A DNA stretch of 64,000 nt from Streptomyces sp. NBC_00490 (GTDB lineage Bacteria; Actinomycetota; Actinomycetes; Streptomycetales; Streptomycetaceae), in contig NZ_CP107869.1 of the NCBI RefSeq assembly GCF_036013645.1, positions 1,550,001 to 1,614,000 of the forward strand. The letters run 5' to 3'. Position numbers and translations under genes: made by a program. Positions within the stretch are counted from its first letter, which is position 1; each line of letters begins with the position of its first letter. Positions 1 through 64,000 of this stretch are shown here, piece by piece. The notes beneath the pieces are model-generated. The model searched no databases and was not told where the DNA came from. It worked only from the letters and a program-made list of their open reading frames with translations.

Positions 1-99
1 CAGGCCACGGCTGCTGGAGTGCCAGTCGGCGCTGGTGAGGTCCAGCTCGGGCTTGTCCCAGCCCATGAGCGGCTGTTGCTGGATGGTGGTCTCGGCCAC
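1..99 (-). CDS. N-terminus of a small DUF397-like protein (cut by window edge)
   Basis: Only the first 33 residues are present. A GTG start at 97-99 follows a strong GGGAGGAG ribosome site 7 bases upstream. The visible protein starts V-A-E-T-T and contains a Trp-His-Ser-Ser-Ser stretch near residue 26. That resembles the Trp-x-x-Ser-Ser core of DUF397, a family of small Streptomyces proteins often encoded beside XRE-type regulators. The family call rests on this short match only, and the partner gene would lie outside the window. Coding potential is good; the assignment is tentative. Confidence 0.5.
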   Translation of the reverse strand, partial: MAETTIQQQPLMGWDKPELDLTSADWHSSSRGL

Positions 100-205
100 G
101 TCCGTGCTCCTCCCGATTGCGTCGTCCGCGGTCAGCCTAGCGATCGACTCCGAGTGCCGACAGGCCACGTGAGGGGGACCTTTCGGTGACCTTCCGGGAG
201 GCAAT

Positions 206-1368
<1,163 letters not shown>

Positions 1369-1372
<4 letters not shown>

Positions 1373-2412
1373 CGCGGATCCCCTTCCAGTACGGCGACCA
1401 GGTTCTGTTGCAGACAGGGGCCGGAGGTGGCGTGTGCGAGGGCCCGGTCGGACTCCCCGCGATGGATGCGGGCGGCGGCCTCGCCGATGCGGATCAGTCC
1501 GGCGGCCATCATCGGGTTGGCGGCGAGCGCCCCGCCGGACGGGTTGACCCGGACGTCGGCGTCCAGCCTCAGTGCCTTGCGCAGCACGATCTCCTGGGAG
1601 CTGAACGGCGCGTGCAACTCGGCGGTTTCGACGGGCCGTTCGAAGGCGCCCGCCTTCTCGGCGGCGAGGCGGGTGGAGGGCGAGTCGGTCAGGTCGCGGA
1701 CGCCGAGGGAGTGTGCCTCGATGCGGTGGTCGATGCCGCGGATCCAGGCGGGGCGCGTGCACAGGTCGCGGGCCCGCTCCCCGGCGGCGAGCACCACCGC
1801 GGCCGCTCCGTCGCCGATCGGCGGGCAGTCGCCGGTGCGCAACGGCCGTACGACGTACTCCCCTTGCGGGACGTCTCCCTTGAGCTGGGCGCGCGGGTTG
1901 TCGACGGCACGGCTGCGGGCGCCGATCGCGGCCAGCGCCGGTTCGTCGGTGGCGCCCGCGTCGATGAGTGCCTGCGCCTGGAGGGCGGCGAGGGCGACCG
2001 AGTCGGGCCACAGGGGGGCCACGTAGTACGGGTCGAGCTGGCGGGTCAGCACGTCGCGCAGCGACCCGGGTGAGGACTTGCCGTAGGAGTAGACGAGCGC
2101 GGTGTCCGCGTCCCCGGTGAGCAGTTTGGTCCAGGCCTCGTACAGCGCCCACGCGCCGTCCATCTCGACGTGCGACTCCGAGATCGGCGGCCAGGCGCCG
2201 ACGCCGTCGAGGGCGAGGGTGAAGGAGAAGGCGCGGCCGGCGAGGTAGTCGCTGGAGCCGGAGCAGGTGAAGTCGATGTCCGCGGTCTTCAGGCCGGTCC
2301 GGTCCAGGACGTCGTGCAGGACCGGCATGAGCATCTCCACCTCGGACTGTTCCTCGGTGGTGCGCAGGACGTCGGACTGTGCGAAGGCGACGACGGCGAT
2401 GTCCCTGGTCAC
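1369..2412 (-). CDS. Thiolase-like lipid-transfer protein, first of a pair
   Basis: 347 residues from a GTG start at 2410-2412 that overlaps the stop of the DUF35 gene (GTGA). It begins TRDIAVVAFAQSD and ends with the HATSGPCLQQN element seen in SCP-x-type thiolases. The region corresponding to the nucleophile loop (residues 78-90, ending M-D-G-A-W-A-L) has Glu where thiolases have Cys. With the next gene it would form a heteromeric thiolase-like pair, like Ltp3/Ltp4 beside a DUF35 protein in mycobacteria (family knowledge; orthology not tested). I infer carbon-carbon bond cleavage of a beta-hydroxy or beta-keto acyl-CoA rather than standard thiolysis. Confidence 0.82.
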
Positions 2413-3350
2413 AGCAGCTCCTTGTACGTCTCGTAGTCCGCGTCGGGTTCTCCGGTGGGCCGGTAGTGGTCGGGGAAGCGGCCCCCTTCCGTCCACACCG
2501 GTTCGACGCGCAGGCCCATCCGGACCTGGTCGTACGGGATGCCGCCGATGCGTCCGTGCAGCGCGAGCCCGGCTCCGTCGAGGGCGATGTGGCCGTAGAC
2601 GTAGGGCACTTCGATGTCGAGGTTCTTCGCCTTGATGTTGACGATGCAGAACGTGGTGACCGTGCCGCCCGGTCCCACCTCCACCTGTTCCGAGGTGGCG
2701 ACGCCGCAGGTGGGGCACGCGCCCCTGGGCGGCACGTACACCTTGCGGCAGGACGGGCAGCGTTCGCCGACGTTGCGTCGTTCGGAGAGGGCGTTGATGT
2801 AGGCGCTCTGGGCGCGTCCGGGTGAGTAGGTGTAGTCGAGGCGGGCGGCCGCGACGATGCCGGTGACCGGGTCCTCGAAGGCGCCGCTGTGGCCGCCCGG
2901 TTCGGCCGGGTCACCGTCGTACGGCTCGAAGCAGGCGATGTCGGTGATCGCGCCGACGCGGTCCTCGGCCCAGCGGACGCGGACGCGCAGGCCGGTGTGC
3001 ACGGCGTCGGGGCCGGGCGCGTCGAGGGCGTGGAGGAGGGCGGTGTCGGCGCCGTCGAGGCGGACCAGGACCCAGGCGAAGGGCGAGGAGAGGGGCTGGC
3101 CGCGGCGGGGTTCGTGGTTCCAGGCCCAGGTGGTGACCGTGCCGGTGGGGGCGACCTCGACGAGGTCGCGGATCTCCTCGGCGGTGACGGGGTCGTACTC
3201 GACGGGGGGTACGAGGGTGCGGCCGTCGCCGGTCTTCACACCGAGCACGACGCGGTCGCGCAGGCCGGAGAGGAACGCGCTCTGGACGGGGCCGAGGGAG
3301 CGGGTGAAGGGGAATTCGACGACGAGGGGCGCTTTGAGGACTGCGGGCAT
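2409..3350 (-). CDS. Tandem OB-fold DUF35 protein, thiolase/aldolase partner subunit
   Basis: 313 residues. ATG at 3350 is chosen over an ATG at 3389 because AAGGAGG lies 8 bases before it. The C-terminal half is a standard DUF35 unit: a rubredoxin-like zinc ribbon C-P-S-C ... C-P-T-C (about residues 195-215) and an OB fold. The N-terminal half is a second OB-like domain without the zinc cysteines. DUF35 proteins bind thiolase-superfamily enzymes and help position acyl-CoA. Two thiolase-like partners follow with 4-bp overlaps, so the three probably form one complex. An enoyl-CoA hydratase gene lies 115 bp upstream on the same strand. Confidence 0.85.
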   Translation of the reverse strand: MPAVLKAPLVVEFPFTRSLGPVQSAFLSGLRDRVVLGVKTGDGRTLVPPVEYDPVTAEEIRDLVEVAPTGTVTTWAWNHEPRRGQPLSSPFAWVLVRLDGADTALLHALDAPGPDAVHTGLRVRVRWAEDRVGAITDIACFEPYDGDPAEPGGHSGAFEDPVTGIVAAARLDYTYSPGRAQSAYINALSERRNVGERCPSCRKVYVPPRGACPTCGVATSEQVEVGPGGTVTTFCIVNIKAKNLDIEVPYVYGHIALDGAGLALHGRIGGIPYDQVRMGLRVEPVWTEGGRFPDHYRPTGEPDADYETYKELL

Positions 3351-3394
3351 CGGGGTTGCCTCCTTCGGAGCGGGGTGGGCGGCTCGCACCCGGG

Positions 3395-3437
3395 AGGGGC
3401 GCGAGGAACGGCGCGGCCGGCCACTGACGGCCCGCGG
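3395..3437 (+). repeat. Streptomyces interspersed repeat, diverged copy
   Basis: Sequence beginning AGGGGCGCGAGGAAC matches 36 of 43 bases of the copy at 61990-62034 in the same orientation (compared by hand). It fills the gap between the DUF35 gene and the enoyl-CoA hydratase gene. Near-identical sequences are scattered through intergenic DNA of many Streptomyces chromosomes; the function is unknown to me. Confidence 0.6.
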
Positions 3438-3465
3438 TGTCCGGACCGCCGCAACCGGCCGGGCG

Positions 3466-4266
3466 CTACGCTCGCTTGTAGGTGGGCGGTCGTTTCTCCG
3501 CGAAGGCGCGGGCCCCTTCCTTGGCGTCGGCGGTGTCGAAGACGGGCCAGCCGCGCCCCAGTTCGGCGGCGAGGCCGTCGGTCTCGGTCATCTCGGCGGT
3601 CTCGTACACCGAGGCCTTGACGGCCTCGACCGCCAACGGGCCGCAGGCGTTGACCTGTTCGGCGATCTCCAGCGCCTTGGTCAGTGCCGTGCCGTCGGGG
3701 ACCACGTGTCCGATCAGGCCGATGTCCAGGGCCTCGCGGGCGCTGTACGGGCGGCCGGTGAGCAGCATCTCCAGGGCGTGGGTGCGCGGGATCTGGCGCT
3801 GGAGGCGGACCGTGGAGCCGCCGATCGGGAACAGGCCCCGCCTGACCTCGAACAGGCCGAAGGTCGCCGACTCGCCCGCGACCCTGATGTCGGTGCCCTG
3901 GAGCATCTCGGTGCCGCCCGCCACGCAGTGGCCCTCGACGGCGGCGATCACCGGCTTGCGGGGGCGATGGTGGCGCAGCATCGCCTTCCAGTGCAGGTCG
4001 GGGTCGGCCTTGAGCCGGTCCCGGTACTGCTCTCCCTCCATGCCCTTGCCGGCCAGGGCCTTGAGGTCCATGCCGGCGCAGAACGAGCCGCCCGCGCCGG
4101 TGAACACGATCGAGCGGACCGAGTCGTCGGCGTCGGCCTCGACCCAGCCGTCGTACAGGCCGACGAGCATCGCCAGCGAGAGCGCGTTCTTGGCCTCCGG
4201 CCTGTTGAGTGTGAGCACCAGTGTGGCGCCTTCGCGCTGCACAGTGAGGTGTTCCGTGCCACCCAT
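3466..4266 (-). CDS. Enoyl-CoA hydratase/isomerase (crotonase family)
   Basis: 266 residues, the normal length of the family. The crotonase signature is intact: SFCAGMDLKAL forms the oxyanion-hole loop, the AAVEGHCVAGGTEML segment supplies the first acidic position, and F-E-V-R-R-G-L-F-P-I-G-G supplies the second. It would hydrate 2-enoyl-CoA to 3-hydroxyacyl-CoA in the cytosol. The ATG at 4266 follows GGGGAG. It heads the leftward unit with the DUF35 and thiolase-like genes, and diverges from an acyl-CoA synthetase gene across a 165-bp region holding an inverted-repeat operator. The physiological acyl-CoA substrate cannot be read from sequence. Confidence 0.93.
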   Translation of the reverse strand: MGGTEHLTVQREGATLVLTLNRPEAKNALSLAMLVGLYDGWVEADADDSVRSIVFTGAGGSFCAGMDLKALAGKGMEGEQYRDRLKADPDLHWKAMLRHHRPRKPVIAAVEGHCVAGGTEMLQGTDIRVAGESATFGLFEVRRGLFPIGGSTVRLQRQIPRTHALEMLLTGRPYSAREALDIGLIGHVVPDGTALTKALEIAEQVNACGPLAVEAVKASVYETAEMTETDGLAAELGRGWPVFDTADAKEGARAFAEKRPPTYKRA

Positions 4267-4328
4267 CGCCCATCTCCCCTCTGAAAGAACGAGAACAGGT
4301 TGCAGGAGCGGCCCGGGCTCTTCAAGAG

Positions 4329-4350
4329 TTTTCTGACAGTCAGTCAGATT
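4329..4350. promoter_or_regulatory. Inverted-repeat operator TTTTCTGA-N7-TCAGATT
   Basis: TCTGA at 4332-4336 and TCAGA at 4344-4348 form a perfect inverted repeat with a 7-base spacer, flanked by T-runs. It sits between the divergent enoyl-CoA hydratase and acyl-CoA synthetase genes. The same arrangement, identical in both arms and flanks, recurs at 17843-17864 before the nitronate monooxygenase/synthetase pair. This suggests a common TetR- or GntR-type repressor of acyl-CoA genes. No candidate regulator gene lies beside either site. Confidence 0.65.
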
Positions 4351-4431
4351 TCTTCGCGCGGAGCCTTCACAGTTGGGGCGCCCTTTGCTCTGATGACCGG
4401 CAACCGGTGCGGAGCGAGGTCAGGAGGAGCG

Positions 4432-6042
4432 GTGGAGTACAACCTTGCCGACCTGTTCGAGTCGGTCGTCGACGTGGTCCCGGACCGCGAGGCGCTGGTG
4501 TACATCGACGTCCCCGGCACGGGCGCGGAGCGCCGGCTGACGTACGCGGAGCTGGACACGGCGGCCAACCGCATCGGTCACCATCTGATCGACAGCGGGA
4601 TACGGCCGGGTGAGCACGTCGGACTGCACATGTACAACGGCATCGAGTACCTCCAGGTCGCGCTCGGCTGCCTGAAGGCCCGGGCCGTGCCGGTGAACGT
4701 CAACTACCGCTACGTCGAGGAAGAGTTGGTCTATCTCTACCGGGACGCCGATCTGGTGGGCCTGGTCTTCGACGCGGAGCTCACCGACCGGGTGGCCGCC
4801 GCGCTGCCGCTGACCGAGAAGCTGCGCCACCTGGTGCGCGTGGGCGACGCCGTGCCCGGCGTGGACGCCGTGGCCTTCACGGACGCGGAGGCCGCCGGGT
4901 CCCCCGGGCGCGGGTTCCCGCAGCGCTCCGGCGACGACCAGTTCATCATCTACACCGGCGGCACCACCGGGATGCCCAAGGGTGTGATGTGGCGCCAGGA
5001 GGACCTGTTCTTCTCGGGGATGGGCGGCGGGGCGCCGACCGGCGAGCCGGTGAAGAAGCCCGAGGAGCTCGCCGAGCGGGTCGCGGCCGGCGGCTCGGGG
5101 ATCACCTTCTTCCCCACTCCCCCGCTGATGCACGGCACCTCCACGCTCACCGCCTTCATCGGCTTCAACTTCGGCCAACGGGTCGTACTGCACCGCAAGT
5201 TCTCGCCCGAGGACGTGCTGCGGACGATCGAGCGGGAGAAGGTCACCAGCATGTCCCTGGTCGGGGACGCGATGCTGCGGCCGCTGATCGACGCCCTCAA
5301 AGGCCCCATGAAGGGCACGGACACCTCGTCGATGTTCAGCGTGTCCTCGTCGGGGGCGATCATGTCGGACACCGTGCGCCGGCAGTTCCTGGAGCTCGTC
5401 CCGAACGTGATGCTGCTCAACAACTTCGGCTCCTCGGAGTCCGGCTTCAACGGCACGGCCACCGACGACGCCGGCCCCGAGCGCGGCTTCCGGGTGCGGG
5501 TCAACTCCCGTACGCAGGTCGTCGATCCGGCCACGCACGAGCCGGTCGCCGTGGGCGAGGTGGGCCGCGTCGCGCAGTGCGGCCATGTGCCGCTGGGCTA
5601 CTACAACGACCCGCGCAAAACCGCGGAGACCTTCTTCGAGAAGGACGGTGAGCGCTGGGTGCTGCTCGGCGACATGGCGACCGTGGACGAGGACGGCGTC
5701 GTCATCGTCCTCGGCCGGGGCTCCCAGTGCATCAACACCGGCGGCGAGAAGGTGTACCCCGAAGAGGTGGAGCAGGCGCTCAAGTCCCACCCCGACGTGT
5801 ACGACGCGCTGGTGGCCGGGGTGCCGGACACCACGTGGGGCCACCACGTGGCAGCCGTCGTACAGCTGCGCGACGGCGCGCCCCGGCCGTCCCTCGACGA
5901 CATCCGGACGCACTGCCGCGGCCGGCTCGCCGGGTACAAGATCCCGCGTCAGCTGGTGATCGAGGACTCCATCCAGCGGTCCCCCAGCGGGAAGGCCGAC
6001 TACCGGTGGGCGCGGGAGGTGGCGGTGCGGGCGGACGGGTGA
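4432..6042 (+). CDS. Acyl-CoA synthetase, FadD19-like
   Basis: 536 residues from GTG at 4432, chosen because AGGAGGAG precedes it by 3-4 bases; in-frame starts upstream lie in the operator region and lack a ribosome site. The ANL adenylation motifs are complete: YTGGTTGMPKG (phosphate loop), GSSES, and a C-terminal GGEKVYPEEVE hinge followed by the PSGKADYRW catalytic-lysine motif. The N-terminus (ADLFESVVDVVPDREALVY) and the VNVNYRYVEEEL segment resemble actinobacterial FadD19/FadD17 ligases that activate steroid side-chain acids. It probably supplies the acyl-CoA for the divergent hydratase/thiolase-like unit. The substrate is inferred. Confidence 0.9.
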   Translation: MEYNLADLFESVVDVVPDREALVYIDVPGTGAERRLTYAELDTAANRIGHHLIDSGIRPGEHVGLHMYNGIEYLQVALGCLKARAVPVNVNYRYVEEELVYLYRDADLVGLVFDAELTDRVAAALPLTEKLRHLVRVGDAVPGVDAVAFTDAEAAGSPGRGFPQRSGDDQFIIYTGGTTGMPKGVMWRQEDLFFSGMGGGAPTGEPVKKPEELAERVAAGGSGITFFPTPPLMHGTSTLTAFIGFNFGQRVVLHRKFSPEDVLRTIEREKVTSMSLVGDAMLRPLIDALKGPMKGTDTSSMFSVSSSGAIMSDTVRRQFLELVPNVMLLNNFGSSESGFNGTATDDAGPERGFRVRVNSRTQVVDPATHEPVAVGEVGRVAQCGHVPLGYYNDPRKTAETFFEKDGERWVLLGDMATVDEDGVVIVLGRGSQCINTGGEKVYPEEVEQALKSHPDVYDALVAGVPDTTWGHHVAAVVQLRDGAPRPSLDDIRTHCRGRLAGYKIPRQLVIEDSIQRSPSGKADYRWAREVAVRADG

Positions 6043-6199
6043 TTCCCCGGCCCCCTTCCTCGGCTTTTACTCGGTTTTTCCTCGGTTTTCGTCCCGTGGC
6101 ATTGAACCGAAGGTGACGTGCGGACGTACTGGTGGTGGCAGGCTCGGCCACAGGGCCCTGTTGGCATGCCATCGCAAGACCGTACGGAAGGACCGCCGG

Positions 6200-7954
6200 G
6201 TGTCGCTCTTCACACCTCGCTCTCGTCAGCTGCCGGAAGCCACCGAGGGCGGTGCGGAGACGGACGACCAGGAGACGGGGCAGCGGACGGTCGAGGAGGT
6301 CGGGGAGAAGCCCGGCTGGTTCGGCTGGCGGACCCGCTTCCCCCGTACCGCGCGCGGCGTGACCATCGGCACGACCGTCCTGGCAGCCGCCCTGGTGCTC
6401 GGCGCGCTGCTCATGCCCAACCGTCTCGACCGGATGAACGCCCAGGCGTTCCTGCGCCTGCCCGTGGAGGCGATCCTCCTCGCGGGCCTGCTCCTCGCGC
6501 TGCCGAGGCGGGCACGGCGCATCACGGCCGTCGTCTCGGGCGTGCTCATCGGGCTGTTCACCATCATCAAGTTCCTCGACATGGGCTTCCGCCAGACCCT
6601 GGCCCGCCCCTTCGACCTGGTCTTCGACTGGATCCTGCTGGACGACGCGACCGATTTCGTCCGGGAGTCGTTCGGCCGCTCGGGGCAGGTGCTCGCGGTG
6701 ACCGGCGCGATCGTGCTGGCCGTCGCCGTCCTCGCCCTGTGCACGCTCGCCGTGGTGCGGCTGACGAACCTCCTGGTCCGGCACCGTCCCGTCGCGCTGC
6801 GCAGCACGCTCGTCCTCGGCATCGTGTGGATCGTCTGCTTCACGCTGGGCGTGCAGTTCGGCGGGGTCCCCTTCGCCACCAAGGGCAACACGCAGTTCGT
6901 CGCCAACCGGGTGCAGCAGGTCCGCGACGGCATCTTCGACGCCCAGGAGTTCGAGAAGAAGGCCACCGTCGACGCCTTCGCCAAGACCCCGCCCGACCAG
7001 CTGCTGACCGGGCTGCGCGGCAAGGACGTCCTGTTCACCTTCATCGAGAGCTACGGCCGGGTCGCCATCGACGACCCGGCGATGGCCCCGCAGATCGACG
7101 CGGCCCTCCAGCAGGGCAACAGCAGGCTCAAGGCCGCCGGTTTCGCCTCGCGCAGCGGCTGGCTCCGCTCGCCCGTGACGGGCGCGGGCAGCTGGCTCGC
7201 CCATTCGACGTTCCTGTCCGGCCTGTGGGTCAAGAACCAGCAGCGCTACCGGAGCCTGACCGGTGGCGACCGCGCGACCCTGACCAGCTACTTCCAGAAG
7301 ACCGGCGCCTGGCGCACGGTCGGTATCGTGCCGGGGGTGCGCAAGGCCTGGCCCGAGGGCAAGTACTTCGGCCTCGACCACATCTACGACTCCACGCACC
7401 TCGGCTACAACGGCCCCTACTTCAGCTGGACGCCGGTGCCCGACCAGTTCAGCCTGGAGGCCTTCGAGCGCCTGGAGCACGGCAAGGAGAACCGCGACCC
7501 GATCATGGCGGAGATCATCCTGGCCTCCAGCCACAACCCCTGGTCCCCCATCGCCCGCATGGTCGACTGGGACCAGCTCGGTGACGGCTCGGTCTTCGAG
7601 CAGATCAAGAAGGAGGGCACGGACCCCAAGGAGGTCTGGAAGAGCTCCAAGTCCGTGCGCACGGAGTATCGCAAGGCGATCGAGTACTCGCTGCAGAGCC
7701 TGACCGAGTGGGTCGAGCGCTACGGCGACGACGACACGGTCCTCGTCTTCCTCGGCGACCACCAGCCCGTCCCGACGGTCACCGGGGGCGACACCAACAA
7801 GGACGTGCCCATCACCATCGTCGCCCGCGACCCGAAGGTCCTCGACCGGATCGCCGACTGGGGCTGGACGGACGGACTCAAGCCCGCGGGGAACGCGCCG
7901 GTGTGGGGCATGGACACGTTCCGCGACCGGTTCATGACGGCGTACGCGAAGTAA
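6200..7954 (+). CDS. Membrane-anchored sulfatase/phosphoglycerol-transferase-type enzyme
   Basis: 584 residues from GTG at 6200, with GGAAGGA about 8 bases upstream. About five membrane segments lie in the first 215 residues (near 55-73, 88-102, 107-126, 158-180, 196-215) after an acidic cytoplasmic tail. An extracellular alkaline-phosphatase-like domain follows, with FIESYGR (nucleophile-loop region), a SHNPWSP element and the metal-binding LGDHQP motif near the C-terminus. The layout is that of LTA-synthase-like sulfatases, which transfer or cleave phosphoglycerol or sulfate groups at the cell surface. Its last 23 bp overlap the end of the convergent hydrolase gene. The substrate is unknown. 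Confidence 0.82.
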   Translation: MSLFTPRSRQLPEATEGGAETDDQETGQRTVEEVGEKPGWFGWRTRFPRTARGVTIGTTVLAAALVLGALLMPNRLDRMNAQAFLRLPVEAILLAGLLLALPRRARRITAVVSGVLIGLFTIIKFLDMGFRQTLARPFDLVFDWILLDDATDFVRESFGRSGQVLAVTGAIVLAVAVLALCTLAVVRLTNLLVRHRPVALRSTLVLGIVWIVCFTLGVQFGGVPFATKGNTQFVANRVQQVRDGIFDAQEFEKKATVDAFAKTPPDQLLTGLRGKDVLFTFIESYGRVAIDDPAMAPQIDAALQQGNSRLKAAGFASRSGWLRSPVTGAGSWLAHSTFLSGLWVKNQQRYRSLTGGDRATLTSYFQKTGAWRTVGIVPGVRKAWPEGKYFGLDHIYDSTHLGYNGPYFSWTPVPDQFSLEAFERLEHGKENRDPIMAEIILASSHNPWSPIARMVDWDQLGDGSVFEQIKKEGTDPKEVWKSSKSVRTEYRKAIEYSLQSLTEWVERYGDDDTVLVFLGDHQPVPTVTGGDTNKDVPITIVARDPKVLDRIADWGWTDGLKPAGNAPVWGMDTFRDRFMTAYAK

Positions 7955-8648
7955 GGTCCCGTCCGGCGAGGAAGGGTTCCACGACCGCCAGGAACTCCTC
8001 GGGCCGCGTCTCGTGCACGAGGTGCCCCGCGTCGACCGTCACCAGCCGCGCGTCGGGAAGTCGCTCGGCGACAGCGGCGACCTGCTCCTGAGGGATGGAA
8101 CTGTTCGGCCCACCGCCCACCACCAGCGTGGGCATGGTGATCCGCCCCATGTGGTCCCACCACACAGGATCGGGGGCGTTGCGCCGGCCGTCGGTCGCCC
8201 GGATCATCGCCCAGTCGAACGGCAGATCGCCGTCGGGGCGCTCGGCGGGCGGCCGGGGCGGGTCGAGCGGGAGGGGCGCGGGTACGTCCTCCAGGACCAG
8301 GCGGCGTACGAGACCGGGCGTCTGCTGGGCGAGGAGGCAGGCGATGAGGCCGCCCAGGGAGTGGGCGATCAGGTCGGTGCGAGCGACACCGAGAGCGGTC
8401 AGGAACTCCCGGATGTCGTCGCGCATCTCCTCGAGCCCATAGGTGCCGGGCCAGTCACTGCGTCCGTGACCGCGCAGGTCGGGGGCGTACAGCCGGCGCG
8501 GATGCGGTCCTGCGGCGAGCCGCTCGGCGATCGGGGTCCAGTCCGCGCCGTCGGCGCCCCGGGAGTGCAGCAGGAGGACGGGCGGCGCGTCCGCGGGACC
8601 CCAGGTGCGGTACGCGAGGGTGATGCCGTTGGCCTTGAGGGTCTCCAT
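7932..8648 (-). CDS. Alpha/beta-fold hydrolase
   Basis: 238 residues. Alpha/beta-hydrolase hallmarks: the oxyanion region VLLLHSRGADGADW, the nucleophile elbow A-H-S-L-G-G (about residue 98), and the catalytic His near the end in V-D-A-G-H-L-V-H. The Asp lies in the region around PTLVVGGGPNSSIP. The family includes esterases, lactonases, haloperoxidases and C-C hydrolases, and nothing here fixes the substrate. ATG at 8648 is the first plausible start. The next hydrolase gene upstream ends 37 bp away on the same strand. The 3' end overlaps the convergent sulfatase-like gene. Confidence 0.87.
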   Translation of the reverse strand: METLKANGITLAYRTWGPADAPPVLLLHSRGADGADWTPIAERLAAGPHPRRLYAPDLRGHGRSDWPGTYGLEEMRDDIREFLTALGVARTDLIAHSLGGLIACLLAQQTPGLVRRLVLEDVPAPLPLDPPRPPAERPDGDLPFDWAMIRATDGRRNAPDPVWWDHMGRITMPTLVVGGGPNSSIPQEQVAAVAERLPDARLVTVDAGHLVHETRPEEFLAVVEPFLAGRDLTSRTPS

Positions 8649-8685
8649 GCCGGGCAACGTATCCGAGGCGCGGCGGACGACGCTT

Positions 8686-9540
8686 CTACTCTGCCGAGGG
8701 CAGAGGCGCCCCGAGGAACGTGGCGATCCGTCGTACGAACCACTCCGGGTCGTCCAGCCACGGATAGTGCCCGGCACCGGGCTGCACCACGAGCGCGGCG
8801 TGCGGGAACACGTCCGCGGCACGGCGGACGAGCTCGGGCCGGGGGGCGTTGTCGACCTCCCCCGCGAGCAGGAGCACCGGACGATCCAGCCGCCCGAGCG
8901 CCTCCCGGGTCGCGGGCGGGTCATAGGCGCCGGCCGATCCGTACACGTCTCCCGCCTCGTCGTTGAACTCCTCGTCCGCGCGCGCGTCGTGGGCCGCGGC
9001 CGCCTCGTCCCAGCGGCCGTAGAAGAAGGGCGCGAACACGGGGTCGTAGCCGCCCGTCCCGTCGAGCCAGGCCGCGAACGCGGGGAACGCCTCCTCGTAC
9101 CACGGCTCGTCCTTGCGCAGTGGAGCCGCGGCCAGCCGGTCCTCGTCCGTCACCGGCATGCCCAGCGCCCACGGAATGGCCGTGACCAGCGCCAGCCGCC
9201 GTACCCGTGTCGGATACCGGGCGGCGTACAGCATGGCGAGGCTGCCGCCGGCCGAGTGCGCGAGCAGATCCATCTCCGCCAGCCCCAGGTGGACTCGCAG
9301 CGCCTCCACGTCGTCCACGAGCCGGTCGCAGCGGTAGGTCGCCGGATCAGCGGGGGTCGCGGAGGCTCCGGTGCCCCGCAGGTCGAGCAGGACGAGTCGC
9401 CGGTGCGCGCCGAGGCCGCCCAGGTCCCCGAGGTAGCCGGAGGCGCGCATGGGCCCGCCGGGCAGGACGACGAGGGGCGGCCCCTCACCTGTCAGGTGGT
9501 AGGCGAGTTCGGTCCCGTCGTACGAGGTGAAGGTCGGCAT
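8686..9540 (-). CDS. Alpha/beta hydrolase, proline iminopeptidase-like
   Basis: 284 residues from ATG at 9540, preceded by GAGGATC. The sequence V-V-L-P-G-G-P (oxyanion hole), the G-T-G-A-S element and the nucleophile elbow A-H-S-A-G-G-S place it in the proline-iminopeptidase-like group. The C-terminal catalytic His is in Q-P-G-A-G-H-Y-P-W-L-D-D. Such enzymes release N-terminal proline or hydrolyse small esters and amides. It is the first of two same-strand hydrolase genes and diverges from paaK across about 197 bp. Specificity is not predictable from the sequence. Confidence 0.87.
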   Translation of the reverse strand: MPTFTSYDGTELAYHLTGEGPPLVVLPGGPMRASGYLGDLGGLGAHRRLVLLDLRGTGASATPADPATYRCDRLVDDVEALRVHLGLAEMDLLAHSAGGSLAMLYAARYPTRVRRLALVTAIPWALGMPVTDEDRLAAAPLRKDEPWYEEAFPAFAAWLDGTGGYDPVFAPFFYGRWDEAAAAHDARADEEFNDEAGDVYGSAGAYDPPATREALGRLDRPVLLLAGEVDNAPRPELVRRAADVFPHAALVVQPGAGHYPWLDDPEWFVRRIATFLGAPLPSAE

Positions 9541-9684
9541 GGCGCTGATCCTCACGGTCCCGCGTCCCCGTCGCAACGGAGTTCCTTCCCGGAGCCCGGT
9601 CGACGCGGGACCGGCGCGTCGAGAAAGTGCGGGCCGACCCCTTGCTTGATCGCCGGTGGCCTGGATTACTGATCCTCAGCATCT

Positions 9685-9702
9685 CGACCGAATGATCGGT
9701 CG
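9685..9702. promoter_or_regulatory. Perfect 18-bp operator palindrome upstream of paaK
   Basis: CGACCGA-ATGA-TCGGTCG, two perfect 7-base arms around ATGA, lies 35 bp before the paaK start. The ACCG-N6-CGGT core resembles the published Corynebacterium PaaR (TetR family) site pattern as I recall it. It probably represses paaK, possibly the divergent hydrolases as well, until a phenylacetyl-CoA-like inducer appears. Confidence 0.65.
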
Positions 9703-9737
9703 CCCGTATTGCCGTGGTTGGTGAAGGAGACGTTCCG

Positions 9738-11033
9738 GTGGCGGACGCGACGGAGCTGTGGGACGCGGGGGAACGGCTCGACGAGCAAGGGCTGAAGGCA
9801 CTCCAGTTGGAGCGGCTGCGGACGTCTCTGCGGCACGCGTACGACCATGTGCCGTTCTACCGGGAGTCCTTCGACAAGGCGGGTGTCGGTCCCGACGACT
9901 GCCGGTCCCTCGCCGATCTCGCCCGCTTCCCCTTCACCACCAAGGCGGACCTGCGCGAGAACTACCCGTACGGGACGTTCGCCGTACCGCGGGACCGCGT
10001 CCGCCGTATCCACGCGTCGAGCGGCACCACCGGACGCCCGACGGTCGTCGGCTACACGGACGGCGACCTCTCCCTGTGGTCCGACATGGTGGCCCGCTCG
10101 CTGCGGGCGGCGGGCGCCCGGCCGGGCGACATCGTCCATGTCGCCTACGGCTACGGCCTGTTCACCGGCGGCCTCGGCGCCCACTACGGCGCCGAACGGC
10201 TCGGCTGTACGGTCGTCCCCGCGTCAGGCGGCATGACGGCCCGTCAAGTCCAGCTGATCCAGGACCTGAAGCCCGGCATCATCATGGTGACCCCGTCGTA
10301 CATGCTGACGATCCTGGACGAGTTCGAGCGCCGGGGCATCGACCCGCGCGGCACCTCCCTCCGCGTCGGCGTCTTCGGTGCCGAGCCCTGGACGGAGCGG
10401 ATGCGCCGGGAGATCGAGGAGCGGTTCGCGATCGACGCGGTCGACATATACGGGCTGTCCGAGGTGATCGGTCCGGGAGTGGCGCAGGAGTGCGTGGAGA
10501 CCAAGGACGGGCTGCACATCTGGGAGGACCACTTCTTCCCGGAGGTCGTCGACCCGTTCACCGGTGAGGTGCTGCCGGACGGCGAGAAGGGCGAACTGGT
10601 CTTCACCTCGCTCACCAAGGAGGCGATGCCCGTCATCCGGTACCGGACCCGGGACCTGACGCGGCTGCTGCCGGGCACGGCACGCGTGTTCCGCCGGATG
10701 GAGAAGGTCACCGGCCGCAGCGACGACATGGTGATCCTGCGCGGCGTGAACCTCTTCCCCACCCAGATCGAGGAGATCGTCCTGCGGACGCCCGGTGTGG
10801 CGCCGCACTTCCAGCTCCGCCTCACCCGCGAAGGCCGCCTCGACGCCCTCACCGTACGTGCCGAGGCCCGCCCCGGCGCGACCCCCGAGGCGCGGGAAGC
10901 GGCCGCGTCGGCGATCACCGCCGCCGTGAAGGACGGCATCGGCGTCTCCGTCACCGTCGAGATCGTCGAACCCGAGTCGCTGGAACGGTCGGTGGGCAAG
11001 ATCCGCCGGATCGTGGACCTGCGCCCCCGCTAG
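9738..11033 (+). CDS. paaK: Phenylacetate-CoA ligase
   Basis: 431 residues, close to known PaaK enzymes. GTG at 9738 is preceded by GAAGGAGA at 7 bases. PaaK features include the N-terminal LRTSLRHAYDHVPFYRE segment, the ATP loop SSGTTGRPT (about residues 93-101), YGLSEVIGPGVAQEC, and the C-terminal domain with V-T-G-R-S-D-D-M and R-G-V-N-L-F-P. It activates phenylacetate with ATP and CoA to phenylacetyl-CoA, the entry step of the paa epoxidation pathway. No other paa genes (epoxidase subunits, ring hydrolase) are in the window, so the pathway would have to be completed elsewhere. Confidence 0.93.
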   Translation: MADATELWDAGERLDEQGLKALQLERLRTSLRHAYDHVPFYRESFDKAGVGPDDCRSLADLARFPFTTKADLRENYPYGTFAVPRDRVRRIHASSGTTGRPTVVGYTDGDLSLWSDMVARSLRAAGARPGDIVHVAYGYGLFTGGLGAHYGAERLGCTVVPASGGMTARQVQLIQDLKPGIIMVTPSYMLTILDEFERRGIDPRGTSLRVGVFGAEPWTERMRREIEERFAIDAVDIYGLSEVIGPGVAQECVETKDGLHIWEDHFFPEVVDPFTGEVLPDGEKGELVFTSLTKEAMPVIRYRTRDLTRLLPGTARVFRRMEKVTGRSDDMVILRGVNLFPTQIEEIVLRTPGVAPHFQLRLTREGRLDALTVRAEARPGATPEAREAAASAITAAVKDGIGVSVTVEIVEPESLERSVGKIRRIVDLRPR

Positions 11034-11043
11034 ACGACAGGGC

Positions 11044-12543
11044 CTAGGCGAACCGGTCCCTGAGCTCCCGCTTGAGGATCTTCCCGCTCGCGTTCCGGGG
11101 CAGCTCGTCCACGAACAGCACCCGCTTCGGCGCCTTGAAGTGGGCGAGCTTCTCGCGTGCGTGGGCGATGAGTTCGGCCTCCTCGACCTCTTCCCCCGCG
11201 CGGGGGACGACGACGGCTGTCACGGCCTCGATCCAGCGCTCGTCCGGCAGACCGATGACCGCCACCTCGGCGACGGCGTCGTGGGTGTAGAGCGCGTCCT
11301 CGACCTGGCGTGAGGCGACCAGTACGCCCCCGGAGTTGATGACGTCCTTCACACGGTCGACGATGGTGAAGTAGCCGTGGGCGTCGCGGACCGCGAGGTC
11401 GCCGGAGTGGAACCAGCCGTCGCGGAAGGCGTCGGCGGTCTCCTCGGGCTTGTCCCAGTAGCCCTCGCACAACTGCGGTGAGCGGTAGACGATCTCGCCC
11501 GGCGTGCCGTCGGGGACCTCCTTGCCGTCCTCGTCGACCACGCGGGCGTCGACGAAGAGCACCGGGCGGCCGCACGAGTCCATCCGGCCCTTGTGCTCGT
11601 CCGGAGCCAGGACCGTGGCCAGCGGGCCGATCTCGCTCTGCCCGAAACAGTTGTAGAAGGCGAGCTTCGGGAGCCGTTCGCGCAGCCGCTCCAGGACGGG
11701 CACCGGCATGATCGAGGCGCCGTAGTAGGCCTTGCGCAGTCCGCCGAGATCGCGGGTGGTGAAGTCGGGGCGGTTAGACAGGCCGATCCACACCGTCGGC
11801 GGCGCGAAGAGGCTGTCCGCGCGGCCCTCCTCGATCAGGTCGAGGATCCGGTCGCCGTCGGGCGCGTCGAGGATGATGTTGGTCGCCCCGGCCGCCAGGT
11901 ACGGCAGCAGGAACACATGCATCTGCGCCGAGTGGTAGAGCGGGAGGGCGTGCACGGGACGGTCGCCCGCGCTCAGGTCCAGTGCCGTGATGGCGCTCAG
12001 GTACTCGTGCACCAGGGCGCGGTGCGTCATCATCGCGCCCTTCGGGAGCGCCGTCGTGCCCGAGGTGTAGAGCAGCTGGACCAGGTCCTCGCCGCGCGGT
12101 TCGGGCCCGTCGTACACGGGCGCCGACTCCAGCCGGGCCGGCAGCGCGTCGTCCGCGTCACGCAAGGGCAGGGTGCGTACGCCGTCCGGGAGGCGGTCCG
12201 CAAGGTCCGGGTCCGCGAGGACCAGTGCGCTGCCCGACTGGCGGACGATGTACGCCAGATCCTCGCCGGTCAGGTGCTGGTTCACGGGGACGTGCACCAG
12301 GCCCGCGCGGGCGCAGGCGAGGAAGGCGATGAGGTAGGCGTCGGAGTTGCGGCCGAACGCGCCGACCCGGTCGCCCGGCGACAGGCCTTCGGCGAGCAGG
12401 ACGCTCGCCGCGCGCGAGACGGCCTCGTCGAGTTCCTCGTAGGTCCATGAGCGGTCGCCGTACTCCACGGCGACCCGTGCCGGGGTGCGCCGGGCGCTGC
12501 GCCGCAGCACTCCGTCAACCGTGCTGCCGTGTCCAGGCGTCAT
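11044..12543 (-). CDS. AMP-dependent acyl/aryl-CoA synthetase
   Basis: 499 residues from ATG at 12543. The ANL superfamily motifs are LLYTSGTTALPKGAM (phosphate loop), YNCFGQSEIG, GWFHSGDLA, DRVKDVINSGGVLVASRQVE and the C-terminal PRNASGKILKREL catalytic-lysine motif. Conservation is complete, so it should be an active CoA ligase. Similar proteins are annotated as long-chain fatty-acid or benzoate/cyclohexanecarboxylate-CoA ligases; the substrate is open. It converges on paaK with 10 bp between the stop codons and is divergent from the N-acyl amidase gene. Confidence 0.9.
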   Translation of the reverse strand: MTPGHGSTVDGVLRRSARRTPARVAVEYGDRSWTYEELDEAVSRAASVLLAEGLSPGDRVGAFGRNSDAYLIAFLACARAGLVHVPVNQHLTGEDLAYIVRQSGSALVLADPDLADRLPDGVRTLPLRDADDALPARLESAPVYDGPEPRGEDLVQLLYTSGTTALPKGAMMTHRALVHEYLSAITALDLSAGDRPVHALPLYHSAQMHVFLLPYLAAGATNIILDAPDGDRILDLIEEGRADSLFAPPTVWIGLSNRPDFTTRDLGGLRKAYYGASIMPVPVLERLRERLPKLAFYNCFGQSEIGPLATVLAPDEHKGRMDSCGRPVLFVDARVVDEDGKEVPDGTPGEIVYRSPQLCEGYWDKPEETADAFRDGWFHSGDLAVRDAHGYFTIVDRVKDVINSGGVLVASRQVEDALYTHDAVAEVAVIGLPDERWIEAVTAVVVPRAGEEVEEAELIAHAREKLAHFKAPKRVLFVDELPRNASGKILKRELRDRFA

Positions 12544-12650
12544 GACACATGATCCTCGGTCCCGCACCGCGGGAGGTCAAGCACGGGTCCAGGACACATA
12601 CCCGTTGGTACGCTCAACCGCCCCTTCCCTCAATGACGTTGGGAGGCACG

Positions 12651-15044
12651 ATGCGCACCCGCCTCAGACGCATACTCGTCGCGGCAGTCGCCCTGCTCAC
12701 CGCCACGGCCGCGCTGCCGGCAGCCGCGGCCGAAGGCCACAACCGTCAGCAACACCCCTCGCACGGCGGCCTGTCCGCCACGATCCGCTACACCGAGTAC
12801 GGCATCCCGCACATCCTCGCGAAGAACTACACGGACCTCGGCTTCGGCACCGGCTGGGCACAGGCCGCCGACCAGGTGTGCACGCTCGCCGACGGCTTCG
12901 TGACCGTGCGCGGGGAACGCTCCCGGTTCTTCGGGCCCGACGCGGCGCCCGACTTCTCGCTCTCCTCGGCCGCCAGGAACCTCTCCAGCGACCTCTACTT
13001 CCAGGGTGTCCGGGAGGCGCGCACGGTCGAGAAGCTGCTCGCCGAACCGGCGCCGCGGGGGCCGAGCCGCCGGGCGAAGGACCTGATGCGGGGCTTCGCG
13101 GCCGGCTACAACACGTGGCTCGAGCAGAACCGCGTCACCGACCCCGCCTGCAAGGGCGCCGCCTGGGTCCGCCCGGTGACGGCCCTCGACGTGGCCGCGC
13201 GCGGCTTCGCGCTCGCCGTACTCGGCGGGCAGGGGCGCGGCGTGGACGGCATCACCGCCGCCCAGCCGCCCACGACCACCTCCACTGCGGCACCCGACGC
13301 CCAGGACACCGCCCGGGCGGCCCGGGAACTGCTGGCCGCCGACACCGCCGACATGGGCTCCAACGCCGTCGCCTTCAGCGGCACGACCACCGCGAACGGC
13401 CGCGGGCTGCTGCTCGGCAACCCCCACTACCCCTGGCAGGGCGGCCGCCGCTTCTGGCAGTCGCAGCAGACGATCCCCGGCGAACTCAACGTCTCCGGCG
13501 GCTCCCTGCTCGGCTCCGCGACGGTCTCCATCGGTCACAACGCGAAGGTGGCGTGGAGCCACACCGTCGCGACCGGCGTCCCCCTCAACCTCCATCAGCT
13601 GACGCTGGATCCGGCCGACCCCACGGCGTACCTCGTGGACGGCAAGCCGGAGAAGATGACCCAGCGCACGGTGACCGTCCGGGTCAAGGACGGCGCCCCG
13701 GTGACACGGACGCAGTGGTGGACCCGGTACGGGCCCGTGGTCACCTCGTTCGGCGCCTCGCTGCCCCTGCCCTGGTCCAGCACGACGGCGTACGCCCTCA
13801 ACGACCCCAACTCCGCCAACCTGCGCGCCTCCGACACCGCCCTCGGCTTCAGCAAGGCCCGCTCCACGGCGGAGGTGCTCGGCTCGCTCCGGCGCACACA
13901 GGGCCTGCCGTGGGTGAACACGGTCGCCGCCGACTCGGGCGGCCACACCCTGTTCACCCAGTCCCAGGTGCTCCCCCGCATCACCGACGAGCTGGCCCAG
14001 CGCTGCTCCACGCCCCTGGGCAAGGTCACCTATCCCTCCGCCGGGCTGGCGATCCTCGACGGCTCGCGTGGCGACTGCGCGCCCGGCTCCGATCCCGACG
14101 CCGTGCAGCCGGGTGTCTTCGGTCCGGCGAAGATGCCGACCCTCACGGACGCCGCGTACGCGGAGAACTCCAACGACAGCGCCTGGCTCGCCAACGCCGA
14201 CCGGCCGCTGACCGGGTACGAGCGGGTCTTCGGCACCATCGGCACACAGCGCTCGCTGCGGACCCGGGGCGCGATCGAGGACGTGTCGGCGATGGCACAG
14301 CGCGGTCGGCTGACCGTGCGGGATCTGCAGGCGCAGCAGTTCGCCAACCGGGTGCCCGCGGGCGACCTGGCCGCGGCCGACGCGGCGAAGGCGTGCGCGG
14401 CGCTGCCGGGAGGCACGGCAACGGGCAGTGACGGCAGAGCCGTTGATGTCGGCGAGGCCTGTGGGGTGCTCGCCGCATGGGACCGTACGGTGAACACCGA
14501 CAGCCGGGGCGCCCTGCTCTTCGACCGGCTGTGGCGGAAGATCCCCGCGGCCCAGCTGTGGAAGGTGCCGTTCTCGGCCGCCGACCCGGTGCACACACCG
14601 AACACCCTCAACACGGCGTCGCCAGCCTTCGCCACGGCCCTCGCGGACGCGGTCTCCGAGTTGCGGGCGGCGGGTATCGCGCTGAACTCCCCGCTCGGAC
14701 AGCACCAGTTCGTCGTACGCAACGGTCAGCGCATCGCGGTCTCGGGCGGCACCGAGTCCCTGGGCATCTGGAACAAGGTCGAGCCGGTGTGGGACCCGGC
14801 TCAGGGGGGCTACACGGAGGTCACCACCGGCTCCAGCTACATCCAGGCGGTCGGCTGGGACGGCAGCCGCTGCCCGGTGGCCCGCACCCTCCTGTCGTAC
14901 TCCCAGTCCTCGAACCCGAACTCGCCCCACTACAGCGACCAGACCCGGCTGTACTCCCAGGAGAAGTGGGTGACGTCCCGCTTCTGCGAGAAGGACATCC
15001 TGACGTCGCCCGGACTGAAGGTGGTCCATGTGCGCGAACGCTGA
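12651..15044 (+). CDS. Secreted penicillin/AHL acylase-family N-acyl amidase
   Basis: 797 residues, matching secreted Streptomyces/Actinoplanes acylases such as AhlM and aculeacin A acylase (about 790-800). A signal peptide (RRILVAAVALLTATAALPAAAA) leads into the alpha subunit. The autoprocessing site is M-G-S-N-A, making Ser237 the new N-terminal nucleophile of the beta subunit. The preceding Thr/Ala-rich linker is the expected excised propeptide, and the beta-chain N-terminus G-N-P-H-Y-P-W is typical. It should cleave long acyl chains from lipopeptides, penicillins or N-acylhomoserine lactones outside the cell. GGGAGG precedes the ATG. A strong bidirectional hairpin follows the stop. Confidence 0.92.
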   Translation: MRTRLRRILVAAVALLTATAALPAAAAEGHNRQQHPSHGGLSATIRYTEYGIPHILAKNYTDLGFGTGWAQAADQVCTLADGFVTVRGERSRFFGPDAAPDFSLSSAARNLSSDLYFQGVREARTVEKLLAEPAPRGPSRRAKDLMRGFAAGYNTWLEQNRVTDPACKGAAWVRPVTALDVAARGFALAVLGGQGRGVDGITAAQPPTTTSTAAPDAQDTARAARELLAADTADMGSNAVAFSGTTTANGRGLLLGNPHYPWQGGRRFWQSQQTIPGELNVSGGSLLGSATVSIGHNAKVAWSHTVATGVPLNLHQLTLDPADPTAYLVDGKPEKMTQRTVTVRVKDGAPVTRTQWWTRYGPVVTSFGASLPLPWSSTTAYALNDPNSANLRASDTALGFSKARSTAEVLGSLRRTQGLPWVNTVAADSGGHTLFTQSQVLPRITDELAQRCSTPLGKVTYPSAGLAILDGSRGDCAPGSDPDAVQPGVFGPAKMPTLTDAAYAENSNDSAWLANADRPLTGYERVFGTIGTQRSLRTRGAIEDVSAMAQRGRLTVRDLQAQQFANRVPAGDLAAADAAKACAALPGGTATGSDGRAVDVGEACGVLAAWDRTVNTDSRGALLFDRLWRKIPAAQLWKVPFSAADPVHTPNTLNTASPAFATALADAVSELRAAGIALNSPLGQHQFVVRNGQRIAVSGGTESLGIWNKVEPVWDPAQGGYTEVTTGSSYIQAVGWDGSRCPVARTLLSYSQSSNPNSPHYSDQTRLYSQEKWVTSRFCEKDILTSPGLKVVHVRER

Positions 15045-15074
15045 GTCCCACGCCGTCAGGGCGTAGCCGGACCC

Positions 15075-15112
15075 GGTGTCGTCCAGCTCTCCGGTGAGAG
15101 CCGGACGACACC
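15075..15112. terminator. Bidirectional hairpin terminator
   Basis: GGTGTCGTCC (15075-15084) pairs perfectly with GGACGACACC (15103-15112). Inside, GCTCTC and GAGAGC extend the stem around a CGGT loop. A smaller CCCCTG-CTG-CAGGGG hairpin follows at 15128-15142. The structure lies between the convergent acylase and acyl-CoA synthetase genes and could terminate both. There is no U-tract, as is common in Streptomyces. Confidence 0.75.
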
Positions 15113-15143
15113 GTCGGGTTCGGGGAGCCCCTGCTGCAGGGGT

Positions 15144-16697
15144 TCACACCTGGCGGACGCGGCCCTCCCAGTACGGGTCCCGCAGCCGTCGCTTGTACAG
15201 CTTGCCGTTGGGGTCGCGGGGCATCTCGGTGATGAAGTCGACCGTCTTCGGACACTTGTAGCCGGCGAGCCGGCCCGCGCAGTGGGCGAGGACGTCGGCG
15301 GCCAGGTCCGGTCCGGGTTCGTGGCCCGGGGCCGGTTCCACGACCGCCTTGACCTCCTCGCCCCAGTCGTCGTGCGGGATGCCGAAGGCGGCGGCGTCGG
15401 CGACCGCGGGGTGCTGGAGCAGGACGGACTCGATCTCGGCGGGATAGATGTTGACCCCGCCCGAGATGATCATGTCGATCTTGCGGTCGCGGAGGAAGAG
15501 ATAGCCGTCCTCGTCCAGGAGGCCGAGATCACCGACGGTGAAGAAGTCGCCTATGCGGTTCTTCTTCGTCTTCGTCTCGTCCTTGTGGTACGAGAACCCG
15601 CCGGTGTTCATCTTCAGGTACACGGTGCCCAGTTCACCGGGCGGCAGCCGGTTGCCGTCGTCGTCGAAGATCGCCAACTCGCTGATGGGCCAGGCCTTTC
15701 CGACCGTGCCCGGCTTCTTCAGCCAGTCCTCCGCGGTGGCGAAGGCGCCGCCGCCCTCGCTGGCCGCGTAGTACTCCTCCACACAGGGCCCCCACCAGTC
15801 GAGCATCGCCCGCTTCACATGGTCGGGGCAGGGCGCGGCGCCGTGGATGGCGTGCCGCATGGCGGAGACGTCGTAGCGCGCCCTGATGTCCTGCGGCAGC
15901 GCCAGCAGGCGGTGGAACTGGGTCGGGACCATGTGCGTGTGGGTGCATCGCTCCTGGTCGATCAGCCGGAGCATCTCCTCGGGCGTCCACTTGTCCATCA
16001 GCACCAGACGGTGGCCGATGTGCAGGGACGCGCTCGCGAACTGGAGCACCGCCGTGTGGTAGAGCGGCGAGCAGACGAGGTGCACGTTGTCGTCGTAGGG
16101 CCTGATGCCGAAGATGCCGAGGAAGCCGCCGAGGTAGGCCTCCTCGGGGAGCTTGCCGGGCAGCGGGCGACGGATGCCGCGGGGGCGTCCTGTGGTGCCC
16201 GACGTGTAGTTCATGACCCAGCCGAGGGTGCGGTCCTCGGGCGCCGACTCCGGCTGCCCTTCGAGGAGTTCGGCGTACGGGCGGAAGCCCTCGACCTCGC
16301 CGATCGCATACCGGTGGGTGGCGGGCAGGCCGGCCTCGTCGGCGGCCTGGCGGGCGGGGCCGGCGAAGCGCTCGTGGGCGAGGAAGACCTTGGCGCCGGA
16401 GTCGGCGACGATCCAGGCGATCTCCGGGCCCACGAAGTGGTGGTTGATCGGGACGAGGTAGAACCCGGCCTGGGTGGCGGCGAGATGGGCGGTGAAGAAG
16501 TCGACGCCGTTGGGCAGGACGACCGCGAAGGCGTCCCCGCGCTCCATGCCGGCGGCGCGCAGACCGTGGACGAGGCGGTTGGCGGCGGCGTGCAGCCGGC
16601 CGGCGGTCCATTTCTCGCCGTCGGGGGCGACGAGGACGGTGCGGTCGGGGTCGGCGGTGGCCTGGGCCCAGAAGCCGGGCGGGGGTGTGCTCGTCAC
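15144..16697 (-). CDS. Acyl-CoA synthetase (FadD family)
   Basis: 517 residues from GTG at 16697, which overlaps the TGA of the nitronate monooxygenase gene by 4 bp (GTGA), so translation is coupled. ANL motifs: MNYTSGTTGRPRG, YYAASEGGG, a hinge D-R-K-I-D-M-I-I-S-G-G-V-N-I-Y-P-A-E-I-E, and the catalytic-lysine motif PNGKLYKR. It activates a carboxylic acid to its CoA thioester. Pairing with a 2-nitropropane-dioxygenase-like flavoenzyme and an operator shared with the 4.4-kb synthetase locus argues for a role in the same fatty- or isoprenoid-acid programme. The substrate is unknown. Confidence 0.9.
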   Translation of the reverse strand: MTSTPPPGFWAQATADPDRTVLVAPDGEKWTAGRLHAAANRLVHGLRAAGMERGDAFAVVLPNGVDFFTAHLAATQAGFYLVPINHHFVGPEIAWIVADSGAKVFLAHERFAGPARQAADEAGLPATHRYAIGEVEGFRPYAELLEGQPESAPEDRTLGWVMNYTSGTTGRPRGIRRPLPGKLPEEAYLGGFLGIFGIRPYDDNVHLVCSPLYHTAVLQFASASLHIGHRLVLMDKWTPEEMLRLIDQERCTHTHMVPTQFHRLLALPQDIRARYDVSAMRHAIHGAAPCPDHVKRAMLDWWGPCVEEYYAASEGGGAFATAEDWLKKPGTVGKAWPISELAIFDDDGNRLPPGELGTVYLKMNTGGFSYHKDETKTKKNRIGDFFTVGDLGLLDEDGYLFLRDRKIDMIISGGVNIYPAEIESVLLQHPAVADAAAFGIPHDDWGEEVKAVVEPAPGHEPGPDLAADVLAHCAGRLAGYKCPKTVDFITEMPRDPNGKLYKRRLRDPYWEGRVRQV

Positions 16698-17803
16698 TGG
16701 CCGCTCCTTCCGGCGATGCGGTTGACGTGGTCGACGGCCTGCTCGAAGCCGCGGGTGAGGTCGTCGAAGACGGCCTGGACACTGCGTTCGCTGTTCATCC
16801 GGCCGACGATCTGTCCGACGGGGGTGCCGAGCAGGGGCTCGACCTCGTATTTCTGGATGCGTGTGAGGGCATCGGCGACGAGCAGGCCCTGGAGGGGCAT
16901 GGGCAGGGTGCCGGGGCCGTTCGGGTCGTCCCAGGCGTCCGTCCACTCGGTCCGCAGCTGGCGTGCGGGTTTCCCGGTCAGGGCGCGCGAGCGGACCGTG
17001 TCGCCGGAGCCCGCCTCCAGCAGCTTCCGCGTCACCGCGGGCGAGGACATCTCGGCCTCGGTGCAGGTGAGCCACAACGAGCCCAGCCACACACCCTGGG
17101 CGCCGAGCGCCAGCGCGGCCGCCACCTGCCGTCCGCTGCCGATGCCGCCCGCGGCCAGTACCGGCAGCGGGTCGACGGCGTCGACGACCTCGGGGGTCAG
17201 CACCATCGAGGCGATCTCGCCGGTGTGTCCGCCCGCCTCGTAGCCCTGCGCGACGACGATGTCGATGCCGCCTTCCTTGTGCTTGACGGCGTGCCGGGCG
17301 CTGCCCGCGAGCGCGGCGACGAGCACGCCCCGGTCATGTGCGCGGTCCACGACATCCGCGGGCGGCGAGCCGAGGGCGTTGGCGAGCAGCTTGATCGGAT
17401 AGTCGAAGGCGACGTCGAGCTGGTTGCGGGCGACCTGCTCCATCCACCCGGTGATCCGCCAGCCGGACACGTCCCCCTCGGCCAGTTCGGGCACGCCGTA
17501 CTTGGCGAGGGTGTCCTTGACGTACTGCCGGTGTCCCTCGGGGATCATGGCCTCGACCTCGGCCTCGGTCACCCCCTCGACCTTCTTGGCGGGCATGACG
17601 ACGTCCAGCCCGTACGGCCTGCCCTCGACATGGGCCTCGATCCAGTCGAGGTCGCGTTTGAGGTCGTCGGGGGCGGTGTAGCGGACCGCGCCGAGCACGC
17701 CGAAGCCGCCGGCCCGGCTGATGGCCGCAGCGACGGCGGGGAACGGCGTGAAGCCGAAGATGGCGTGCTCGACTCCCAGTTTCTTGCTCAGCTCCGTCTG
17801 CAT
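16694..17803 (-). CDS. Nitronate monooxygenase-like flavoprotein
   Basis: 369 residues. A TIM-barrel NMO/2-nitropropane dioxygenase: the N-terminal half has the substrate-side loop F-G-F-T-P-F-P, and the FMN phosphate site is formed by A-Q-G-Y-E-A-G-G-H-T-G and V-L-A-A-G-G-I-G-S-G-R-Q. The family oxidises nitronates, but in actinobacteria many members sit with acyl-CoA genes and may be enoyl reductases (FabK-like). It is the first gene of a two-gene unit with the downstream acyl-CoA synthetase. Its promoter region carries the TCTGA-N7-TCAGA operator and faces the divergent serine-hydrolase gene. Confidence 0.87.
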   Translation of the reverse strand: MQTELSKKLGVEHAIFGFTPFPAVAAAISRAGGFGVLGAVRYTAPDDLKRDLDWIEAHVEGRPYGLDVVMPAKKVEGVTEAEVEAMIPEGHRQYVKDTLAKYGVPELAEGDVSGWRITGWMEQVARNQLDVAFDYPIKLLANALGSPPADVVDRAHDRGVLVAALAGSARHAVKHKEGGIDIVVAQGYEAGGHTGEIASMVLTPEVVDAVDPLPVLAAGGIGSGRQVAAALALGAQGVWLGSLWLTCTEAEMSSPAVTRKLLEAGSGDTVRSRALTGKPARQLRTEWTDAWDDPNGPGTLPMPLQGLLVADALTRIQKYEVEPLLGTPVGQIVGRMNSERSVQAVFDDLTRGFEQAVDHVNRIAGRSGQ

Positions 17804-17842
17804 GGGCGCAGGATGCCGCAGTCCTCCGGAGGACGGAAGGGG

Positions 17843-17864
17843 TTTTCTGATGCTCCGTCAGATT
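17843..17864. promoter_or_regulatory. Second copy of the TTTTCTGA-N7-TCAGATT operator
   Basis: TCTGA at 17846-17850 and TCAGA at 17858-17862 are separated by TGCTCCG. Arms and flanking T-runs are identical to the site at 4329-4350 while the spacer differs, which is what a dimeric regulator site would show. It lies 40 bp upstream of the nitronate monooxygenase start and 25 bp before the divergent serine-hydrolase start. Confidence 0.65.
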
Positions 17865-17888
17865 CAGTCGCCGGGTTAGAGTTCCACG

Positions 17889-19646
17889 ATGACTGATGAG
17901 GTGTCCACCGGACTGACCCGCCGTCACATCACCCGAAGAGCCCTTGCCTTGGGGGGCGCGCTGGCCATCGCCCCCTTCCCCGCCGGGCCCGCGGCCGCGT
18001 CCACCAGCCGCGGCACACTGCGCCACGGCACCCCGGCGCAGGCCGGCCTCCTCGCCGCCCACCTGCGCCAACTGGTCACCGACGCCGAGACGTTCCTCGC
18101 TCCCTCCCCCAAGCACCCCTGGTACGCGGGCGCCGTGCTGCTCGCCGGACGCGGCGACACCGTGGCGCTGCACCGGCCGATCGGCATGGCCGTGCGCTAC
18201 TCGGCGTACGACGAGAAGACCGACACCGGCGTCGAGTTCCCGCCCGAGGACCGCATCCCCATGGCCGAGGACACCGTCTTCGACCTGGCCTCGGTGTCCA
18301 AGCTGTTCACCTCCATCCTCGCGGTGCAGCAGATCGAGCGGGGCGCGCTGGAGCTGGAGGGCAGGGTCGCCGCGTACCTCCCGGAGTTCGCCGGCGCGGG
18401 CAAGCAGGGCATCACGATCCGTCAGCTCCTCACGCACACCTCGGGGTTCCGCGCCTGGATCCCGCTCTACAACGCACCGACGTACGAGGAGAAGCTCCAG
18501 CTCATCTGGAACGAGGCACCGCTCAACCCGCCGGGCACGAAGTACCTCTACTCCGACCTCAACCTGATCTCCCTCCAACTGGTCCTGGAGAAGATCACCG
18601 GCCGCGCCCTGGACACACTCCTCCACGACGAGATCACCGCCCCGCTCGGCATGCGCCGCACCCGCTTCAACCCGCCCGCCTCCTGGAAACCGGGGATCGC
18701 GGCGACAGAAGACGCACGCAAGCCCTGGTCCGGCCTCGACCGAGGACTGGTGTGGGGTGAGGTGCACGACGAGAACGCGTTCAGCCTGGGCGGAGTCGCG
18801 GGCCACGCGGGCGTCTTCTCCTGCGCCTGGGACCTGGCGGTCCTCGGCAGGACGCTGCTCAACGGGGGCTCCTACGGCCGGGCCCGCATCCTGCGTCGCG
18901 AGTCCGTGGAGCTGATGTTCACCGACTTCAACACCGCGTTCCCGGGGGACGAACACGGGCTCGGCTTCGAGCTCTACCAGCACTGGTACATGGGCGCGAT
19001 GGCGACACCGCGCACGGCCGGGCACACGGGCTTCACCGGCACGTCGCTGGTCCTGGACCCGACGACGGACTCGTTCCTGATCGTGCTGGGCAACTCGGTG
19101 CACCCGGTGCGGAGTTGGCGCTCCGGCTCCGCTCCCCGGGTGGCCGCCGCGAACCACCTGGCGCGCGCCGTTCCAGTACGCCCGCGGTACGGCCGCGACG
19201 CCTGGTTCTCCGGCATGGCGAGCGCCACGACGGCCACGCTCACCTTGCCGGCGCTCGACACGTCGTCCGGCGGCGCACGGCTGCGGTGCGCACTGTGGTG
19301 GGACACCGAACCCCAGGCGGACGCCCTCGCGTTGGAGGCGACGACGGACGACGGGGCGACCTGGCAGCCGGTCCCGTTCACGACCACACGGCCCGCCGAG
19401 ACGCACCCGACGGGCACGGTCACCGGCTGGTCGGGCCGTGTGTGGCACCGGCTCACGGCGGATCTGCCGGCGCACCCTCGACTGGCCCTGCGCTGGCGGT
19501 ACACGACCGACCGCTCGTACGTCGGCCGTGGAGCGTACGTCAACGGACTGCGCGTGGGCGCCGCCGACGGCCTCCTCTTCGACGAGACGCGCTCGAGCGA
19601 CGCCGAACGGATCACCGCCGTGGGATGGGTTCCGGCCGCCGACTGA
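17889..19646 (+). CDS. Tat-exported beta-lactamase-fold serine hydrolase
   Basis: 585 residues. The N-terminus has a twin-arginine type signal (TRRHITRRALALGGALAIAPFPAGPAA, shown in parts), so it is probably exported folded. The class C beta-lactamase/DD-peptidase fold has S135-V-S-K138 as the SxxK nucleophile motif, a Y-S-D motif in place of Y-x-N, and H-T-G as the third-strand motif. After about residue 430, a beta-rich accessory domain (L-R-C-A-L-W-W-D-T ...) of jelly-roll character follows, perhaps for surface or carbohydrate binding. Likely an esterase or peptidase rather than an antibiotic-resistance enzyme. It diverges from the nitronate monooxygenase gene. Confidence 0.85.
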   Translation: MTDEVSTGLTRRHITRRALALGGALAIAPFPAGPAAASTSRGTLRHGTPAQAGLLAAHLRQLVTDAETFLAPSPKHPWYAGAVLLAGRGDTVALHRPIGMAVRYSAYDEKTDTGVEFPPEDRIPMAEDTVFDLASVSKLFTSILAVQQIERGALELEGRVAAYLPEFAGAGKQGITIRQLLTHTSGFRAWIPLYNAPTYEEKLQLIWNEAPLNPPGTKYLYSDLNLISLQLVLEKITGRALDTLLHDEITAPLGMRRTRFNPPASWKPGIAATEDARKPWSGLDRGLVWGEVHDENAFSLGGVAGHAGVFSCAWDLAVLGRTLLNGGSYGRARILRRESVELMFTDFNTAFPGDEHGLGFELYQHWYMGAMATPRTAGHTGFTGTSLVLDPTTDSFLIVLGNSVHPVRSWRSGSAPRVAAANHLARAVPVRPRYGRDAWFSGMASATTATLTLPALDTSSGGARLRCALWWDTEPQADALALEATTDDGATWQPVPFTTTRPAETHPTGTVTGWSGRVWHRLTADLPAHPRLALRWRYTTDRSYVGRGAYVNGLRVGAADGLLFDETRSSDAERITAVGWVPAAD

Positions 19647-19802
19647 AGGCATCCGTCAGTAATCGGGGTGCTTACGCCCGCGAGCAGCACGCGCTCCGGC
19701 CGGGTGAGCCGGCCGGCTATCCCCACCTCGGCCCTGAGCGGAGCCACCCGGCCGATATGGCTACACCGCTCGGCGGGACGCCACCGTCAGCACCCCGCCC
19801 AG

Positions 19803-19824
19803 GGCCTGTCCGGCGGATCAGGCC
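19803..19824. terminator. Hairpin between convergent genes
   Basis: GGCCTG (19803-19808) and CAGGCC (19819-19824) flank a 10-base loop. The element lies in the 194-bp gap between the convergent serine-hydrolase and flavoprotein genes. The surrounding motif resembles short dispersed sequences common between Streptomyces genes. Terminator function is likely but unproven. Confidence 0.45.
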
Positions 19825-19840
19825 GGCTGCAAGCAACGGC

Positions 19841-21409
19841 CTAGCCCCCGTCCGTCCCCTCCAGCACCACCATCGCCGCATTGTGCCCCGGCACCCCGCT
19901 GACCCCGCCGCCACGAACCGCACCCGCCCCGCACAGCAGCACGTTCCCATGTCGCGTCTCCACGCCCCATCGCCCGGCCCCCTCCTGGGCGTACGGCCAG
20001 GACAGGTCCCGGTGGAAGATGTTCCCCCGGGGCAGTCGCAGATCCCGTTCCAGATCGAGGGGCGTCTTCGCCTCGATGCAGGGCCGCCCCTCCGCGTCGA
20101 CGGCCAGACAGTCGGCCAGCGGCTCGGCGAGCTGGGCGTCGAGCTGGGCGAGCGTCGACTTCACCAGCTCCTCGCGGACACCGTCGTTGTCCGCCTCGAA
20201 GAGCCGCGCAGGTGTGTGCAGGCCGAACAGCGTCAGCGTCTGGTAGCCCTGCTCCACCAGCTCCGGGCCGAGGATCGTCGGATCCGTGAGCGAGTGGCAG
20301 TAGATCTCGGACGGCGGGGCCGCGGGCAGTTCACCGGCCGCTGCCTGGGCGTGGGCAGCGGCGAGCTGTTCGTACCCCTCCGCGATGTGGAAGGTGCCGG
20401 AGAACGCCGCGCGCGGATCGACGGCGCTGTCCCGCAGCCGGGGCAGCCGCTTGAGCAGCATGTTCACCTTGAGCTGCGCGCCCTCCGCGGGGGCGGGCGG
20501 CTCATCGCCGGTCAGGTCCGCCAGTGCCTGCGGGGAGGCGTTCACCAGGACGTGCCGGGCGGCCACCGTCCCCTCCCCCTCGGCCGTCCGAAACGCGACC
20601 TCCGCCATACGACCGTCCGTGGCGATCCGCACCGCCTCGTGCCCGGTGGCGATGACGGCACCCGCGTCGCGCGCGGCGCCGGCCAGCGCGTCGGTGAGGG
20701 CGCCCATGCCACCGACGGGAACATCCCAGTCACCGGTGCCGCCGCCGATCACGTGGTAGAGGAAGCAGCGGTTCTGCTTCAGCGAGGGGTCGTGGGCGTC
20801 GGCGAAGGTGCCGATCAGGGCATCCGTGAGGACGACACCCCGGACCAGGTCATCGGCGAAACGGTCCTCCACCGTCACACCGATCGGCTCCTCGAACAGC
20901 GCCCGCCAGGCCTCCTCGTCGTCCACCCGGCGCCGCAGCTCGTCCCGCGTGGGCAGCGGTTCGGTGAGGGTCGGGAAGACCCGTTCGGCGACGCGGCCGG
21001 TCGTGGCGTAGAAGCGCTGCCAGGCCTCGTACTCCTGCTTCCCGCCCGTCAGGCGCTCGAAGGCCTCGCGGGTGCGTCGCTCGCCGCCGCCCACCAGGAG
21101 GCCGGTGGGCTGTCCGTCGCGTTCGACGGGGGTGTACGAGGAGATGGTGCGCTTGCGGACCCGGAAGGTCAGGCCGAGATCTCGGACGATCTTCTTCGGG
21201 AGCAGGCTGACCAGGTACGAGTAGCGCGACAGCCGTGCGTCGACGCCGGTGAAGGGCCGGCTGGAGATCGCGGCGCCGCCGGTGCGGTCGAGGCGTTCCA
21301 GGACCAGGACGGAGCGTCCGGCCCGGGCCAGGTAGGCGGCGGCGACGAGGCCGTTGTGACCGCCGCCGACGATCACGGCGTCGTACGTGTGTCCCTCGAG
21401 TGCAGGCAT
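19841..21409 (-). CDS. Phytoene-desaturase-like FAD oxidoreductase
   Basis: 522 residues from ATG at 21409, with GAAGAGA upstream. The N-terminal Rossmann FAD motif V-I-V-G-G-G-H-N-G-L-V-A-A is followed by the E-R-L-D-R-T-G-G-A-A segment typical of CrtI/PYROXD2-type proteins. The C-terminal flavin-binding motif is G-A-G-A-V-R-G-G-G-V-S-G. It is not next to other carotenoid genes, so a carotenoid role is not supported; a lipid or polyprenoid dehydrogenase is equally possible. It is the last of a leftward series that includes the TPR kinase, with 62 bp between them. Confidence 0.85.
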   Translation of the reverse strand: MPALEGHTYDAVIVGGGHNGLVAAAYLARAGRSVLVLERLDRTGGAAISSRPFTGVDARLSRYSYLVSLLPKKIVRDLGLTFRVRKRTISSYTPVERDGQPTGLLVGGGERRTREAFERLTGGKQEYEAWQRFYATTGRVAERVFPTLTEPLPTRDELRRRVDDEEAWRALFEEPIGVTVEDRFADDLVRGVVLTDALIGTFADAHDPSLKQNRCFLYHVIGGGTGDWDVPVGGMGALTDALAGAARDAGAVIATGHEAVRIATDGRMAEVAFRTAEGEGTVAARHVLVNASPQALADLTGDEPPAPAEGAQLKVNMLLKRLPRLRDSAVDPRAAFSGTFHIAEGYEQLAAAHAQAAAGELPAAPPSEIYCHSLTDPTILGPELVEQGYQTLTLFGLHTPARLFEADNDGVREELVKSTLAQLDAQLAEPLADCLAVDAEGRPCIEAKTPLDLERDLRLPRGNIFHRDLSWPYAQEGAGRWGVETRHGNVLLCGAGAVRGGGVSGVPGHNAAMVVLEGTDGG

Positions 21410-21471
21410 GTCTCTTCGTAACACGCGATGATCACCGGCGGCCAGGGGTGTACGGCGGTACGGCGGCGGGG

Positions 21472-23709
21472 TCAGGGTCCCTGGGACGCCCGCTGCTGTC
21501 GCAGCACCGCCACCCTCCGGTACAGCTCCACGGCCTCGGCGCCACGGCCGAGCTGTTCCAGGCAGTGGGCCTCGTCGTTGCGGCTGGCGAGGGTGTCGGG
21601 GTGGTCGGCGCCGAGGACGCGTTCGCGGGCGGCGGCGACTCTGCGGTACTCGGTGAGGGCGTCGGCCCAGCGGCCCAGCCAGCCCAGACCCACGGCGACC
21701 TCGCGGCGGCTGACCAGGGTGTCGGGGTGCTCCGGGCCCAGGACGCGCTCGCGGATGGCGCACACGTCGCGGGACTCGGCGAGGGCCTCCTCCCAGCGGC
21801 CGAGGCGGCCGAGGTTGACGCCGAGGCCGTGGCGGGCGCGGAGGGTCTCGGGGTGGGCGGGGCCGTGGACGCGGGTGCGGTCGTCGATCAGGTCACGGTA
21901 GAGCTGGAGCGCCTCCGTGCTGCGGCCGAGGCGGCCGAGGCTGATGCCGACCTCGTAGCGGGCTGCGAGGGTGTCGGGGTGGTCGGGGCCGAGCGCCTGG
22001 GCGCGGGCCTCGGCGACCTCGTGGTAGGTCTGCAGGGCTTCCGGCCAGCGCCCCAACTGGCCCAGCGCGTAAGCGACTTCGTAGCGGGTCACCAGAGTGT
22101 CGGGGTGAGTGGGGCCCAGCACGCGGGCGCGGGCCGCCGCGACGTCGCAGGCCATGCGGTAGGAGTCCTCCAGGCGGCCGAGCCGGCTGAGGTTGAAGGC
22201 GAGGTTGTGGCGGCAGCGCAGGGCGTCGGGGTGGTCGGCGCCCATCGTGCGCTCACGGGCGGCGAGGACGGACGTGTAGACCTGGTGGGCGTCGAAGTGG
22301 CGGCCCAACTGGCCCAGCACATAGGCCATTTCCTGGCGGGCGGCGAGGGTGTCGGGGTGGTCCGGGCCGAGGGAGAGACTGCGGCTGCGCGCGACGTGCT
22401 TGTACTCGCGCAGGGCGTCGGCGGCGCGGCCGGTGCGGCTGAGGGTGAAGGCGACCTCGTAGCGGCTGGCGAGGGTGTCCGGGTGGTCGGGGCCGAGCAG
22501 GTGCTCACGCTCGGCGGCCACCGCGCGGTGCACCTCGCCGGCCTCCGCCCAGCGGCCCAGCCGGCCCAGGCTGAGCCCCGCGTTGTGGCGCCCGGTCAGG
22601 GCGGTGAGGGCCTCCGGGGGCGGGGCGGCCGGGTCGTCGGGGCCGGATTCCCCGACCTGCCGTCCGGTGGCGGGCCGGGCGATCCACTCGCCGGTGAGCC
22701 CCGCCCCGGCGTCCGGTGGCGTGGCGGCGAGGCCGGCGCCGGTGGCCTTGTGGCCGGTGGTCATGCCACGGGTCCAGGACGGCAGCACGGCCGCGCGGGC
22801 GGCGGGTTCGGGCCTGAGCGTCGGCTGGGGTGTCACCACGGTGGGCACGTACGTCGGGGTCGTACGCCCCAGGCCGATGCGGCGCCCCACCTCGCGGGCG
22901 TCGTGCGGGCGTTGCTCGGGCAGCTTGGCCAGCAGGTCCAGGATGATCTTCTCGAGGTACGCCGGGACCTCCGCGCGGTGGCTGCGCGGCGGGCGGGGCG
23001 GGGTGTCGCGGTGGCCGACGAGGATCGCCCAGGCGTCGTCGAGGTCGAACGGCGGTACCCCGGTGGCGATCTCGTACAGCACGCACCCCAGCGAGTACAG
23101 GTCGCTGCGCTGGTCGACCTCGGAGCCGCCGATCTGCTCGGGCGACATGTAGTGCGGGGTGCCCATGGCGATGCCGGTGCCGGTGAGACGGGAGGTGAAG
23201 CCGATGTCGTGCCCGAGGCGGGCGATGCCGAAGTCGCAGATCTTCACCGTGCCGTCGGTGAGCCGCATGATGTTCGCGGGCTTCAGGTCGCGGTGCACGA
23301 TGCCCTGTTGGTGGGTGTAGGCGAGGGCCGCCGCCACCTGGTCGGCGATCTCCACGACGTCCGCGACGGGCAGCGGGTGATGCTTGTTGTCCTCCAGGAG
23401 CTGGCTGAGGTTGCGGCCCTCCAGCAACTCCATGACGAGGTAGAGGATCCCGTCGGACTCCCCGAAGTCATGGACGACGGTGACCCCGCGGTGCTGGAGG
23501 GCGGCGGCCACCCGGGCCTCCCGGCGGAACCGCTCGCGCAGCACCCGGGTGAAGGACTGGTCTTGGGACGGACCCAGCGGCTTGAGGCACTTCACGGCGA
23601 CACGACGGCCCAGCGACTCGTCGCGCGCGCGCCACACCTCGCCCATGCCGCCGCGCCCGATCAGGTCGAGCAGCCGGTAGCGGCCCTGGATCAGCTTGCT
23701 GTCCCCCAT
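21472..23709 (-). CDS. Soluble Ser/Thr protein kinase with C-terminal TPR array
   Basis: 745 residues. A Hanks-type kinase spans about residues 10-275: the glycine loop I-G-R-G-G-M-G, catalytic K40, H139-R-D141, D159-F-G161, and the G-T-P-H-Y-M-S-P-E-Q activation segment. A Pro/Ala-rich linker (about 275-375) contains no membrane span, unlike PknB-type receptors. Eight kinesin-light-chain-type TPR units with the signature H-P-D-T-L follow at about 42-residue spacing. It probably phosphorylates proteins docked on the TPR superhelix. It follows the MpaB-type gene on the same strand after 57 bp. The target is unknown. Confidence 0.93.
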   Translation of the reverse strand: MGDSKLIQGRYRLLDLIGRGGMGEVWRARDESLGRRVAVKCLKPLGPSQDQSFTRVLRERFRREARVAAALQHRGVTVVHDFGESDGILYLVMELLEGRNLSQLLEDNKHHPLPVADVVEIADQVAAALAYTHQQGIVHRDLKPANIMRLTDGTVKICDFGIARLGHDIGFTSRLTGTGIAMGTPHYMSPEQIGGSEVDQRSDLYSLGCVLYEIATGVPPFDLDDAWAILVGHRDTPPRPPRSHRAEVPAYLEKIILDLLAKLPEQRPHDAREVGRRIGLGRTTPTYVPTVVTPQPTLRPEPAARAAVLPSWTRGMTTGHKATGAGLAATPPDAGAGLTGEWIARPATGRQVGESGPDDPAAPPPEALTALTGRHNAGLSLGRLGRWAEAGEVHRAVAAEREHLLGPDHPDTLASRYEVAFTLSRTGRAADALREYKHVARSRSLSLGPDHPDTLAARQEMAYVLGQLGRHFDAHQVYTSVLAARERTMGADHPDALRCRHNLAFNLSRLGRLEDSYRMACDVAAARARVLGPTHPDTLVTRYEVAYALGQLGRWPEALQTYHEVAEARAQALGPDHPDTLAARYEVGISLGRLGRSTEALQLYRDLIDDRTRVHGPAHPETLRARHGLGVNLGRLGRWEEALAESRDVCAIRERVLGPEHPDTLVSRREVAVGLGWLGRWADALTEYRRVAAARERVLGADHPDTLASRNDEAHCLEQLGRGAEAVELYRRVAVLRQQRASQGP
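21475..22584 (-). repeat. Coding tandem repeat encoding TPR units
   Basis: About 126-bp periodic repeats inside the kinase gene. The H-P-D-T-L codons recur about every 123-129 bases (near 21597, 21719, 21845, 21969, 22098, 22227, 22350 and 22476). Units are related but not identical, so the array is an old protein repeat rather than a recent expansion, though it could still recombine. Confidence 0.85.
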
Positions 23710-23766
23710 CTGCTGCGATCGCCCCCGATGGTCTCGCCCCGCCCCTGGCCCGTCCAGTATGGCGAG

Positions 23767-24609
23767 CTATCCACCCACTTTGTACGGGGCCGGGCGGGAG
23801 CCGGGGCCGAGCCGTGACATGGCCCGGAGGATGTGTTTGGGCGGGAGTTGCCAGCGTAGACGTGCGGGGACACAGCGCAGAAGGGTGCCTGTGGCACGCA
23901 ACTGGCGGGTGACGGTGGCGGGTTTCGGGGCCGGTCTGCCGTACAGCTCGTGGGCGTACGGCGGCAGAGCGGCGTACGCCAGTTGTGCCACGCGCCGCCA
24001 CAGCACCTCGCGCGCCGGGACGAGGAGGGGGTGCGTCGGCGGGCGGAGCAGGAAGTCGTCCACGGCGCGCGCCTCGGGTCCGACGGCGAGTTCGGGGCGC
24101 ACCTTGTCGAAGTAGGCGGCCAGTTCGGCCTGGTCGGCGGGTACGGCGTCCGGGTCGAGGCCCACCAGGCGGGCGCTGACCCGCTGTTCGGCTATGTAGC
24201 GGTCGGCCAGTTCGTCGGTGAGCCGGAATCCGGAGCGGCGCGCGACCCCCAGATAGGAGTCGATCTCCGCGCAGTGCACCCACAGCAGCAGCTCGGGTTC
24301 GTCGACGCCGTACCGCTCCCCCGTGTCCGGGTCGACGGCCGACAGCATGGTGTGGATCTTCCGGACGCGGGCCCCCGCCTTCTCCGCCGCCTCGGTGGTG
24401 CCGTAGCTGATGGTGCCGACGAAGTTCGCGGTACGCAGCAGCCGGCCCCAGGCGTCCTTGCGGAAGTCGGAGTTCTGCATGACCCCGCGCACCGCACGCG
24501 GGTGCAGGGCCTGGAAATAGAGCGCGCGGACACCGGCGACCCACATCATCGGGTCGCCGTGCATCTGCCAGGTCACCGACTTCGGTGTGAACAGTCCGGG
24601 ATCACCCAT
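23767..24609 (-). CDS. MpaB/DUF2236-family oxygenase-like protein
   Basis: 280 residues. It has the family features: M-H-G-D-P (proximal His), A-L-Y-F-Q-A-L-H-P-R-A (His in the putative haem/metal pocket), and the central W-V-H-C-A-E-I-D-S-Y segment. The family includes the rubber oxygenase Lcp and fungal MpaB', b-type haem proteins that cleave isoprenoid or polyketide double bonds. Many actinobacterial members have no known substrate. It lies 10 bp after the acyl-CoA dehydrogenase stop and was probably co-transcribed with it, hinting at lipid or isoprenoid catabolism. Confidence 0.85.
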   Translation of the reverse strand: MGDPGLFTPKSVTWQMHGDPMMWVAGVRALYFQALHPRAVRGVMQNSDFRKDAWGRLLRTANFVGTISYGTTEAAEKAGARVRKIHTMLSAVDPDTGERYGVDEPELLLWVHCAEIDSYLGVARRSGFRLTDELADRYIAEQRVSARLVGLDPDAVPADQAELAAYFDKVRPELAVGPEARAVDDFLLRPPTHPLLVPAREVLWRRVAQLAYAALPPYAHELYGRPAPKPATVTRQLRATGTLLRCVPARLRWQLPPKHILRAMSRLGPGSRPAPYKVGG

Positions 24610-24619
24610 GCCACGAAGG

Positions 24620-25798
24620 CTAACGCCGTACCCTCGGCATCCCCAGACCGATCCACGAGATGATCTCCCGCTGGATCTCGTTGTTGCCGCCGCCGAAGGT
24701 GAAGATCACGGCCGAGCGGTAGCCGCGTTCCAGCTCCCCGTGGAGCACCGTGCCCGCGGAGCCCTCCTTCAGGGCGCCCGCCGCGCCGACGATCTCCATC
24801 AGCCAGGCGTAGGCGTCGCGGCGGGCCTCGGAGCCGTACACCTTGACCGCGGAGGCGTCCTGCGGGGTGAGGGTGCCGTCCTGGACCGCGCTGACCATCT
24901 GCCAGTTGAGGAGCTTGAGGGCGTCCAGCCTGGTGTGGGTCCGGGCGAGGAGGCGGCGCACCCAGGGCAGGTCGACGACGCGGCGGCCGTCGGCGAGCTT
25001 GGTCTCCGTGGCCCACCGCTGGACGTCGTGCAGGGCGCGGATCGCCATGGTGCCGTGGGCGGCGAGGGTGACGCGTTCGTGGTTGAGCTGGTTGGTGATC
25101 AGCCGCCAGCCCTGGTTCTCGGCGCCGACGCGGCGGGAGACGGGGACGCGGATGTCCTCGTAGTAGCTGGCCGTGGTGTCGTGACCGGCGAGGGTGTTGA
25201 TGACGGTGCAGGAGTAGCCGGGCTCGGTGGTCGGCACCAGCAGCATGGTGATGCCCTTGTGGGGCGGGGCTGCCGGGTCGGTACGGGTCGCGAGCCAGAC
25301 CCAGTCGGCGGTGTCGCCGTTGGTCGTCCAGATCTTCTGGCCGTTGACGACGTACTGGTCACCGTCGCGCACCGCGCGCGTCTTCAGCGAAGCCAGGTCG
25401 GTGCCCGCGTCGGGCTCGCTGTAGCCGATCGCGAAGTCGATCTCGCCGGAGAGGATCTTGGGCAGGAAGTACGCCTTCTGCTCGTCGGTGCCGAACTGCA
25501 TGATGGTCGGCCCGACGGTGTTCAGTGCCATGAGCGGCAGCGGCACACCGGCCTGGGCGGCCTCGTCGAAGAAGATGAACTGCTCGATCGCGCTCAGCCC
25601 GCGTCCGCCGTACTCCTTGGGCCAGCCCACGCCGAGCCACTGGTCCGCGCCGAGCCGCCGGATGATGTCGCGGTAGTAGCGCTTCTGCTCCCGCCGGTCG
25701 CCGTGGCGGGCGAGCGAGTCCTCGGGCACCAGCTCGGCGAAGTAGGCGCGCAGTTCGGTGCGCAGCCGCTGCTGCTCGGGCGTGTATTCGAGATGCAC
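24620..25798 (-). CDS. Acyl-CoA dehydrogenase (FadE family)
   Basis: 392 residues from GTG at 25798, with GGAGG just upstream; the reading frame is open further upstream but runs through a terminator hairpin there. Features: an N-terminal helical domain (YTPEQQRLRTELRAYF), the flavin/substrate segment I-G-Y-S-E-P-D-A-G-T-D-L, Q-K-I-W-T-T-N-G, and a C-terminal F-G-G-G-N-N-E-I-Q-R-E-I-I. It oxidises an acyl-CoA to the 2-enoyl-CoA with FAD. The class resembles the paired steroid-type FadE subunits of actinobacteria, which act as heterotetramers. A KstR-like site lies 45 bp upstream of the start, and an MpaB-type oxygenase gene follows. Confidence 0.92.
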   Translation of the reverse strand: MHLEYTPEQQRLRTELRAYFAELVPEDSLARHGDRREQKRYYRDIIRRLGADQWLGVGWPKEYGGRGLSAIEQFIFFDEAAQAGVPLPLMALNTVGPTIMQFGTDEQKAYFLPKILSGEIDFAIGYSEPDAGTDLASLKTRAVRDGDQYVVNGQKIWTTNGDTADWVWLATRTDPAAPPHKGITMLLVPTTEPGYSCTVINTLAGHDTTASYYEDIRVPVSRRVGAENQGWRLITNQLNHERVTLAAHGTMAIRALHDVQRWATETKLADGRRVVDLPWVRRLLARTHTRLDALKLLNWQMVSAVQDGTLTPQDASAVKVYGSEARRDAYAWLMEIVGAAGALKEGSAGTVLHGELERGYRSAVIFTFGGGNNEIQREIISWIGLGMPRVRR

Positions 25799-25842
25799 GG
25801 CGCCTCCAGGCTCCCCGGGACCGGTCCTGTCGGCGCACACGG

Positions 25843-25856
25843 TAGAACGTGTTCCA
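25843..25856. promoter_or_regulatory. KstR-like operator TAGAACGTGTTCCA
   Basis: The site matches the mycobacterial/rhodococcal KstR pattern TnnAACnnGTTnnA at every fixed base and has 5 of 6 matched arm positions. It sits in the promoter region of the acyl-CoA dehydrogenase gene. KstR represses cholesterol-catabolic genes, so this links the unit to steroid-like acyl-CoA metabolism. No kstR gene is visible in the window. Confidence 0.65.
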
Positions 25857-25880
25857 GAAATTGGGAATGGCGAGGGCACA

Positions 25881-25914
25881 CGAAAGGGCCCCCGGAGTAC
25901 CGGGGGCCCTTTCG
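25881..25914 (-). terminator. Strong hairpin terminator downstream of cbtA
   Basis: A perfect 15-bp stem, CGAAAGGGCCCCCGG and its complement, around an AGTA loop. It begins 24 bp past the cbtA stop in the direction of cbtA transcription. It should separate the cobalamin-controlled cbtBA transcript from the acyl-CoA dehydrogenase promoter. Confidence 0.9.
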
Positions 25915-25938
25915 TCGGTGCGGTGACGCCTGAACCGC

Positions 25939-26700
25939 TCAGTGGGCCACGGGAGCCGGCCGCGCGCCGGCGGCCTTCTCCGCAGCCGTCCTCGGAGCCA
26001 GCAGCCGCTCCGCCAGCAGCCCGAAGACCAGCCCGAAGGAGGTCCACAGGGTCACCTGGACGGCGAGGGCGGCAAGCCGGTACTGCCACAGGAGGCCGGC
26101 CGGGAAGTGCTCCGGGACCTCGCTGAACGACGGCAGGAAGGCATACGCCAGACCGACCGCGAGGACGAAGAACGCGCCCGCCGCGACGGTGGCGTTCCAG
26201 TTGCCCAGGCGCGGCGCGAGGCGCTTGCCCAGGATGACCGTCCCGATCGCCAGCAGCACGCTGAGCACGATCATCAGGAAGAACAGCGCGGTGCGCTGGT
26301 CGAGGGTGTCGGGGTCGCCCACGGCCGGCGGGTTGGCCGGGTACTTCAGGAACGGGACGACGTAGACGCAGACCAGTCCGGCGGCCGCCAGGAGCAGCGC
26401 GCTCGCACGCGGCCCGAAGCGACCGATCCGGCCCAGCGCGAAGCAGTACGCGAGCGCCGCGATGCCGCCGAAGGCGACCCCGTAGACGAGGACGCCGGTG
26501 GACAGGCCCGCGGTGGACTGCAGGGTGCGGCTGACGAGTTCCTCGCCGCCGTGCTCGTGGGCGTGGGCCTCCTCGAAGGCGATGGCCCGGTCGACGCGCG
26601 GTTCGCCCAGGAAGTACGCGACGACGAGGGCGGCCAGGCCCGCGGCGAGGCCCGCGAGCATGCCGCGGACCAGTAGGTTTCTGACAGTTGCGGAGTTCAT
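25939..26700 (-). CDS. cbtA: Cobalt transporter subunit CbtA
   Basis: 253 residues with about six hydrophobic helices (near 9-29, 63-85, 92-115, 135-158, 170-190, 208-232). A His/Glu-rich loop (E-E-A-H-A-H-E-H-G-G-E-E) after the first helix is a probable metal-capture site. This matches the CbtA family, predicted B12-controlled cobalt transporters that pair with CbtB. It starts 25 bp after the cbtB stop, so the two form a cbtBA operon under the riboswitch at 26997-27100, and it ends before a strong terminator. Transport activity is inferred from family and riboswitch context. Confidence 0.9.
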   Translation of the reverse strand: MNSATVRNLLVRGMLAGLAAGLAALVVAYFLGEPRVDRAIAFEEAHAHEHGGEELVSRTLQSTAGLSTGVLVYGVAFGGIAALAYCFALGRIGRFGPRASALLLAAAGLVCVYVVPFLKYPANPPAVGDPDTLDQRTALFFLMIVLSVLLAIGTVILGKRLAPRLGNWNATVAAGAFFVLAVGLAYAFLPSFSEVPEHFPAGLLWQYRLAALAVQVTLWTSFGLVFGLLAERLLAPRTAAEKAAGARPAPVAH

Positions 26701-26725
26701 GCGCAGGAGGGCTTCCTCGTCGCTG

Positions 26726-26947
26726 TCAGTGGCAGGGGAAGCCGAGCAGGTGGCGGGCGTCGTGCACCCACTCATGGACCCCCTCACCGGAGATGAGGGA
26801 GGTGGCGCCCTGTTCGGCGCCGACGAAGTAGAGCAGGACCAGCATCAGCACGCCGAAGAAGACCGCCCAGGGGGCGATGGCGCCGATCGGGAGTTTCGCT
26901 GGTACCGCGGTGGAACCGGTGGTCGGCTGGGCGACGGACTGCGCCAT
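26726..26947 (-). CDS. cbtB: Cobalt transporter subunit CbtB
   Basis: 73 residues with one membrane helix (about 26-46, APWAVFFGVLMLVLLYFVG region). The C-terminal tail G-V-H-E-W-V-H-D-A-R-H-L-L-G-F-P-C-H supplies the His residues that define CbtB. ATG at 26947 follows AGGAGG. It is the first gene after the cobalamin riboswitch, so high B12 should shut it down. It probably forms the metal-binding partner of CbtA. Confidence 0.92.
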   Translation of the reverse strand: MAQSVAQPTTGSTAVPAKLPIGAIAPWAVFFGVLMLVLLYFVGAEQGATSLISGEGVHEWVHDARHLLGFPCH

Positions 26948-26996
26948 GGCAGGTACCTCCTGGGGGAACTCGCGTCCCGTGTCAGTGGTGCACAGG

Positions 26997-27100
26997 ACGA
27001 CGGGGCGGGTCTGACTCACCCGGCCCGCACCCGAAGGGCGTTCCCGGCATACAGTGGCGCGACCGTGCCGGAATCCCACCGGCTTCCACCGAACCGTCGT
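26997..27100 (-). promoter_or_regulatory. Cobalamin (B12) riboswitch aptamer
   Basis: Read on the minus strand, the leader of cbtB has the cobalamin-aptamer core: GGTGGAAGCCGGTGGGATTC, then CGCGCCACTGTA, then the B12-box element GTGAGTCAGACCCGCC. The closing P1 stem is ACGACGG (27100-27094) with CCGTCGT (27003-26997). The cbtB ribosome site AGGAGG is about 40 bases downstream, so control of translation initiation is plausible. Ligand binding should reduce cobalt-transporter synthesis. Confidence 0.93.
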
Positions 27101-27112
27101 CGATATCGACGA
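27097..27112. promoter_or_regulatory. 16-bp perfect palindrome in the cbtB/phosphatase-like divergent region
   Basis: TCGTCGATATCGACGA is a perfect palindrome just before, and overlapping, the 5' end of the riboswitch aptamer. Its position suits a DNA-level operator that adds transcriptional control to the riboswitch or acts on the divergent gene. The regulator is unknown. Confidence 0.5.
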
Positions 27113-27234
27113 GACGGTACCGCGTGGGAGAGGTGCGGCCAAGAGCGCACGGGAGCACCCCGAGCGCTCACCGAGGGCCGTTCGGCCCGTCAAATACCGA
27201 TCTTGGAGGGGCTGTTGAGCCGGGGAACGGGCAT

Positions 27235-27813
27235 ATGACGAGCCGAGTGACGTTGATCTCACCGGCGGTCACCAAGGCGCTGCGGGAGGCCCGATTCGAT
27301 GACGGCTGCTCCCTCGACGCGTCCGGCCGACGCCTCGCCGAGGCCGCGGCGGGCTCGCTCCCGGTGGCGGAACGGATCGTCCGCTCCCCCACCGTGCGCT
27401 GCCGCGAGACGGCCGCCGCGCTCGGACTCGACGCCGCGGACGCCGTGTTGCTGGCGGCTCTGGACGCCGGACGGTGGCGCGGCTCGACGTTGGCCGCGGT
27501 GAGCGCCGAGGAGCCGCAGGCGCTGGCGCGTTGGCTGTCCGACCCCGACTCCGCGCCGCACGGCGGGGAATCGGTGCGCGCGGTGTGCGACCGGGTCGGC
27601 TCATGGCTGGAGACGGTGGCCCAGGCGGAGGGGCTCACCGTCGCCGTGGCCGAGCCCGAGATCGTGCGCGCGGCGGTCGTCCGGGCGCTCGGCGCACCGG
27701 AGTCGGCGTTCTGGCGTGCGGACGTCCCGCCGCTGACGGCCGTCGAGCTCAGCGGCCGGGCAGGGCGCTGGAACGTACGCCTGGGGCACCCCCTCGGCCG
27801 AGGCCGAGACTGA
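27235..27813 (+). CDS. Degenerate histidine-phosphatase-fold protein
   Basis: 192 residues from ATG at 27235. The body resembles phosphoglycerate-mutase/CobC-type phosphatases: RIVRSPTVRCRETAAALGL corresponds to the conserved S-x-L-x-R-A-x-x-T-A helix, and H-G-G-E-S to the proton-donor region. The catalytic RHG triad is replaced by S9-P-A (V-T-L-I-S-P-A-V), and the second His segment reads A-E-P-E. It therefore probably lacks phosphatase activity and may be a binding or regulatory protein. It is divergent from the riboswitch-controlled cbtBA operon; a cobalamin-related role is inference from that position. The start could be one of several upstream codons. Confidence 0.75.
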   Translation: MTSRVTLISPAVTKALREARFDDGCSLDASGRRLAEAAAGSLPVAERIVRSPTVRCRETAAALGLDAADAVLLAALDAGRWRGSTLAAVSAEEPQALARWLSDPDSAPHGGESVRAVCDRVGSWLETVAQAEGLTVAVAEPEIVRAAVVRALGAPESAFWRADVPPLTAVELSGRAGRWNVRLGHPLGRGRD

Positions 27814-27825
27814 GGCCGGACCTGG

Positions 27826-28224
27826 TCAGTGCAGAGTGACCATGAAGTCCGTGCAGGCCTGCGCGCACGTCCGGCAGGCTTTCGCGCCCTCTTCACCGCC
27901 CGGCAGCCCGTCGAAGGCGTGCGCGGTCTCCAGGCACACCGTCCGGCACCACTCAAGCTGGACGCGGATGCCGTTCTCGTCCAGTCGGTTCTGCTCGGAC
28001 AGCAGCCGGCAGGTCGCGTCGCAGACCTCCGCGCACATGATGCCCTTGCGTCGTACGAGTTCCTGTTGCTCGGTCCCGTCCGGATCCACGAGGCTCGCCC
28101 GCAGCGCGCACGCCCGGGCACACTCGGTGCACGCCTGCGCACACGCGAAGCGGTCCTCCAGGAATCGGAAGAGCTCCTGCTGCGTCGTCGTCGTTGTCAC
28201 ACCGCGCGGGTAGCCGCCGTGCAT
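27826..28224 (-). CDS. Cys-rich four-helix copper-binding protein (DUF326/Csp-like)
   Basis: 132 residues with 12 Cys arranged along helices: C-A-Q-A-C-T-E-C-A-R-A-C, then M-C-A-E-V-C-D-A-T-C, W-C-R-T-V-C and A-C-R-T-C-A-Q-A-C. This spacing is that of DUF326/Csp copper-storage four-helix bundles, which hold Cu(I) inside the bundle. There is no signal peptide, so it would be a cytosolic Csp3-type store. ATG at 28224 is listed; a GTG at 28200 is an alternative start, and neither has a clear ribosome site. It converges with the phosphatase-like gene 12 bp away. Confidence 0.85.
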   Translation of the reverse strand: MHGGYPRGVTTTTTQQELFRFLEDRFACAQACTECARACALRASLVDPDGTEQQELVRRKGIMCAEVCDATCRLLSEQNRLDENGIRVQLEWCRTVCLETAHAFDGLPGGEEGAKACRTCAQACTDFMVTLH

Positions 28225-28306
28225 CGTGTCAAACCCGGTGTTCGCCAGGGGTGCGGCCGGATTTTCGGTTGTGGTTCATGCGGCACGCGAGGGGTACTCG
28301 CGTGCC

Positions 28307-28672
28307 ATGACTACTGCATGGATGGACGTGGCCGCGGGCCGCGGCGCTGTCGGCGTCGGGCTGATCGTCGCTGGTGTCGTGGTCGTGACGTTGCTGATCG
28401 GTGCCTTCTGGCTGGGTTCCCGGCTACGTCGCCGCGAGCTCCCGCCGCCGACCCCCGAGGAGCAGCCACGGCTGCCGGAGGGCGGACCCGTCCGTGAGGT
28501 CGTGGAGAACCGGGAGCCCGACGAGGTGCCCCGGAGCGATCACCGGATGACCCCGCACGAGTCCCCCGCGTTCGGCAATTCCTCCAGCCGGACCGGCCCG
28601 GAGAAGGAACGGCCCCAGTGGAGCGAGGGCAGCGGCGGTTCCTTCGGCAGCGGCGGCCCCGGCGGCCGCTGA
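28307..28672 (+). CDS. Small single-pass membrane protein (DUF6479-like)
   Basis: 121 residues. One membrane helix (about residues 13-37, VGVGLIVAGVVVVTLLIGAFWLG region) is followed by R-L-R-R-R and a Pro/Glu-rich, then Gly/Ser-rich cytoplasmic tail ending G-S-G-G-P-G-G-R. This arrangement matches small Streptomyces membrane proteins grouped as DUF6479; no function is known to me. An earlier in-frame start cannot be excluded. It is divergent from the copper-binding protein gene and 110 bp upstream of dhaK. Confidence 0.7.
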   Translation: MTTAWMDVAAGRGAVGVGLIVAGVVVVTLLIGAFWLGSRLRRRELPPPTPEEQPRLPEGGPVREVVENREPDEVPRSDHRMTPHESPAFGNSSSRTGPEKERPQWSEGSGGSFGSGGPGGR

Positions 28673-28782
28673 CCCCCGCACCGCACGCCGTACGACGCAC
28701 CCGGCCCCTTCGCCCCCGTGACCCGGGCCTTCTGAACACCGATACTGCCAGGAGCAGCCTTTCGGCCACCAGGAGGTCCTCC

Positions 28783-29775
28783 ATGAAGATGTTGATCAAC
28801 GTCCCGGAGAGCGTTGTCGCGGACGCCCTGCGAGGCCTGGCGGCCGCCCATCCCGAACTCACCGTGGATGTCGAGAACCGCGTGATCGTACGGCGGGACG
28901 CCCCCGTGGCCGGCAAGGTCGGCCTGATCTCCGGCGGCGGCTCCGGGCACGAGCCGCTGCACGGGGGTTTCGTGGGCCCCGGCATGCTGTCGGCGGCGTG
29001 CCCCGGTGAGGTGTTCACCTCCCCGGTCCCGGACCAGATGGTGCGGGCGGCGGCCGCCGTGGACAGCGGGGCCGGCGTGCTGTTCATCGTGAAGAACTAC
29101 ACGGGTGACGTCCTCAACTTCGACATGGCCGCCGAACTCGCCGAGGACGAGGGCGTCCAGGTCGCCAAGGTGCTGGTCAACGATGACGTGGCGGTCACCG
29201 ACAGCCTCTACACGGCGGGTCGGCGCGGCACGGGCGCCACCCTGTTCGTGGAGAAGATCGCGGGCGCCGCGGCGGAGGAGGGCCAGCCGCTGGAGCGGGT
29301 GGAGTCGATCGCCCGTCAGGTCAACGAGAACTCCCGCAGCTTCGGCGTCGCGCTGAGCGCGTGCACCACGTACGCCAAGGGCAGCCCCACCTTCGACCTG
29401 CCCGACGGGGAGCTGGAGCTGGGCATCGGCATCCACGGCGAGCCGGGCCGGGAGCGGCGGTCGATGATGACCTCCGGCGAGATCGCCGACTTCGCGGTGA
29501 ACGCGATCCTGGAGGACCTGAACCCGCGCAACCCGGTCCTGCTGCTGGTCAACGGCTTGGGAGCGACCCCGCTGCTGGAGCTGTACGGGTTCAACGCCGA
29601 GGTGATGCGGGTGCTCACCGCCCGGGGCGTGGCGGTGGCCCGCACGCTGGTCGGCAACTACGTCACCTCCCTCGACATGGCGGGCGCCTCGGTCAGCCTG
29701 TGCCAGATCGACGAGGAACTCCTGCGACTGTGGGACGAGCCGGTGAAGACCGCGGGGCTGCGCTGGGGCATGTGA
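28783..29775 (+). CDS. dhaK: Dihydroxyacetone kinase subunit K
   Basis: 330 residues, standard length. The substrate-binding site includes S-G-G-G-S-G-H-E-P-L-H-G-G and the covalent-hemiaminal His in L-G-I-G-I-H-G-E-P-G (His218 in E. coli). It binds dihydroxyacetone and receives phosphate from ADP-bound DhaL. AGGAGG precedes the ATG. It is the first gene of a compact dhaK-dhaL-dhaM operon, so it belongs to the PTS-dependent, not ATP-dependent, type. Confidence 0.95.
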   Translation: MKMLINVPESVVADALRGLAAAHPELTVDVENRVIVRRDAPVAGKVGLISGGGSGHEPLHGGFVGPGMLSAACPGEVFTSPVPDQMVRAAAAVDSGAGVLFIVKNYTGDVLNFDMAAELAEDEGVQVAKVLVNDDVAVTDSLYTAGRRGTGATLFVEKIAGAAAEEGQPLERVESIARQVNENSRSFGVALSACTTYAKGSPTFDLPDGELELGIGIHGEPGRERRSMMTSGEIADFAVNAILEDLNPRNPVLLLVNGLGATPLLELYGFNAEVMRVLTARGVAVARTLVGNYVTSLDMAGASVSLCQIDEELLRLWDEPVKTAGLRWGM

Positions 29776-29822
29776 GCCGACGGCACCGGGCAGTCAACGC
29801 ACCTACCACGCAAGGAGATCCA

Positions 29823-30422
29823 GTGCTCGACGCCGACTTCTTCCGCCGCTGGATGACAGCGACCGCCGCGTCCGTCGAACGTGAGGCGGAACGGCTGACG
29901 GACCTCGACTCGCCCATCGGGGACGCCGATCACGGCAGCAATCTGCTGCGGGGGTTCCGCGCCGTGACGGCGGTGCTGGAGAAGGAGGCGCCGGACACGC
30001 CGGGTGCGGTGCTGACGCTCGCCGGACGGCAGCTCATCTCCACGGTGGGCGGGGCGTCCGGGCCGCTGTACGGCACGCTGCTGCGGCGGACCGGCAAGGC
30101 GCTCGGGGAGGACGCCGAGGTGAGTGAGGACCGGTTCGGCGAGGCGCTGCGGGCCGGGGTGGACGCGGTGATGGCGCTGGGTGGTGCCGCGCCCGGCGAC
30201 AAGACCATGATCGACGCGCTTGTGCCGGCTGTGGACGCGCTCGGCGACGGCTTCGTCGCGGCACGGGCCGCCGCCGAGGAGGGCGCGCTGGCGACGACGC
30301 CGTTGCAGGCCCGCAAGGGGCGGGCGAGCTATCTCGGTGAGCGCAGCATCGGGCACCAGGATCCCGGGGCCACCTCGGCCGCTCTGCTGATCGCGGGGCT
30401 CGTGGAGGCCGACGGTGAGTGA
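29823..30422 (+). CDS. dhaL: Dihydroxyacetone kinase ADP-binding subunit L
   Basis: 199 residues from GTG at 29823, preceded by AAGGAG. Conserved Asp residues that bind Mg-ADP lie in D-S-P-I-G-D-A-D-H-G-S-N. The G-G-A-S-G-P-L-Y-G-T loop and the C-terminal G-H-Q-D-P-G-A-T-S segment are typical. DhaL carries ADP as a cofactor that is rephosphorylated by DhaM. Its end overlaps the dhaM start by 8 bp. Confidence 0.94.
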   Translation: MLDADFFRRWMTATAASVEREAERLTDLDSPIGDADHGSNLLRGFRAVTAVLEKEAPDTPGAVLTLAGRQLISTVGGASGPLYGTLLRRTGKALGEDAEVSEDRFGEALRAGVDAVMALGGAAPGDKTMIDALVPAVDALGDGFVAARAAAEEGALATTPLQARKGRASYLGERSIGHQDPGATSAALLIAGLVEADGE

Positions 30423-30825
30423 CGGCAAGCTCGTCGGGATCGTGCTGGTCTCGCACAGCGCGGACGTGGCCGCGTCGGTGGCGGAGCTCGCCAAGGGGCT
30501 GGCGGGCCCTGGTGTCGCGGTACCCGTCGCGCCGGCGGGCGGCACCGAGGGCGGCGGGCTGGGCACGAGCTCGGAACTCATCGCCGCGGCCGCCGCCTCG
30601 GTGGACCGCGGTGCCGGGGTCGCGATCCTGACCGATCTCGGCAGCGCGGTGCTCACCGTGAAGGCGCTGCTCGCCGAGGGCGACGAACTCCCGGACGACA
30701 CCCGTCTGGTGGACGCGCCGTTCGTGGAGGGCGCGGTGGCGGCGGTGGTCACCGCGTCGACGGGCGCCGACCTGGCGGCGGTGGAGGCGGCGGCCGCGGA
30801 GGCCTACACCTACCGCAAGACCTGA
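30415..30825 (+). CDS. dhaM: PTS-dependent dihydroxyacetone kinase phosphotransferase subunit
   Basis: 136 residues from GTG at 30415. It consists of the mannose-type EIIA domain only; the active-site His is H14 in V-L-V-S-H-S-A-D-V-A. The longer DhaM of E. coli also carries HPr and EI-like domains, which are absent here, so phosphate must come from the general PTS HPr. The G-G-T-E-G-G-G-L-G-T-S segment is characteristic. It completes the operon that converts dihydroxyacetone plus PEP-derived phosphate to dihydroxyacetone phosphate. Confidence 0.93.
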   Translation: MSDGKLVGIVLVSHSADVAASVAELAKGLAGPGVAVPVAPAGGTEGGGLGTSSELIAAAAASVDRGAGVAILTDLGSAVLTVKALLAEGDELPDDTRLVDAPFVEGAVAAVVTASTGADLAAVEAAAAEAYTYRKT

Positions 30826-30827
30826 GG

Positions 30828-31529
30828 TCAGCCCCCGCGCACGAAGAGGCGGGCCAGCCGCTCCCCCGTCGCGATGGCGGCGGCATGGTCCTGGATGGGT
30901 TTCACCTGCGAATCCTTGAAGACGATGTAGGTGACCCCGGAGGCCGTGCCGCCGACGCGCGGGTCGGGATCGATGCCGAGCGCCTCGGCGCTGGCGTAGG
31001 AGGCCTCGCCGATGATGTCGCGCGGGCCCACGTCGCCGACCACCGCGTACTGCACCCGGTTCCGGTGGATGACGGCGGCGACCGAGCCGCCGCGCACGCC
31101 GCTCGCGCGGTAGTCCCAGATGGCGCTCGGGGTGGGCACGACGATGTACGGGAGGCGTTCGGCGTTCAGCTGGCGGCCGTCGGACTGCTGGTAGGCGGTG
31201 GCGGCGCTGAAGGACGGGTCGGTACTGCGGTTGCAGCGCAGGCCCGGCCGGCCGTCGCAGTCGATGTCCATGTCCGCCTTCCAGAAGACGGCCTCCCGGG
31301 TGCCGCAGACGCGGACGGTCGCGGGCCGGCCGTCGTCGCTGCGGTACCGGCCGCGCGAGACCTGGGCGCAGTCACGTACCTTGGCCAGCAGATCGGCGGC
31401 CCGGACGTCGCCCTCGTGCCGAGCGGCCACCGGCTCCTGCCGGGCCGTCGGCTCGACAGTGGGCGACATCGTCGGAGCGGCGAGCAGGGCGGCGCCAGCC
31501 GCGACCAGCGTCAGTGACTGCACACGCAC
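30828..31529 (-). CDS. Secreted GH75 chitosanase
   Basis: 233 residues from GTG at 31529, chosen over an upstream ATG because AGGAGAGGG is correctly spaced before it and the product then starts with a normal signal peptide (VRVQSLTLVAAGAALLAAP). The mature part has the GH75 pattern: A-V-F-W-K-A-D-M-D-I-D-C-D-G at the catalytic acidic site, then I-V-V-P-T-P-S-A-I-W-D-Y and V-V-G-D-V-G-P-R-D-I-I-G-E-A-S. It would hydrolyse chitosan outside the cell. It converges on dhaM with 2 bp between stops and is divergent from the FnIII lipoprotein gene. Confidence 0.87.
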   Translation of the reverse strand: MRVQSLTLVAAGAALLAAPTMSPTVEPTARQEPVAARHEGDVRAADLLAKVRDCAQVSRGRYRSDDGRPATVRVCGTREAVFWKADMDIDCDGRPGLRCNRSTDPSFSAATAYQQSDGRQLNAERLPYIVVPTPSAIWDYRASGVRGGSVAAVIHRNRVQYAVVGDVGPRDIIGEASYASAEALGIDPDPRVGGTASGVTYIVFKDSQVKPIQDHAAAIATGERLARLFVRGG

Positions 31530-31909
31530 GATGAGGGACCCTCTCCTGGGGGACATTGACGGACACTCAGCCAAATCTGCTGCTGTTCCGATCAAGCGGC
31601 CACCGATAGGGGGCCGGACGGTGCACATCCCCTGGTCGGTGGCGCGTGTCCCCGAACTGGCGACAGGGGCCGGGCGCCTGAGCCCGCGTCGGCTCCGGCC
31701 GCCCGGCCGCCCGCGTCCGGCGCGGGAACAGCGACGACAGCGGCCCGCGCCAACGGCACGAACTCCCGATCCCTCAAGGGGAGTTCGACCGCGAGGAGCT
31801 TCAGCATACGTAACCGTTCCCTCCGGTCACCCACGACGGCCCTCTTGATGTTCTCCCGCCGACGGCGCCATATTGGTCCGGACCAATACCGTCCCCGGGG
31901 AGGCCGCTC
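31530..31909. other. 380-bp intergenic region between chitosanase and FnIII lipoprotein genes
   Basis: It holds a hairpin with perfect 9-base arms (CGAACTCCC at 31759-31767, GGGAGTTCG at 31779-31787) and an 18-bp palindrome at 31871-31888. A possible 71-codon minus-strand frame from ATG at 31807 to 31592 starts M-L-K-L-L-A-V-E-L-P but has a poorly spaced ribosome site and turns into low-complexity Ala/Gly/Pro sequence. I do not call it a gene. Confidence 0.5.
31871..31888. promoter_or_regulatory. 18-bp perfect palindrome TATTGGTCCGGACCAATA
   Basis: Two perfect 9-base arms lie 22 bp before the GTG of the FnIII lipoprotein gene, so a bound protein would block transcription or its start. TGGTCC-GGACCA is close to the TGGTCTAGACCA family of GntR/HutC sites (DasR boxes) and to the TGGTCCAGACCT elements of Streptomyces chitinase promoters, which fits the chitosanase next door. 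Confidence 0.65.
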
Positions 31910-32911
31910 GTGCGCCGTGCTCTCGCACTCCCCGCAGCACTCCGCGGGGCACTGTGCGCAATGTTCTGCGGAGTGCTCACGCTCCTCGCCTCCTGCGCCT
32001 GGAGCGGCGACGGCGAGGCCCGCCGCCTCCCCGCGGCACCCGCGGGCATCACCGCCGTGGCCGGCAGCGCGACCAGCGTGCACGTCATGTGGAACGCGAC
32101 CGACGGGGACGTCACGGCCTACGAGGTGTATCGCGGCACCACGAAGGTGAAGGAGGTACCGGGTTCCGCGCACATGGTGGACGTCACCAGGCTCAGGCCG
32201 TCCACCACATACGTCTTCACCGTGCGGGCCCGGGGCACCGACGGGCAGGTGGGCCCGAGCAGCCGGGAGGCCCGCGCCACCACACCGGCGGCCGTGACGG
32301 CGGACGGTTCGGCGCCGACAGCGCCCGGGAGGCCGCAGGGCCGGGTGATCGGCAGCCGGGCCGTACAGCTGTCCTGGTCCGCGTCCTCGGACGACCGGGG
32401 TGTGCTGTCGTACGACATCCACCAGGGCGCCGCGAAGATCCACAGCGTCGGGGGAAACCAGACGGCGACGGTGGTGACGGGGCTGCGGCCGGGCACCCGC
32501 TACGCCTTCACCGTGCGCGCCCGGGACGCGGCCGGCAACGTCTCCCCGGCGAGCGGCACCGTCCGCCTCACCACCGCCCCGGGCACCGACGACGGTCGCG
32601 GCACGGCGCCCACCGGCTTCCGCGCGAGGACGCGTCTCGGCGACGACGGGGCGTACTACCTCGACCTCTCCTGGGTCCCGCCGCGCGCGGACGGCGTGGT
32701 CACGGAGTACCAGGTCCACCTGGACGGCCGTCCGGCCACCTCCCTGGTGTTCGGCGGGAACCCGCCGAGCGGCCGGGCGACGTACAGCTTCTATGCGGGC
32801 CGGGACGCCGGGATCACCCAGCGGGTGCGGATCCGGGCCAGGCTGCCGGACGGGACCTGGGGCGGGTTCTCGGCGGAGCGGACGGTGACGACCGGCGCCG
32901 GGGAGCCGTGA
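31910..32911 (+). CDS. Lipoprotein with fibronectin type III repeats
   Basis: 333 residues from GTG at 31910 behind GGGGAGG. A lipoprotein signal peptide ends in the lipobox L-L-A-S-C (Cys about residue 29). Two clear FnIII domains follow (about 42-128 and 135-227; each with V-x-L/V-x-W, Y-E-V-Y or Y-D-I-H, and Y-x-F-T-V-R-A-R), and a third diverged one lies at about 230-330. There is no catalytic domain. FnIII modules are common in Streptomyces polysaccharide-degrading systems as spacers or binding units. With the adjacent chitosanase gene and a DasR-like palindrome, a role in chitosan or chitin binding at the surface is a reasonable inference. Confidence 0.85.
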   Translation: MRRALALPAALRGALCAMFCGVLTLLASCAWSGDGEARRLPAAPAGITAVAGSATSVHVMWNATDGDVTAYEVYRGTTKVKEVPGSAHMVDVTRLRPSTTYVFTVRARGTDGQVGPSSREARATTPAAVTADGSAPTAPGRPQGRVIGSRAVQLSWSASSDDRGVLSYDIHQGAAKIHSVGGNQTATVVTGLRPGTRYAFTVRARDAAGNVSPASGTVRLTTAPGTDDGRGTAPTGFRARTRLGDDGAYYLDLSWVPPRADGVVTEYQVHLDGRPATSLVFGGNPPSGRATYSFYAGRDAGITQRVRIRARLPDGTWGGFSAERTVTTGAGEP

Positions 32912-33077
32912 CGGCACCTCGCGTCTGGGCCGTACGAAGGAATCCGTCACCTGCCCGGAGGCGGTCAGGGTGCGCTCCGGCCCGCGGGCACGTTGGCTGC
33001 CCCTGAGGCGCACGGGCGATTCCCGACCTCGGCGGCGCTACGGATGTACCGCCAACCGTGCCGCCGGAGGGCAGTCC

Positions 33078-33602
33078 ATGCGTACTACTCAGCTTCTCCT
33101 CCGCTCCGGCCTGACCGCTGCCGCCGCCGTCGCGCTGGCCGCCGTACCGGCGGCCGCGGCTTCGGGGATTTCCGTCAGCACCACCGGATCCACGGTGTCC
33201 GTCACGACCAGCGCCTGCAGCCAGGTGAACGGCAGCTGGGGCGCCGCCTCGCTCCTGAACAGCGGCCAGGCGAACTTCGCCCAGGGCCGTCAGGTGACGC
33301 TATCGGGGACGACGTCCCTGCAGTCGGCCGCCTGGTCGAACGTGAGCCCCGGCACCTACACCGTCATCGTGATGTGCGCGAACAACAGCACGGCGGGCAC
33401 CCAGTCGGTCATCGTCTCGACGACGACCACCCCCACGATCTCCGCCACGGCCTCCCCGTCGCGCGGCGTCATGGGCGGCCTCGGCGGTGCCGCCGAGGAC
33501 TACGGTCCGCTCACCCTGGGTGCAGGTGCCGCCCTCGTCGGGATCGGCGGGATCGCGGCGGCCTGGTTCCTGCGCCGTCGCGCCAAGCCCTACCGGCTCT
33601 GA
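33078..33602 (+). CDS. Secreted surface protein with C-terminal membrane anchor
   Basis: 174 residues from ATG at 33078, preceded by GGAGG. A signal peptide (residues 1-28, ending AVPAAAA-S) leads into a Ser/Thr-rich beta domain with two Cys (C48 and C105 region) that could form a disulfide. A terminal helix L-T-L-G-A-G-A-A-L-V-G-I-G-G-I-A-A-A-W-F-L plus R-R-R-A-K gives a C-in anchor. There is no LPXTG-type motif, so it is not a sortase substrate. Function is unknown. Its last 13 bp overlap the convergent padR gene. Confidence 0.75.
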   Translation: MRTTQLLLRSGLTAAAAVALAAVPAAAASGISVSTTGSTVSVTTSACSQVNGSWGAASLLNSGQANFAQGRQVTLSGTTSLQSAAWSNVSPGTYTVIVMCANNSTAGTQSVIVSTTTTPTISATASPSRGVMGGLGGAAEDYGPLTLGAGAALVGIGGIAAAWFLRRRAKPYRL

Positions 33603-34138
33603 TCGGGCAGCTCGGCGAACTCCTCCAGCGCGTGGGTGAGCCACCGCGTCCAGAAGGTCTCCAGGTCGATACCCGCCCGCAGGATCAGGTGCTGCAACCG
33701 GTCCTGCGGGCTGTCCTTCCCGGGCGGGAAGTCCCGCTTCTCGATCTCCTCGTACTCGGCGAGCTGCCTGCCGTGCACCTCCAGATGGCGGCGCAGATCG
33801 GCCTCGATGCCCTCGGTGCCGACCACGGCCGCCGCCCGCAGCCGCAGGAACAGGCTGTCGCGGTACTGCTTGGGGTCCTGGGACGCGGCGGTCCAGCGGG
33901 CCAGTTCGTCGCGGCCCGCCGGCAGCACCTCGTACCGCTTCTTCTGCCCACGGGCCGGCTGCTCCGGCGCAAGAGCCCGGATGTGGCCCTCCGCCTCGAG
34001 TTTTCCCAGCTCGCGATAGATCTGCTGATGCGTCGCCGACCAGAAGTAGCCGATCGACTTGTCGAAACGGCGGGTCAGCTCCAGCCCCGAGGACGGCCTT
34101 TCCAGCAGGGCGGTGAGGATCGCGTGCGGGAGTGACAT
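33590..34138 (-). CDS. PadR-family transcriptional regulator
   Basis: 182 residues. The N-terminal winged helix (M-S-L-P-H-A-I-L-T-A-L-L-E-R-P-S-S-G and the Y-F-W-S-A-T-H-Q-Q-I-Y-R-E-L recognition segment) is followed by the helical dimerisation region of the long PadR class. It starts 23 bp after the fadH stop on the same strand, so it is probably in the same transcript. It likely represses fadH and itself through the TGCAACTAGTTGCA palindrome at 36236-36249 (inference from location). The effector is unknown. Confidence 0.9.
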   Translation of the reverse strand: MSLPHAILTALLERPSSGLELTRRFDKSIGYFWSATHQQIYRELGKLEAEGHIRALAPEQPARGQKKRYEVLPAGRDELARWTAASQDPKQYRDSLFLRLRAAAVVGTEGIEADLRRHLEVHGRQLAEYEEIEKRDFPPGKDSPQDRLQHLILRAGIDLETFWTRWLTHALEEFAELPDQSR

Positions 34139-34161
34139 GGAGTCATCCTAGGGACGGCCCC

Positions 34162-36249
<2,088 letters not shown>

Positions 36250-36295
36250 TAATCGGGGGTGCGTGACACGGGACACCCTCGGGCACAGTGGCCCC

Positions 36296-37432
36296 ATGAC
36301 CGCGGAGATCGTCGAACTCGCCCAGCAGCTGATCCGCCGCCCGAGCCGCGGCGGAATCGACGACTACGCCCCCGTCCTGGGCGTTCTGGAGGGCTGGCTG
36401 GCCACGCGGGAGCTGCCGCACCGACGCCTGTACGACGACGCGGGCAGCCTCACCGGCCTGCTGGTGGAGGTCCCGGGCGGCCTGCCCGGACCCTGGTGGG
36501 CGCTCGACGCCTGCGTGGACACCGCCCCCTACGGCGACGAGGGGGCCTGGTCGTTCCCGCCGGACTGCGGGGACGTGGTGGACGGCTGGCTGCGGGGGCG
36601 GGGAGCGGCCGACTCGAAGCTCGCGGCGGCGATGTTCTGCGCCATCGCGGCGGAGCTGCACGGCCGTACGTTCCGCGGCGGGCTCGCGGTCCTGCTGGAC
36701 GTCGACGAGCACACCGGCGGCTTCGGCGGCGCCCGCGCCTATCTCGCCGATCCGGCGGCGGTGCGCCCGGCGGGGGTGATGATCGGCTACCCCGGGCCGG
36801 CCGAGGTGGTGGTCGGCGGGCGGGGGTTCTGGCGGGCGACGATCGCGGTGCACGCGGAGTCGGGGCACTCGGGATCGAGGCGTACGACGCCCGGTGCGGT
36901 GTCCCGTGCGGCGCGGCTCGTACGGCTCCTGGAGGAGAGCGAACTACCGGGCGCCCACGGGGAGTTCCCGCTTCCGCCGAAGCTGACGGTGACCTCGATC
37001 CGGGGCGGCGAGGGCTTCTCGGTGGTGCCGGACCGGTGCGAGGTGGGCGTGGACATCCGCACGACGCCCACCTTCGACGCCCGAGCGGCGGAGGCCCTGG
37101 TCCGCGCGCCGGCGGCGGAGCTGGGCACACCGGCCACGGTCACTCCGGTGGCCTCCTGGCCGCCCTTCCGTCTCGCCGCGGACGAGCAGCCCGCCGCCGC
37201 GCTCCTGGACGCGACCCGCAGTGCGGGGCTGACGGTCCGGGCGAAGACGGCGGGCCCTTCCAACATCGGCAACCTGCTCGCGGCGGAGGGAATCCCGGCC
37301 ACGGCGGGGTTCGGCGTGCGGTACGAGGGTCTGCACGGCACGGACGAACGCGCGTGTCTCGCGGACCTGCCGACGGTGTTCGCCGTCTACCGCGAGACGG
37401 TGTCCGGCCTCCTGGCCGGCGGGCCGCGGTGA
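36296..37432 (+). CDS. M20-family peptidase-like protein with altered metal site
   Basis: 378 residues from ATG at 36296. The overall fold is ArgE/DapE/M20, with a lid domain in the middle (about 170-285) and G-R-G-A-A-D-S-K as the bridging-Asp segment. Several metal ligands differ: the usual G-H-x-D reads A-C73-V-D75, D-E-E-x-G reads D-E138-H139-T-G, and the third acidic ligand position is G-Y165-P. The C-terminal G-L-H-G-T-D-E keeps its His. It may use an altered metal site or be non-peptidolytic. It is divergent from fadH and shares its operator. Confidence 0.8.
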   Translation: MTAEIVELAQQLIRRPSRGGIDDYAPVLGVLEGWLATRELPHRRLYDDAGSLTGLLVEVPGGLPGPWWALDACVDTAPYGDEGAWSFPPDCGDVVDGWLRGRGAADSKLAAAMFCAIAAELHGRTFRGGLAVLLDVDEHTGGFGGARAYLADPAAVRPAGVMIGYPGPAEVVVGGRGFWRATIAVHAESGHSGSRRTTPGAVSRAARLVRLLEESELPGAHGEFPLPPKLTVTSIRGGEGFSVVPDRCEVGVDIRTTPTFDARAAEALVRAPAAELGTPATVTPVASWPPFRLAADEQPAAALLDATRSAGLTVRAKTAGPSNIGNLLAAEGIPATAGFGVRYEGLHGTDERACLADLPTVFAVYRETVSGLLAGGPR

Positions 37433-37460
37433 GACGACGACCCGTCCGCGGCTTTCCGGT

Positions 37461-37823
37461 TCAGCGGCTCTCCAGACGAACGTGCAGTTCCCGCTCCTGG
37501 TCCCCGGACGCCGAGGACAGTTCACGCACCGTGAACATGGAGTCCAGCGTGGTGCGCAACCGCTCGATGGCCCAGTAGCCGCCCTGCGCGTCGGCCTCCA
37601 CGGAGGACGACAGCCTCGCGGGCGGCGGGCACGAGCGCGCGTCGGTGACCTCGAACGTCCCGAGCCACACCATGGGCCGTGACTCGTGCAGCTGCTGCGG
37701 CACCTCGTCGGCACCCCGGTCGGACTCGAAGCACGTGGACAGCGTGTCGAACACGATCCGGGCGTCCTCCTTGCTGCAACCGCTGATCTCGATGGAGACG
37801 GACTCCTCATGCGATCGGTCCAT
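37461..37823 (-). CDS. Hypothetical protein, 120 residues
   Basis: It starts at ATG 37823 with GAGAGGAG upstream; a GTG one codon earlier is an alternative. The sequence opens D-R-S-H-E-E-S-V-S-I-E-I-S-G-C-S-K-E-D-A, is soluble with mixed alpha/beta character, and has no signal or membrane segment. The S-I-E-I ... A-x-x-V-F-D-T-L-S start looks like a small beta-alpha fold. I do not recognise a family. It is divergent from the SpoIIE-type phosphatase gene and convergent with the M20-like gene. Confidence 0.7.
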   Translation of the reverse strand: MDRSHEESVSIEISGCSKEDARIVFDTLSTCFESDRGADEVPQQLHESRPMVWLGTFEVTDARSCPPPARLSSSVEADAQGGYWAIERLRTTLDSMFTVRELSSASGDQERELHVRLESR

Positions 37824-38125
37824 CACGATGGCTCCTCTCGTGGCGATGGCGCGGTAACCACGGGTTCCCCGCGAACCGCGCCACATCCCAGAAAAGCACC
37901 ACTGCGTCGACGGGACCAGTGAGGACCTCGGCTCCCGGCGCATTGACCATGCGCAGACCAAGGGCGGAGGTGCCGCGCTGCTACCGTCGCCGGACGTTCT
38001 CCGGCGTGTTGAGGGATGGTGGAGGAGGGCGCCGCGGGCGCCCCGGCGACGGTTGAGCGCGGTACAACAGGGGAGTCGGCACGGGGGACGACGTGCCGTG
38101 TGGACGGTCGAAGGCGGTGCGTGCG
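37824..38125. other. 302-bp divergent promoter region
   Basis: It lies between the hypothetical protein (leftward) and the PP2C phosphatase (rightward). The only structure seen is a hairpin with perfect 9-base arms, TGGCGCGGT (37847-37855) and ACCGCGCCA (37875-37883), in the leader of the leftward gene. I recognise no clear sigma-factor consensus or gene in it. Confidence 0.5.
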
Positions 38126-40204
38126 ATGAGTGCAACCGGGTCTCCGGTCGCCGAGGGCGACGGGCCGGTGCGCGGGGCCATACGGCCCAGCGGACTGCTC
38201 GACGTGCTGGGCGTGGCCTCGGTCGTCCTGGACGCCGAGGGCAGGATCGTGCTGTGGAGTCCGCAGGCCGAGGAGCTGTTCGGCTACTCGGCACGCGAGG
38301 CGCTGGGGCAGTTCGCCGCCCGGATCATGGTCCACGAGCAGTACCTCGACCTGGTCATCAAGCTGTTCGCCGACGTCATGGTCACGGGCGAGGGCTGGGC
38401 CGGTGCCTTTCCGATCCGGCGCAAGGACGGCAGCACGCGGCTGGTGGAGTTCCGCAACATGCGCCTCCTCGACGACCGCGGGGACGTGTACGCGCTGGGG
38501 CTCGCGGCCGACCAGAACACCGTGCGCGGCCTGGAACGGGACGTGGCGCTGTCGACGCGGATGATCTCCCAGTCCCCCATCGGGCTCGCCGTCCTGGACA
38601 CCGATCTGCGGTACGTCACGGTCAACCCGGAACTCGAACGGCTCAACGGCGTCCCGGCCGAGGAACACATCGGCCGGACCATGGGCGAGGTCCTGCCGCA
38701 GATCGACGTCGAAGGCGTGGAGGCGGCGGCACGCGGGGTGCTGGAGACCGGTCGCCCGCTCGTCGACCAGCACACCCTGGGCCGTACCCCGGCCGACCCG
38801 GACGAGGACCATGCCTGGTCCGTCTCGCTGTACCGGCTGGAGGACACGGTCGGCACCGTGCTGGGCGTCGCCGTCTCGGTGGTGGACATCACCGAGCAGC
38901 ACCGGGCGGCCGTCGCGGCGGAAGCGGCCCGGCGGCGTCTCGCCGTCATCGCGGACGCCTCCGTCCGTATCGGCACCACTCTGGAGCTGGACCGCACGGC
39001 CCGTGAGCTGGCCGAGGTCGCCGTGCCGGAGCTCGCCGACATCGCCGCCGTGGATCTGTTGGACGCGGTGATGGAGGGCAGGCGCAGCATCCTCGGTCCC
39101 ACCGAGCCGGCCGTGATCCGTGCCCTCGCCGTCCAGGCGGACCACCCCTCGGAGGCCCTCAGCGCCGCCGACCCGCCCGGGCAGGTCGCCCGGTACGGCG
39201 CCGACCGTCTGGTCACCGAGTGCGTGCGCACGGGACAGCCGGTCATGGTGGCCGAGGTCGCGGAGGCCGACCTGCCCCGCATCGCCCGCTCCCCCGAGGC
39301 GGCGGGACAGCTGGCCCGCGCGGGCGTCCACTCGTATCTGGCCGTGCCGCTCATCGCGCGCGGCGAGGTGCTCGGCGCCCTCGACCTCAAACGCACCCGC
39401 AATCCGCTGCCGTTCAGCGAGGACGACCTGCTGCTGGCCCGGGAGCTGGCGTCCCGGGCGGCCGTGCAGATCGACAACGCCCGCTGGTACCAGAACGCCC
39501 GCGACACCGCCCTGACCCTCCAGCGCAGTCTGCTGCCCAGCCATCCGCCGGTGACGGGCGGCCTGGAGGTCGCCTCCCGCTACCAGCCCGCGGGGGCGAC
39601 CGCCGAGGTCGGGGGCGACTGGTTCGACGTGATCCCCCTCGACGGCCGCAGGACCGCGCTGGTCGTGGGCGACGTGATGGGCAGCGGCATCAACGCCGCC
39701 GCGACCATGGGCCGGCTGCGCACCGCGACGAACACCCTGGCCTCCCTGAACCTGGAACCGGCCCGGCTCCTGGAGCACCTCGACCGGATCACCCAGGACC
39801 TCGAGGACTCCATCGCCACCTGCGTCTACGCCGTCCACGACCCGCAGCTGCGCCAGTGCCGGATCGCCAACGCCGGGCACCTGCCGCCCGTCCGCCTCCG
39901 CTCGGGACGCAAGCCGGAACTCCTCGACCTGCCCACCGGGGCGCCGCTGGGCGTGGGCGGGGTCGCCTTCTCCACCACGACCGTCGACCTGGAACCCGGC
40001 GACCGGCTGGTGTTCTACACGGACGGTCTCGTCGAGACCCGCCAACACCCCCTCGACGAACGCCTGGACGCGCTCCTGGACCTCCTCGACGGCCCGGACC
40101 GCCCCCTGGAGGAGGTGTGCGACCTCCTGCTGCGCACCCTGCACCAGCCGGACAACTCCGACGACGTGGCGCTGCTCATCGCCCGCGCGCAGACGCCGGG
40201 TTGA
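38126..40204 (+). CDS. PAS-PAS-GAF-SpoIIE type PP2C phosphatase
   Basis: 692 residues from ATG at 38126 (an in-frame GTG at 38093 is possible; neither start has a strong ribosome site). Domains in order: PAS 1 (about 30-145, V-V-L-D-A-E-G-R-I-V-L-W-S), PAS 2 (about 150-260, ending V-S-V-V-D-I-T-E-Q-H), GAF (about 265-435), and SpoIIE/RsbU phosphatase (about 445-690). The phosphatase has metal-binding G-G-D-W-F-D and D-G-L-V-E motifs and S-D-D-V-A at the end. It would dephosphorylate a STAS anti-anti-sigma factor in response to PAS/GAF signals. No partner is adjacent, but a MEDS-STAS gene lies 11 kb away. Confidence 0.92.
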   Translation: MSATGSPVAEGDGPVRGAIRPSGLLDVLGVASVVLDAEGRIVLWSPQAEELFGYSAREALGQFAARIMVHEQYLDLVIKLFADVMVTGEGWAGAFPIRRKDGSTRLVEFRNMRLLDDRGDVYALGLAADQNTVRGLERDVALSTRMISQSPIGLAVLDTDLRYVTVNPELERLNGVPAEEHIGRTMGEVLPQIDVEGVEAAARGVLETGRPLVDQHTLGRTPADPDEDHAWSVSLYRLEDTVGTVLGVAVSVVDITEQHRAAVAAEAARRRLAVIADASVRIGTTLELDRTARELAEVAVPELADIAAVDLLDAVMEGRRSILGPTEPAVIRALAVQADHPSEALSAADPPGQVARYGADRLVTECVRTGQPVMVAEVAEADLPRIARSPEAAGQLARAGVHSYLAVPLIARGEVLGALDLKRTRNPLPFSEDDLLLARELASRAAVQIDNARWYQNARDTALTLQRSLLPSHPPVTGGLEVASRYQPAGATAEVGGDWFDVIPLDGRRTALVVGDVMGSGINAAATMGRLRTATNTLASLNLEPARLLEHLDRITQDLEDSIATCVYAVHDPQLRQCRIANAGHLPPVRLRSGRKPELLDLPTGAPLGVGGVAFSTTTVDLEPGDRLVFYTDGLVETRQHPLDERLDALLDLLDGPDRPLEEVCDLLLRTLHQPDNSDDVALLIARAQTPG

Positions 40205-40301
40205 CCTTCCCGATGCACAGGAACCCGTTACCCGCCCCTTATCGGCCGCCCCGCACCATCTCAGCAAGACGTGGCATCGGGACGCCGGGTGGGAGCGAGG
40301 C

Positions 40302-40812
40302 ATGACGCACGATCCGGATCAGGAAGCGACACCGCCCGAGGTACTCGTCGGGCCGGGCGAACACACTCCGCTACGAGACCGTCGGCGACGCGGGTCACGG
40401 GCCTGGCTGGAGGTTCGGCGCCGGCGGCGAGGCCGTGCACGGCGAGGCGACCGTCAAGGACCGGGACACCGGCGAGTGCGTCGTCCGGGTGTGGCAGCGC
40501 GGCACCGTCGAGAAGGTGGACGGCGACCGGGTGACCGTCAAGAGCGAGGACGGGGCCCGGTGGACGTGGACCGTGAACGCGGACACGACCGTCCTGCGTG
40601 AGGGCACCAAGAATTCCGGGGCCGACGACCTGAAGCAGGACGAGACGGTCCACGTGACCGGTACCCGGTCCGACGGCGGCACCCGGACGGCTTCCCATGC
40701 CGTGGCGGGCACCTGGGAGCGCAAGGGTCCCGAGAGCCGGCGCGACGGGCTCCCGGGCCACGGACACCGCGGGTGGGCCGAGCCGAGCCCCTCCGGTGGC
40801 GCTACGACCTGA
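40302..40812 (+). pseudogene. Frameshifted DUF5666-like gene
   Basis: An ATG at 40302 opens a frame reading M-T-H-D-P-D-Q-E-A-T, but a plausible continuation, L-R-Y-E-T-V-G and H-G-E-A-T-V-K-D-R, is in a different frame from about 40360. From 40435 (GTG) the frame encodes a DUF5666-like beta domain: V-W-Q-R-G-T-V-E-K-V-D-G-D-R-V-T-V and T-V-L-R-E-G-T-K. The membrane or signal segment expected between them is missing. I read this as a gene broken by a frameshift and a deletion; a short functional ORF from 40435 is the alternative. The end overlaps the convergent methyltransferase gene. Confidence 0.55.
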
Positions 40813-41587
40813 CGCCGATCACGACGTTGGCGTACCACTCCTCGGAGACGACCACCCGCGATGTCAGTCCCGCGCGGGTGAAGGCGTCGACGGCCGTGGG
40901 CGCCTGCCGTTCGCTCGTCTCGACGAGCAGACAGCCGCCGGGCGCAAGCCACTCGGGTGCCCCGGCGGCGACCCTGCGCAGCACGTCCAGCCCGTCGCTC
41001 CCCCCGTCCAGGGCGACCAGCGGTTCGTGCTCGCGCGCCTCCGCGGGCAGGAACGCGACCTCGTCGGTGGGGACGTACGGCACGTTCGCCGCGAGGATGC
41101 CGACGCGGCCGCGCAGTCGCCCGGACAGCGCCTCGTAGAGGTCGCCCGCGTGGACGTGGCCGCCGAAGGGGGCGATGTTGCGCCCCGCGCAGCGCACCGC
41201 GGCCGGGTCGATGTCGGCGGCGTGCAGTTCGGCACCGCCGAGCGCGTCGGCGAGGGCCGCTCCCACCGCGCCCGAGCCGCAGCACAGGTCCACGACGACG
41301 GAGGCGTCCGGGGCGTGGGCGAGGGCCTGTTCAACCAGGAACTCGGTGCGGCGGCGGGGCACGAAGACCCCGGGTTCCACGACGATGCGCAGCCCGCGGA
41401 ACTCGGCCCATCCGACGACGAGTTCGAGGGGGGCGCCGCCGGCGCGGCGGTCCACCATCGCCGTGAGTTCGTCCGGGGTGCGGGCGGCGGCGAGGATCAA
41501 CTGGGCCTCGTCCTCGGCGAAGACGCAGCCCGCGGCGCGCAGTGCCGTCACGACGGAGGCGCGCGAGGAGGCGGAAGTGGCAGTCAT
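40802..41587 (-). CDS. HemK-like protein N5-glutamine methyltransferase homologue
   Basis: 261 residues. The SAM-binding motif is V-V-V-D-L-C-C-G-S-G-A-V-G, and the substrate motif is N-V-P-Y where PrmC/HemK and PrmB have N-P-P-Y. The F-V-P-R-R-R-T-E-F-L-V segment upstream is also HemK-like. The Pro-to-Val change is seen in a distinct actinobacterial subgroup, so the target may not be a release factor. The gene diverges from the marR gene across a 95-bp promoter carrying a palindromic site. Confidence 0.85.
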   Translation of the reverse strand: MTATSASSRASVVTALRAAGCVFAEDEAQLILAAARTPDELTAMVDRRAGGAPLELVVGWAEFRGLRIVVEPGVFVPRRRTEFLVEQALAHAPDASVVVDLCCGSGAVGAALADALGGAELHAADIDPAAVRCAGRNIAPFGGHVHAGDLYEALSGRLRGRVGILAANVPYVPTDEVAFLPAEAREHEPLVALDGGSDGLDVLRRVAAGAPEWLAPGGCLLVETSERQAPTAVDAFTRAGLTSRVVVSEEWYANVVIGVRS

Positions 41588-41646
41588 GGAGGCAGCAACC
41601 CTACCCGCCCACGGCCTCCCCTGGTCGGCATACCCGACTCGCCCAA

Positions 41647-41661
41647 GTTGTACTATGCAAC
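41647..41661. promoter_or_regulatory. MarR-type operator GTTGTA-CTA-TGCAAC
   Basis: A 15-bp imperfect inverted repeat (one mismatch in six) lies 22 bp before the marR start, in the 95-bp region shared with the divergent methyltransferase gene. The A/T-rich centre with GTTG/CAAC arms is typical of MarR autoregulatory sites. Confidence 0.65.
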
Positions 41662-41682
41662 GAGAGTCGTGGAGGAGGTTTC

Positions 41683-42117
41683 GTGGACGCAACCGAGGCC
41701 GTCGAGAGCATCCAGCGCGAGATGACGATCTTCGCCCGGCGGGCCCGGGCGTCGGCGGGCCGTATGCACCCCGAGCTGTCGCTGGTCTCGTACACGCTGC
41801 TCGGGCACCTGGAGGAGCGCGACGGCTGCCGCGCCACCGACCTCGCCGCGCACTACGCCCTCGACAAGTCCACCGTCAGCCGCCAGGTGGCCGCGCTGGA
41901 ACGCGCCGCGCTCGTCGAGCGGCGCCAGGACCCGGAGGACCACCGTGTGCAGGTGCTGCATCTGACGGAGACCGGCCGGCAGATCCTCGCCCAGGTCACC
42001 GTGAGCCGCCGGGCCGCCTTCCGGGAGCGGCTCGCGAACTGGCCGGAGGAGGATCTCGCGCGGTTCGCCGACTACCTCGTGCGCTACAACGCCTGGCCGG
42101 GCCCGCAGGAGAGCTGA
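41683..42117 (+). CDS. MarR-family transcriptional regulator
   Basis: 144 residues from GTG at 41683 behind GGAGGAGG. The winged helix is centred on D-L-A-A-H-Y-A-L-D-K-S-T-V-S-R-Q-V-A-A-L-E, followed by the wing R-R-Q-D-P-E-D-H-R-V-Q-V-L-H-L-T. The N- and C-terminal helices form the dimer. It probably represses its own gene and the divergent HemK-like gene through the site at 41647-41661. The ligand is unknown. It converges on the GNAT gene with 4 bp between stops. Confidence 0.92.
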   Translation: MDATEAVESIQREMTIFARRARASAGRMHPELSLVSYTLLGHLEERDGCRATDLAAHYALDKSTVSRQVAALERAALVERRQDPEDHRVQVLHLTETGRQILAQVTVSRRAAFRERLANWPEEDLARFADYLVRYNAWPGPQES

Positions 42118-42121
42118 GCGC

Positions 42122-42859
42122 CTAGGACACGGCCACCAGCCGTTCCGGCGCCCGTGCCGCGGCGAACGCGGTCCTGCGACGGAGCCGGAAGCCCAGGGAC
42201 TCGTACAGCCGGATCGCACCGGTGTTCCCGGCGGCCGTGTGCAGGAACGGCGTCTCACCGCGCTCCCTGATGCCGTACGCGACGGCGTGGATCAGCCGGG
42301 TCGCCAGGCCCTCGCCGCGGAAGGCGGGGTCGGTGCAGACCGCGCTGATCTCGGTCCACCCGGGCGGGTGGAGCCGCTCCCCCGCCATGGCGACCAGGGC
42401 CCCGTCCCGGCGTATGCCCAGGTAGGTGCCCATCTCGATGGTGCGCGGCAGGAAGGGGCCTGGCCGGGTGCGCTCGACCAGGTCGAGGATCTCGGGCACG
42501 TCGGCGGGGCCGAGGCGTACGGCCTCCGGTTCCGGTGCGGCGGCCACCCCGTCGTCGACGAGCTGTACGCCGTCGATGCGGGCCGTGATCTCCCAGCCGT
42601 CCGGCACCTCGCCCCGGTAGCCGGGCAGCGGGACCTCGGCGCCGGGACCCGCGAGAGCCGCGAGGTCGGCCCAGTCGTCGGCGTCCGGCTCGTCCGGCAG
42701 GGCGAGCCAGGGCGAGACGTCCAGCGGGTAGCGCACGACGCGTCCGCGGCGCTCGGCGAAGTGGGCGTGCGGCCCCGTCAGGGAGGCGAGGGCGGGGTTG
42801 TCGAGGATGTGGGGTATGCCGGGGCGGGGCGTGCCCGTCTGTGGCGTGCCGTGGCTCAT
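42122..42859 (-). CDS. GNAT-family N-acetyltransferase
   Basis: 245 residues. The C-terminal half carries the acetyl-CoA-binding motif A (V-C-T-D-P-A-F-R-G-E-G-L-A-T-R-L) and motif B (N-T-G-A-I-R-L-Y-E-S-L-G-F). The N-terminal half (H-F-A-E-R-R-G-R-V-V-R-Y-P-L-D-V-S-P) is that of the FR47-like group. The acceptor substrate is unknown. Its ATG overlaps the oxidoreductase stop (ATGA), so the two are translationally coupled. Confidence 0.88.
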   Translation of the reverse strand: MSHGTPQTGTPRPGIPHILDNPALASLTGPHAHFAERRGRVVRYPLDVSPWLALPDEPDADDWADLAALAGPGAEVPLPGYRGEVPDGWEITARIDGVQLVDDGVAAAPEPEAVRLGPADVPEILDLVERTRPGPFLPRTIEMGTYLGIRRDGALVAMAGERLHPPGWTEISAVCTDPAFRGEGLATRLIHAVAYGIRERGETPFLHTAAGNTGAIRLYESLGFRLRRRTAFAAARAPERLVAVS

Positions 42860-43782
42860 CCGGCCACCTCGATCACGACCTTGCCGCGCGCATGACCGTC
42901 CTCGACGGTGCGCAACGCCTCGCCGGCCTCGGCGAGCGGGAACCGCCGCACGACATGCGGGTCCAGCTCGCCCTTCACCACCAACCGCGCCACGGCGTCC
43001 AGCACGGCGGAGGTACGGGCCCGGATCACCCTGGCGCCGCCCAGCCGCTCCACGTCCTGCTCCGACGCCCCCGCGGTGATCAGCTTCGTCCGGTCCGTCA
43101 GCAGCGTCGCCGCCTCGGTCAGCACCTCGCCGCCGACGAGGTCGTAGACCCCGTCGACGCCGTCCGGTGCCGCCGCGCGCGCCCGGTCGGACCAGTCCGG
43201 TCCCGACGGGACGTGGACGGCGCCCAGCGACTCGACGAAGTCCTTCTTGCCCGCGCTCGCGACCCCCACCACGCGGATTCCGAGCGCCCGGGCGATCTGC
43301 ACGGCCGCAGCACCGACTCCGCCGCCCGCGCCGGTGACCAGCAGGGTCGCCCCCGCGGGCAGGTCCAGCTGGCGCACCCCGTCGTACGCCGTCGCGGCGG
43401 CCACGGGCAGGGTCGCCGCGTCGGCGAAGGCCAGCCCGGCCGGCTTGTGCGCGGCCACCGCGACCGGGAGCAGGGCGTACTCGGCGTAGCCGCCTGTCAG
43501 CGCGTCGCCGAAGACCTCGTCCCCGGCGGCGAACCCGTCGACGCCGTCCCCGACCGCCTCGACGACACCGGAGACCTCGCTGCCGAGGACCGCGGGGAAC
43601 ACGCGCTCGCCGGTGTCGGTGGGCCGGCGGTATCCGGTCCGCAGCTTCCAGTCGACCGGATTCACGCCCGCGACACGCACGGCGACCAGCAGCTGTCCGG
43701 GTCCGGGCACGGGCCGCTCGACCTCGACGAGTGCCTCGGTCTCCGGACCGCCGTACCGCGTGAACACGTACGCCTTGGGCAT
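42856..43782 (-). CDS. NADP-dependent quinone oxidoreductase-like (zeta-crystallin type MDR)
   Basis: 308 residues. The medium-chain dehydrogenase/reductase fold lacks the structural-zinc Cys cluster. The catalytic-domain start is G-V-N-P-V-D-W-K-L-R-T-G-Y, and the nucleotide-binding loop is V-T-G-A-G-G-G-V-G-A-A-A-V-Q (A-x-x-G-x-x-G class, NADPH). Such enzymes reduce quinones or alkenals. It is first of a two-gene unit with the GNAT gene and divergent from the molybdoenzyme gene. Confidence 0.88.
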   Translation of the reverse strand: MPKAYVFTRYGGPETEALVEVERPVPGPGQLLVAVRVAGVNPVDWKLRTGYRRPTDTGERVFPAVLGSEVSGVVEAVGDGVDGFAAGDEVFGDALTGGYAEYALLPVAVAAHKPAGLAFADAATLPVAAATAYDGVRQLDLPAGATLLVTGAGGGVGAAAVQIARALGIRVVGVASAGKKDFVESLGAVHVPSGPDWSDRARAAAPDGVDGVYDLVGGEVLTEAATLLTDRTKLITAGASEQDVERLGGARVIRARTSAVLDAVARLVVKGELDPHVVRRFPLAEAGEALRTVEDGHARGKVVIEVAG

Positions 43783-43932
43783 GGCTCCACTCTCCTTCGC
43801 TCGCGCCGGGCACCAGTCGGAAGGAAGATCGGCGAACAGCTATTCCCCGGGCGGCGGAGTGTTCATACGGCCGCAATGATCGCGGTCCTGACCAGGGACG
43901 GAGCACCGCCGACCACAGCGTACGGTTGAACC

Positions 43933-44530
<598 letters not shown>

Positions 44531-44538
<8 letters not shown>

Positions 44539-45304
44539 GCAAGCCGTGGAAGCGCCGTCCTTCACGCCCCCGACGCGGTTCGCCGTGCCCGGCCGCATCG
44601 CCGTCAGCAACCGGGCCGCCGCGCTGTGGCAGACCGCCACGCTCACCGAGATCCGCCGGGAGACTCCGCACGCCGCCACCTACCGGTTCGCGGTGCCCGC
44701 CTGGGCGGGACATCTGCCCGGCCAGCATCTGATGCTGCGGCTCACCGCCGAGGACGGCTATGTGGCCCAGCGCCACTACTCGATCGCGTCCGCGCCCGAC
44801 GACGCGGGGCACATCGAGCTGACCCTGGACCATGTCGAGGGCGGCGAGGTGTCGGGCTGGTTCCACACGGTCGCCCAGCCCGGTGACGAGGTCGAGGTAC
44901 GCGGCCCCCTGAGCGGCTTCTTCGCCTGGCCCGGCGACCGGCCCGCGCTGCTGATCGGCGCCGGCTCCGGGGTCGTCCCGCTGATGTCGATGGTGCGGCA
45001 CCACCGGGCACAGGGCCTGTCCGTACCGCTGCGGCTGCTGGTGTCGGCGCGCAGCCCCGAGGAGCTCATCTACGCGGGCGAGTTCGGCGCCGAGACGACG
45101 CCCGTCTTCACCCGCAGGGCCCCGCAGGGGGCACCGGTGGGGCGTATGGCGGCCGCACATGTGGCGCCGCTCCTGGCCGAGCAGCCTCCCGGTGGGTGGG
45201 AGGCCTATGTGTGCGGCTCCAATGCCTTCGCGGAGCACGCGTCGCGCTTGCTGGTCGCGGCGGGACAGCCGGTGGAGCGGATCCGGATCGAACGGTTCGG
45301 CTGA
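44531..45304 (+). CDS. Ferredoxin-NADP reductase-like FAD oxidoreductase
   Basis: 257 residues from GTG at 44531. FAD-binding R-H-Y-S-I-A-S-A, the NAD(P)-binding start L-L-I-G-A-G-S-G-V-V-P-L-M-S-M, and a C-terminal Y-V-C-G-S-N-A-F motif place it in the FNR superfamily. There is no plant-type 2Fe-2S domain. The 8-bp overlap with the molybdoenzyme gene strongly suggests a reductase-oxidase pair acting on a cytosolic substrate. This pairing is common in actinobacteria. Confidence 0.9.
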
Positions 45305-45424
45305 TCGTCCCCGCCATCGCTCCGTTTCACGGGCAAGACGGCCGGGCACTCCTGTGCAGCGGGGCTGTGAGCGGGTACTGGGTCTGTGCGGGCACTCGCA
45401 GGCGTACGCGGTGCGGAGGTCGAC

Positions 45425-46012
45425 ATGCGAACCCGGGTGCGCGGCTGGCGGTGGCGGCACAATCCGCTGCGGCGCCGGTCGGACGTGGTCGAGGCGTGGA
45501 CGGCGCTGCTCTTCGCCGTGCTGCTGCTCGTGGCCGCGCCGCTCGCCGGGGTGGTGGCGGCCGGGTGGGCCCGTTCCGAGGCGCAGCAGACGGCGGCCTC
45601 CCAGCGTGCCGAGCGGCACAGCGTGCGGGCCGAGGTGGTCGGCGTGGATCCCGGGTCGCCGCCGACGTTGCAGGGCGCCCGGCAGCACACGTATCTCACG
45701 ACGGTCCGCTGGACGGAACCGGACGGGAACGAGCGGACCGCCACGGCGCGGGTCCCGGGCGGCACACGCGACGGTGACGTGGTCGAGGTGTGGTTCGACT
45801 CCCGGGGCCGTAACGTCAAGCCGCCCCCGGACGGCTTCTCCGTCTGGCAGTACACCCTCACCATGGGCGCCTGCGCCGCGGGCGGCTCGGCCGCTCTGAT
45901 TCTCCTGGGCCGTGCCGCCGTACGGCATGTGGCCACACGGCACCGGCTGGCGGAGTGGGAGGAGGAGTGGGCGCGCACCGAGCCGGAGTGGTCGCGGTGG
46001 CGGTGGGCGTGA
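45425..46012 (+). CDS. Two-helix membrane protein (Rv1733c-like)
   Basis: 195 residues from ATG at 45425 behind GGAGG. Two membrane helices (about 23-48 and 140-162) flank an extracytoplasmic beta-rich domain with T-V-R-W-T-E-P-D-G-N-E-R-T and D-G-D-V-V-E-V-W-F-D. This layout is shared with the mycobacterial Rv1733c-type family, which is expanded in Streptomyces; function is unknown. The C-terminal tail is very Trp/Arg/Glu rich. It follows the reductase gene by 120 bp and converges on the amidohydrolase gene. Confidence 0.82.
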   Translation: MRTRVRGWRWRHNPLRRRSDVVEAWTALLFAVLLLVAAPLAGVVAAGWARSEAQQTAASQRAERHSVRAEVVGVDPGSPPTLQGARQHTYLTTVRWTEPDGNERTATARVPGGTRDGDVVEVWFDSRGRNVKPPPDGFSVWQYTLTMGACAAGGSAALILLGRAAVRHVATRHRLAEWEEEWARTEPEWSRWRWA

Positions 46013-46043
46013 ACCGCCCCCGCGAGCGGCCGACCCTCCCGCC

Positions 46044-47402
46044 TCAGCCCGTCCCCTGCGTCCGCCGGGCGATCCGCCCGTGGTCCCGCAACGCCCCCGC
46101 CAGCCCCGGCAGCACGGGTTCCCCGCGGTCGACGAGGACCCGCCCGCCGACCATCGTCGTCCACGCCCGGGCCGGTCCGCAGCGCAGCCAGGCCTCCACC
46201 GGGTCGCTGAGCGCGCCCGCGAGGGCGACCTCGTGGAGGTCCCAGACGACGAGGTCGGCGCAGGCGCCGGGGCGCAGCTGGCCGATCTCCTCGTCGCGGC
46301 CGAGGCAGCGGGCCGAGCCGTGGGTGGCCATGTCGAGGGCGTCCCGCGCGGTCATCGCACCGGGGCCGCCGCGGTAGCGGCCGAGCAGCAGGGCGTTCCG
46401 CGTCTCCATCCAGAGGGAGGCGTGGTCCGTGGAGGCCGAGCCGTCGCAGCCGATGCCGACGGGCAGGCCGAGTTCGCCCATCTCCCGCACCCGGGCCGTG
46501 CCGCCGCCGATCAGCATGTTGGAGCTGGGGCAGTGCGCCACGCCGACGCCCGCGGCCGCGAGGCGGCGCATTTCGTCGTCGTTCGGGTGGATGCAGTGGG
46601 CGACCCAGGTCCGGTCGCTCATCCAGCCGCAGTCCTCGAAGTACTCCACGGGCCGGCAGCCGTAGGTCTCCAGGCAGTACGTGTCCTCGTCGTGGTCCTC
46701 GGCCAGGTGGGTGTGGAGGCGTACGTCGTGGCGCTCGGCGAGTTCGGCCGTGGCCGTCATGACGTCCTTGGTGACCGAGAACGGCGAGCAGGGGGCGAGC
46801 GCGACGCGGATCAGGGCGCCCGGTGCCGGGTCGTGGTGGGCCCTGATCAGCCGCTCGCTGTCGGCGAGCACCTCGTCCGTGCTCTGGGTGACGCTCCTCG
46901 GCGGCAGTCCCCCGTCCTCGACGGACCGGGTCATCGAGCCGCGCGTCGCGTGGAAGCGGAAGCCGATGTCGCGGGCGGCACTGATCTCGGCGTCCACCAG
47001 GCGTGGCCGCGGGTGGACGTAGAGATGGTCCGAGGAGGTCGTGCAGCCGCCCATGAGCAGTTCGGCCATGCCCACGTAGGCCGAGACGTACGCGGCCTCC
47101 TCGTCGAGGGCGGCCCACAGCGGGTAGAGCGTGGTCAGCCAGTCGAAGAGGGTGCCGTTCACGGCGGGCGCGTAGGAGCGGGTGAGGTTCTGGTAGAGGT
47201 GGTGGTGCGTGTTGACCAGACCCGGGGTGACGAGCCGTCCCGCCGCGGAGAGCGTGGTCGAGGCCCCGGGTTCGCTTCCGGGGGCGCCCACGGCGGTGAC
47301 CCGACCATTGGTGACGGCCACCCAGCCGCCGGGGATCTCCCGATCCCCGTCCACGACCAGCAGTCCGGCGTCCTTGACCAGCAGATCAACGGCTGACGTC
47401 AT
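46044..47402 (-). CDS. 8-oxoguanine deaminase-type amidohydrolase
   Basis: 452 residues. An amidohydrolase-superfamily deaminase: metal ligands in N-T-H-H-H-L-Y-Q-N, then H-T-H-L-A-E-D (second His and Glu), W-V-A-H-C-I-H, and the metal-binding Asp in G-C-D-G-S-A-S-T-D-H. The H-H-H-L-Y-Q-N-L-T-R and C-D-G-S-A-S combination is that of 8-oxoguanine/isoguanine deaminases and s-triazine hydrolases (the AtzB/TrzN neighbourhood). It probably deaminates an oxidised purine. It is divergent from the AXE1 esterase gene, with an inverted repeat between them. Confidence 0.87.
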   Translation of the reverse strand: MTSAVDLLVKDAGLLVVDGDREIPGGWVAVTNGRVTAVGAPGSEPGASTTLSAAGRLVTPGLVNTHHHLYQNLTRSYAPAVNGTLFDWLTTLYPLWAALDEEAAYVSAYVGMAELLMGGCTTSSDHLYVHPRPRLVDAEISAARDIGFRFHATRGSMTRSVEDGGLPPRSVTQSTDEVLADSERLIRAHHDPAPGALIRVALAPCSPFSVTKDVMTATAELAERHDVRLHTHLAEDHDEDTYCLETYGCRPVEYFEDCGWMSDRTWVAHCIHPNDDEMRRLAAAGVGVAHCPSSNMLIGGGTARVREMGELGLPVGIGCDGSASTDHASLWMETRNALLLGRYRGGPGAMTARDALDMATHGSARCLGRDEEIGQLRPGACADLVVWDLHEVALAGALSDPVEAWLRCGPARAWTTMVGGRVLVDRGEPVLPGLAGALRDHGRIARRTQGTG

Positions 47403-47453
47403 GGCGTCATCGTAGACAGGTACCTGACCGAAGGCCTGGCGAGTCGTCGGACC

Positions 47454-47470
47454 TCACACGTACGGTGTGA
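47454..47470. promoter_or_regulatory. Inverted repeat TCACAC-GTACG-GTGTGA
   Basis: Perfect 6-base arms around GTACG lie in the 100-bp divergent region between the amidohydrolase and esterase genes, 33 bp before the esterase start. The form suits a dimeric regulator. The overlapping GTGATCATCAC at 47467-47477 gives a possible second site. Confidence 0.5.
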
Positions 47471-47502
47471 TCATCACTGGCCCTCTTCAAAGGCGGTCCT
47501 GC

Positions 47503-48471
47503 ATGGCCCTGTTCGACCTCCCCCTCGACGAGCTCCACGAGTACCGCAGCGCGTCCGTCGAGCCCGAGGACTTCGACGCGTTCTGGACCAAGACCCTCCG
47601 GGAGGCCCGCGAGCACGACCTGGACGCCCGTTTCGAACTCGTCGACACCGGTCTGACCACGGTCGAGGTGTACGACGTGACGTTCGCGGGGTTCGGCGGG
47701 CACCCGGTGAAGGGCTGGCTGACACTGCCCGCCGGGGCCACCGAACCGCTCCCGCTGATCGTGGAGTTCATCGGGTACGGAGGCGGGCGCGGGCTGCCGC
47801 ACGAGCATCTGCTGTGGGCGTCCACGGGCCGGGCGCACTTCGTGATGGACACCCGCGGCCAGGGCAGCGCGTGGGGCGGGGGCGGCGGCACGGCGGATCC
47901 CATAGGCGGGGCGCCCGCGTACCCCGGTTTCATGACGCGTGGCATCGACGCACCCGAGAACTACTACTACCGCCGGGTGTTCACGGACGGGGTGCGCGCC
48001 GTCGAGGCGGCCCGTTCGCATCCCGCGACCGACGCCTCCCGCACGGTCGTGCACGGCACGAGCCAGGGCGGCGGCATCACGATCGCCGTGGGCGGTCTGG
48101 TCCCGGACCTGGTCGCCGTCGCGCCGGACGTGCCGTTCCTGTGCGACTTCCCCCGCGCGGCGAAGTTGACGGACCGTCACCCGTACCGCGAGATCGGCCT
48201 GTTCCTCAAGACCCACCGCGGCCGCACCGAGGACGCGCTGCGCACCCTGTCCTACTTCGACGGTGTCCACTTCGCCGCCCGCGGCCGTGCCCCGGCCCTC
48301 TTCTCCACGGCCCTGGAGGATCAGACCTGCCCGCCCTCGACGGTCTTCGCCGCGTTCAACTCCTGGGCGCACGACGACAAGGAGATCGAGGTCTACGACT
48401 TCAACGACCACGAGGGCGGCGGCCCCTACCAGCAGGCCGTCAAGCTGCACTGGCTGCGCTCGCGCGTCTGA
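47503..48471 (+). CDS. AXE1-family acetyl-xylan esterase / cephalosporin-C deacetylase
   Basis: 322 residues, the family length. The nucleophile elbow is H-G-T-S-Q-G-G-G, with D-T-R-G-Q-G and the C-terminal catalytic His in F-N-D-H-E-G-G-G. The N-terminal M-A-L-F-D-L-P-L-D-E-L is typical of intracellular hexameric AXE1 enzymes. It removes acetyl groups from short xylo-oligosaccharides or similar esters. There is no signal peptide. AAAGGCGG precedes the ATG, and a strong terminator follows the gene. Confidence 0.92.
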   Translation: MALFDLPLDELHEYRSASVEPEDFDAFWTKTLREAREHDLDARFELVDTGLTTVEVYDVTFAGFGGHPVKGWLTLPAGATEPLPLIVEFIGYGGGRGLPHEHLLWASTGRAHFVMDTRGQGSAWGGGGGTADPIGGAPAYPGFMTRGIDAPENYYYRRVFTDGVRAVEAARSHPATDASRTVVHGTSQGGGITIAVGGLVPDLVAVAPDVPFLCDFPRAAKLTDRHPYREIGLFLKTHRGRTEDALRTLSYFDGVHFAARGRAPALFSTALEDQTCPPSTVFAAFNSWAHDDKEIEVYDFNDHEGGGPYQQAVKLHWLRSRV

Positions 48472-48517
48472 GGAACCGGGTCTTCCCTCCAGTCCGACCA
48501 GTCGGTACGTTCATCGG

Positions 48518-48545
48518 GCCCGGACCGCAGTGTCGCGGTCCGGGC
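48518..48545 (+). terminator. Hairpin terminator after the AXE1 esterase gene
   Basis: GCCCGGACCGC and GCGGTCCGGGC form a perfect 11-bp stem with an AGTGTC loop, followed by TTTCGG. It lies 47 bp after the esterase stop and 25 bp before the next start. It should separate two same-strand genes, or act as a leader hairpin for the second if transcription starts upstream. Confidence 0.8.
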
Positions 48546-48570
48546 TTTCGGCGGACGACGGAGGCCAGCC

Positions 48571-49737
48571 ATGTCCGAGCACGGAGCCCGCGTTCAGGGG
48601 CACTGCGACGAGCGTTTCGCGGCGGTGCGTGTCGCGTTCGAGGAGAACTTCCGGGAGCGGGGCGAGCTCGGGGCGGCGGTGGCCGTCACGGTCGGCGGGC
48701 GGACCGTGGTGGATCTGTGGGGCGGTTGGGCGGACGCCGCGCGCACCCGGGCGTGGGAACGGGACACGCTGGTCAATGTGTGGTCGACCTCGAAGGGGCC
48801 GGTGGCCCTGTGCGCACACATCCTCGCCGACCGTGGGCTGCTGGACCTCGACGCGCCGGTGGCCGTGTACTGGCCCGAGTTCGCCGCGGCGGGCAAGGAG
48901 AAGGTGCTCGTACGGCATCTGCTGTCGCACCGGGCCGGGCTGTCCGGACCGCGGGAGCCGCACTCGCTGGAGCAGCTCTACGACTGGGAGTTCACGACGC
49001 GGCGGCTCGCGGGGACGCAGCCCTGGTGGGAGCCGGGCTCGCGGTCCGGGTACCACGCACTGACGTACGGCTTCCTGGTCGGCGAGGTGGTGCGGCGGGT
49101 GTCGGGGCTGCTTCCGGGGGCCTTCCTGGAGCGGGAGGTGACCGGGCCGCTCGGCATCGACTTCACCGTGGGGCTGCCGGAGAGGGAGTACGGGCGCGCG
49201 GCCGAGCTGGTCCATCCGCCGGCCGCGTCGAGCAGTGAACAGGCCGCGATCTTCAGCCAGTTGACGCCCCTCGCGCTGGCCGCGCTGGCCAACCCGTTGG
49301 CGGGTGCGACCGAGGCGAACACACCCGGGTGGCGGGCCGCCGAGATCCCCGCCGCCAACGGCCACGGGACCGCCCGTGCCGTGTCCCAGCTGTACGGCGT
49401 CTTCGCGGGGCGGGGGACGTACGACGGCCGCCGCGTCCTGTCGCCGGAGGCCGCCGAGCGGGTGCGCGAGGGGCAGGGCAGCTGCCGGGACCTGGTGCTG
49501 GGCGCCGGTTTCGAGAGCGAGACCGAGATCGGCCTGGGACTGTGGCTCAGCGGGGCGAACGCGTCGTACGGACCCAATCCGCGGGCCTTCGGGCACGACG
49601 GATTCGGCGGTTCCTGCGGGCTGGCCGACCCCGAGGCGGAGGTGTCCCTCGGTTACGTCATGAACCGGATGGGGCCCCATATCGCCGACGATCCGCGGAA
49701 GATGGCGCTGATCGAGGCCCTCTACGGGGCCCTGTGA
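48571..49737 (+). CDS. Class C beta-lactamase-fold esterase (EstB-like)
   Basis: 388 residues. The SxxK motif is V-W-S-T-S-K-G, and the Tyr motif is G-Y-H-A-L-T-Y-G. The third motif region is F-G-H-D-G-F-G-G-S, typical of EstB/serine-hydrolase members rather than true beta-lactamases, which have K-T-G. There is no signal peptide, so it is cytosolic. It probably hydrolyses small esters. GGAGG precedes the ATG. The GntR regulator gene follows 121 bp downstream. Confidence 0.88.
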   Translation: MSEHGARVQGHCDERFAAVRVAFEENFRERGELGAAVAVTVGGRTVVDLWGGWADAARTRAWERDTLVNVWSTSKGPVALCAHILADRGLLDLDAPVAVYWPEFAAAGKEKVLVRHLLSHRAGLSGPREPHSLEQLYDWEFTTRRLAGTQPWWEPGSRSGYHALTYGFLVGEVVRRVSGLLPGAFLEREVTGPLGIDFTVGLPEREYGRAAELVHPPAASSSEQAAIFSQLTPLALAALANPLAGATEANTPGWRAAEIPAANGHGTARAVSQLYGVFAGRGTYDGRRVLSPEAAERVREGQGSCRDLVLGAGFESETEIGLGLWLSGANASYGPNPRAFGHDGFGGSCGLADPEAEVSLGYVMNRMGPHIADDPRKMALIEALYGAL

Positions 49738-49782
49738 CGGGTGGGCCGGTTTCGGTCGATCCCACGGGCCGCCCTTCCCTTG

Positions 49783-49794
49783 TGGTTTAGACCA
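49783..49794. promoter_or_regulatory. GntR/HutC-type operator TGGTTTAGACCA
   Basis: One base off the perfect palindrome TGGTCTAGACCA, the consensus of HutC-subfamily sites. A further TGGT half-site lies about 20 bases on. It is 64 bp before the gntR start and therefore probably autoregulatory. Confidence 0.65.
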
Positions 49795-49858
49795 ATGCTA
49801 GATCTGGTGGCGCAATGAGCCCGCACGGCTACGGCACGTCACCGACAGGAGGCGCGGC

Positions 49859-50614
49859 ATGGCCCGCACCACCACCCCGCACGAGGACCAGCCCCTGTAC
49901 TGGAGGATCGCCACACAGTTGCTCGACGAGCTGCGCGACGGCACCGTCCCACCCGGTGAACGGCTGCCGGGCGAGCGGAAGCTGGCCGAGCACTTCGGGG
50001 TCAGCAGGGAGACCGTCCGGCAGGCGCTCCAGGTGCTGCGCCGCGACGGCCTGGTCGCCACCGACCGGCGGGGCAGCCATGCCGCCCTTCCCGCGACACC
50101 GGTCGAGGCTCCGTCCACACTGGCCTTTCCGGTCGGCGCCGACAGCGCGGGCCCGGGTGCGGCCGACCGGGCGACCGTCACCTGGGAGACTCCCCCGCCG
50201 GAACACGCCGCGGCGCTGGGGCTCGCCCCGCACCGGCCGACCCTGGTGCACCGCTACGAGTCGGGCCGGCGTACGGCCCTGACCTCCTTCTCCGCCGTGG
50301 CGCTCGCCGAGGTCGAGGAGCTGGCCCGGTATCGCGGGCGGGCCGACGGCAACGCCTCGGCGCAGCTGCGGCGGGCCTACGACTGGATGCGCAAGGCGGG
50401 CCTTACCCTGCACCACCGCGACTCCATCACCCCGCTCGCCGACACCCCCTCGGTCCGGGTCACCCGCCGCGTCCACGACCAGTACGCCCGGCCCCTGGAG
50501 ATCACCGACCTCGTACTGGACGCCCGGCAGGAGGCACTGGTCTACGAGTTCACGCTACCGGCCGACGGAAGTACAGCCGCACCGCGGAACCGGACGGGTC
50601 CAGATCCGCGCTGA
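49859..50614 (+). CDS. GntR-family transcriptional regulator (HutC subfamily)
   Basis: 251 residues. The N-terminal winged helix is typical GntR: Y-W-R-I-A-T-Q-L-L-D-E-L, then L-P-G-E-R-K-L-A-E-H-F-G-V-S-R-E-T-V-R-Q-A-L-Q-V-L. The C-terminal region has the UTRA effector-domain pattern (R-V-T-R-R-V-H-D-Q-Y-A-R-P-L-E-I-T-D). It probably represses itself through the site at 49783-49794 and might read the related palindrome at 31871. Its last 65 bp overlap the end of the convergent anti-sigma gene. Confidence 0.92.
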   Translation: MARTTTPHEDQPLYWRIATQLLDELRDGTVPPGERLPGERKLAEHFGVSRETVRQALQVLRRDGLVATDRRGSHAALPATPVEAPSTLAFPVGADSAGPGAADRATVTWETPPPEHAAALGLAPHRPTLVHRYESGRRTALTSFSAVALAEVEELARYRGRADGNASAQLRRAYDWMRKAGLTLHHRDSITPLADTPSVRVTRRVHDQYARPLEITDLVLDARQEALVYEFTLPADGSTAAPRNRTGPDPR

Positions 50615-51482
50615 CCAGGTCCGTCAACTGCCGTACGAGCCACATCCCGTGGCCGCCCGGGGCGCGCGGCTCGGGCGGCAGATGGCCGGGAAAGGGCGGC
50701 CGCGGCGCCGAGGAGTGCGCTCCCTCGTCCCGGATCTCGCAGATGACGTACTCGGGGTCGCTGCGCAGCCGTACGACGCCCCGTCCGCCGCCGTGGCGCA
50801 GGGCGTTGACGACGCTCTCGTGCACCGCCGCCACCAGGTCGTACGTCCGCTGCTCCGGCAGGCCGACGCGACGGGCGTACGCGGCGAGGCCCCGGCGTAC
50901 GGCGGCCGAGCCACCGCGGGCGAAGGGGAGGTCGTCCGGGCCCGCGGGCAGACGGGCGGGCCGCAGCGCGTCGCACTCCGCACCGAAGTCGGCGGGGTCG
51001 GTGAAGTCGGCTGCTGCGTCGGTGAGTTCGGGGTGGGTGCGGGCCGCGGTGCGGACGATGTCGGAGGGCAGCGTGCGGGTGTCGTACGGGCAGAGAATCC
51101 AGTGACCCGTACCGGCGAAGGCGACGTTCAGGAGGGACTCGTAGCGCATCCACTCCCGGGTCTCGAAGGCGTCGCGGCCCGCCCAGACGGGTTCGCCGAC
51201 GACGCGCACCCGTCGGCCGGTGCCCTGGCGGTCGCAGTAGGCGTGGTAGCGACCCAGGGTGCGGGACGGGTAGTCGTACCAGTCGTGGGCGTCAACGAAC
51301 TCGACCCCGCGGGAACGGTCGCCGAGCGTTTCGACGAGCAGCGTGATGTTGTGCGGGCTCACCACCGCGAGGACGGCGTCGCCGGCGTCGAGGCCCTCGG
51401 TGACGAAGCCCGCCGTGTCCGCGAGGAATTCGGTGTCCGAGCCGTAGCGCAGGGCCTGATGGACGAAGCGGGTGCGGGTCAT
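50550..51482 (-). CDS. MEDS-domain anti-sigma factor kinase (RsbA-like)
   Basis: 310 residues. The N-terminal half (about 1-165) is a MEDS sensory domain ([15 protein letters not shown] ... W-I-L-C-P-Y-D-T). The C-terminal half is a GHKL ATPase of RsbW type, with the N-box [11 protein letters not shown] and the G-box D-E-G-A plus G-G-H-G-M-W-L-V. It should bind a sigma factor and phosphorylate a STAS antagonist. Its ATG overlaps the stop of the MEDS-STAS gene (ATGA), so the probable antagonist is made from the same message. Confidence 0.9.
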
Positions 51483-52360
51483 GGTGTGTCTCCGTCCGGT
51501 TCGAAGCGCAGGCCGGGTACGCGGTCCCAGCCGGTCACCCGCATCACCCGCTGGATGTGCGGGGCGACTCCCGCCAGGACGAGGGTGCCGTCCACGGCGG
51601 AGAGGGCGAGAGCGGAGAAGACCAGCAGGCGCAGTGCGCCGACGTCGATGAAGTGCAGTTCGTGCAGGTCGAGCCGGATGCGGGCGCCGCTGGCGGGGCG
51701 GGCCCGTTCGGCGTGCAGGGCGCGTGCGACAGCGGTGACGTTGGTGTCGTCCACCTCCCCGGCGAGGGCGAGGCCGGGCGGTGCGAAGGTGCGCGTGATG
51801 GTCAGCAGGTCGTCGCGCCACACCTGGTCGGCACCCACCAGGCCGTGGTGGAGCCCGGCGAGCGGGGCCAGTTCGGACTCGTCGAAGACCCGGCTGTCGT
51901 ACTGGCAGATGCCGAGCACCGGCAGGGCGGCGAACACGGGGTCGAGGAGGAGTTCGCTGTCGTGGAGCGTCTTGAGCCCCTTCCCCGCCTGCGAGCGCAG
52001 GATCTCCGTGCACACCCGCAGCCCCAGGAAACCGTCGCCGACCGCGCGGCGCGCCTCGCGGCGGATCATCTCGTCCAGGTCCCACAGCCCCTCGGGGGTG
52101 GCGAGATGGGCGTCGACGCACAGCCGGCCGGCGGCGACCTCCTCGTCGACCCGGCAGCCGTGCGCCTCCAGGAACGACAGGGCGACACCCGCGGGCATGT
52201 CGGCCGGCGGCAGGAGCAGTCCGCGGTGGCCGCTGGCCAGGCCGTCGAGCAGGAACGCGGCGAGGACGGTCTCACGCTCCTCGTCCGTGTCGTAGCCGAG
52301 GAGCAGATGGTCACCGTGGCGCATCTGGCCCACAGCCGTCACAGCGGATGCGGGGATCAT
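51479..52360 (-). CDS. MEDS-STAS anti-anti-sigma factor
   Basis: 293 residues from ATG at 52360 behind GAGGGAGG. A MEDS domain (about 12-190; [21 protein letters not shown]) is fused to a STAS domain (about 200-285). The STAS core is [18 protein letters not shown], where the phosphorylatable Ser is usually in D-S-S/D-V-x-G. Here the position reads D-V-G, so phosphorylation may be lost or shifted. It is the upstream gene of a two-gene partner-switching unit with the MEDS-HATPase protein. Confidence 0.88.
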
Positions 52361-52467
52361 CGCGCGCCTCCCTCGACGGGGCGTCACCACTTCCACGCTA
52401 CGCCGGATTCCGGTTCCCCGTCAGGGGTCTAGGGTGACCTACCGTCGGGTTGCGGTGAGGGGGGACG

Positions 52468-54543
52468 ATGGCGGCCTCTGTGCAGGGCGGCAGGACCGGC
52501 AACCTTCCCGCCGAGACGAACGAGTTCATCGGCCGCAAGCTCGAACTGGCCGAAATGGCAGGGCTGTTGGGGGCAGCGCGGCTGGTGACACTGACGGGGC
52601 CGGGAGGGGTCGGCAAGTCCCGGCTCGCGCTGCGCGCCGCACACGCCGCGAAGCCGGCCTTCCGTGGCGGGACCTGGCTGGTGGAGCTCTCGGAGCTCAG
52701 GAATCCGGACCTGCTCACGAACACCGTGGCGCAGGCGACCCGGCTGACCGAGCAGACCCTGCGGCCACTCCTGGGGGCCCTGTGCGAGCACCTCGCCGGG
52801 CCGCCGCTGCTGCTCGTCCTGGACACCTGCGAGCACGTCCTGGCGGAGTGCGCCCGCGTCGTGCGGGAACTCCTTTCCCAGGTACCGGAGTTGCGGGTGC
52901 TGGCGACCAGCCGTCAGGCGCTGGGTGTACCGGGTGAGCAACTGCTGGCGGTGGCTCCGCTGCCGCTGGGCGAACGGGACGACGCGGTGGCGCTGTTCGC
53001 GGCCCGGGCAGCGGCCGCGGTGCCGTCGTTCGCGCTCACCGAGGCCAACCGGCCCGACGTGGCGGCGGTCTGCGCCCGCCTCGACGGGATGCCGCTGGCC
53101 CTGGAGCTCGCCGCCGTACGGCTGCGGGGCCTGCCGCTCGACCGGCTGCTGGAAGGGCTGGGCTCACGTTTCGACCTGCTCGTCTCGTCCGCCCGGTCAC
53201 AGCCTGCCCGGCACCAGACACTGCGCACGGCCATCGGCTGGAGCCATGAGCTGTGCACACCGCCGGAGCGGCTGCTGTGGGCCCGGCTGTCGGTGTTCGT
53301 CGGCGGCTGGGACGTGGAGGCGGCCGAGTTCGTGTGCCACGGCGGGCCGTTGAGTGCCGAGGACGTCCTCGCGCTGCTCGCCTCGCTCAGTGAGAAGTCG
53401 ATCGTGACCCGGGACGGCGAGGGCGTGGCGGGACGCTACCGGATGCTCGACACCGTCCGCTCGTTCGGCGCCGAGTGGCTGGCCGGGCTCGGCGAGGAAG
53501 GGGCGGTCCGGCGCCGCCACCGGGACTACTTCCGGTGGATCGCCCGCCAGGGCGAGGCGGAGTGGCTGGGGCCGGGCCAGCGGATGTGGGCGGAGCGGCT
53601 GACCGCGGAGCACGCCAATCTGCGCCTGGCGGTCGAGGAGTGCCTGGCTGCGCCCGAGCCGGAGACCGCGCTCGAACTCACGGGCAGCCTCTGGTACTTC
53701 TGGTTCGCCTGCGGGTTCGCGGAGGAGGGCCGAGGCTGTCTGGAGCGGGCGCTGCGGCGTGCCTCCGAGGGCGGCGGGCCCGAACACACCCTCGCCGTGT
53801 GGGCACACCGGCTCGTCACGCTCGTACCGGACGACCTGGAGGCCGCCGAGTCGGTGAGCACCGCCTATGTGTGGCTGGCCGAGGAACGCCATCTCCCGGT
53901 TCCCGCGCTGCCGTTGACCGGGGCGAGCCTGGCGGTGCGGGGCGAGTCGGCGCGCTCGGCGGTGCTGTACGGGAGCACCCGGCAGGCCCCGGCGGGCGAC
54001 GGCGGCGCCGAGTTCTTCCAGCTGATGACGCTCGCCCTGCAGGCGTATCTCCTGGCCGGGCAGGCCGCGTTCGAGCGCTGTGCCTCGGTCGCCGGACGGC
54101 TGCGCCAGGAATGCGAGAAGCGGGGCGAGCTGTGGATGCGGGCCTGGGGTGACTTCTTCGTCTCGCTCGCCGCGATCGGCCTCGGCCGGCCGGACGAGGC
54201 GCTGCGTCCGGCCCGGGAGGCGCTGACCGCGAAGTGGCGGGTGCACGACCGGCTCGGCGCCGCCGCGGTCGCCGACCTGCTGGTCGCCGCGCAGGCCGCC
54301 CGGGGCGAGGACGAGCTGGCGGCACGCCTGCTGGGCGTCAGCAGAAGCCTGTGGCGCACGGCGGGGCTGCCGCAGCTGGGCAGACCCGACACCACCGTCT
54401 TCCACCGGGAGTACGAGCGCCGGCTGCGCGCCTCCCTGGGCGACGCCCGGTTCGCCGAAGCGCTGCGCGAGGGCGGGGAGCTGGGGCCGGAGGCGGCGAT
54501 CGGACTGGCGCTGGGCGGAGCCGGCACAGGAGAGGACTCCTAG
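52468..54543 (+). CDS. NB-ARC (AfsR/LAL-like) ATPase without DNA-binding domain
   Basis: 691 residues. The NB-ARC core has the P-loop G44-P-G-G-V-G-K-S51, Walker B L-L-L-V-L-D-T-C-E-H and the G-M-P-L-A-L-E-L motif. A winged-helix and helical-repeat (TPR-like) C-terminal part follows. Proteins of this group normally carry a SARP or LuxR HTH at one end; neither is present here, since the N-terminus starts straight at the ATPase and the C-terminus ends in a linker. It may regulate through a partner. It is divergent from the MEDS module across 107 bp. Confidence 0.88.
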   Translation: MAASVQGGRTGNLPAETNEFIGRKLELAEMAGLLGAARLVTLTGPGGVGKSRLALRAAHAAKPAFRGGTWLVELSELRNPDLLTNTVAQATRLTEQTLRPLLGALCEHLAGPPLLLVLDTCEHVLAECARVVRELLSQVPELRVLATSRQALGVPGEQLLAVAPLPLGERDDAVALFAARAAAAVPSFALTEANRPDVAAVCARLDGMPLALELAAVRLRGLPLDRLLEGLGSRFDLLVSSARSQPARHQTLRTAIGWSHELCTPPERLLWARLSVFVGGWDVEAAEFVCHGGPLSAEDVLALLASLSEKSIVTRDGEGVAGRYRMLDTVRSFGAEWLAGLGEEGAVRRRHRDYFRWIARQGEAEWLGPGQRMWAERLTAEHANLRLAVEECLAAPEPETALELTGSLWYFWFACGFAEEGRGCLERALRRASEGGGPEHTLAVWAHRLVTLVPDDLEAAESVSTAYVWLAEERHLPVPALPLTGASLAVRGESARSAVLYGSTRQAPAGDGGAEFFQLMTLALQAYLLAGQAAFERCASVAGRLRQECEKRGELWMRAWGDFFVSLAAIGLGRPDEALRPAREALTAKWRVHDRLGAAAVADLLVAAQAARGEDELAARLLGVSRSLWRTAGLPQLGRPDTTVFHREYERRLRASLGDARFAEALREGGELGPEAAIGLALGGAGTGEDS

Positions 54544-54630
54544 CCCGGGGAGGCCACCGGTGACGGCCTCCTCACCTGCGGACGAGGGCCGAGCCGACGC
54601 GCAGCGGGCCCCGCCCAGCGACTCCGCCCC

Positions 54631-55356
54631 TCAGTACGGCAGCCGCGCCACGACCATGCGGACGCGCGGGCTTCCGTCGCCCCGGCGGCCGAACTCGGGC
54701 AGCGCCACCAGCTCGACGCGAAAACCGGTGCGCTCCAGCTCCCCACGCACCTCCCCCAGCCGGAAGGCCCGGTAGTACATGACGAAAGGCGGTCGCCACA
54801 CCGCGTTGCGCACCCGCATCGCCGTGTCGAAGCCCAGCAGCATCCAGTAGCCGAGCGATCCGGGCCGGGGCGGCGCGACGACCGGGAAGGCGAACCGGCC
54901 GCCCGGCCGCAGTACGGAGCGGACCTGGCCGAACAGTCCCGGCAGCTCCCCCGGCAGGAAGTGCCCGAAGGCCCCGAAGCTGACGACGAGGTCGAAGGCG
55001 GGCCGGAAGGGCAGCGCGCGGGCGTCCGCTCGGACCCAGTGGACCCGGGGCCCGGCGGGCCGCTCACGCTCACGGGCGACGTCGAGCATGCCGGCACTGA
55101 AGTCCACGCCGGTGACGCTCTCGCGGCAGACCCGCGCGAGCACCTCCACCCCCGCCCCGGTGCCGCAGCACAGGTCGAGCCCGGCGTCGAAGGGCCCGGT
55201 CCGCCGCAGCGCCCGCGCGACGGAGTCGAGCACCGAATCCGGGGTCCGGAAGGGCGTGTGGTCGAACTTCGGGGCGAGGAGGTCGTAGCCACGCTCCACG
55301 GAGGACAGGGCCTGGACGGCGAGTTCGCGGAGGCTCGGGCCTTCTGGGCTGAACAT
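54631..55356 (-). CDS. SAM-dependent methyltransferase (class I)
   Basis: 241 residues. SAM motif I is G-L-D-L-C-C-G-T-G-A-G-V-E, with the acidic post-I residue in V-D-F-S-A-G-M-L-D-V-A-R. Motifs II and III are in D-L-V-V-S-F-G-A-F-G-H-F and L-R-P-G-G-R-F-A-F. The substrate is unknown. It converges on the NB-ARC gene and is divergent from the SnoaL-like gene. Confidence 0.88.
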   Translation of the reverse strand: MFSPEGPSLRELAVQALSSVERGYDLLAPKFDHTPFRTPDSVLDSVARALRRTGPFDAGLDLCCGTGAGVEVLARVCRESVTGVDFSAGMLDVARERERPAGPRVHWVRADARALPFRPAFDLVVSFGAFGHFLPGELPGLFGQVRSVLRPGGRFAFPVVAPPRPGSLGYWMLLGFDTAMRVRNAVWRPPFVMYYRAFRLGEVRGELERTGFRVELVALPEFGRRGDGSPRVRMVVARLPY

Positions 55357-55420
55357 CGCGTCAGCTTAGGGGAGCGCCCCCATGGACACGCCGCGGGCCG
55401 AGGCATACCGTAGGACGCGA

Positions 55421-55440
55421 ATACTCAACTAATTGACTAT
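55421..55440. promoter_or_regulatory. A/T-rich inverted repeat ACTCAACTAATTGACT
   Basis: TCAA-CTAA-TTGA with near-matching flanks (ACTCAA/AGTCAA reversed) lies 14-30 bp before the SnoaL-like start and faces the methyltransferase promoter. The CAACTA-TTG core resembles the fadH site (CAACTAGTTG) and MarR/PadR-type operators. Confidence 0.5.
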
Positions 55441-55453
55441 GGAGTGAGGTCGT

Positions 55454-55855
55454 ATGCGCGCTTTCCGTGAGGCCGTCGAGGCGTGGGACTTCGACGCCGT
55501 CGAGGCACTGCTGGCGGAGGACGTCGTCTTCACCAGCCCGGTCGTCTTCAAGCCGTACCCCGGCAAGGCGATCACGGCGGCGATCCTGCGGGGCGTCTCC
55601 CGGGTCTTCGAGGACTTCCGCTACGAGCGCGAGCTCACCGGGGCCGACGGCCGCGACCATGCTCTGGTGTTCGCCGCCCGGGTGGGCGACCGCGCCCTGA
55701 CGGGCTGCGACTTCATCCACGTCAACGAGGACGGCCTGATCGACGAACTCACGGTCATGGTGCGGCCGTTGTCGGGCGCCCAGGCCCTCGCGGAGGCCAT
55801 GGGCGCCCAGTTCGAGCGGATCGCGAAGGAGGCGGAGGCAAGCTCCGCCTCCTGA
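55454..55855 (+). CDS. SnoaL-like (NTF2-fold) protein
   Basis: 133 residues from ATG at 55454 behind GGAGTGAGG; an earlier ATG is followed by an immediate stop. The NTF2-like fold is shown by F-R-E-A-V-E-A-W-D-F-D-A-V-E-A-L-L-A-E-D-V-V-F and D-F-I-H-V-N-E-D-G-L-I-D-E-L-T-V. Members are small cyclases, isomerases or binding proteins. The catalytic Asp/His pair of ketosteroid isomerase cannot be confirmed. Function is unknown. Confidence 0.85.
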   Translation: MRAFREAVEAWDFDAVEALLAEDVVFTSPVVFKPYPGKAITAAILRGVSRVFEDFRYERELTGADGRDHALVFAARVGDRALTGCDFIHVNEDGLIDELTVMVRPLSGAQALAEAMGAQFERIAKEAEASSAS

Positions 55856-55943
55856 CGCCACGAGATACGTCAGCGAACCGCCATCGGGGGTCCGATGGCT
55901 GGTATGCGGCTCAGGGTGCGGGCCCTTCCGGTTGGATGGCCTC

Positions 55944-56771
55944 ATGAGCACCGACGAGCACGCGCGGTTCATGCGGGCCAACCAGGCCAACTGGGACGCC
56001 CGTACCCCCGTCCACCTCGCCAGCCGCTTCTACGGTCTCGACCAGGACCTCGATCCCGCCCGCTGGTTCGCCGGGTTCGAGTGGGACGACCTCGGCGAGC
56101 TGGGCGGCCGCGACGTGCTCCACCTCCAGTGCCATCTGGGCACCGAGACGATCGCCTTCGCCCGGCGCGGGGCCCGGGCCACCGGCCTGGACTTCTCGGC
56201 GGCGTCGGTGGCGGCCGCGCGGGACATCGCGGCGAAGGCGGGGCTGGACGTCGCGTACGTACAGGCCAATGTCTACGACGCCGTCGAGGCGCTCGGCGGG
56301 CGGCGGTTCGACGTCGTGTACACCGGGAAGGGTGCGCTGTGCTACCTACCCGACCTGGAGCGGTGGGCGGGTGTCGTCGCGCAACTGCTGCGCCCGGGCG
56401 GGCGGTTGTACCTCGTCGAGTTCCATCCGCTGCTCAACTCGCTGGGACCGAAACCCGCCCCGGGCGAGGGGCCCGAGCTGCTGCTCCGGCACGACTATCT
56501 GGGCGGGGGCGACGCCGTGCACCGTGACGCGACGCACACCTACACCGACGGGCCGGCCGTGGCGGACGCCACCGACAGCTACGAGTGGATGCACGGAATA
56601 GACGAGGTCATCAACTCGTTGACCGGGGCAGGACTGGCCATTCGGCGGCTCCGGGAGAGCGACGAGCTTCCCTGGCCGCGCTGGCCGCAGATGGTCCGCA
56701 CCCCGTCCGGCTGGTGGCGTCTTCCCGAGCCGCGGATCCCGCTTCTCTACGGACTCCTCGCCACACGCTGA
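55944..56771 (+). CDS. SAM-dependent methyltransferase
   Basis: 275 residues from ATG at 55944. SAM-binding L-H-L-Q-C-H-L-G-T-E-T and A-T-G-L-D-F-S-A-A-S-V-A-A-A-R are a variant of motif I with H-L-G in place of G-x-G. L-L-R-P-G-G-R-L-Y-L-V-E-F-H-P-L is motif III. The F-E-W-D-D-L-G-E-L and Y-E-W-M-H-G-I-D-E-V segments mark a distinct actinobacterial subgroup of unknown substrate. It is 88 bp after the SnoaL-like gene on the same strand. Confidence 0.87.
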   Translation: MSTDEHARFMRANQANWDARTPVHLASRFYGLDQDLDPARWFAGFEWDDLGELGGRDVLHLQCHLGTETIAFARRGARATGLDFSAASVAAARDIAAKAGLDVAYVQANVYDAVEALGGRRFDVVYTGKGALCYLPDLERWAGVVAQLLRPGGRLYLVEFHPLLNSLGPKPAPGEGPELLLRHDYLGGGDAVHRDATHTYTDGPAVADATDSYEWMHGIDEVINSLTGAGLAIRRLRESDELPWPRWPQMVRTPSGWWRLPEPRIPLLYGLLATR

Positions 56772-56864
56772 ACCGCCGTGGTACCGTCCCGTTAGCACCT
56801 GTGTACGCCCGGTCCTGGGCGCCGGTGCCGATTCACCTTCAGTTCGCCGGTCGTCGTACCGGCT

Positions 56865-57013
56865 CTCCCCTCACCTCGCAGTCGACGATCGTCGCCGTTT
56901 CCGAGGTGCTCTCTCCGCCGCCCGAAGGCCTTCTGTCCGCCTTCCCGAAGTCCGCGGCACTCCCCTGCCTTCCGCATGTCCCATGCCCTGTGTCCTCGAA
57001 AGGACCGACCACC
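56865..57013 (+). promoter_or_regulatory. C-rich leader of the second rho gene
   Basis: The 5' region before rho is C-rich and G-poor. Between 56941 and 57000 I count 27 C and 12 G, unusual for this genome. Long C-over-G stretches without strong structure are the mark of Rho-utilisation (rut) sites. The leader may therefore allow Rho-dependent autoregulation, as in E. coli. This is an inference from composition. Confidence 0.45.
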
Positions 57014-58153
57014 ATGACCACCACACTCGAACACCCCCCTGTCCAGCAGCTCCCGGTCCGCGCCGCCACCGGCGTCCTCGACATCGACGCGCACGGGAAG
57101 GGTCTGCTGCGCGCCGAGAGCATGCTGCCCCTGCCGTCCGACCTCCAGGTCTCCCCCGCGCTGATCCGCAAGTACGGGCTGCGCAAGGGCGACGTCGTCG
57201 ACGGCGTACGCGGCACCCAGCGCGCCCTCACCGAGGTCGCCCGGGTCAACGGCCGCACCCCCGACGCCCTGCGCGGCCGCCGCCACTTCCGCGACCTGAC
57301 GCCGCTGCACCCCAGCGAGCGCATCCGCCTCGAACATCCGGCCTCCGGTCTCACCGGCCGGGTCGCCGACCTCATCGCCCCCGTGGGCAAGGGACAGCGC
57401 GGTCTGATCGTCGCCCCGCCCAAGACCGGCAAGACGGTCCTCCTCCAGCAGATCGCGGCGGCCGTCGCCGGCAACCACCCCGAGTGCCGGCTGATGGTCG
57501 TGCTGCTCGACGAGCGCCCCGAGGAAGTCACCGACATGCGGCGCTCCGTGCGCGGCGAGGTGTACGCCTCCACGTTCGACCGCACGCCCAAGCAGCACAT
57601 CGCGCTCGCGGACCTCGTGATCGAGCGGGCCAAGCGGCTCGTCGAAAACGGCGAGGACGTCGTGATCCTCCTCGACTCGCTGACCCGGCTGTGCCGGGCG
57701 CACAACAACGCGGCCGCCGCCGGTGGCCGCACCCTCAGCGGCGGCGTGGACGCGACCGCGCTCATCGGACCCAAGCGGTTCTTCGGCGCCGCCCGGGCGG
57801 CCGAGGAGGGCGGCTCGCTCACCATCCTCGCCACCGCCCTGGTGGAGACCGGCTCCCGTGCCGACGACTTCTTCTTCGAGGAGCTCAAGAGCACCGGCAA
57901 CATGGAGCTCCGCCTCGACCGCGACCTCGCCTCCCGCCGCGTCTTCCCGGCCGTCGCCATCAACCCCTCCGGCACCCGTCGCGAGGAACTCCTGCTGCCC
58001 CCGGCCGAGTTGACCGCCGTACGCGGCCTGCGCCGGGCCCTGCAGACCCGCGACGGCCAGCCCAGCCTGGAAACCCTCCTGGAGCGCATGCGCGAGACCC
58101 CGGACAACGCGACGTTCCTGCGCCGCGTCCTGCCGACGCTGCCCAGCGGCTGA
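57014..58153 (+). CDS. rho: Second, short Rho transcription termination factor
   Basis: 379 residues, compared with about 700 for the main actinobacterial Rho. It lacks the N-terminal helical bundle and the long Arg/Asp insertion, and starts close to the cold-shock-like RNA-binding domain (G-V-L-D-I-D-A-H-G-K-G-L-L-R). The motor is complete: Walker A A134-P-P-K-T-G-K-T141, Walker B V-V-I-L-L-D221, the Q-loop G-G-V-D-A-T-A-L-I-G-P-K and the R-loop region. It should be an active hexameric RNA translocase, probably a paralogue with a specialised target set. The gene is monocistronic with a 242-bp leader. Confidence 0.92.
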   Translation: MTTTLEHPPVQQLPVRAATGVLDIDAHGKGLLRAESMLPLPSDLQVSPALIRKYGLRKGDVVDGVRGTQRALTEVARVNGRTPDALRGRRHFRDLTPLHPSERIRLEHPASGLTGRVADLIAPVGKGQRGLIVAPPKTGKTVLLQQIAAAVAGNHPECRLMVVLLDERPEEVTDMRRSVRGEVYASTFDRTPKQHIALADLVIERAKRLVENGEDVVILLDSLTRLCRAHNNAAAAGGRTLSGGVDATALIGPKRFFGAARAAEEGGSLTILATALVETGSRADDFFFEELKSTGNMELRLDRDLASRRVFPAVAINPSGTRREELLLPPAELTAVRGLRRALQTRDGQPSLETLLERMRETPDNATFLRRVLPTLPSG

Positions 58154-58181
58154 CGCACTCCCCCGTCCGGGTGCTCGGGCG

Positions 58182-58205
58182 CCCCGCACGGCCCGGGCAG
58201 CGGGG
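58182..58205 (+). terminator. Hairpin downstream of rho
   Basis: CCCCGC (58182-58187) and GCGGGG (58200-58205) enclose a 12-base GC-rich loop, 29 bp after the rho stop and 31 bp before the next start. It is a modest stem with no U-tract. It may end the rho transcript. Confidence 0.4.
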
Positions 58206-58236
58206 TACAGGGCCGGTCCATTCCTAGGTTTGCGGT

Positions 58237-59412
58237 ATGACTATCGGATCTACCTCCCGGGTTGCCGTGTCGGCCTGCGCCCTGTGCACGGCGGGCCTGC
58301 TGGCGCTCGCCCCCCTCTCGGCGGCCGCTCGCACAGGCCCCGGCCCCGATGCGCCCGGCGGCCCGCGGGCCTCGGCCGTGCGGCCCGCACTGCTGTACCG
58401 CTCCGGCACACAGGTCCGCCCGCACCGGGACGCGCCCCGGGTGCCGGACGTCTCCGCGCTGTCGTGGGTCGTGGCCGACACGGAGAGCGGGGAGGTGCTC
58501 GCCGCGCACGACGCGCATCGCAAGCTGCCGCCCGCCAGCACGCTCAAGACGCTCTTCGCGCTCGCCGTGCTGCCCACCCTGCCCGGTGGCATCCGGCACA
58601 GGGTCGGGAACGAGGAGCTGGCGGACGTCGGGGCCGGCAGCAGCCTCGTCGGGGTGCGGGAAGGGCAGACGTACCGGGTCGCCGATCTGTGGCGCGGGGT
58701 GTTCCTCAACTCCGGGAACGACGCCGTGCACGTGCTGGCCCGGCTCAGCGGCGGCTGGCGCTTCACGGCCACCCGGATGCAGGCCAAGGCCCGAGCGCTC
58801 GGCGCCCTCGACACCCATGTCCGCTCGCCCGACGGCTACGACACACCCGGTCAGGTCTCGTCCGCGTACGACCTCGCCGTGTTCGGGCGAGCGGGCCTGC
58901 ACAACCCGGACTTCGCCCGGTACTGCGGCACGGTCGAGGCGAAGTTCCCCGGTGGCGGGGGCTGGTCGTACGCCATCCAGAACACCAACCGGCTGCTCAC
59001 CGGCGCCGACGGTGTGGAGCCCTACGACGGGCTGGTCGGGGTCAAGAACGGCTACACCAGCAACGCGGGCAACACGCTCGTCGCCGCCGCCGAGCGGGGC
59101 GGCCGCAGGCTCGTCGTCACCGTGATGAACCCTCAGGCGGGCGGTGGCTTCGCCGTGTACGAGGAGGCGCGCGCGCTGCTCGACTGGGGGTTCGCGGCGG
59201 CGGGGCGCGTCGAACCGGTGGGTTCCCTGGACGCGCTGCGGGTCCGGCCGCGGCCGGGGCCCGACCCGGCGCCCGCGACCGCCGCGCTCGTCGTCCCGGA
59301 CGACGAACCCGGCTGGTCACGGACGGCGGCGATCACGGGCGCCGCCGGGCTAGGTGCGGGCGCCGTCGCCTTCGTCCTTCGGGTCAAGGCCAGGCGAATT
59401 CCCAGGAGTTGA
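58237..59412 (+). CDS. D-alanyl-D-alanine carboxypeptidase (PBP5/DacA type)
   Basis: 391 residues. A signal peptide (about 1-31) leads into the class A low-molecular-weight PBP fold: S-T-L-K (SxxK, in P-P-A-S-T-L-K-T), S-G-N (SxN, in L-N-S-G-N-D-A), and K-N-G in place of K-T-G (V-K-N-G-Y-T-S). A C-terminal membrane helix, A-G-L-G-A-G-A-V-A-F-V-L, ends in R-V-K-A-R-R. It trims the terminal D-Ala of peptidoglycan stem peptides at the outer membrane face. It stands alone between rho and a convergent glutaminase. Confidence 0.92.
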   Translation: MTIGSTSRVAVSACALCTAGLLALAPLSAAARTGPGPDAPGGPRASAVRPALLYRSGTQVRPHRDAPRVPDVSALSWVVADTESGEVLAAHDAHRKLPPASTLKTLFALAVLPTLPGGIRHRVGNEELADVGAGSSLVGVREGQTYRVADLWRGVFLNSGNDAVHVLARLSGGWRFTATRMQAKARALGALDTHVRSPDGYDTPGQVSSAYDLAVFGRAGLHNPDFARYCGTVEAKFPGGGGWSYAIQNTNRLLTGADGVEPYDGLVGVKNGYTSNAGNTLVAAAERGGRRLVVTVMNPQAGGGFAVYEEARALLDWGFAAAGRVEPVGSLDALRVRPRPGPDPAPATAALVVPDDEPGWSRTAAITGAAGLGAGAVAFVLRVKARRIPRS

Positions 59413-59552
59413 CCGGTCGGCAGCCACAGCAGCAGACCGAGACCGATCCAGGTGTACATGTCGCCGCCGATGCACAGCACCACGTACGGGGCGCCCGCCA
59501 GGCGCGGGTGCCCTGCGCGCCACCAGTTTCGGCGCTGTCCCCTTCCCGCTTC
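59413..59552 (-). other. Orphan membrane-helix coding remnant between convergent genes
   Basis: In frame with, but after, the glutaminase stop, the minus strand reads W-W-R-A-G-H-P-R-L-A-G-A-P-Y-V-V-L-C-I-G-G-D-M-Y and then W-I-G-L-G-L-L-L-W-L-P-T-G-Q-L-L-G. This looks like a genuine membrane-protein end, but it has no start signal and runs into the carboxypeptidase gene. It may be a decayed gene or a short ORF from GTG 59486. Confidence 0.3.
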
Positions 59553-60482
59553 TCAAAACACCGACAGGCCCGTGAGCGTCGTGAACCTGTCCAGTGCCGC
59601 CACTCCGGCCACCGAGTTGCCTCGCTCGTCCAGGCCCGGACTCCACACGCACAGCGTGCAGCGGCCCGGTACCACCGCGATGATCCCGCCGCCGACCCCG
59701 CTCTTGCCCGGCAGCCCGACCCGGTAGGCGAAGTCGCCCGCCGCGTCGTACGTTCCGCAGGTCAGCATCACCGCGTTGACCTGCTTGGCCTGGCTGCGGG
59801 TGAGCAGGCGGGTGCCGTCGGCGCGGATGCCGTGGCGGGCCAGGAAGGAGGTGGCGAGGGCCAGGTCGGCGCAGGACGCCAGGAGGGAGCACTGGCGGAA
59901 GTACTGGTCGAGCAGGACCGGGACCGGATTGTCGATGTTGCCGTACGCGGCCATGAAGTGGGCGAGGGCGGCGTTGCGGTCGCCGTGGGCGGACTCGGAG
60001 GCGGCGACCTCCTCGTCGAAGTCCAGGCCCGGGTTGCCGCTCTCGGCGCGGAGGAACGACAGGAGCTCTCCGGCGGAGTCCCCGGTACGGCTCTGGAGGC
60101 GGTCGGTGACGACGAGCGCGCCCGCGTTGATGAACGGGTTGCGTGGGATGCCGTTCTCGTACTCCAGCTGGACCAGGGAGTTGAAAGGGTTGCCGGAGGG
60201 TTCGCGGCCCACGTGCTCCCAGAGGGCGTCACCCTCGCGGGCCAGGTCGAGGGCGAGGGTGAAGACCTTGGTGATGGACTGGGTGGAGAACGGCTGCCGC
60301 CAGTCGCCCACGCCGTACACCGTGCCGTCCAGTTCCGCGACGGCCATGCCGAAGCTGCGCGGGTCGCAGGCGGCGAGCGCCGGGATGTAGTCGGCGGGCC
60401 TGCCGCGCCCCGGGGTGCGTTCGATCTCCTCGGCGATGCGTGCCAGGACCGGCTCGAAGGTCATGGACGAAGTCATGATCAC
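59553..60482 (-). CDS. glsA: Glutaminase (glsA family)
   Basis: 309 residues from GTG at 60482, chosen because GGAGG precedes it by 7 bases; ATGs at 60476 and 60464 are alternatives. Serine-hydrolase-fold glutaminase: S-x-x-K as Q-S-I-T-K-V-F, then Q-L-E-Y-E-N-G-I-P-R-N-P-F-I-N-A-G-A, and Y-G-N-I-D-N and S-G-V-G-G-G-I near the end. It hydrolyses L-glutamine to glutamate and ammonium. It is 49 bp after aspA on the same strand, last of a four-gene nitrogen-catabolic run. Confidence 0.93.
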   Translation of the reverse strand: MIMTSSMTFEPVLARIAEEIERTPGRGRPADYIPALAACDPRSFGMAVAELDGTVYGVGDWRQPFSTQSITKVFTLALDLAREGDALWEHVGREPSGNPFNSLVQLEYENGIPRNPFINAGALVVTDRLQSRTGDSAGELLSFLRAESGNPGLDFDEEVAASESAHGDRNAALAHFMAAYGNIDNPVPVLLDQYFRQCSLLASCADLALATSFLARHGIRADGTRLLTRSQAKQVNAVMLTCGTYDAAGDFAYRVGLPGKSGVGGGIIAVVPGRCTLCVWSPGLDERGNSVAGVAALDRFTTLTGLSVF

Positions 60483-60531
60483 TATTGTGCCTCCGGGCCG
60501 GTCAGGGCGCGCATCAGCGGATCGGGACGGG

Positions 60532-61947
60532 TCAGGCCAGGGCCTGGCCGGTGCCCGCGACGACCTCGGGCCGCAGCAGGTCGGCGAGGGTCTCGGCGGG
60601 CAACAGGCCCTTCTCCAGGACGAGTTCGGCGACCCCGCGGCCGGTGGCGAGGGCCTCCTTGGCGATGTCGGTGGCGGCCGTGTACCCGATGTGCGGGTTG
60701 AGCGCGGTCACCAGGCCGATGGAGTTCTCCACGCTCGCGCGCAGCACCTCGGTGTTGGCGGTGATGCCGTCCACGCACCGCTCGGCGAGCGTGAGGCAGG
60801 CGGCGCGCAGATGTGTGATGGACTCCGACAGGGAGTGCAGGATGATCGGCTCGAACGCGTTGAGCTGGAGCTGCCCCGCCTCCGCGGCCATCGTGATCGT
60901 CACGTCGTTGCCGATCACCTCGAAGGCGACCTGGTTGACCACCTCGGGGATCACCGGGTTCACCTTGCCCGGCATGATCGACGAACCGGCCTGTACCGGC
61001 GGCAGGTTGATCTCACCGAGCCCCGCACGCGGACCGGACGACAGCAGCCGCAGATCGTTGCAGCTCTTGGACAGCTTGACCGCGACCCGCTTGAGCACGC
61101 CGGACATCTGGACGAACGCCCCGCAGTCCTGGGTCGCCTCGACCAGGTTGACGGCGGTGACCAGCGGCAGCCCGGTGATCTCGGCGAGATGGCGGCGGGC
61201 CGCCTCGGCGTACCCGGCGGGAGCGTTGAGTCCCGTACCGATGGCCGTGGCGCCGAGGTTGATCTCATGGATCAACTGGACGGCCTCGTCGAGACGATGA
61301 CGATCCTCGTCGATCATGACGGCGAAGGCGGAGAACTCCTGACCGAGCGTCATCGGTACCGCGTCCTGCAACTGTGTACGGCCCATCTTGAGCACATCAC
61401 GGAACTCGACCGCCTTACGGGCGAACGAGTCCTGCAGTACCGCCATCGCCTTGAGCAGTCCCCGCACCGCGAAGACCGTCGCCACCTTGACGGCGGTCGG
61501 GTAGACGTCGTTGGTGGACTGACCGAGGTTGACGTCCTCGTTCGGGTGCAGATGCGGGTACTGCCCCTTCCCGAACCCCAGCAGCTCCAACGCCCGGTTC
61601 GCGACGACCTCGTTGGCGTTCATGTTGGTCGAGGTGCCGGCGCCGCCCTGCACGACGTCCACCACGAACTGGTCGTGCAGCTTCCCCTCACGAATCTCCC
61701 GGCAGGCCTCGACGATCGCGGCGGCCTTCCGCGGCTCCAGCAGCCCGAGCTCCTCATTGGCGAGCGCGGCGGCCTCCTTGACGGCGGCGAGGGCCTCGAT
61801 GAGGTGCGGGTAGGCGGAGATCGGCATGCCGGTGATGGGAAAGTTCTCGGTGGCACGCAGGGTGTGCACACCCCAGTAGGCATCAGCGGGAACATCACGA
61901 TCACCGAGCAGATCGTGCTCGCGGCGAGTGACGGCGACGGCGGTCAT
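60532..61947 (-). CDS. aspA: Aspartate ammonia-lyase
   Basis: 471 residues. The fumarase/aspartase superfamily signature is G-S-S-I-M-P-G-K-V-N-P (catalytic Ser). The aspartase-type N-terminus is L-L-G-D-R-D-V-P-A-D-A-Y-W-G-V-H-T, with G-T-S-T-N-M-N-A-N-E-V and N-E-D-V-N-L-G-Q-S-T-N-D-V. These favour aspartase over fumarase C. It converts L-aspartate to fumarate and ammonium, feeding the TCA cycle. It lies between L-asparaginase and glutaminase on the same strand. The 113-bp leader holds an interspersed repeat. Confidence 0.94.
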   Translation of the reverse strand: MTAVAVTRREHDLLGDRDVPADAYWGVHTLRATENFPITGMPISAYPHLIEALAAVKEAAALANEELGLLEPRKAAAIVEACREIREGKLHDQFVVDVVQGGAGTSTNMNANEVVANRALELLGFGKGQYPHLHPNEDVNLGQSTNDVYPTAVKVATVFAVRGLLKAMAVLQDSFARKAVEFRDVLKMGRTQLQDAVPMTLGQEFSAFAVMIDEDRHRLDEAVQLIHEINLGATAIGTGLNAPAGYAEAARRHLAEITGLPLVTAVNLVEATQDCGAFVQMSGVLKRVAVKLSKSCNDLRLLSSGPRAGLGEINLPPVQAGSSIMPGKVNPVIPEVVNQVAFEVIGNDVTITMAAEAGQLQLNAFEPIILHSLSESITHLRAACLTLAERCVDGITANTEVLRASVENSIGLVTALNPHIGYTAATDIAKEALATGRGVAELVLEKGLLPAETLADLLRPEVVAGTGQALA

Positions 61948-61989
61948 GAGGTTCGGTGCCTCTTTCTGAGGGGGGAGGTGAGTTTTTTT

Positions 61990-62034
61990 AGGGGCGCGGG
62001 GAACTGCGCGACCAGCCACAAACGGCCCGCAGCC
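61990..62034 (+). repeat. Streptomyces interspersed repeat (AGGGGCGCGGGGAACTGCGC type)
   Basis: A 45-bp intergenic unit preceded by a run of seven T (61983-61989). It contains a small CGCG-N8-CGCG stem. The same unit, at 36 of 43 matches, lies at 3395-3437. It is one of the most frequent intergenic sequences in Streptomyces genomes. It sits between the asparaginase stop and the aspA start. Confidence 0.75.
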
Positions 62035-62060
62035 GCAGAACGACAAATCCAGGCACATCC

Positions 62061-63077
62061 TTAGGCGCAAGCGGAAACCGCAACCGGCTCGAGCGAACGA
62101 ACCGGCCGAACCCGCCCGACCTCCCGACCGCCTCCCAGAAGAGCCTCACCCTGGAACTCGGCCAGCACAGACGGATCGACCCCGGCCCACGCCAACGCCG
62201 CCGCGGCAACCGGCACCCGCGCCCGGTTCGCCCCGTCAGCGATCTTCACAGCAACAGAACGCCCGTCCGGAAGGGCAGCGACCTGCACACCCTCGAAGCC
62301 GTCCTTGGCCAGCAGCCCCGGCACGGCCCGCATCAGCGCGGCCACGTCCCGCCCCGCCCCGGACGCCATCTCCGTATGCGCCCGCATCGCGTCGGCGACC
62401 CGGGCCTCGGGCGTACCCGGAGCCGCGGAGGTGATCCGCGCGGCGGCCCGGGCAAGCCCGTGCAGGGACACGGAGAACAGGGGCGCCCCGCAGCCGTCCA
62501 CCGTCACCCGGGCGATCCGCTGCCCGGTGAGGTCCTCGACGATCTCGGCGATCGCCTGCTGAAGGGGATGACCGGGGTCCAGATACCCCTCGAGCGGCCA
62601 GTCGTTCAGCACGCACGTGTAGAGCATCGCCGCGTGCTTCCCGGAGCAGTTCTGGGCGAGCCGCGACGGCGGTCGGGACTCCCGCACCCACTCGTCGCGT
62701 ACGACCGGGTCGTAGGGCATGTCCGGGACGTTGCGCAGGGCGTCCTCGCCCACGCCCGCCAGCTCCAGGATCCGGCGGGCACCGGCGAGATGACGTTCCT
62801 CGCCGGAGTGGCTCGCCGCGGTCAGCGACAGCAGCTCTCCGTCGAGCGGGAGCCCGGCCCGGACCATGGCGACGGCCTGCACCGGCTTCAGCGCCGAGCG
62901 CGGATAGAACGCCGCCTCGATGTCGCCGAGCTGGAACCGGACGTGCCCGTCCGCGCCGAGGACGACGACGGAGCCGTAGTGGATGCCCTCCACGACCCCG
63001 CCGCGTATGAGGTGGGCGACGGGGGCGTGGAGGGGCTCGCGGATCAGGGGTGGGTCCGCGACGAGACTGCTGTACAT
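62061..63077 (-). CDS. L-asparaginase (thermolabile AnsA/Rhizobium type)
   Basis: 338 residues from ATG at 63077 (a GTG one codon upstream is possible; AGGAAG lies just before). The class is the Rhizobium etli-type asparaginase II: S-H-S-G-E-E-R-H, Y-P-R-S-A-L-K-P-V-Q-A, C-S-G-K-H-A-A-M-L and V-D-G-C-G-A-P-L-F. It is a serine-hydrolase-like fold, unrelated to E. coli AnsB. It hydrolyses asparagine to aspartate and ammonium. The permease gene ends 32 bp upstream and aspA follows. Confidence 0.92.
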   Translation of the reverse strand: MYSSLVADPPLIREPLHAPVAHLIRGGVVEGIHYGSVVVLGADGHVRFQLGDIEAAFYPRSALKPVQAVAMVRAGLPLDGELLSLTAASHSGEERHLAGARRILELAGVGEDALRNVPDMPYDPVVRDEWVRESRPPSRLAQNCSGKHAAMLYTCVLNDWPLEGYLDPGHPLQQAIAEIVEDLTGQRIARVTVDGCGAPLFSVSLHGLARAAARITSAAPGTPEARVADAMRAHTEMASGAGRDVAALMRAVPGLLAKDGFEGVQVAALPDGRSVAVKIADGANRARVPVAAAALAWAGVDPSVLAEFQGEALLGGGREVGRVRPVRSLEPVAVSACA

Positions 63078-63109
63078 CACTTCCTGCTTCTAAGGGTGCG
63101 CCACGCGGG

Positions 63110-64000
63110 TCACGCGTCGGCGGCGGTGGATTCGGTCTCGGTGGAGGTGCGGGCGACCCGGCCGCGGACGGCGTACCACCCGGCGACGAGTGCTCCGGCG
63201 ATCAGCGGCAGGCACAGCACGGTGGTGCGTCCGACCCCGCCGTCGGCGTACATGAGGACCAGGACGGAGGCGAGGAACACCATCGTCACGAGCTCGGTCC
63301 AGGGGGATCCCGGCAGTCGGTAGCCGGGGCGGGTCAGTTCGCCCTTCTCCGTCTTCTGCCAGAAGAGCAGGTGACAGAGCATGATCATGCCCCAGGTGGA
63401 CAGGATCCCGATCGCGGCGAAGTTGAGCACGATCTCGAACGCGTCGGCGGGGACCACGAAGTTGAGGCCGACGCCGAGGACGCAGATGCCGCTGGTGAGC
63501 AGGATGCCGCCGTAGGGGACCTGGCTGCGGCTCATGACGCCGGTGAACCTGGGCGCGGAGCCGGACATCGCCATGGAGCGCAGGATGCGGCCGGTGGAGT
63601 AGAGGCCGGAGTTGAGCGAGGACATGGCGGCGGTGAGGACGACGAGGTTCATCACGCCGCCGGCCGCCGGGACGCCGATGTTGGAGAGCACGGTGACGAA
63701 GGGGCTCTGGCCGCCGGTGTACTTGTTCCACGGCAGCAGCATCGAGAGCAGGACGACCGAGCCGACGTAGAAGAGGCCGACGCGCCACATGATCGAGTTG
63801 ATCGCCTTCGGCATGATCTTCTCGGGGTTCTCGGTCTCGCCGGCCGCGACGCCGACCAGTTCGACGGAGGCGTAGGCGAAGACGACGCCCTGGAGGATCA
63901 GCAGCATGGGCAGCAGACCGTTGGGGAAGATGCCGCCGTGGTCGGTGATCAGGGCCGGGCCGGGGGTGGTGTCGCCGACCTCGTGCTGGGTGACCAGCAG
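63110..64000 (-). CDS. Amino-acid permease (APC family), C-terminal part
   Basis: The 5' end lies outside the window; 296 codons are visible. About eight membrane helices can be seen. APC-superfamily signatures: F-A-Y-A-S-V-E-L-V-G-V-A-A-G-E-T-E-N-P, V-L-T-A-A-M-S-S-L-N-S-G-L-Y-S-T-G-R and W-G-M-I-M-L-C-H-L-L-F-W. The AnsP/GabP branch (asparagine, GABA, proline permeases) fits best. Next to L-asparaginase and aspartase it is probably an L-asparagine permease. The frame is open from the window edge to the stop at 63110. Confidence 0.9.
   Translation of the reverse strand: MLVTQHEVGDTTPGPALITDHGGIFPNGLLPMLLILQGVVFAYASVELVGVAAGETENPEKIMPKAINSIMWRVGLFYVGSVVLLSMLLPWNKYTGGQSPFVTVLSNIGVPAAGGVMNLVVLTAAMSSLNSGLYSTGRILRSMAMSGSAPRFTGVMSRSQVPYGGILLTSGICVLGVGLNFVVPADAFEIVLNFAAIGILSTWGMIMLCHLLFWQKTEKGELTRPGYRLPGSPWTELVTMVFLASVLVLMYADGGVGRTTVLCLPLIAGALVAGWYAVRGRVARTSTETESTAADA

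Follow-up and report, generated by a model that had tools for sequence, protein, structure and literature searches.

The closest described system is that of KstR (Rv3574) in mycobacteria, a TetR repressor which, according to the accessible part of PMC1995591, is autoregulated and has additional palindromic sites, numbering 16 in one species and 31 in another, its targets being fadD19, echA19, ltp2-4 and other fad genes. KstR in mycobacteria is also the subject of PMC3388012, as far as its accessible text goes. A second group comprises AccR, PaaR, PccD, SAV151 and SAV7471, TetR regulators whose operators at actinomycete acyl-CoA genes are mostly palindromes (PMC10933834, accessible part). In the DNA investigated here, a window of 64,000 nucleotides from Streptomyces sp. 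NBC_00490 (genome G000), the promoter at 4267-4431 is the counterpart of the KstR-bound Rv3515c/Rv3516 promoter, and many targets of the operator described below are similar to the sterol side-chain genes under KstR in mycobacteria.

Letter search of the window located two 22-mers, TTTTCTGA-CAGTCAG-TCAGATT at 4329-4350 and TTTTCTGA-TGCTCCG-TCAGATT at 17843-17864, with identity at 15 of 15 non-spacer bases, as the initial annotation had reported. Its description as equal arms around a 7-base spacer stood for the arms only, since part of those seven bases is itself conserved. The corrected half-site is TCTGAC, of six bases, with a variable centre of about five, and a genome-wide matrix gave a 17-bp palindrome with the consensus aTCTGACGG-N-CCGTCAGAt. 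Operator 1 (TCTGACAGTCAGTCAGA, 4332-4348, no strand) and operator 2 (TCTGATGCTCCGTCAGA, 17846-17862, no strand), the latter with TCTGAT on one side, lie within these 22-mers and were assigned by matrix score and by conservation in orthologous promoters. They are the only exact matches (0 mismatches) to the core TCTGA-N7-TCAGA in the window; the chance mean of 12.6 for the window covers the core with up to two mismatches and says nothing on the exact sites. A weight matrix trained on 17 other sites, with the window sites left out, scored 32.6 and 30.6 at the two operators; the next-highest position in the window reached 7.3, and the maximum over 20 mononucleotide-shuffled copies of the window was 15.3.

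Both operators lie between divergent genes, in agreement with the initial annotation; gene calls were made with a simple codon-usage script written for this analysis. To the left of operator 1 is an EchA19-like crotonase/enoyl-CoA hydratase gene (3466-4266, minus strand; NCBIfam NF005864, 421.4 bits, cut-off 316), which reached 373.5 bits against the EchA19 model NF051848, under the cut-off of 400. Downstream of it on the minus strand, ORFs and gene calls gave a gene previously annotated as DUF35/OB-type (2409-3350) and, by inspection, a co-directional thiolase-like gene (1369-2412) and a second thiolase-like or lipid-transfer-like gene (206-1372). The first gene to the right (4432-6042, plus strand) encodes an acyl-CoA synthetase of the PRK07798 family (NCBIfam NF005863, 749 bits, cut-off 543), named FadD19-like because it is paired divergently with the EchA19-like gene. 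The interval from operator 1 to the EchA19-like gene contains a KstR-box-like sequence, GAGAACAGGTTGCA (reverse TGCAACCTGTTCTC; 4291-4304, no strand), with the core AACnnGTT, so that this promoter carries both operators. Operator 2 is preceded by a gene of a nitronate monooxygenase (NMO)-family flavoenzyme (16694-17803, minus strand; PF03060, 173 bits, cut-off 28). A FadD-type acyl-CoA synthetase gene (15144-16697, minus strand; ORF and gene call, by inspection) overlaps the NMO gene and is probably in one operon with it. To the right of operator 2, an exported serine hydrolase of the beta-lactamase/esterase family is encoded (17889-19646, plus strand; PF00144, 231.8 bits; PF20773, 34 bits), with an N-terminal twin-arginine signal, RRHITRRALALGG, read from the sequence. 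A further KstR box, TAGAACGTGTTCCA (25843-25856, no strand), is located upstream of a gene that by inspection is acyl-CoA dehydrogenase-like (24620-25798, minus strand).

Across the whole genome the exact core was found at 19 places and its reversed control at none, which together with the matrix scores bears out the claim that chance agreement is unlikely. Two of the 19 lie no more than about 120 bp from a contig end and are probably unrelated to the operator set. TCTGAC-N5-GTCAGA with up to one mismatch occurred at 57 places, compared with 5 for the control. The context of 45 sites was surveyed, namely 44 of these 57 and one exact-core site; two contig-end sites, four near the left end of contig C1 and seven that were counted but unlisted were left out. 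The sites were not scattered at random: 19 of the 21 flanked by A/T on both sides had a gene start no more than 250 bp downstream, 10 A/T-flanked sites served divergent starts on both sides, and nine operator sites formed one cluster at 4.76-4.83 Mb. Family profiles and gene context showed many target genes to be of acyl-CoA type; at about five of the 19 promoter sites (L031, L040, L048, L049 and L054) no acyl-CoA gene was evident on inspection as the nearest target. The idea that these promoters are generally leaderless, with the operator covering the -35 region, was discarded; TANNNT was rightly placed in 2 of 22 operator promoters and at 38 of 335 control starts, the latter taken, with an upward bias, from loci picked for sites, and promoter geometry is therefore not established.

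Both operators were also conserved in orthologous Streptomyces promoters. Operator 1 was kept with up to one mismatch in all 20 EchA19-like promoters examined, and operator 2 with up to three mismatches in all 21 NMO promoters (up to one in 17 of the 21); this comparison did not include a partial EchA19-like match (G001) or a third NMO copy of G052 for which there was no locus. In 41 genomes, the window's own included, 156 operator sites were counted and no reversed control, and 296 genomes of the class yielded 125 sites against 2 for the control, with a site present in 35 of the 296. The initial annotation had proposed an undescribed regulon for a branched or isoprenoid acid pathway. The regulon is supported by the upstream positions and the conserved promoters, while the pathway was neither shown nor excluded. 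We consider it likely that the sites are operators of one factor at about 20 promoters, many of them belonging to steroid side-chain-related acyl-CoA and oxidoreductase genes, and that a TetR-family protein carrying a PF19352 (TetR_C_38) domain is the likeliest, predicted binder.

This single-copy, highly conserved candidate (G000:C1:4791323-4791955) is encoded inside the cluster at 4.76-4.83 Mb, the largest operator cluster in the genome. Its N-terminal TetR_N helix-turn-helix was recognised (PF00440, 26.7 bits, cut-off 24), its sequence-profile matches fell mainly in the DNA-binding half, and the recognition helix TSxATFYQYF was present in 12 of 12 aligned rows. The AlphaFold2 model showed an all-helical TetR fold (pLDDT 85.8, pTM 0.77) with TM-scores of 0.76/0.82 against EthR (7ngg). 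For the protein and two orthologues, the KstR model NF033703 was absent among matches at E <= 1e-5; the matches listed in a first protein search were close Streptomyces relatives only. No description of the operator or the PF19352 regulator was found among the papers listed in searches of literature that mostly lay outside subscription journals; searches on SCO1712 and SCO2319 yielded nothing relevant, and the accessible part of PMC13176608 does not name the PF19352 family.

The PF19352 TetR was found once per genome in all 35 Streptomyces tested, 14 of which have no strict site, and therefore neither its presence nor a phylogenetic profile is enough by itself to single out the regulator. Likewise, three genomes of genus g5 in family f3 carry the protein and no strict site. 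Among 80 genomes, hand-picked and not random, 47 have a site, and 45 of these encode the protein, all but G082 and G151, with a single site each; of the 33 genomes lacking a site, 21 encode it. The same protein is encoded within an operator-bearing cluster in four genomes of three families (G000 and G013, f1; G034, f3; G070, f16). In six families, a variant of the operator was also seen at the start of its own gene or immediately ahead of it: with up to two mismatches in 5/5 f16 genomes and 7/7 f18 genomes (in f18 always 38 nt ahead of the most distant in-frame start listed), with up to three in 3/3 f15 genomes examined (of 5), and with three in the single f14 genome, 11/11 f3 genomes examined (of 12) and 26/26 f1 genomes examined (of 35), so that nine Streptomyces, one f3 and two f15 carriers were outside this survey. 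The f1 and f3 form thus mismatches at 3 of 12 positions; a best match of exactly three mismatches was seen at 11 of 382 gene starts of the own genome, a control that is biased upward because its starts come from loci picked for sites. In f15 and f16 the site is partly coding, and a distant f6 relative (G065) had no operator with up to three mismatches at the TetR start.

These observations also bear on another, unrecognised regulator, of the TetR or a different family and encoded elsewhere, which might bind the operator and have the PF19352 TetR gene among its further targets. Regulators may act from afar, TetR genes were sought near sites only and with a crude profile, in Streptomyces the TetR start carries a weak form of the operator, and a different TetR gene (L048, 3786-4526) adjoins a gene with a site. 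The recurrence of the PF19352 TetR in operator-bearing clusters and the variants at its start in six families argue against this explanation, which we regard as unlikely.

It is likewise improbable that the operator is bound, with a changed motif, by a KstR-like protein (G000:C1:3574016-3574627), the Streptomyces counterpart of KstR. The gene for it ends at a distance of 2.6 kb from a site of the own genome (L038), in G070 (L101) 4.7 kb separate a relative from a site, 39 of its 57 carriers have a site, an operator-like CCTGAC..GTCAGG occurs at +2 in all three f3 KstR-like genes, and mycobacterial KstR targets are of the same gene kinds, including fadD19 and echA19 (PMC1995591, accessible part). 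However, the KstR-like gene's own promoter carried the classic box TAGAACAAGTT[TA]CA in 11 of 11 Streptomyces, indicating that the protein (L038, 1817-2431) probably works like KstR, and no TCTGAC operator with up to two mismatches was found upstream of the gene in these 11. The f3 promoters carried AGAACAAGTTCC in all three genomes; of five further promoters, that of G215 had a box with one mismatch and those of G052, G315, G087 and G050 had neither motif. The protein scored 201.9 bits with NF033703, below the cut-off of 280, yet matches KstR. G028 and five f15 genomes have sites and no KstR-like protein at E <= 1e-35; on these genomes and its own classic box, the protein was rejected as the operator binder. 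That the palindromes are repeats or terminators lying between genes by accident, as the two contig-end copies and the f15 genome G110 might suggest (several sites viewed there are not in front of acyl-CoA genes, and several palindromes lie between or near gene ends), is very improbable and was rejected, since of the 21 A/T-flanked sites 19 precede gene starts, with 10 serving two starts, and the positions are conserved across 20 and 21 promoters.

With the PF19352 TetR as the predicted binder, the EchA19-type promoter may record how the two systems came together. It carried the KstR box only at 9 of 10 loci of f6 and in 3/3 of f3, and both operators in 18 of 20 Streptomyces and in the f18 genome G087, there with one mismatch in the KstR box. 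The AACnnGTT core was present in 18 of 20 Streptomyces EchA19-like promoters and in 0 of 21 NMO promoters. We slightly favour the view that in several actinobacterial families a KstR-independent PF19352 regulator of steroid-like side-chain catabolism was added on top of KstR at promoters that in mycobacteria are under KstR only, with the EchA19-type promoter recording the steps and the new operator standing alone at other genes such as NMO. In the manner of TetR regulators, whose palindromic operators often lie in their own promoters, a dimer of the TetR would bind the palindrome near the start codon and block transcription, and a CoA-thioester intermediate of the pathway might release it. It would repress its own gene weakly, act jointly with the KstR-like regulator at the echA19-fadD19-type promoter of the window, and act without KstR at the NMO promoter. 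The enzymes look steroid side-chain-like (EchA19-like, PRK07798, ChsH2-type, lipid-transfer thiolases and KstD). No match to a TIGR03213-type ring-cleaving dioxygenase, which we take as a stand-in for the HsaC-type enzyme of mycobacterial steroid ring degradation, was found in G000 at E <= 1e-40, so that the compound degraded may instead be some other polycyclic or isoprenoid acid. The analysis thus offers a predicted regulator-operator pair for this TetR family, unites about 20 promoters with poor annotation in a single regulon, presents one promoter at which a new regulator seems to have joined an older one, and makes it testable which compound Streptomyces degrades with sterol side-chain-like enzymes.

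In comparison with known systems, the nearest solved folds of the modelled PF19352 TetR are EthR (ranks 1-25), DesT with palmitoyl-CoA (rank 27) and then TetR-type FadR proteins, DesT and FadR being acyl-CoA binders, at about 12-20% sequence identity. The MftR operator, as given in the accessible part of PMC8728441, differs from the palindrome. According to the accessible part of PMC10933834, the acyl-CoA-supply group has other operators (GTTAA-N6-TTAAC, AACGA-N4-TCGGT, W-TGACG-S-TG-Y-TG-W and GAGAACSWWCGTTCTC); that of SAV151, TCTGACATGGTGTCGTGTCAGA, has equal outer arms (TCTGACA...TGTCAGA) but spans 22 bases instead of 17. The KstR box, TnnAACnnGTTnnA, is not fitted by TCTGAC-N5-GTCAGA, and unlike KstR the candidate has a PF19352 C-terminal domain and does not match the KstR model. 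In contrast to the KstR regulon, the Streptomyces echA19-like promoter has both operators and the NMO promoter the new one only.

The initial annotation had described two 22-mers, at 4329-4350 and 17843-17864, and reading of the sequence bore out both, all 15 of 15 non-spacer bases being identical. Operator 1 (4332-4348) lies between the EchA19-like hydratase gene 3466-4266(-) and the PRK07798 synthetase gene 4432-6042(+), and operator 2 (17846-17862) lies upstream of the nitronate monooxygenase (NMO) gene 16694-17803(-). A pattern scan of the whole window found exact TCTGA-N7-TCAGA at these two places only. Throughout the 10.8 Mb genome this pattern occurred at 19 places versus none for the reversed control, and TCTGAC-N5-GTCAGA with at most one mismatch at 57 versus five. 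A weight matrix built from 17 promoter sites, window sites excluded, gave the consensus aTCTGACGG-N-CCGTCAGAt; it scored the operators at 32.6 and 30.6, the third-best window position at 7.3 and 20 shuffles at no more than 15.3. Both the genome-wide counts and these scores put the agreement beyond chance. Two of the 19 copies, TCTGACCTTCGGTCAGA at L001 101-117 and L017 90-106, sit near the start of both contigs, at a distance of about 120 bp or less; they look unrelated to the operator set and are perhaps part of the telomere fold-back of linear replicons.

The surroundings of 45 sites (44 of the 57 one-mismatch places and one exact-pattern place) were examined with gene calls from a purpose-written script. 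A or T stood on both flanks of 21 sites, 20 of which were intergenic; 19 of the 21 had a gene start at most 250 bp downstream, ten of these serving two divergent starts, and were thus not scattered in coding regions. The remaining 24 sites had a mixed setting, with seven inside genes. In 22 of the 29 promoters served, the operator stood 110 nt or less from the start codon, with a gap of 3 to 83 nt in 21 and an overlap with the start in one. Nine sites form a cluster between 4.760 and 4.827 Mb, and a second-copy scan found CTGA[CT]-N5-[GA]TCAG at four cluster promoters (L023 12928, L023 4606, L024 16166 and L025 14504), 25-27 bp from the first copy in three and 60 bp in one; such tandem arrangements could indicate cooperative binding.

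Orthologous Streptomyces promoters kept the site. At the EchA19-like promoter it was present with at most one mismatch in 20/20 relatives (17 exact); it stood 82-87 nt ahead of the aligned start in 18, and the other two had it at 97 and 126 nt. At the NMO promoter it was present with at most three mismatches in 21/21 (3 exact, 14 with one, 3 with two, 1 with three), 59-60 nt before the aligned start in 20 and at 70 nt in one; same-length control stretches within genes had 4-6 mismatches. Both genes were jointly missing at E <= 1e-70 from G003, G010 and G017 among 24 Streptomyces, which suggests one inherited block. In family f3 the operator was found at neither promoter (0/3 each), and in f16 it was found at the best NMO copy (3/3), and not at EchA19 or second NMO copies (0/3 each). 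WTCTGAC-N5-GTCAGAW occurred in 35 of 41 genomes, own included (156 sites in sum versus 0 for the control), and TCTGACG-N3-CGTCAGA in 35 of 296 class genomes (125 sites versus 2). By inspection, many sites in f16 (G131, G070) and f3 (G034) precede acyl-CoA dehydrogenases, CoA ligases, thiolases and MaoC proteins. An f15 genome (G110) carried 17 exact TCTGACG-N3-CGTCAGA copies, several of which, in seven stretches viewed (L088-L094), were not at acyl-CoA gene starts.

Among the TetR genes near sites, one (4791323-4791955 of the own genome) recurred in operator-bearing clusters of G000 (the own genome), G013, G034 and G070. Its product has domains PF19352 (243 bits) and PF00440. In 80 genomes chosen by the author, a single match per genome at E <= 1e-15 was obtained in 66, including 35/35 Streptomyces; it was present in 45 of 47 genomes with a site and 21 of 33 without. 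The recognition helix TSxATFYQYF was kept in 12/12 rows from six families. The most telling support for this protein as the putative regulator is an operator at its own gene start, seen with at most two mismatches in f16 (5/5) and f18 (7/7, always 38 nt ahead of the farthest in-frame start listed) and as a variant with at most three in f15 (3/3 looked at) and f14 (1/1). In Streptomyces (26/26 looked at) and f3 (11/11 looked at), a three-mismatch CTGAC-NNN-ATGACA spans the start codon; the Streptomyces form by itself would be weak, since 11 of 382 gene starts in the own genome have a best match of exactly three mismatches. The element is partly coding in f15 and f16, and its position relative to the reading frame varies among families, which speaks for constraint on DNA rather than protein. 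A distant f6 relative (G065) had no operator at its start at up to three mismatches. A dimeric TetR repressor is predicted to sit on the operator close to the start codon and would be released by a CoA thioester of the pathway. The predicted model of this protein had a TetR fold; EthR was its nearest match, and DesT and FadR came lower in the list; some of the matched DesT/FadR structures were solved with acyl-CoA, a faint hint that the ligand may be of acyl-CoA type. No description of the operator or of a PF19352 regulator was found among the literature matches listed, most subscription papers lying outside the search.

A second TetR (L038 1817-2431) resembles KstR (201.9 bits, cut-off 280), and its gene is also near sites in G000 and G070. 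Promoters of KstR-like genes carried the classic KstR box in 11/11 Streptomyces, a related box in 3/3 f3 genomes and a box with one mismatch in G215; none was found in G052, G315, G087 and G050. Upstream of the gene in the 11 Streptomyces genomes, no TCTGAC operator was found at up to two mismatches. In f3, an operator-like CCTGAC..GTCAGG, CCTGACGGAGCGTCAGG, stood at +2 of the match in 3/3 (L169-L171), possibly reflecting cross-control of the gene, or coding chance.

The echA19-type promoter was treated as the counterpart of the Rv3515c/Rv3516 promoter, bound by mycobacterial KstR (PMC1995591). There, f3 (3/3) and f6 (TAGAACGTGTT; 9/10 loci) had the KstR box without operator; the tenth f6 locus is a more distant second copy. 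Streptomyces combined the operator (20/20) with the core AACnnGTT (18/20), a core found at 0/21 Streptomyces NMO promoters. In f18, G087 had the exact operator and a KstR box with one core mismatch; G133 had one copy with the KstR box only and another with neither. Neither element was found in f16 (3/3) and f14 (1), where by inspection the upstream DNA reads like a thiolase gene end, so that the gene may be operon-internal. In the window, a KstR box (4291-4304) accompanies operator 1, and operator 2 stands without one. A further box, TAGAACGTGTTCCA (25843-25856), lies 51 nt from the start of the acyl-CoA dehydrogenase-like gene 24620-25798(-), by its sequence a KstR-type target. A second dual promoter, of a MaoC-like gene, carries the KstR box and a TCTGAC-type operator 60 bp apart (L037 5007 and 5067). 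A palindrome, TGCAACTAGTTGCA (36236-36249), was also observed between the divergent genes 34162-36177(-) and 36296-37432(+).

Genes that adjoin a site, or that follow next with the same orientation, encode among others the EchA19-like hydratase, the PRK07798 acyl-CoA synthetase, a FadD3-family ligase (798 bits against a cut-off of 657), the lipid-transfer thiolases PRK07855 and PRK06059 (the latter lying 433 nt away from its site), a ChsH2-type OB-domain protein and its MaoC partner, a 3-oxosteroid 1-dehydrogenase (897 bits against a cut-off of 788), an HsaB-like flavin reductase and an IpdE2-like acyl-CoA dehydrogenase (both scoring under their cut-offs), a luciferase-like monooxygenase, SDRs, an amidohydrolase, a putative cyclase and an aldehyde dehydrogenase. 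At about 5 of 19 promoter sites the nearest target was no evident acyl-CoA gene, and one cluster site precedes a tannase-like gene. The regulon proposed by the initial annotation is supported; its assignment to a branched or isoprenoid acid pathway was neither confirmed nor contradicted. A search for a TIGR03213-type ring-cleaving dioxygenase at E <= 1e-40 gave no match in the own genome, nor in the f3 (one), f16 (three) and f18 (one) genomes covered; positive results came from two f6 genomes, one of them exceeding the cut-off, and two other Streptomyces gave matches under it. On this result a complete mycobacterial ring pathway is not evident, and the substrate may be another polycyclic or isoprenoid acid. 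As a set, the operator targets resemble the mycobacterial KstR genes (PMC1995591).
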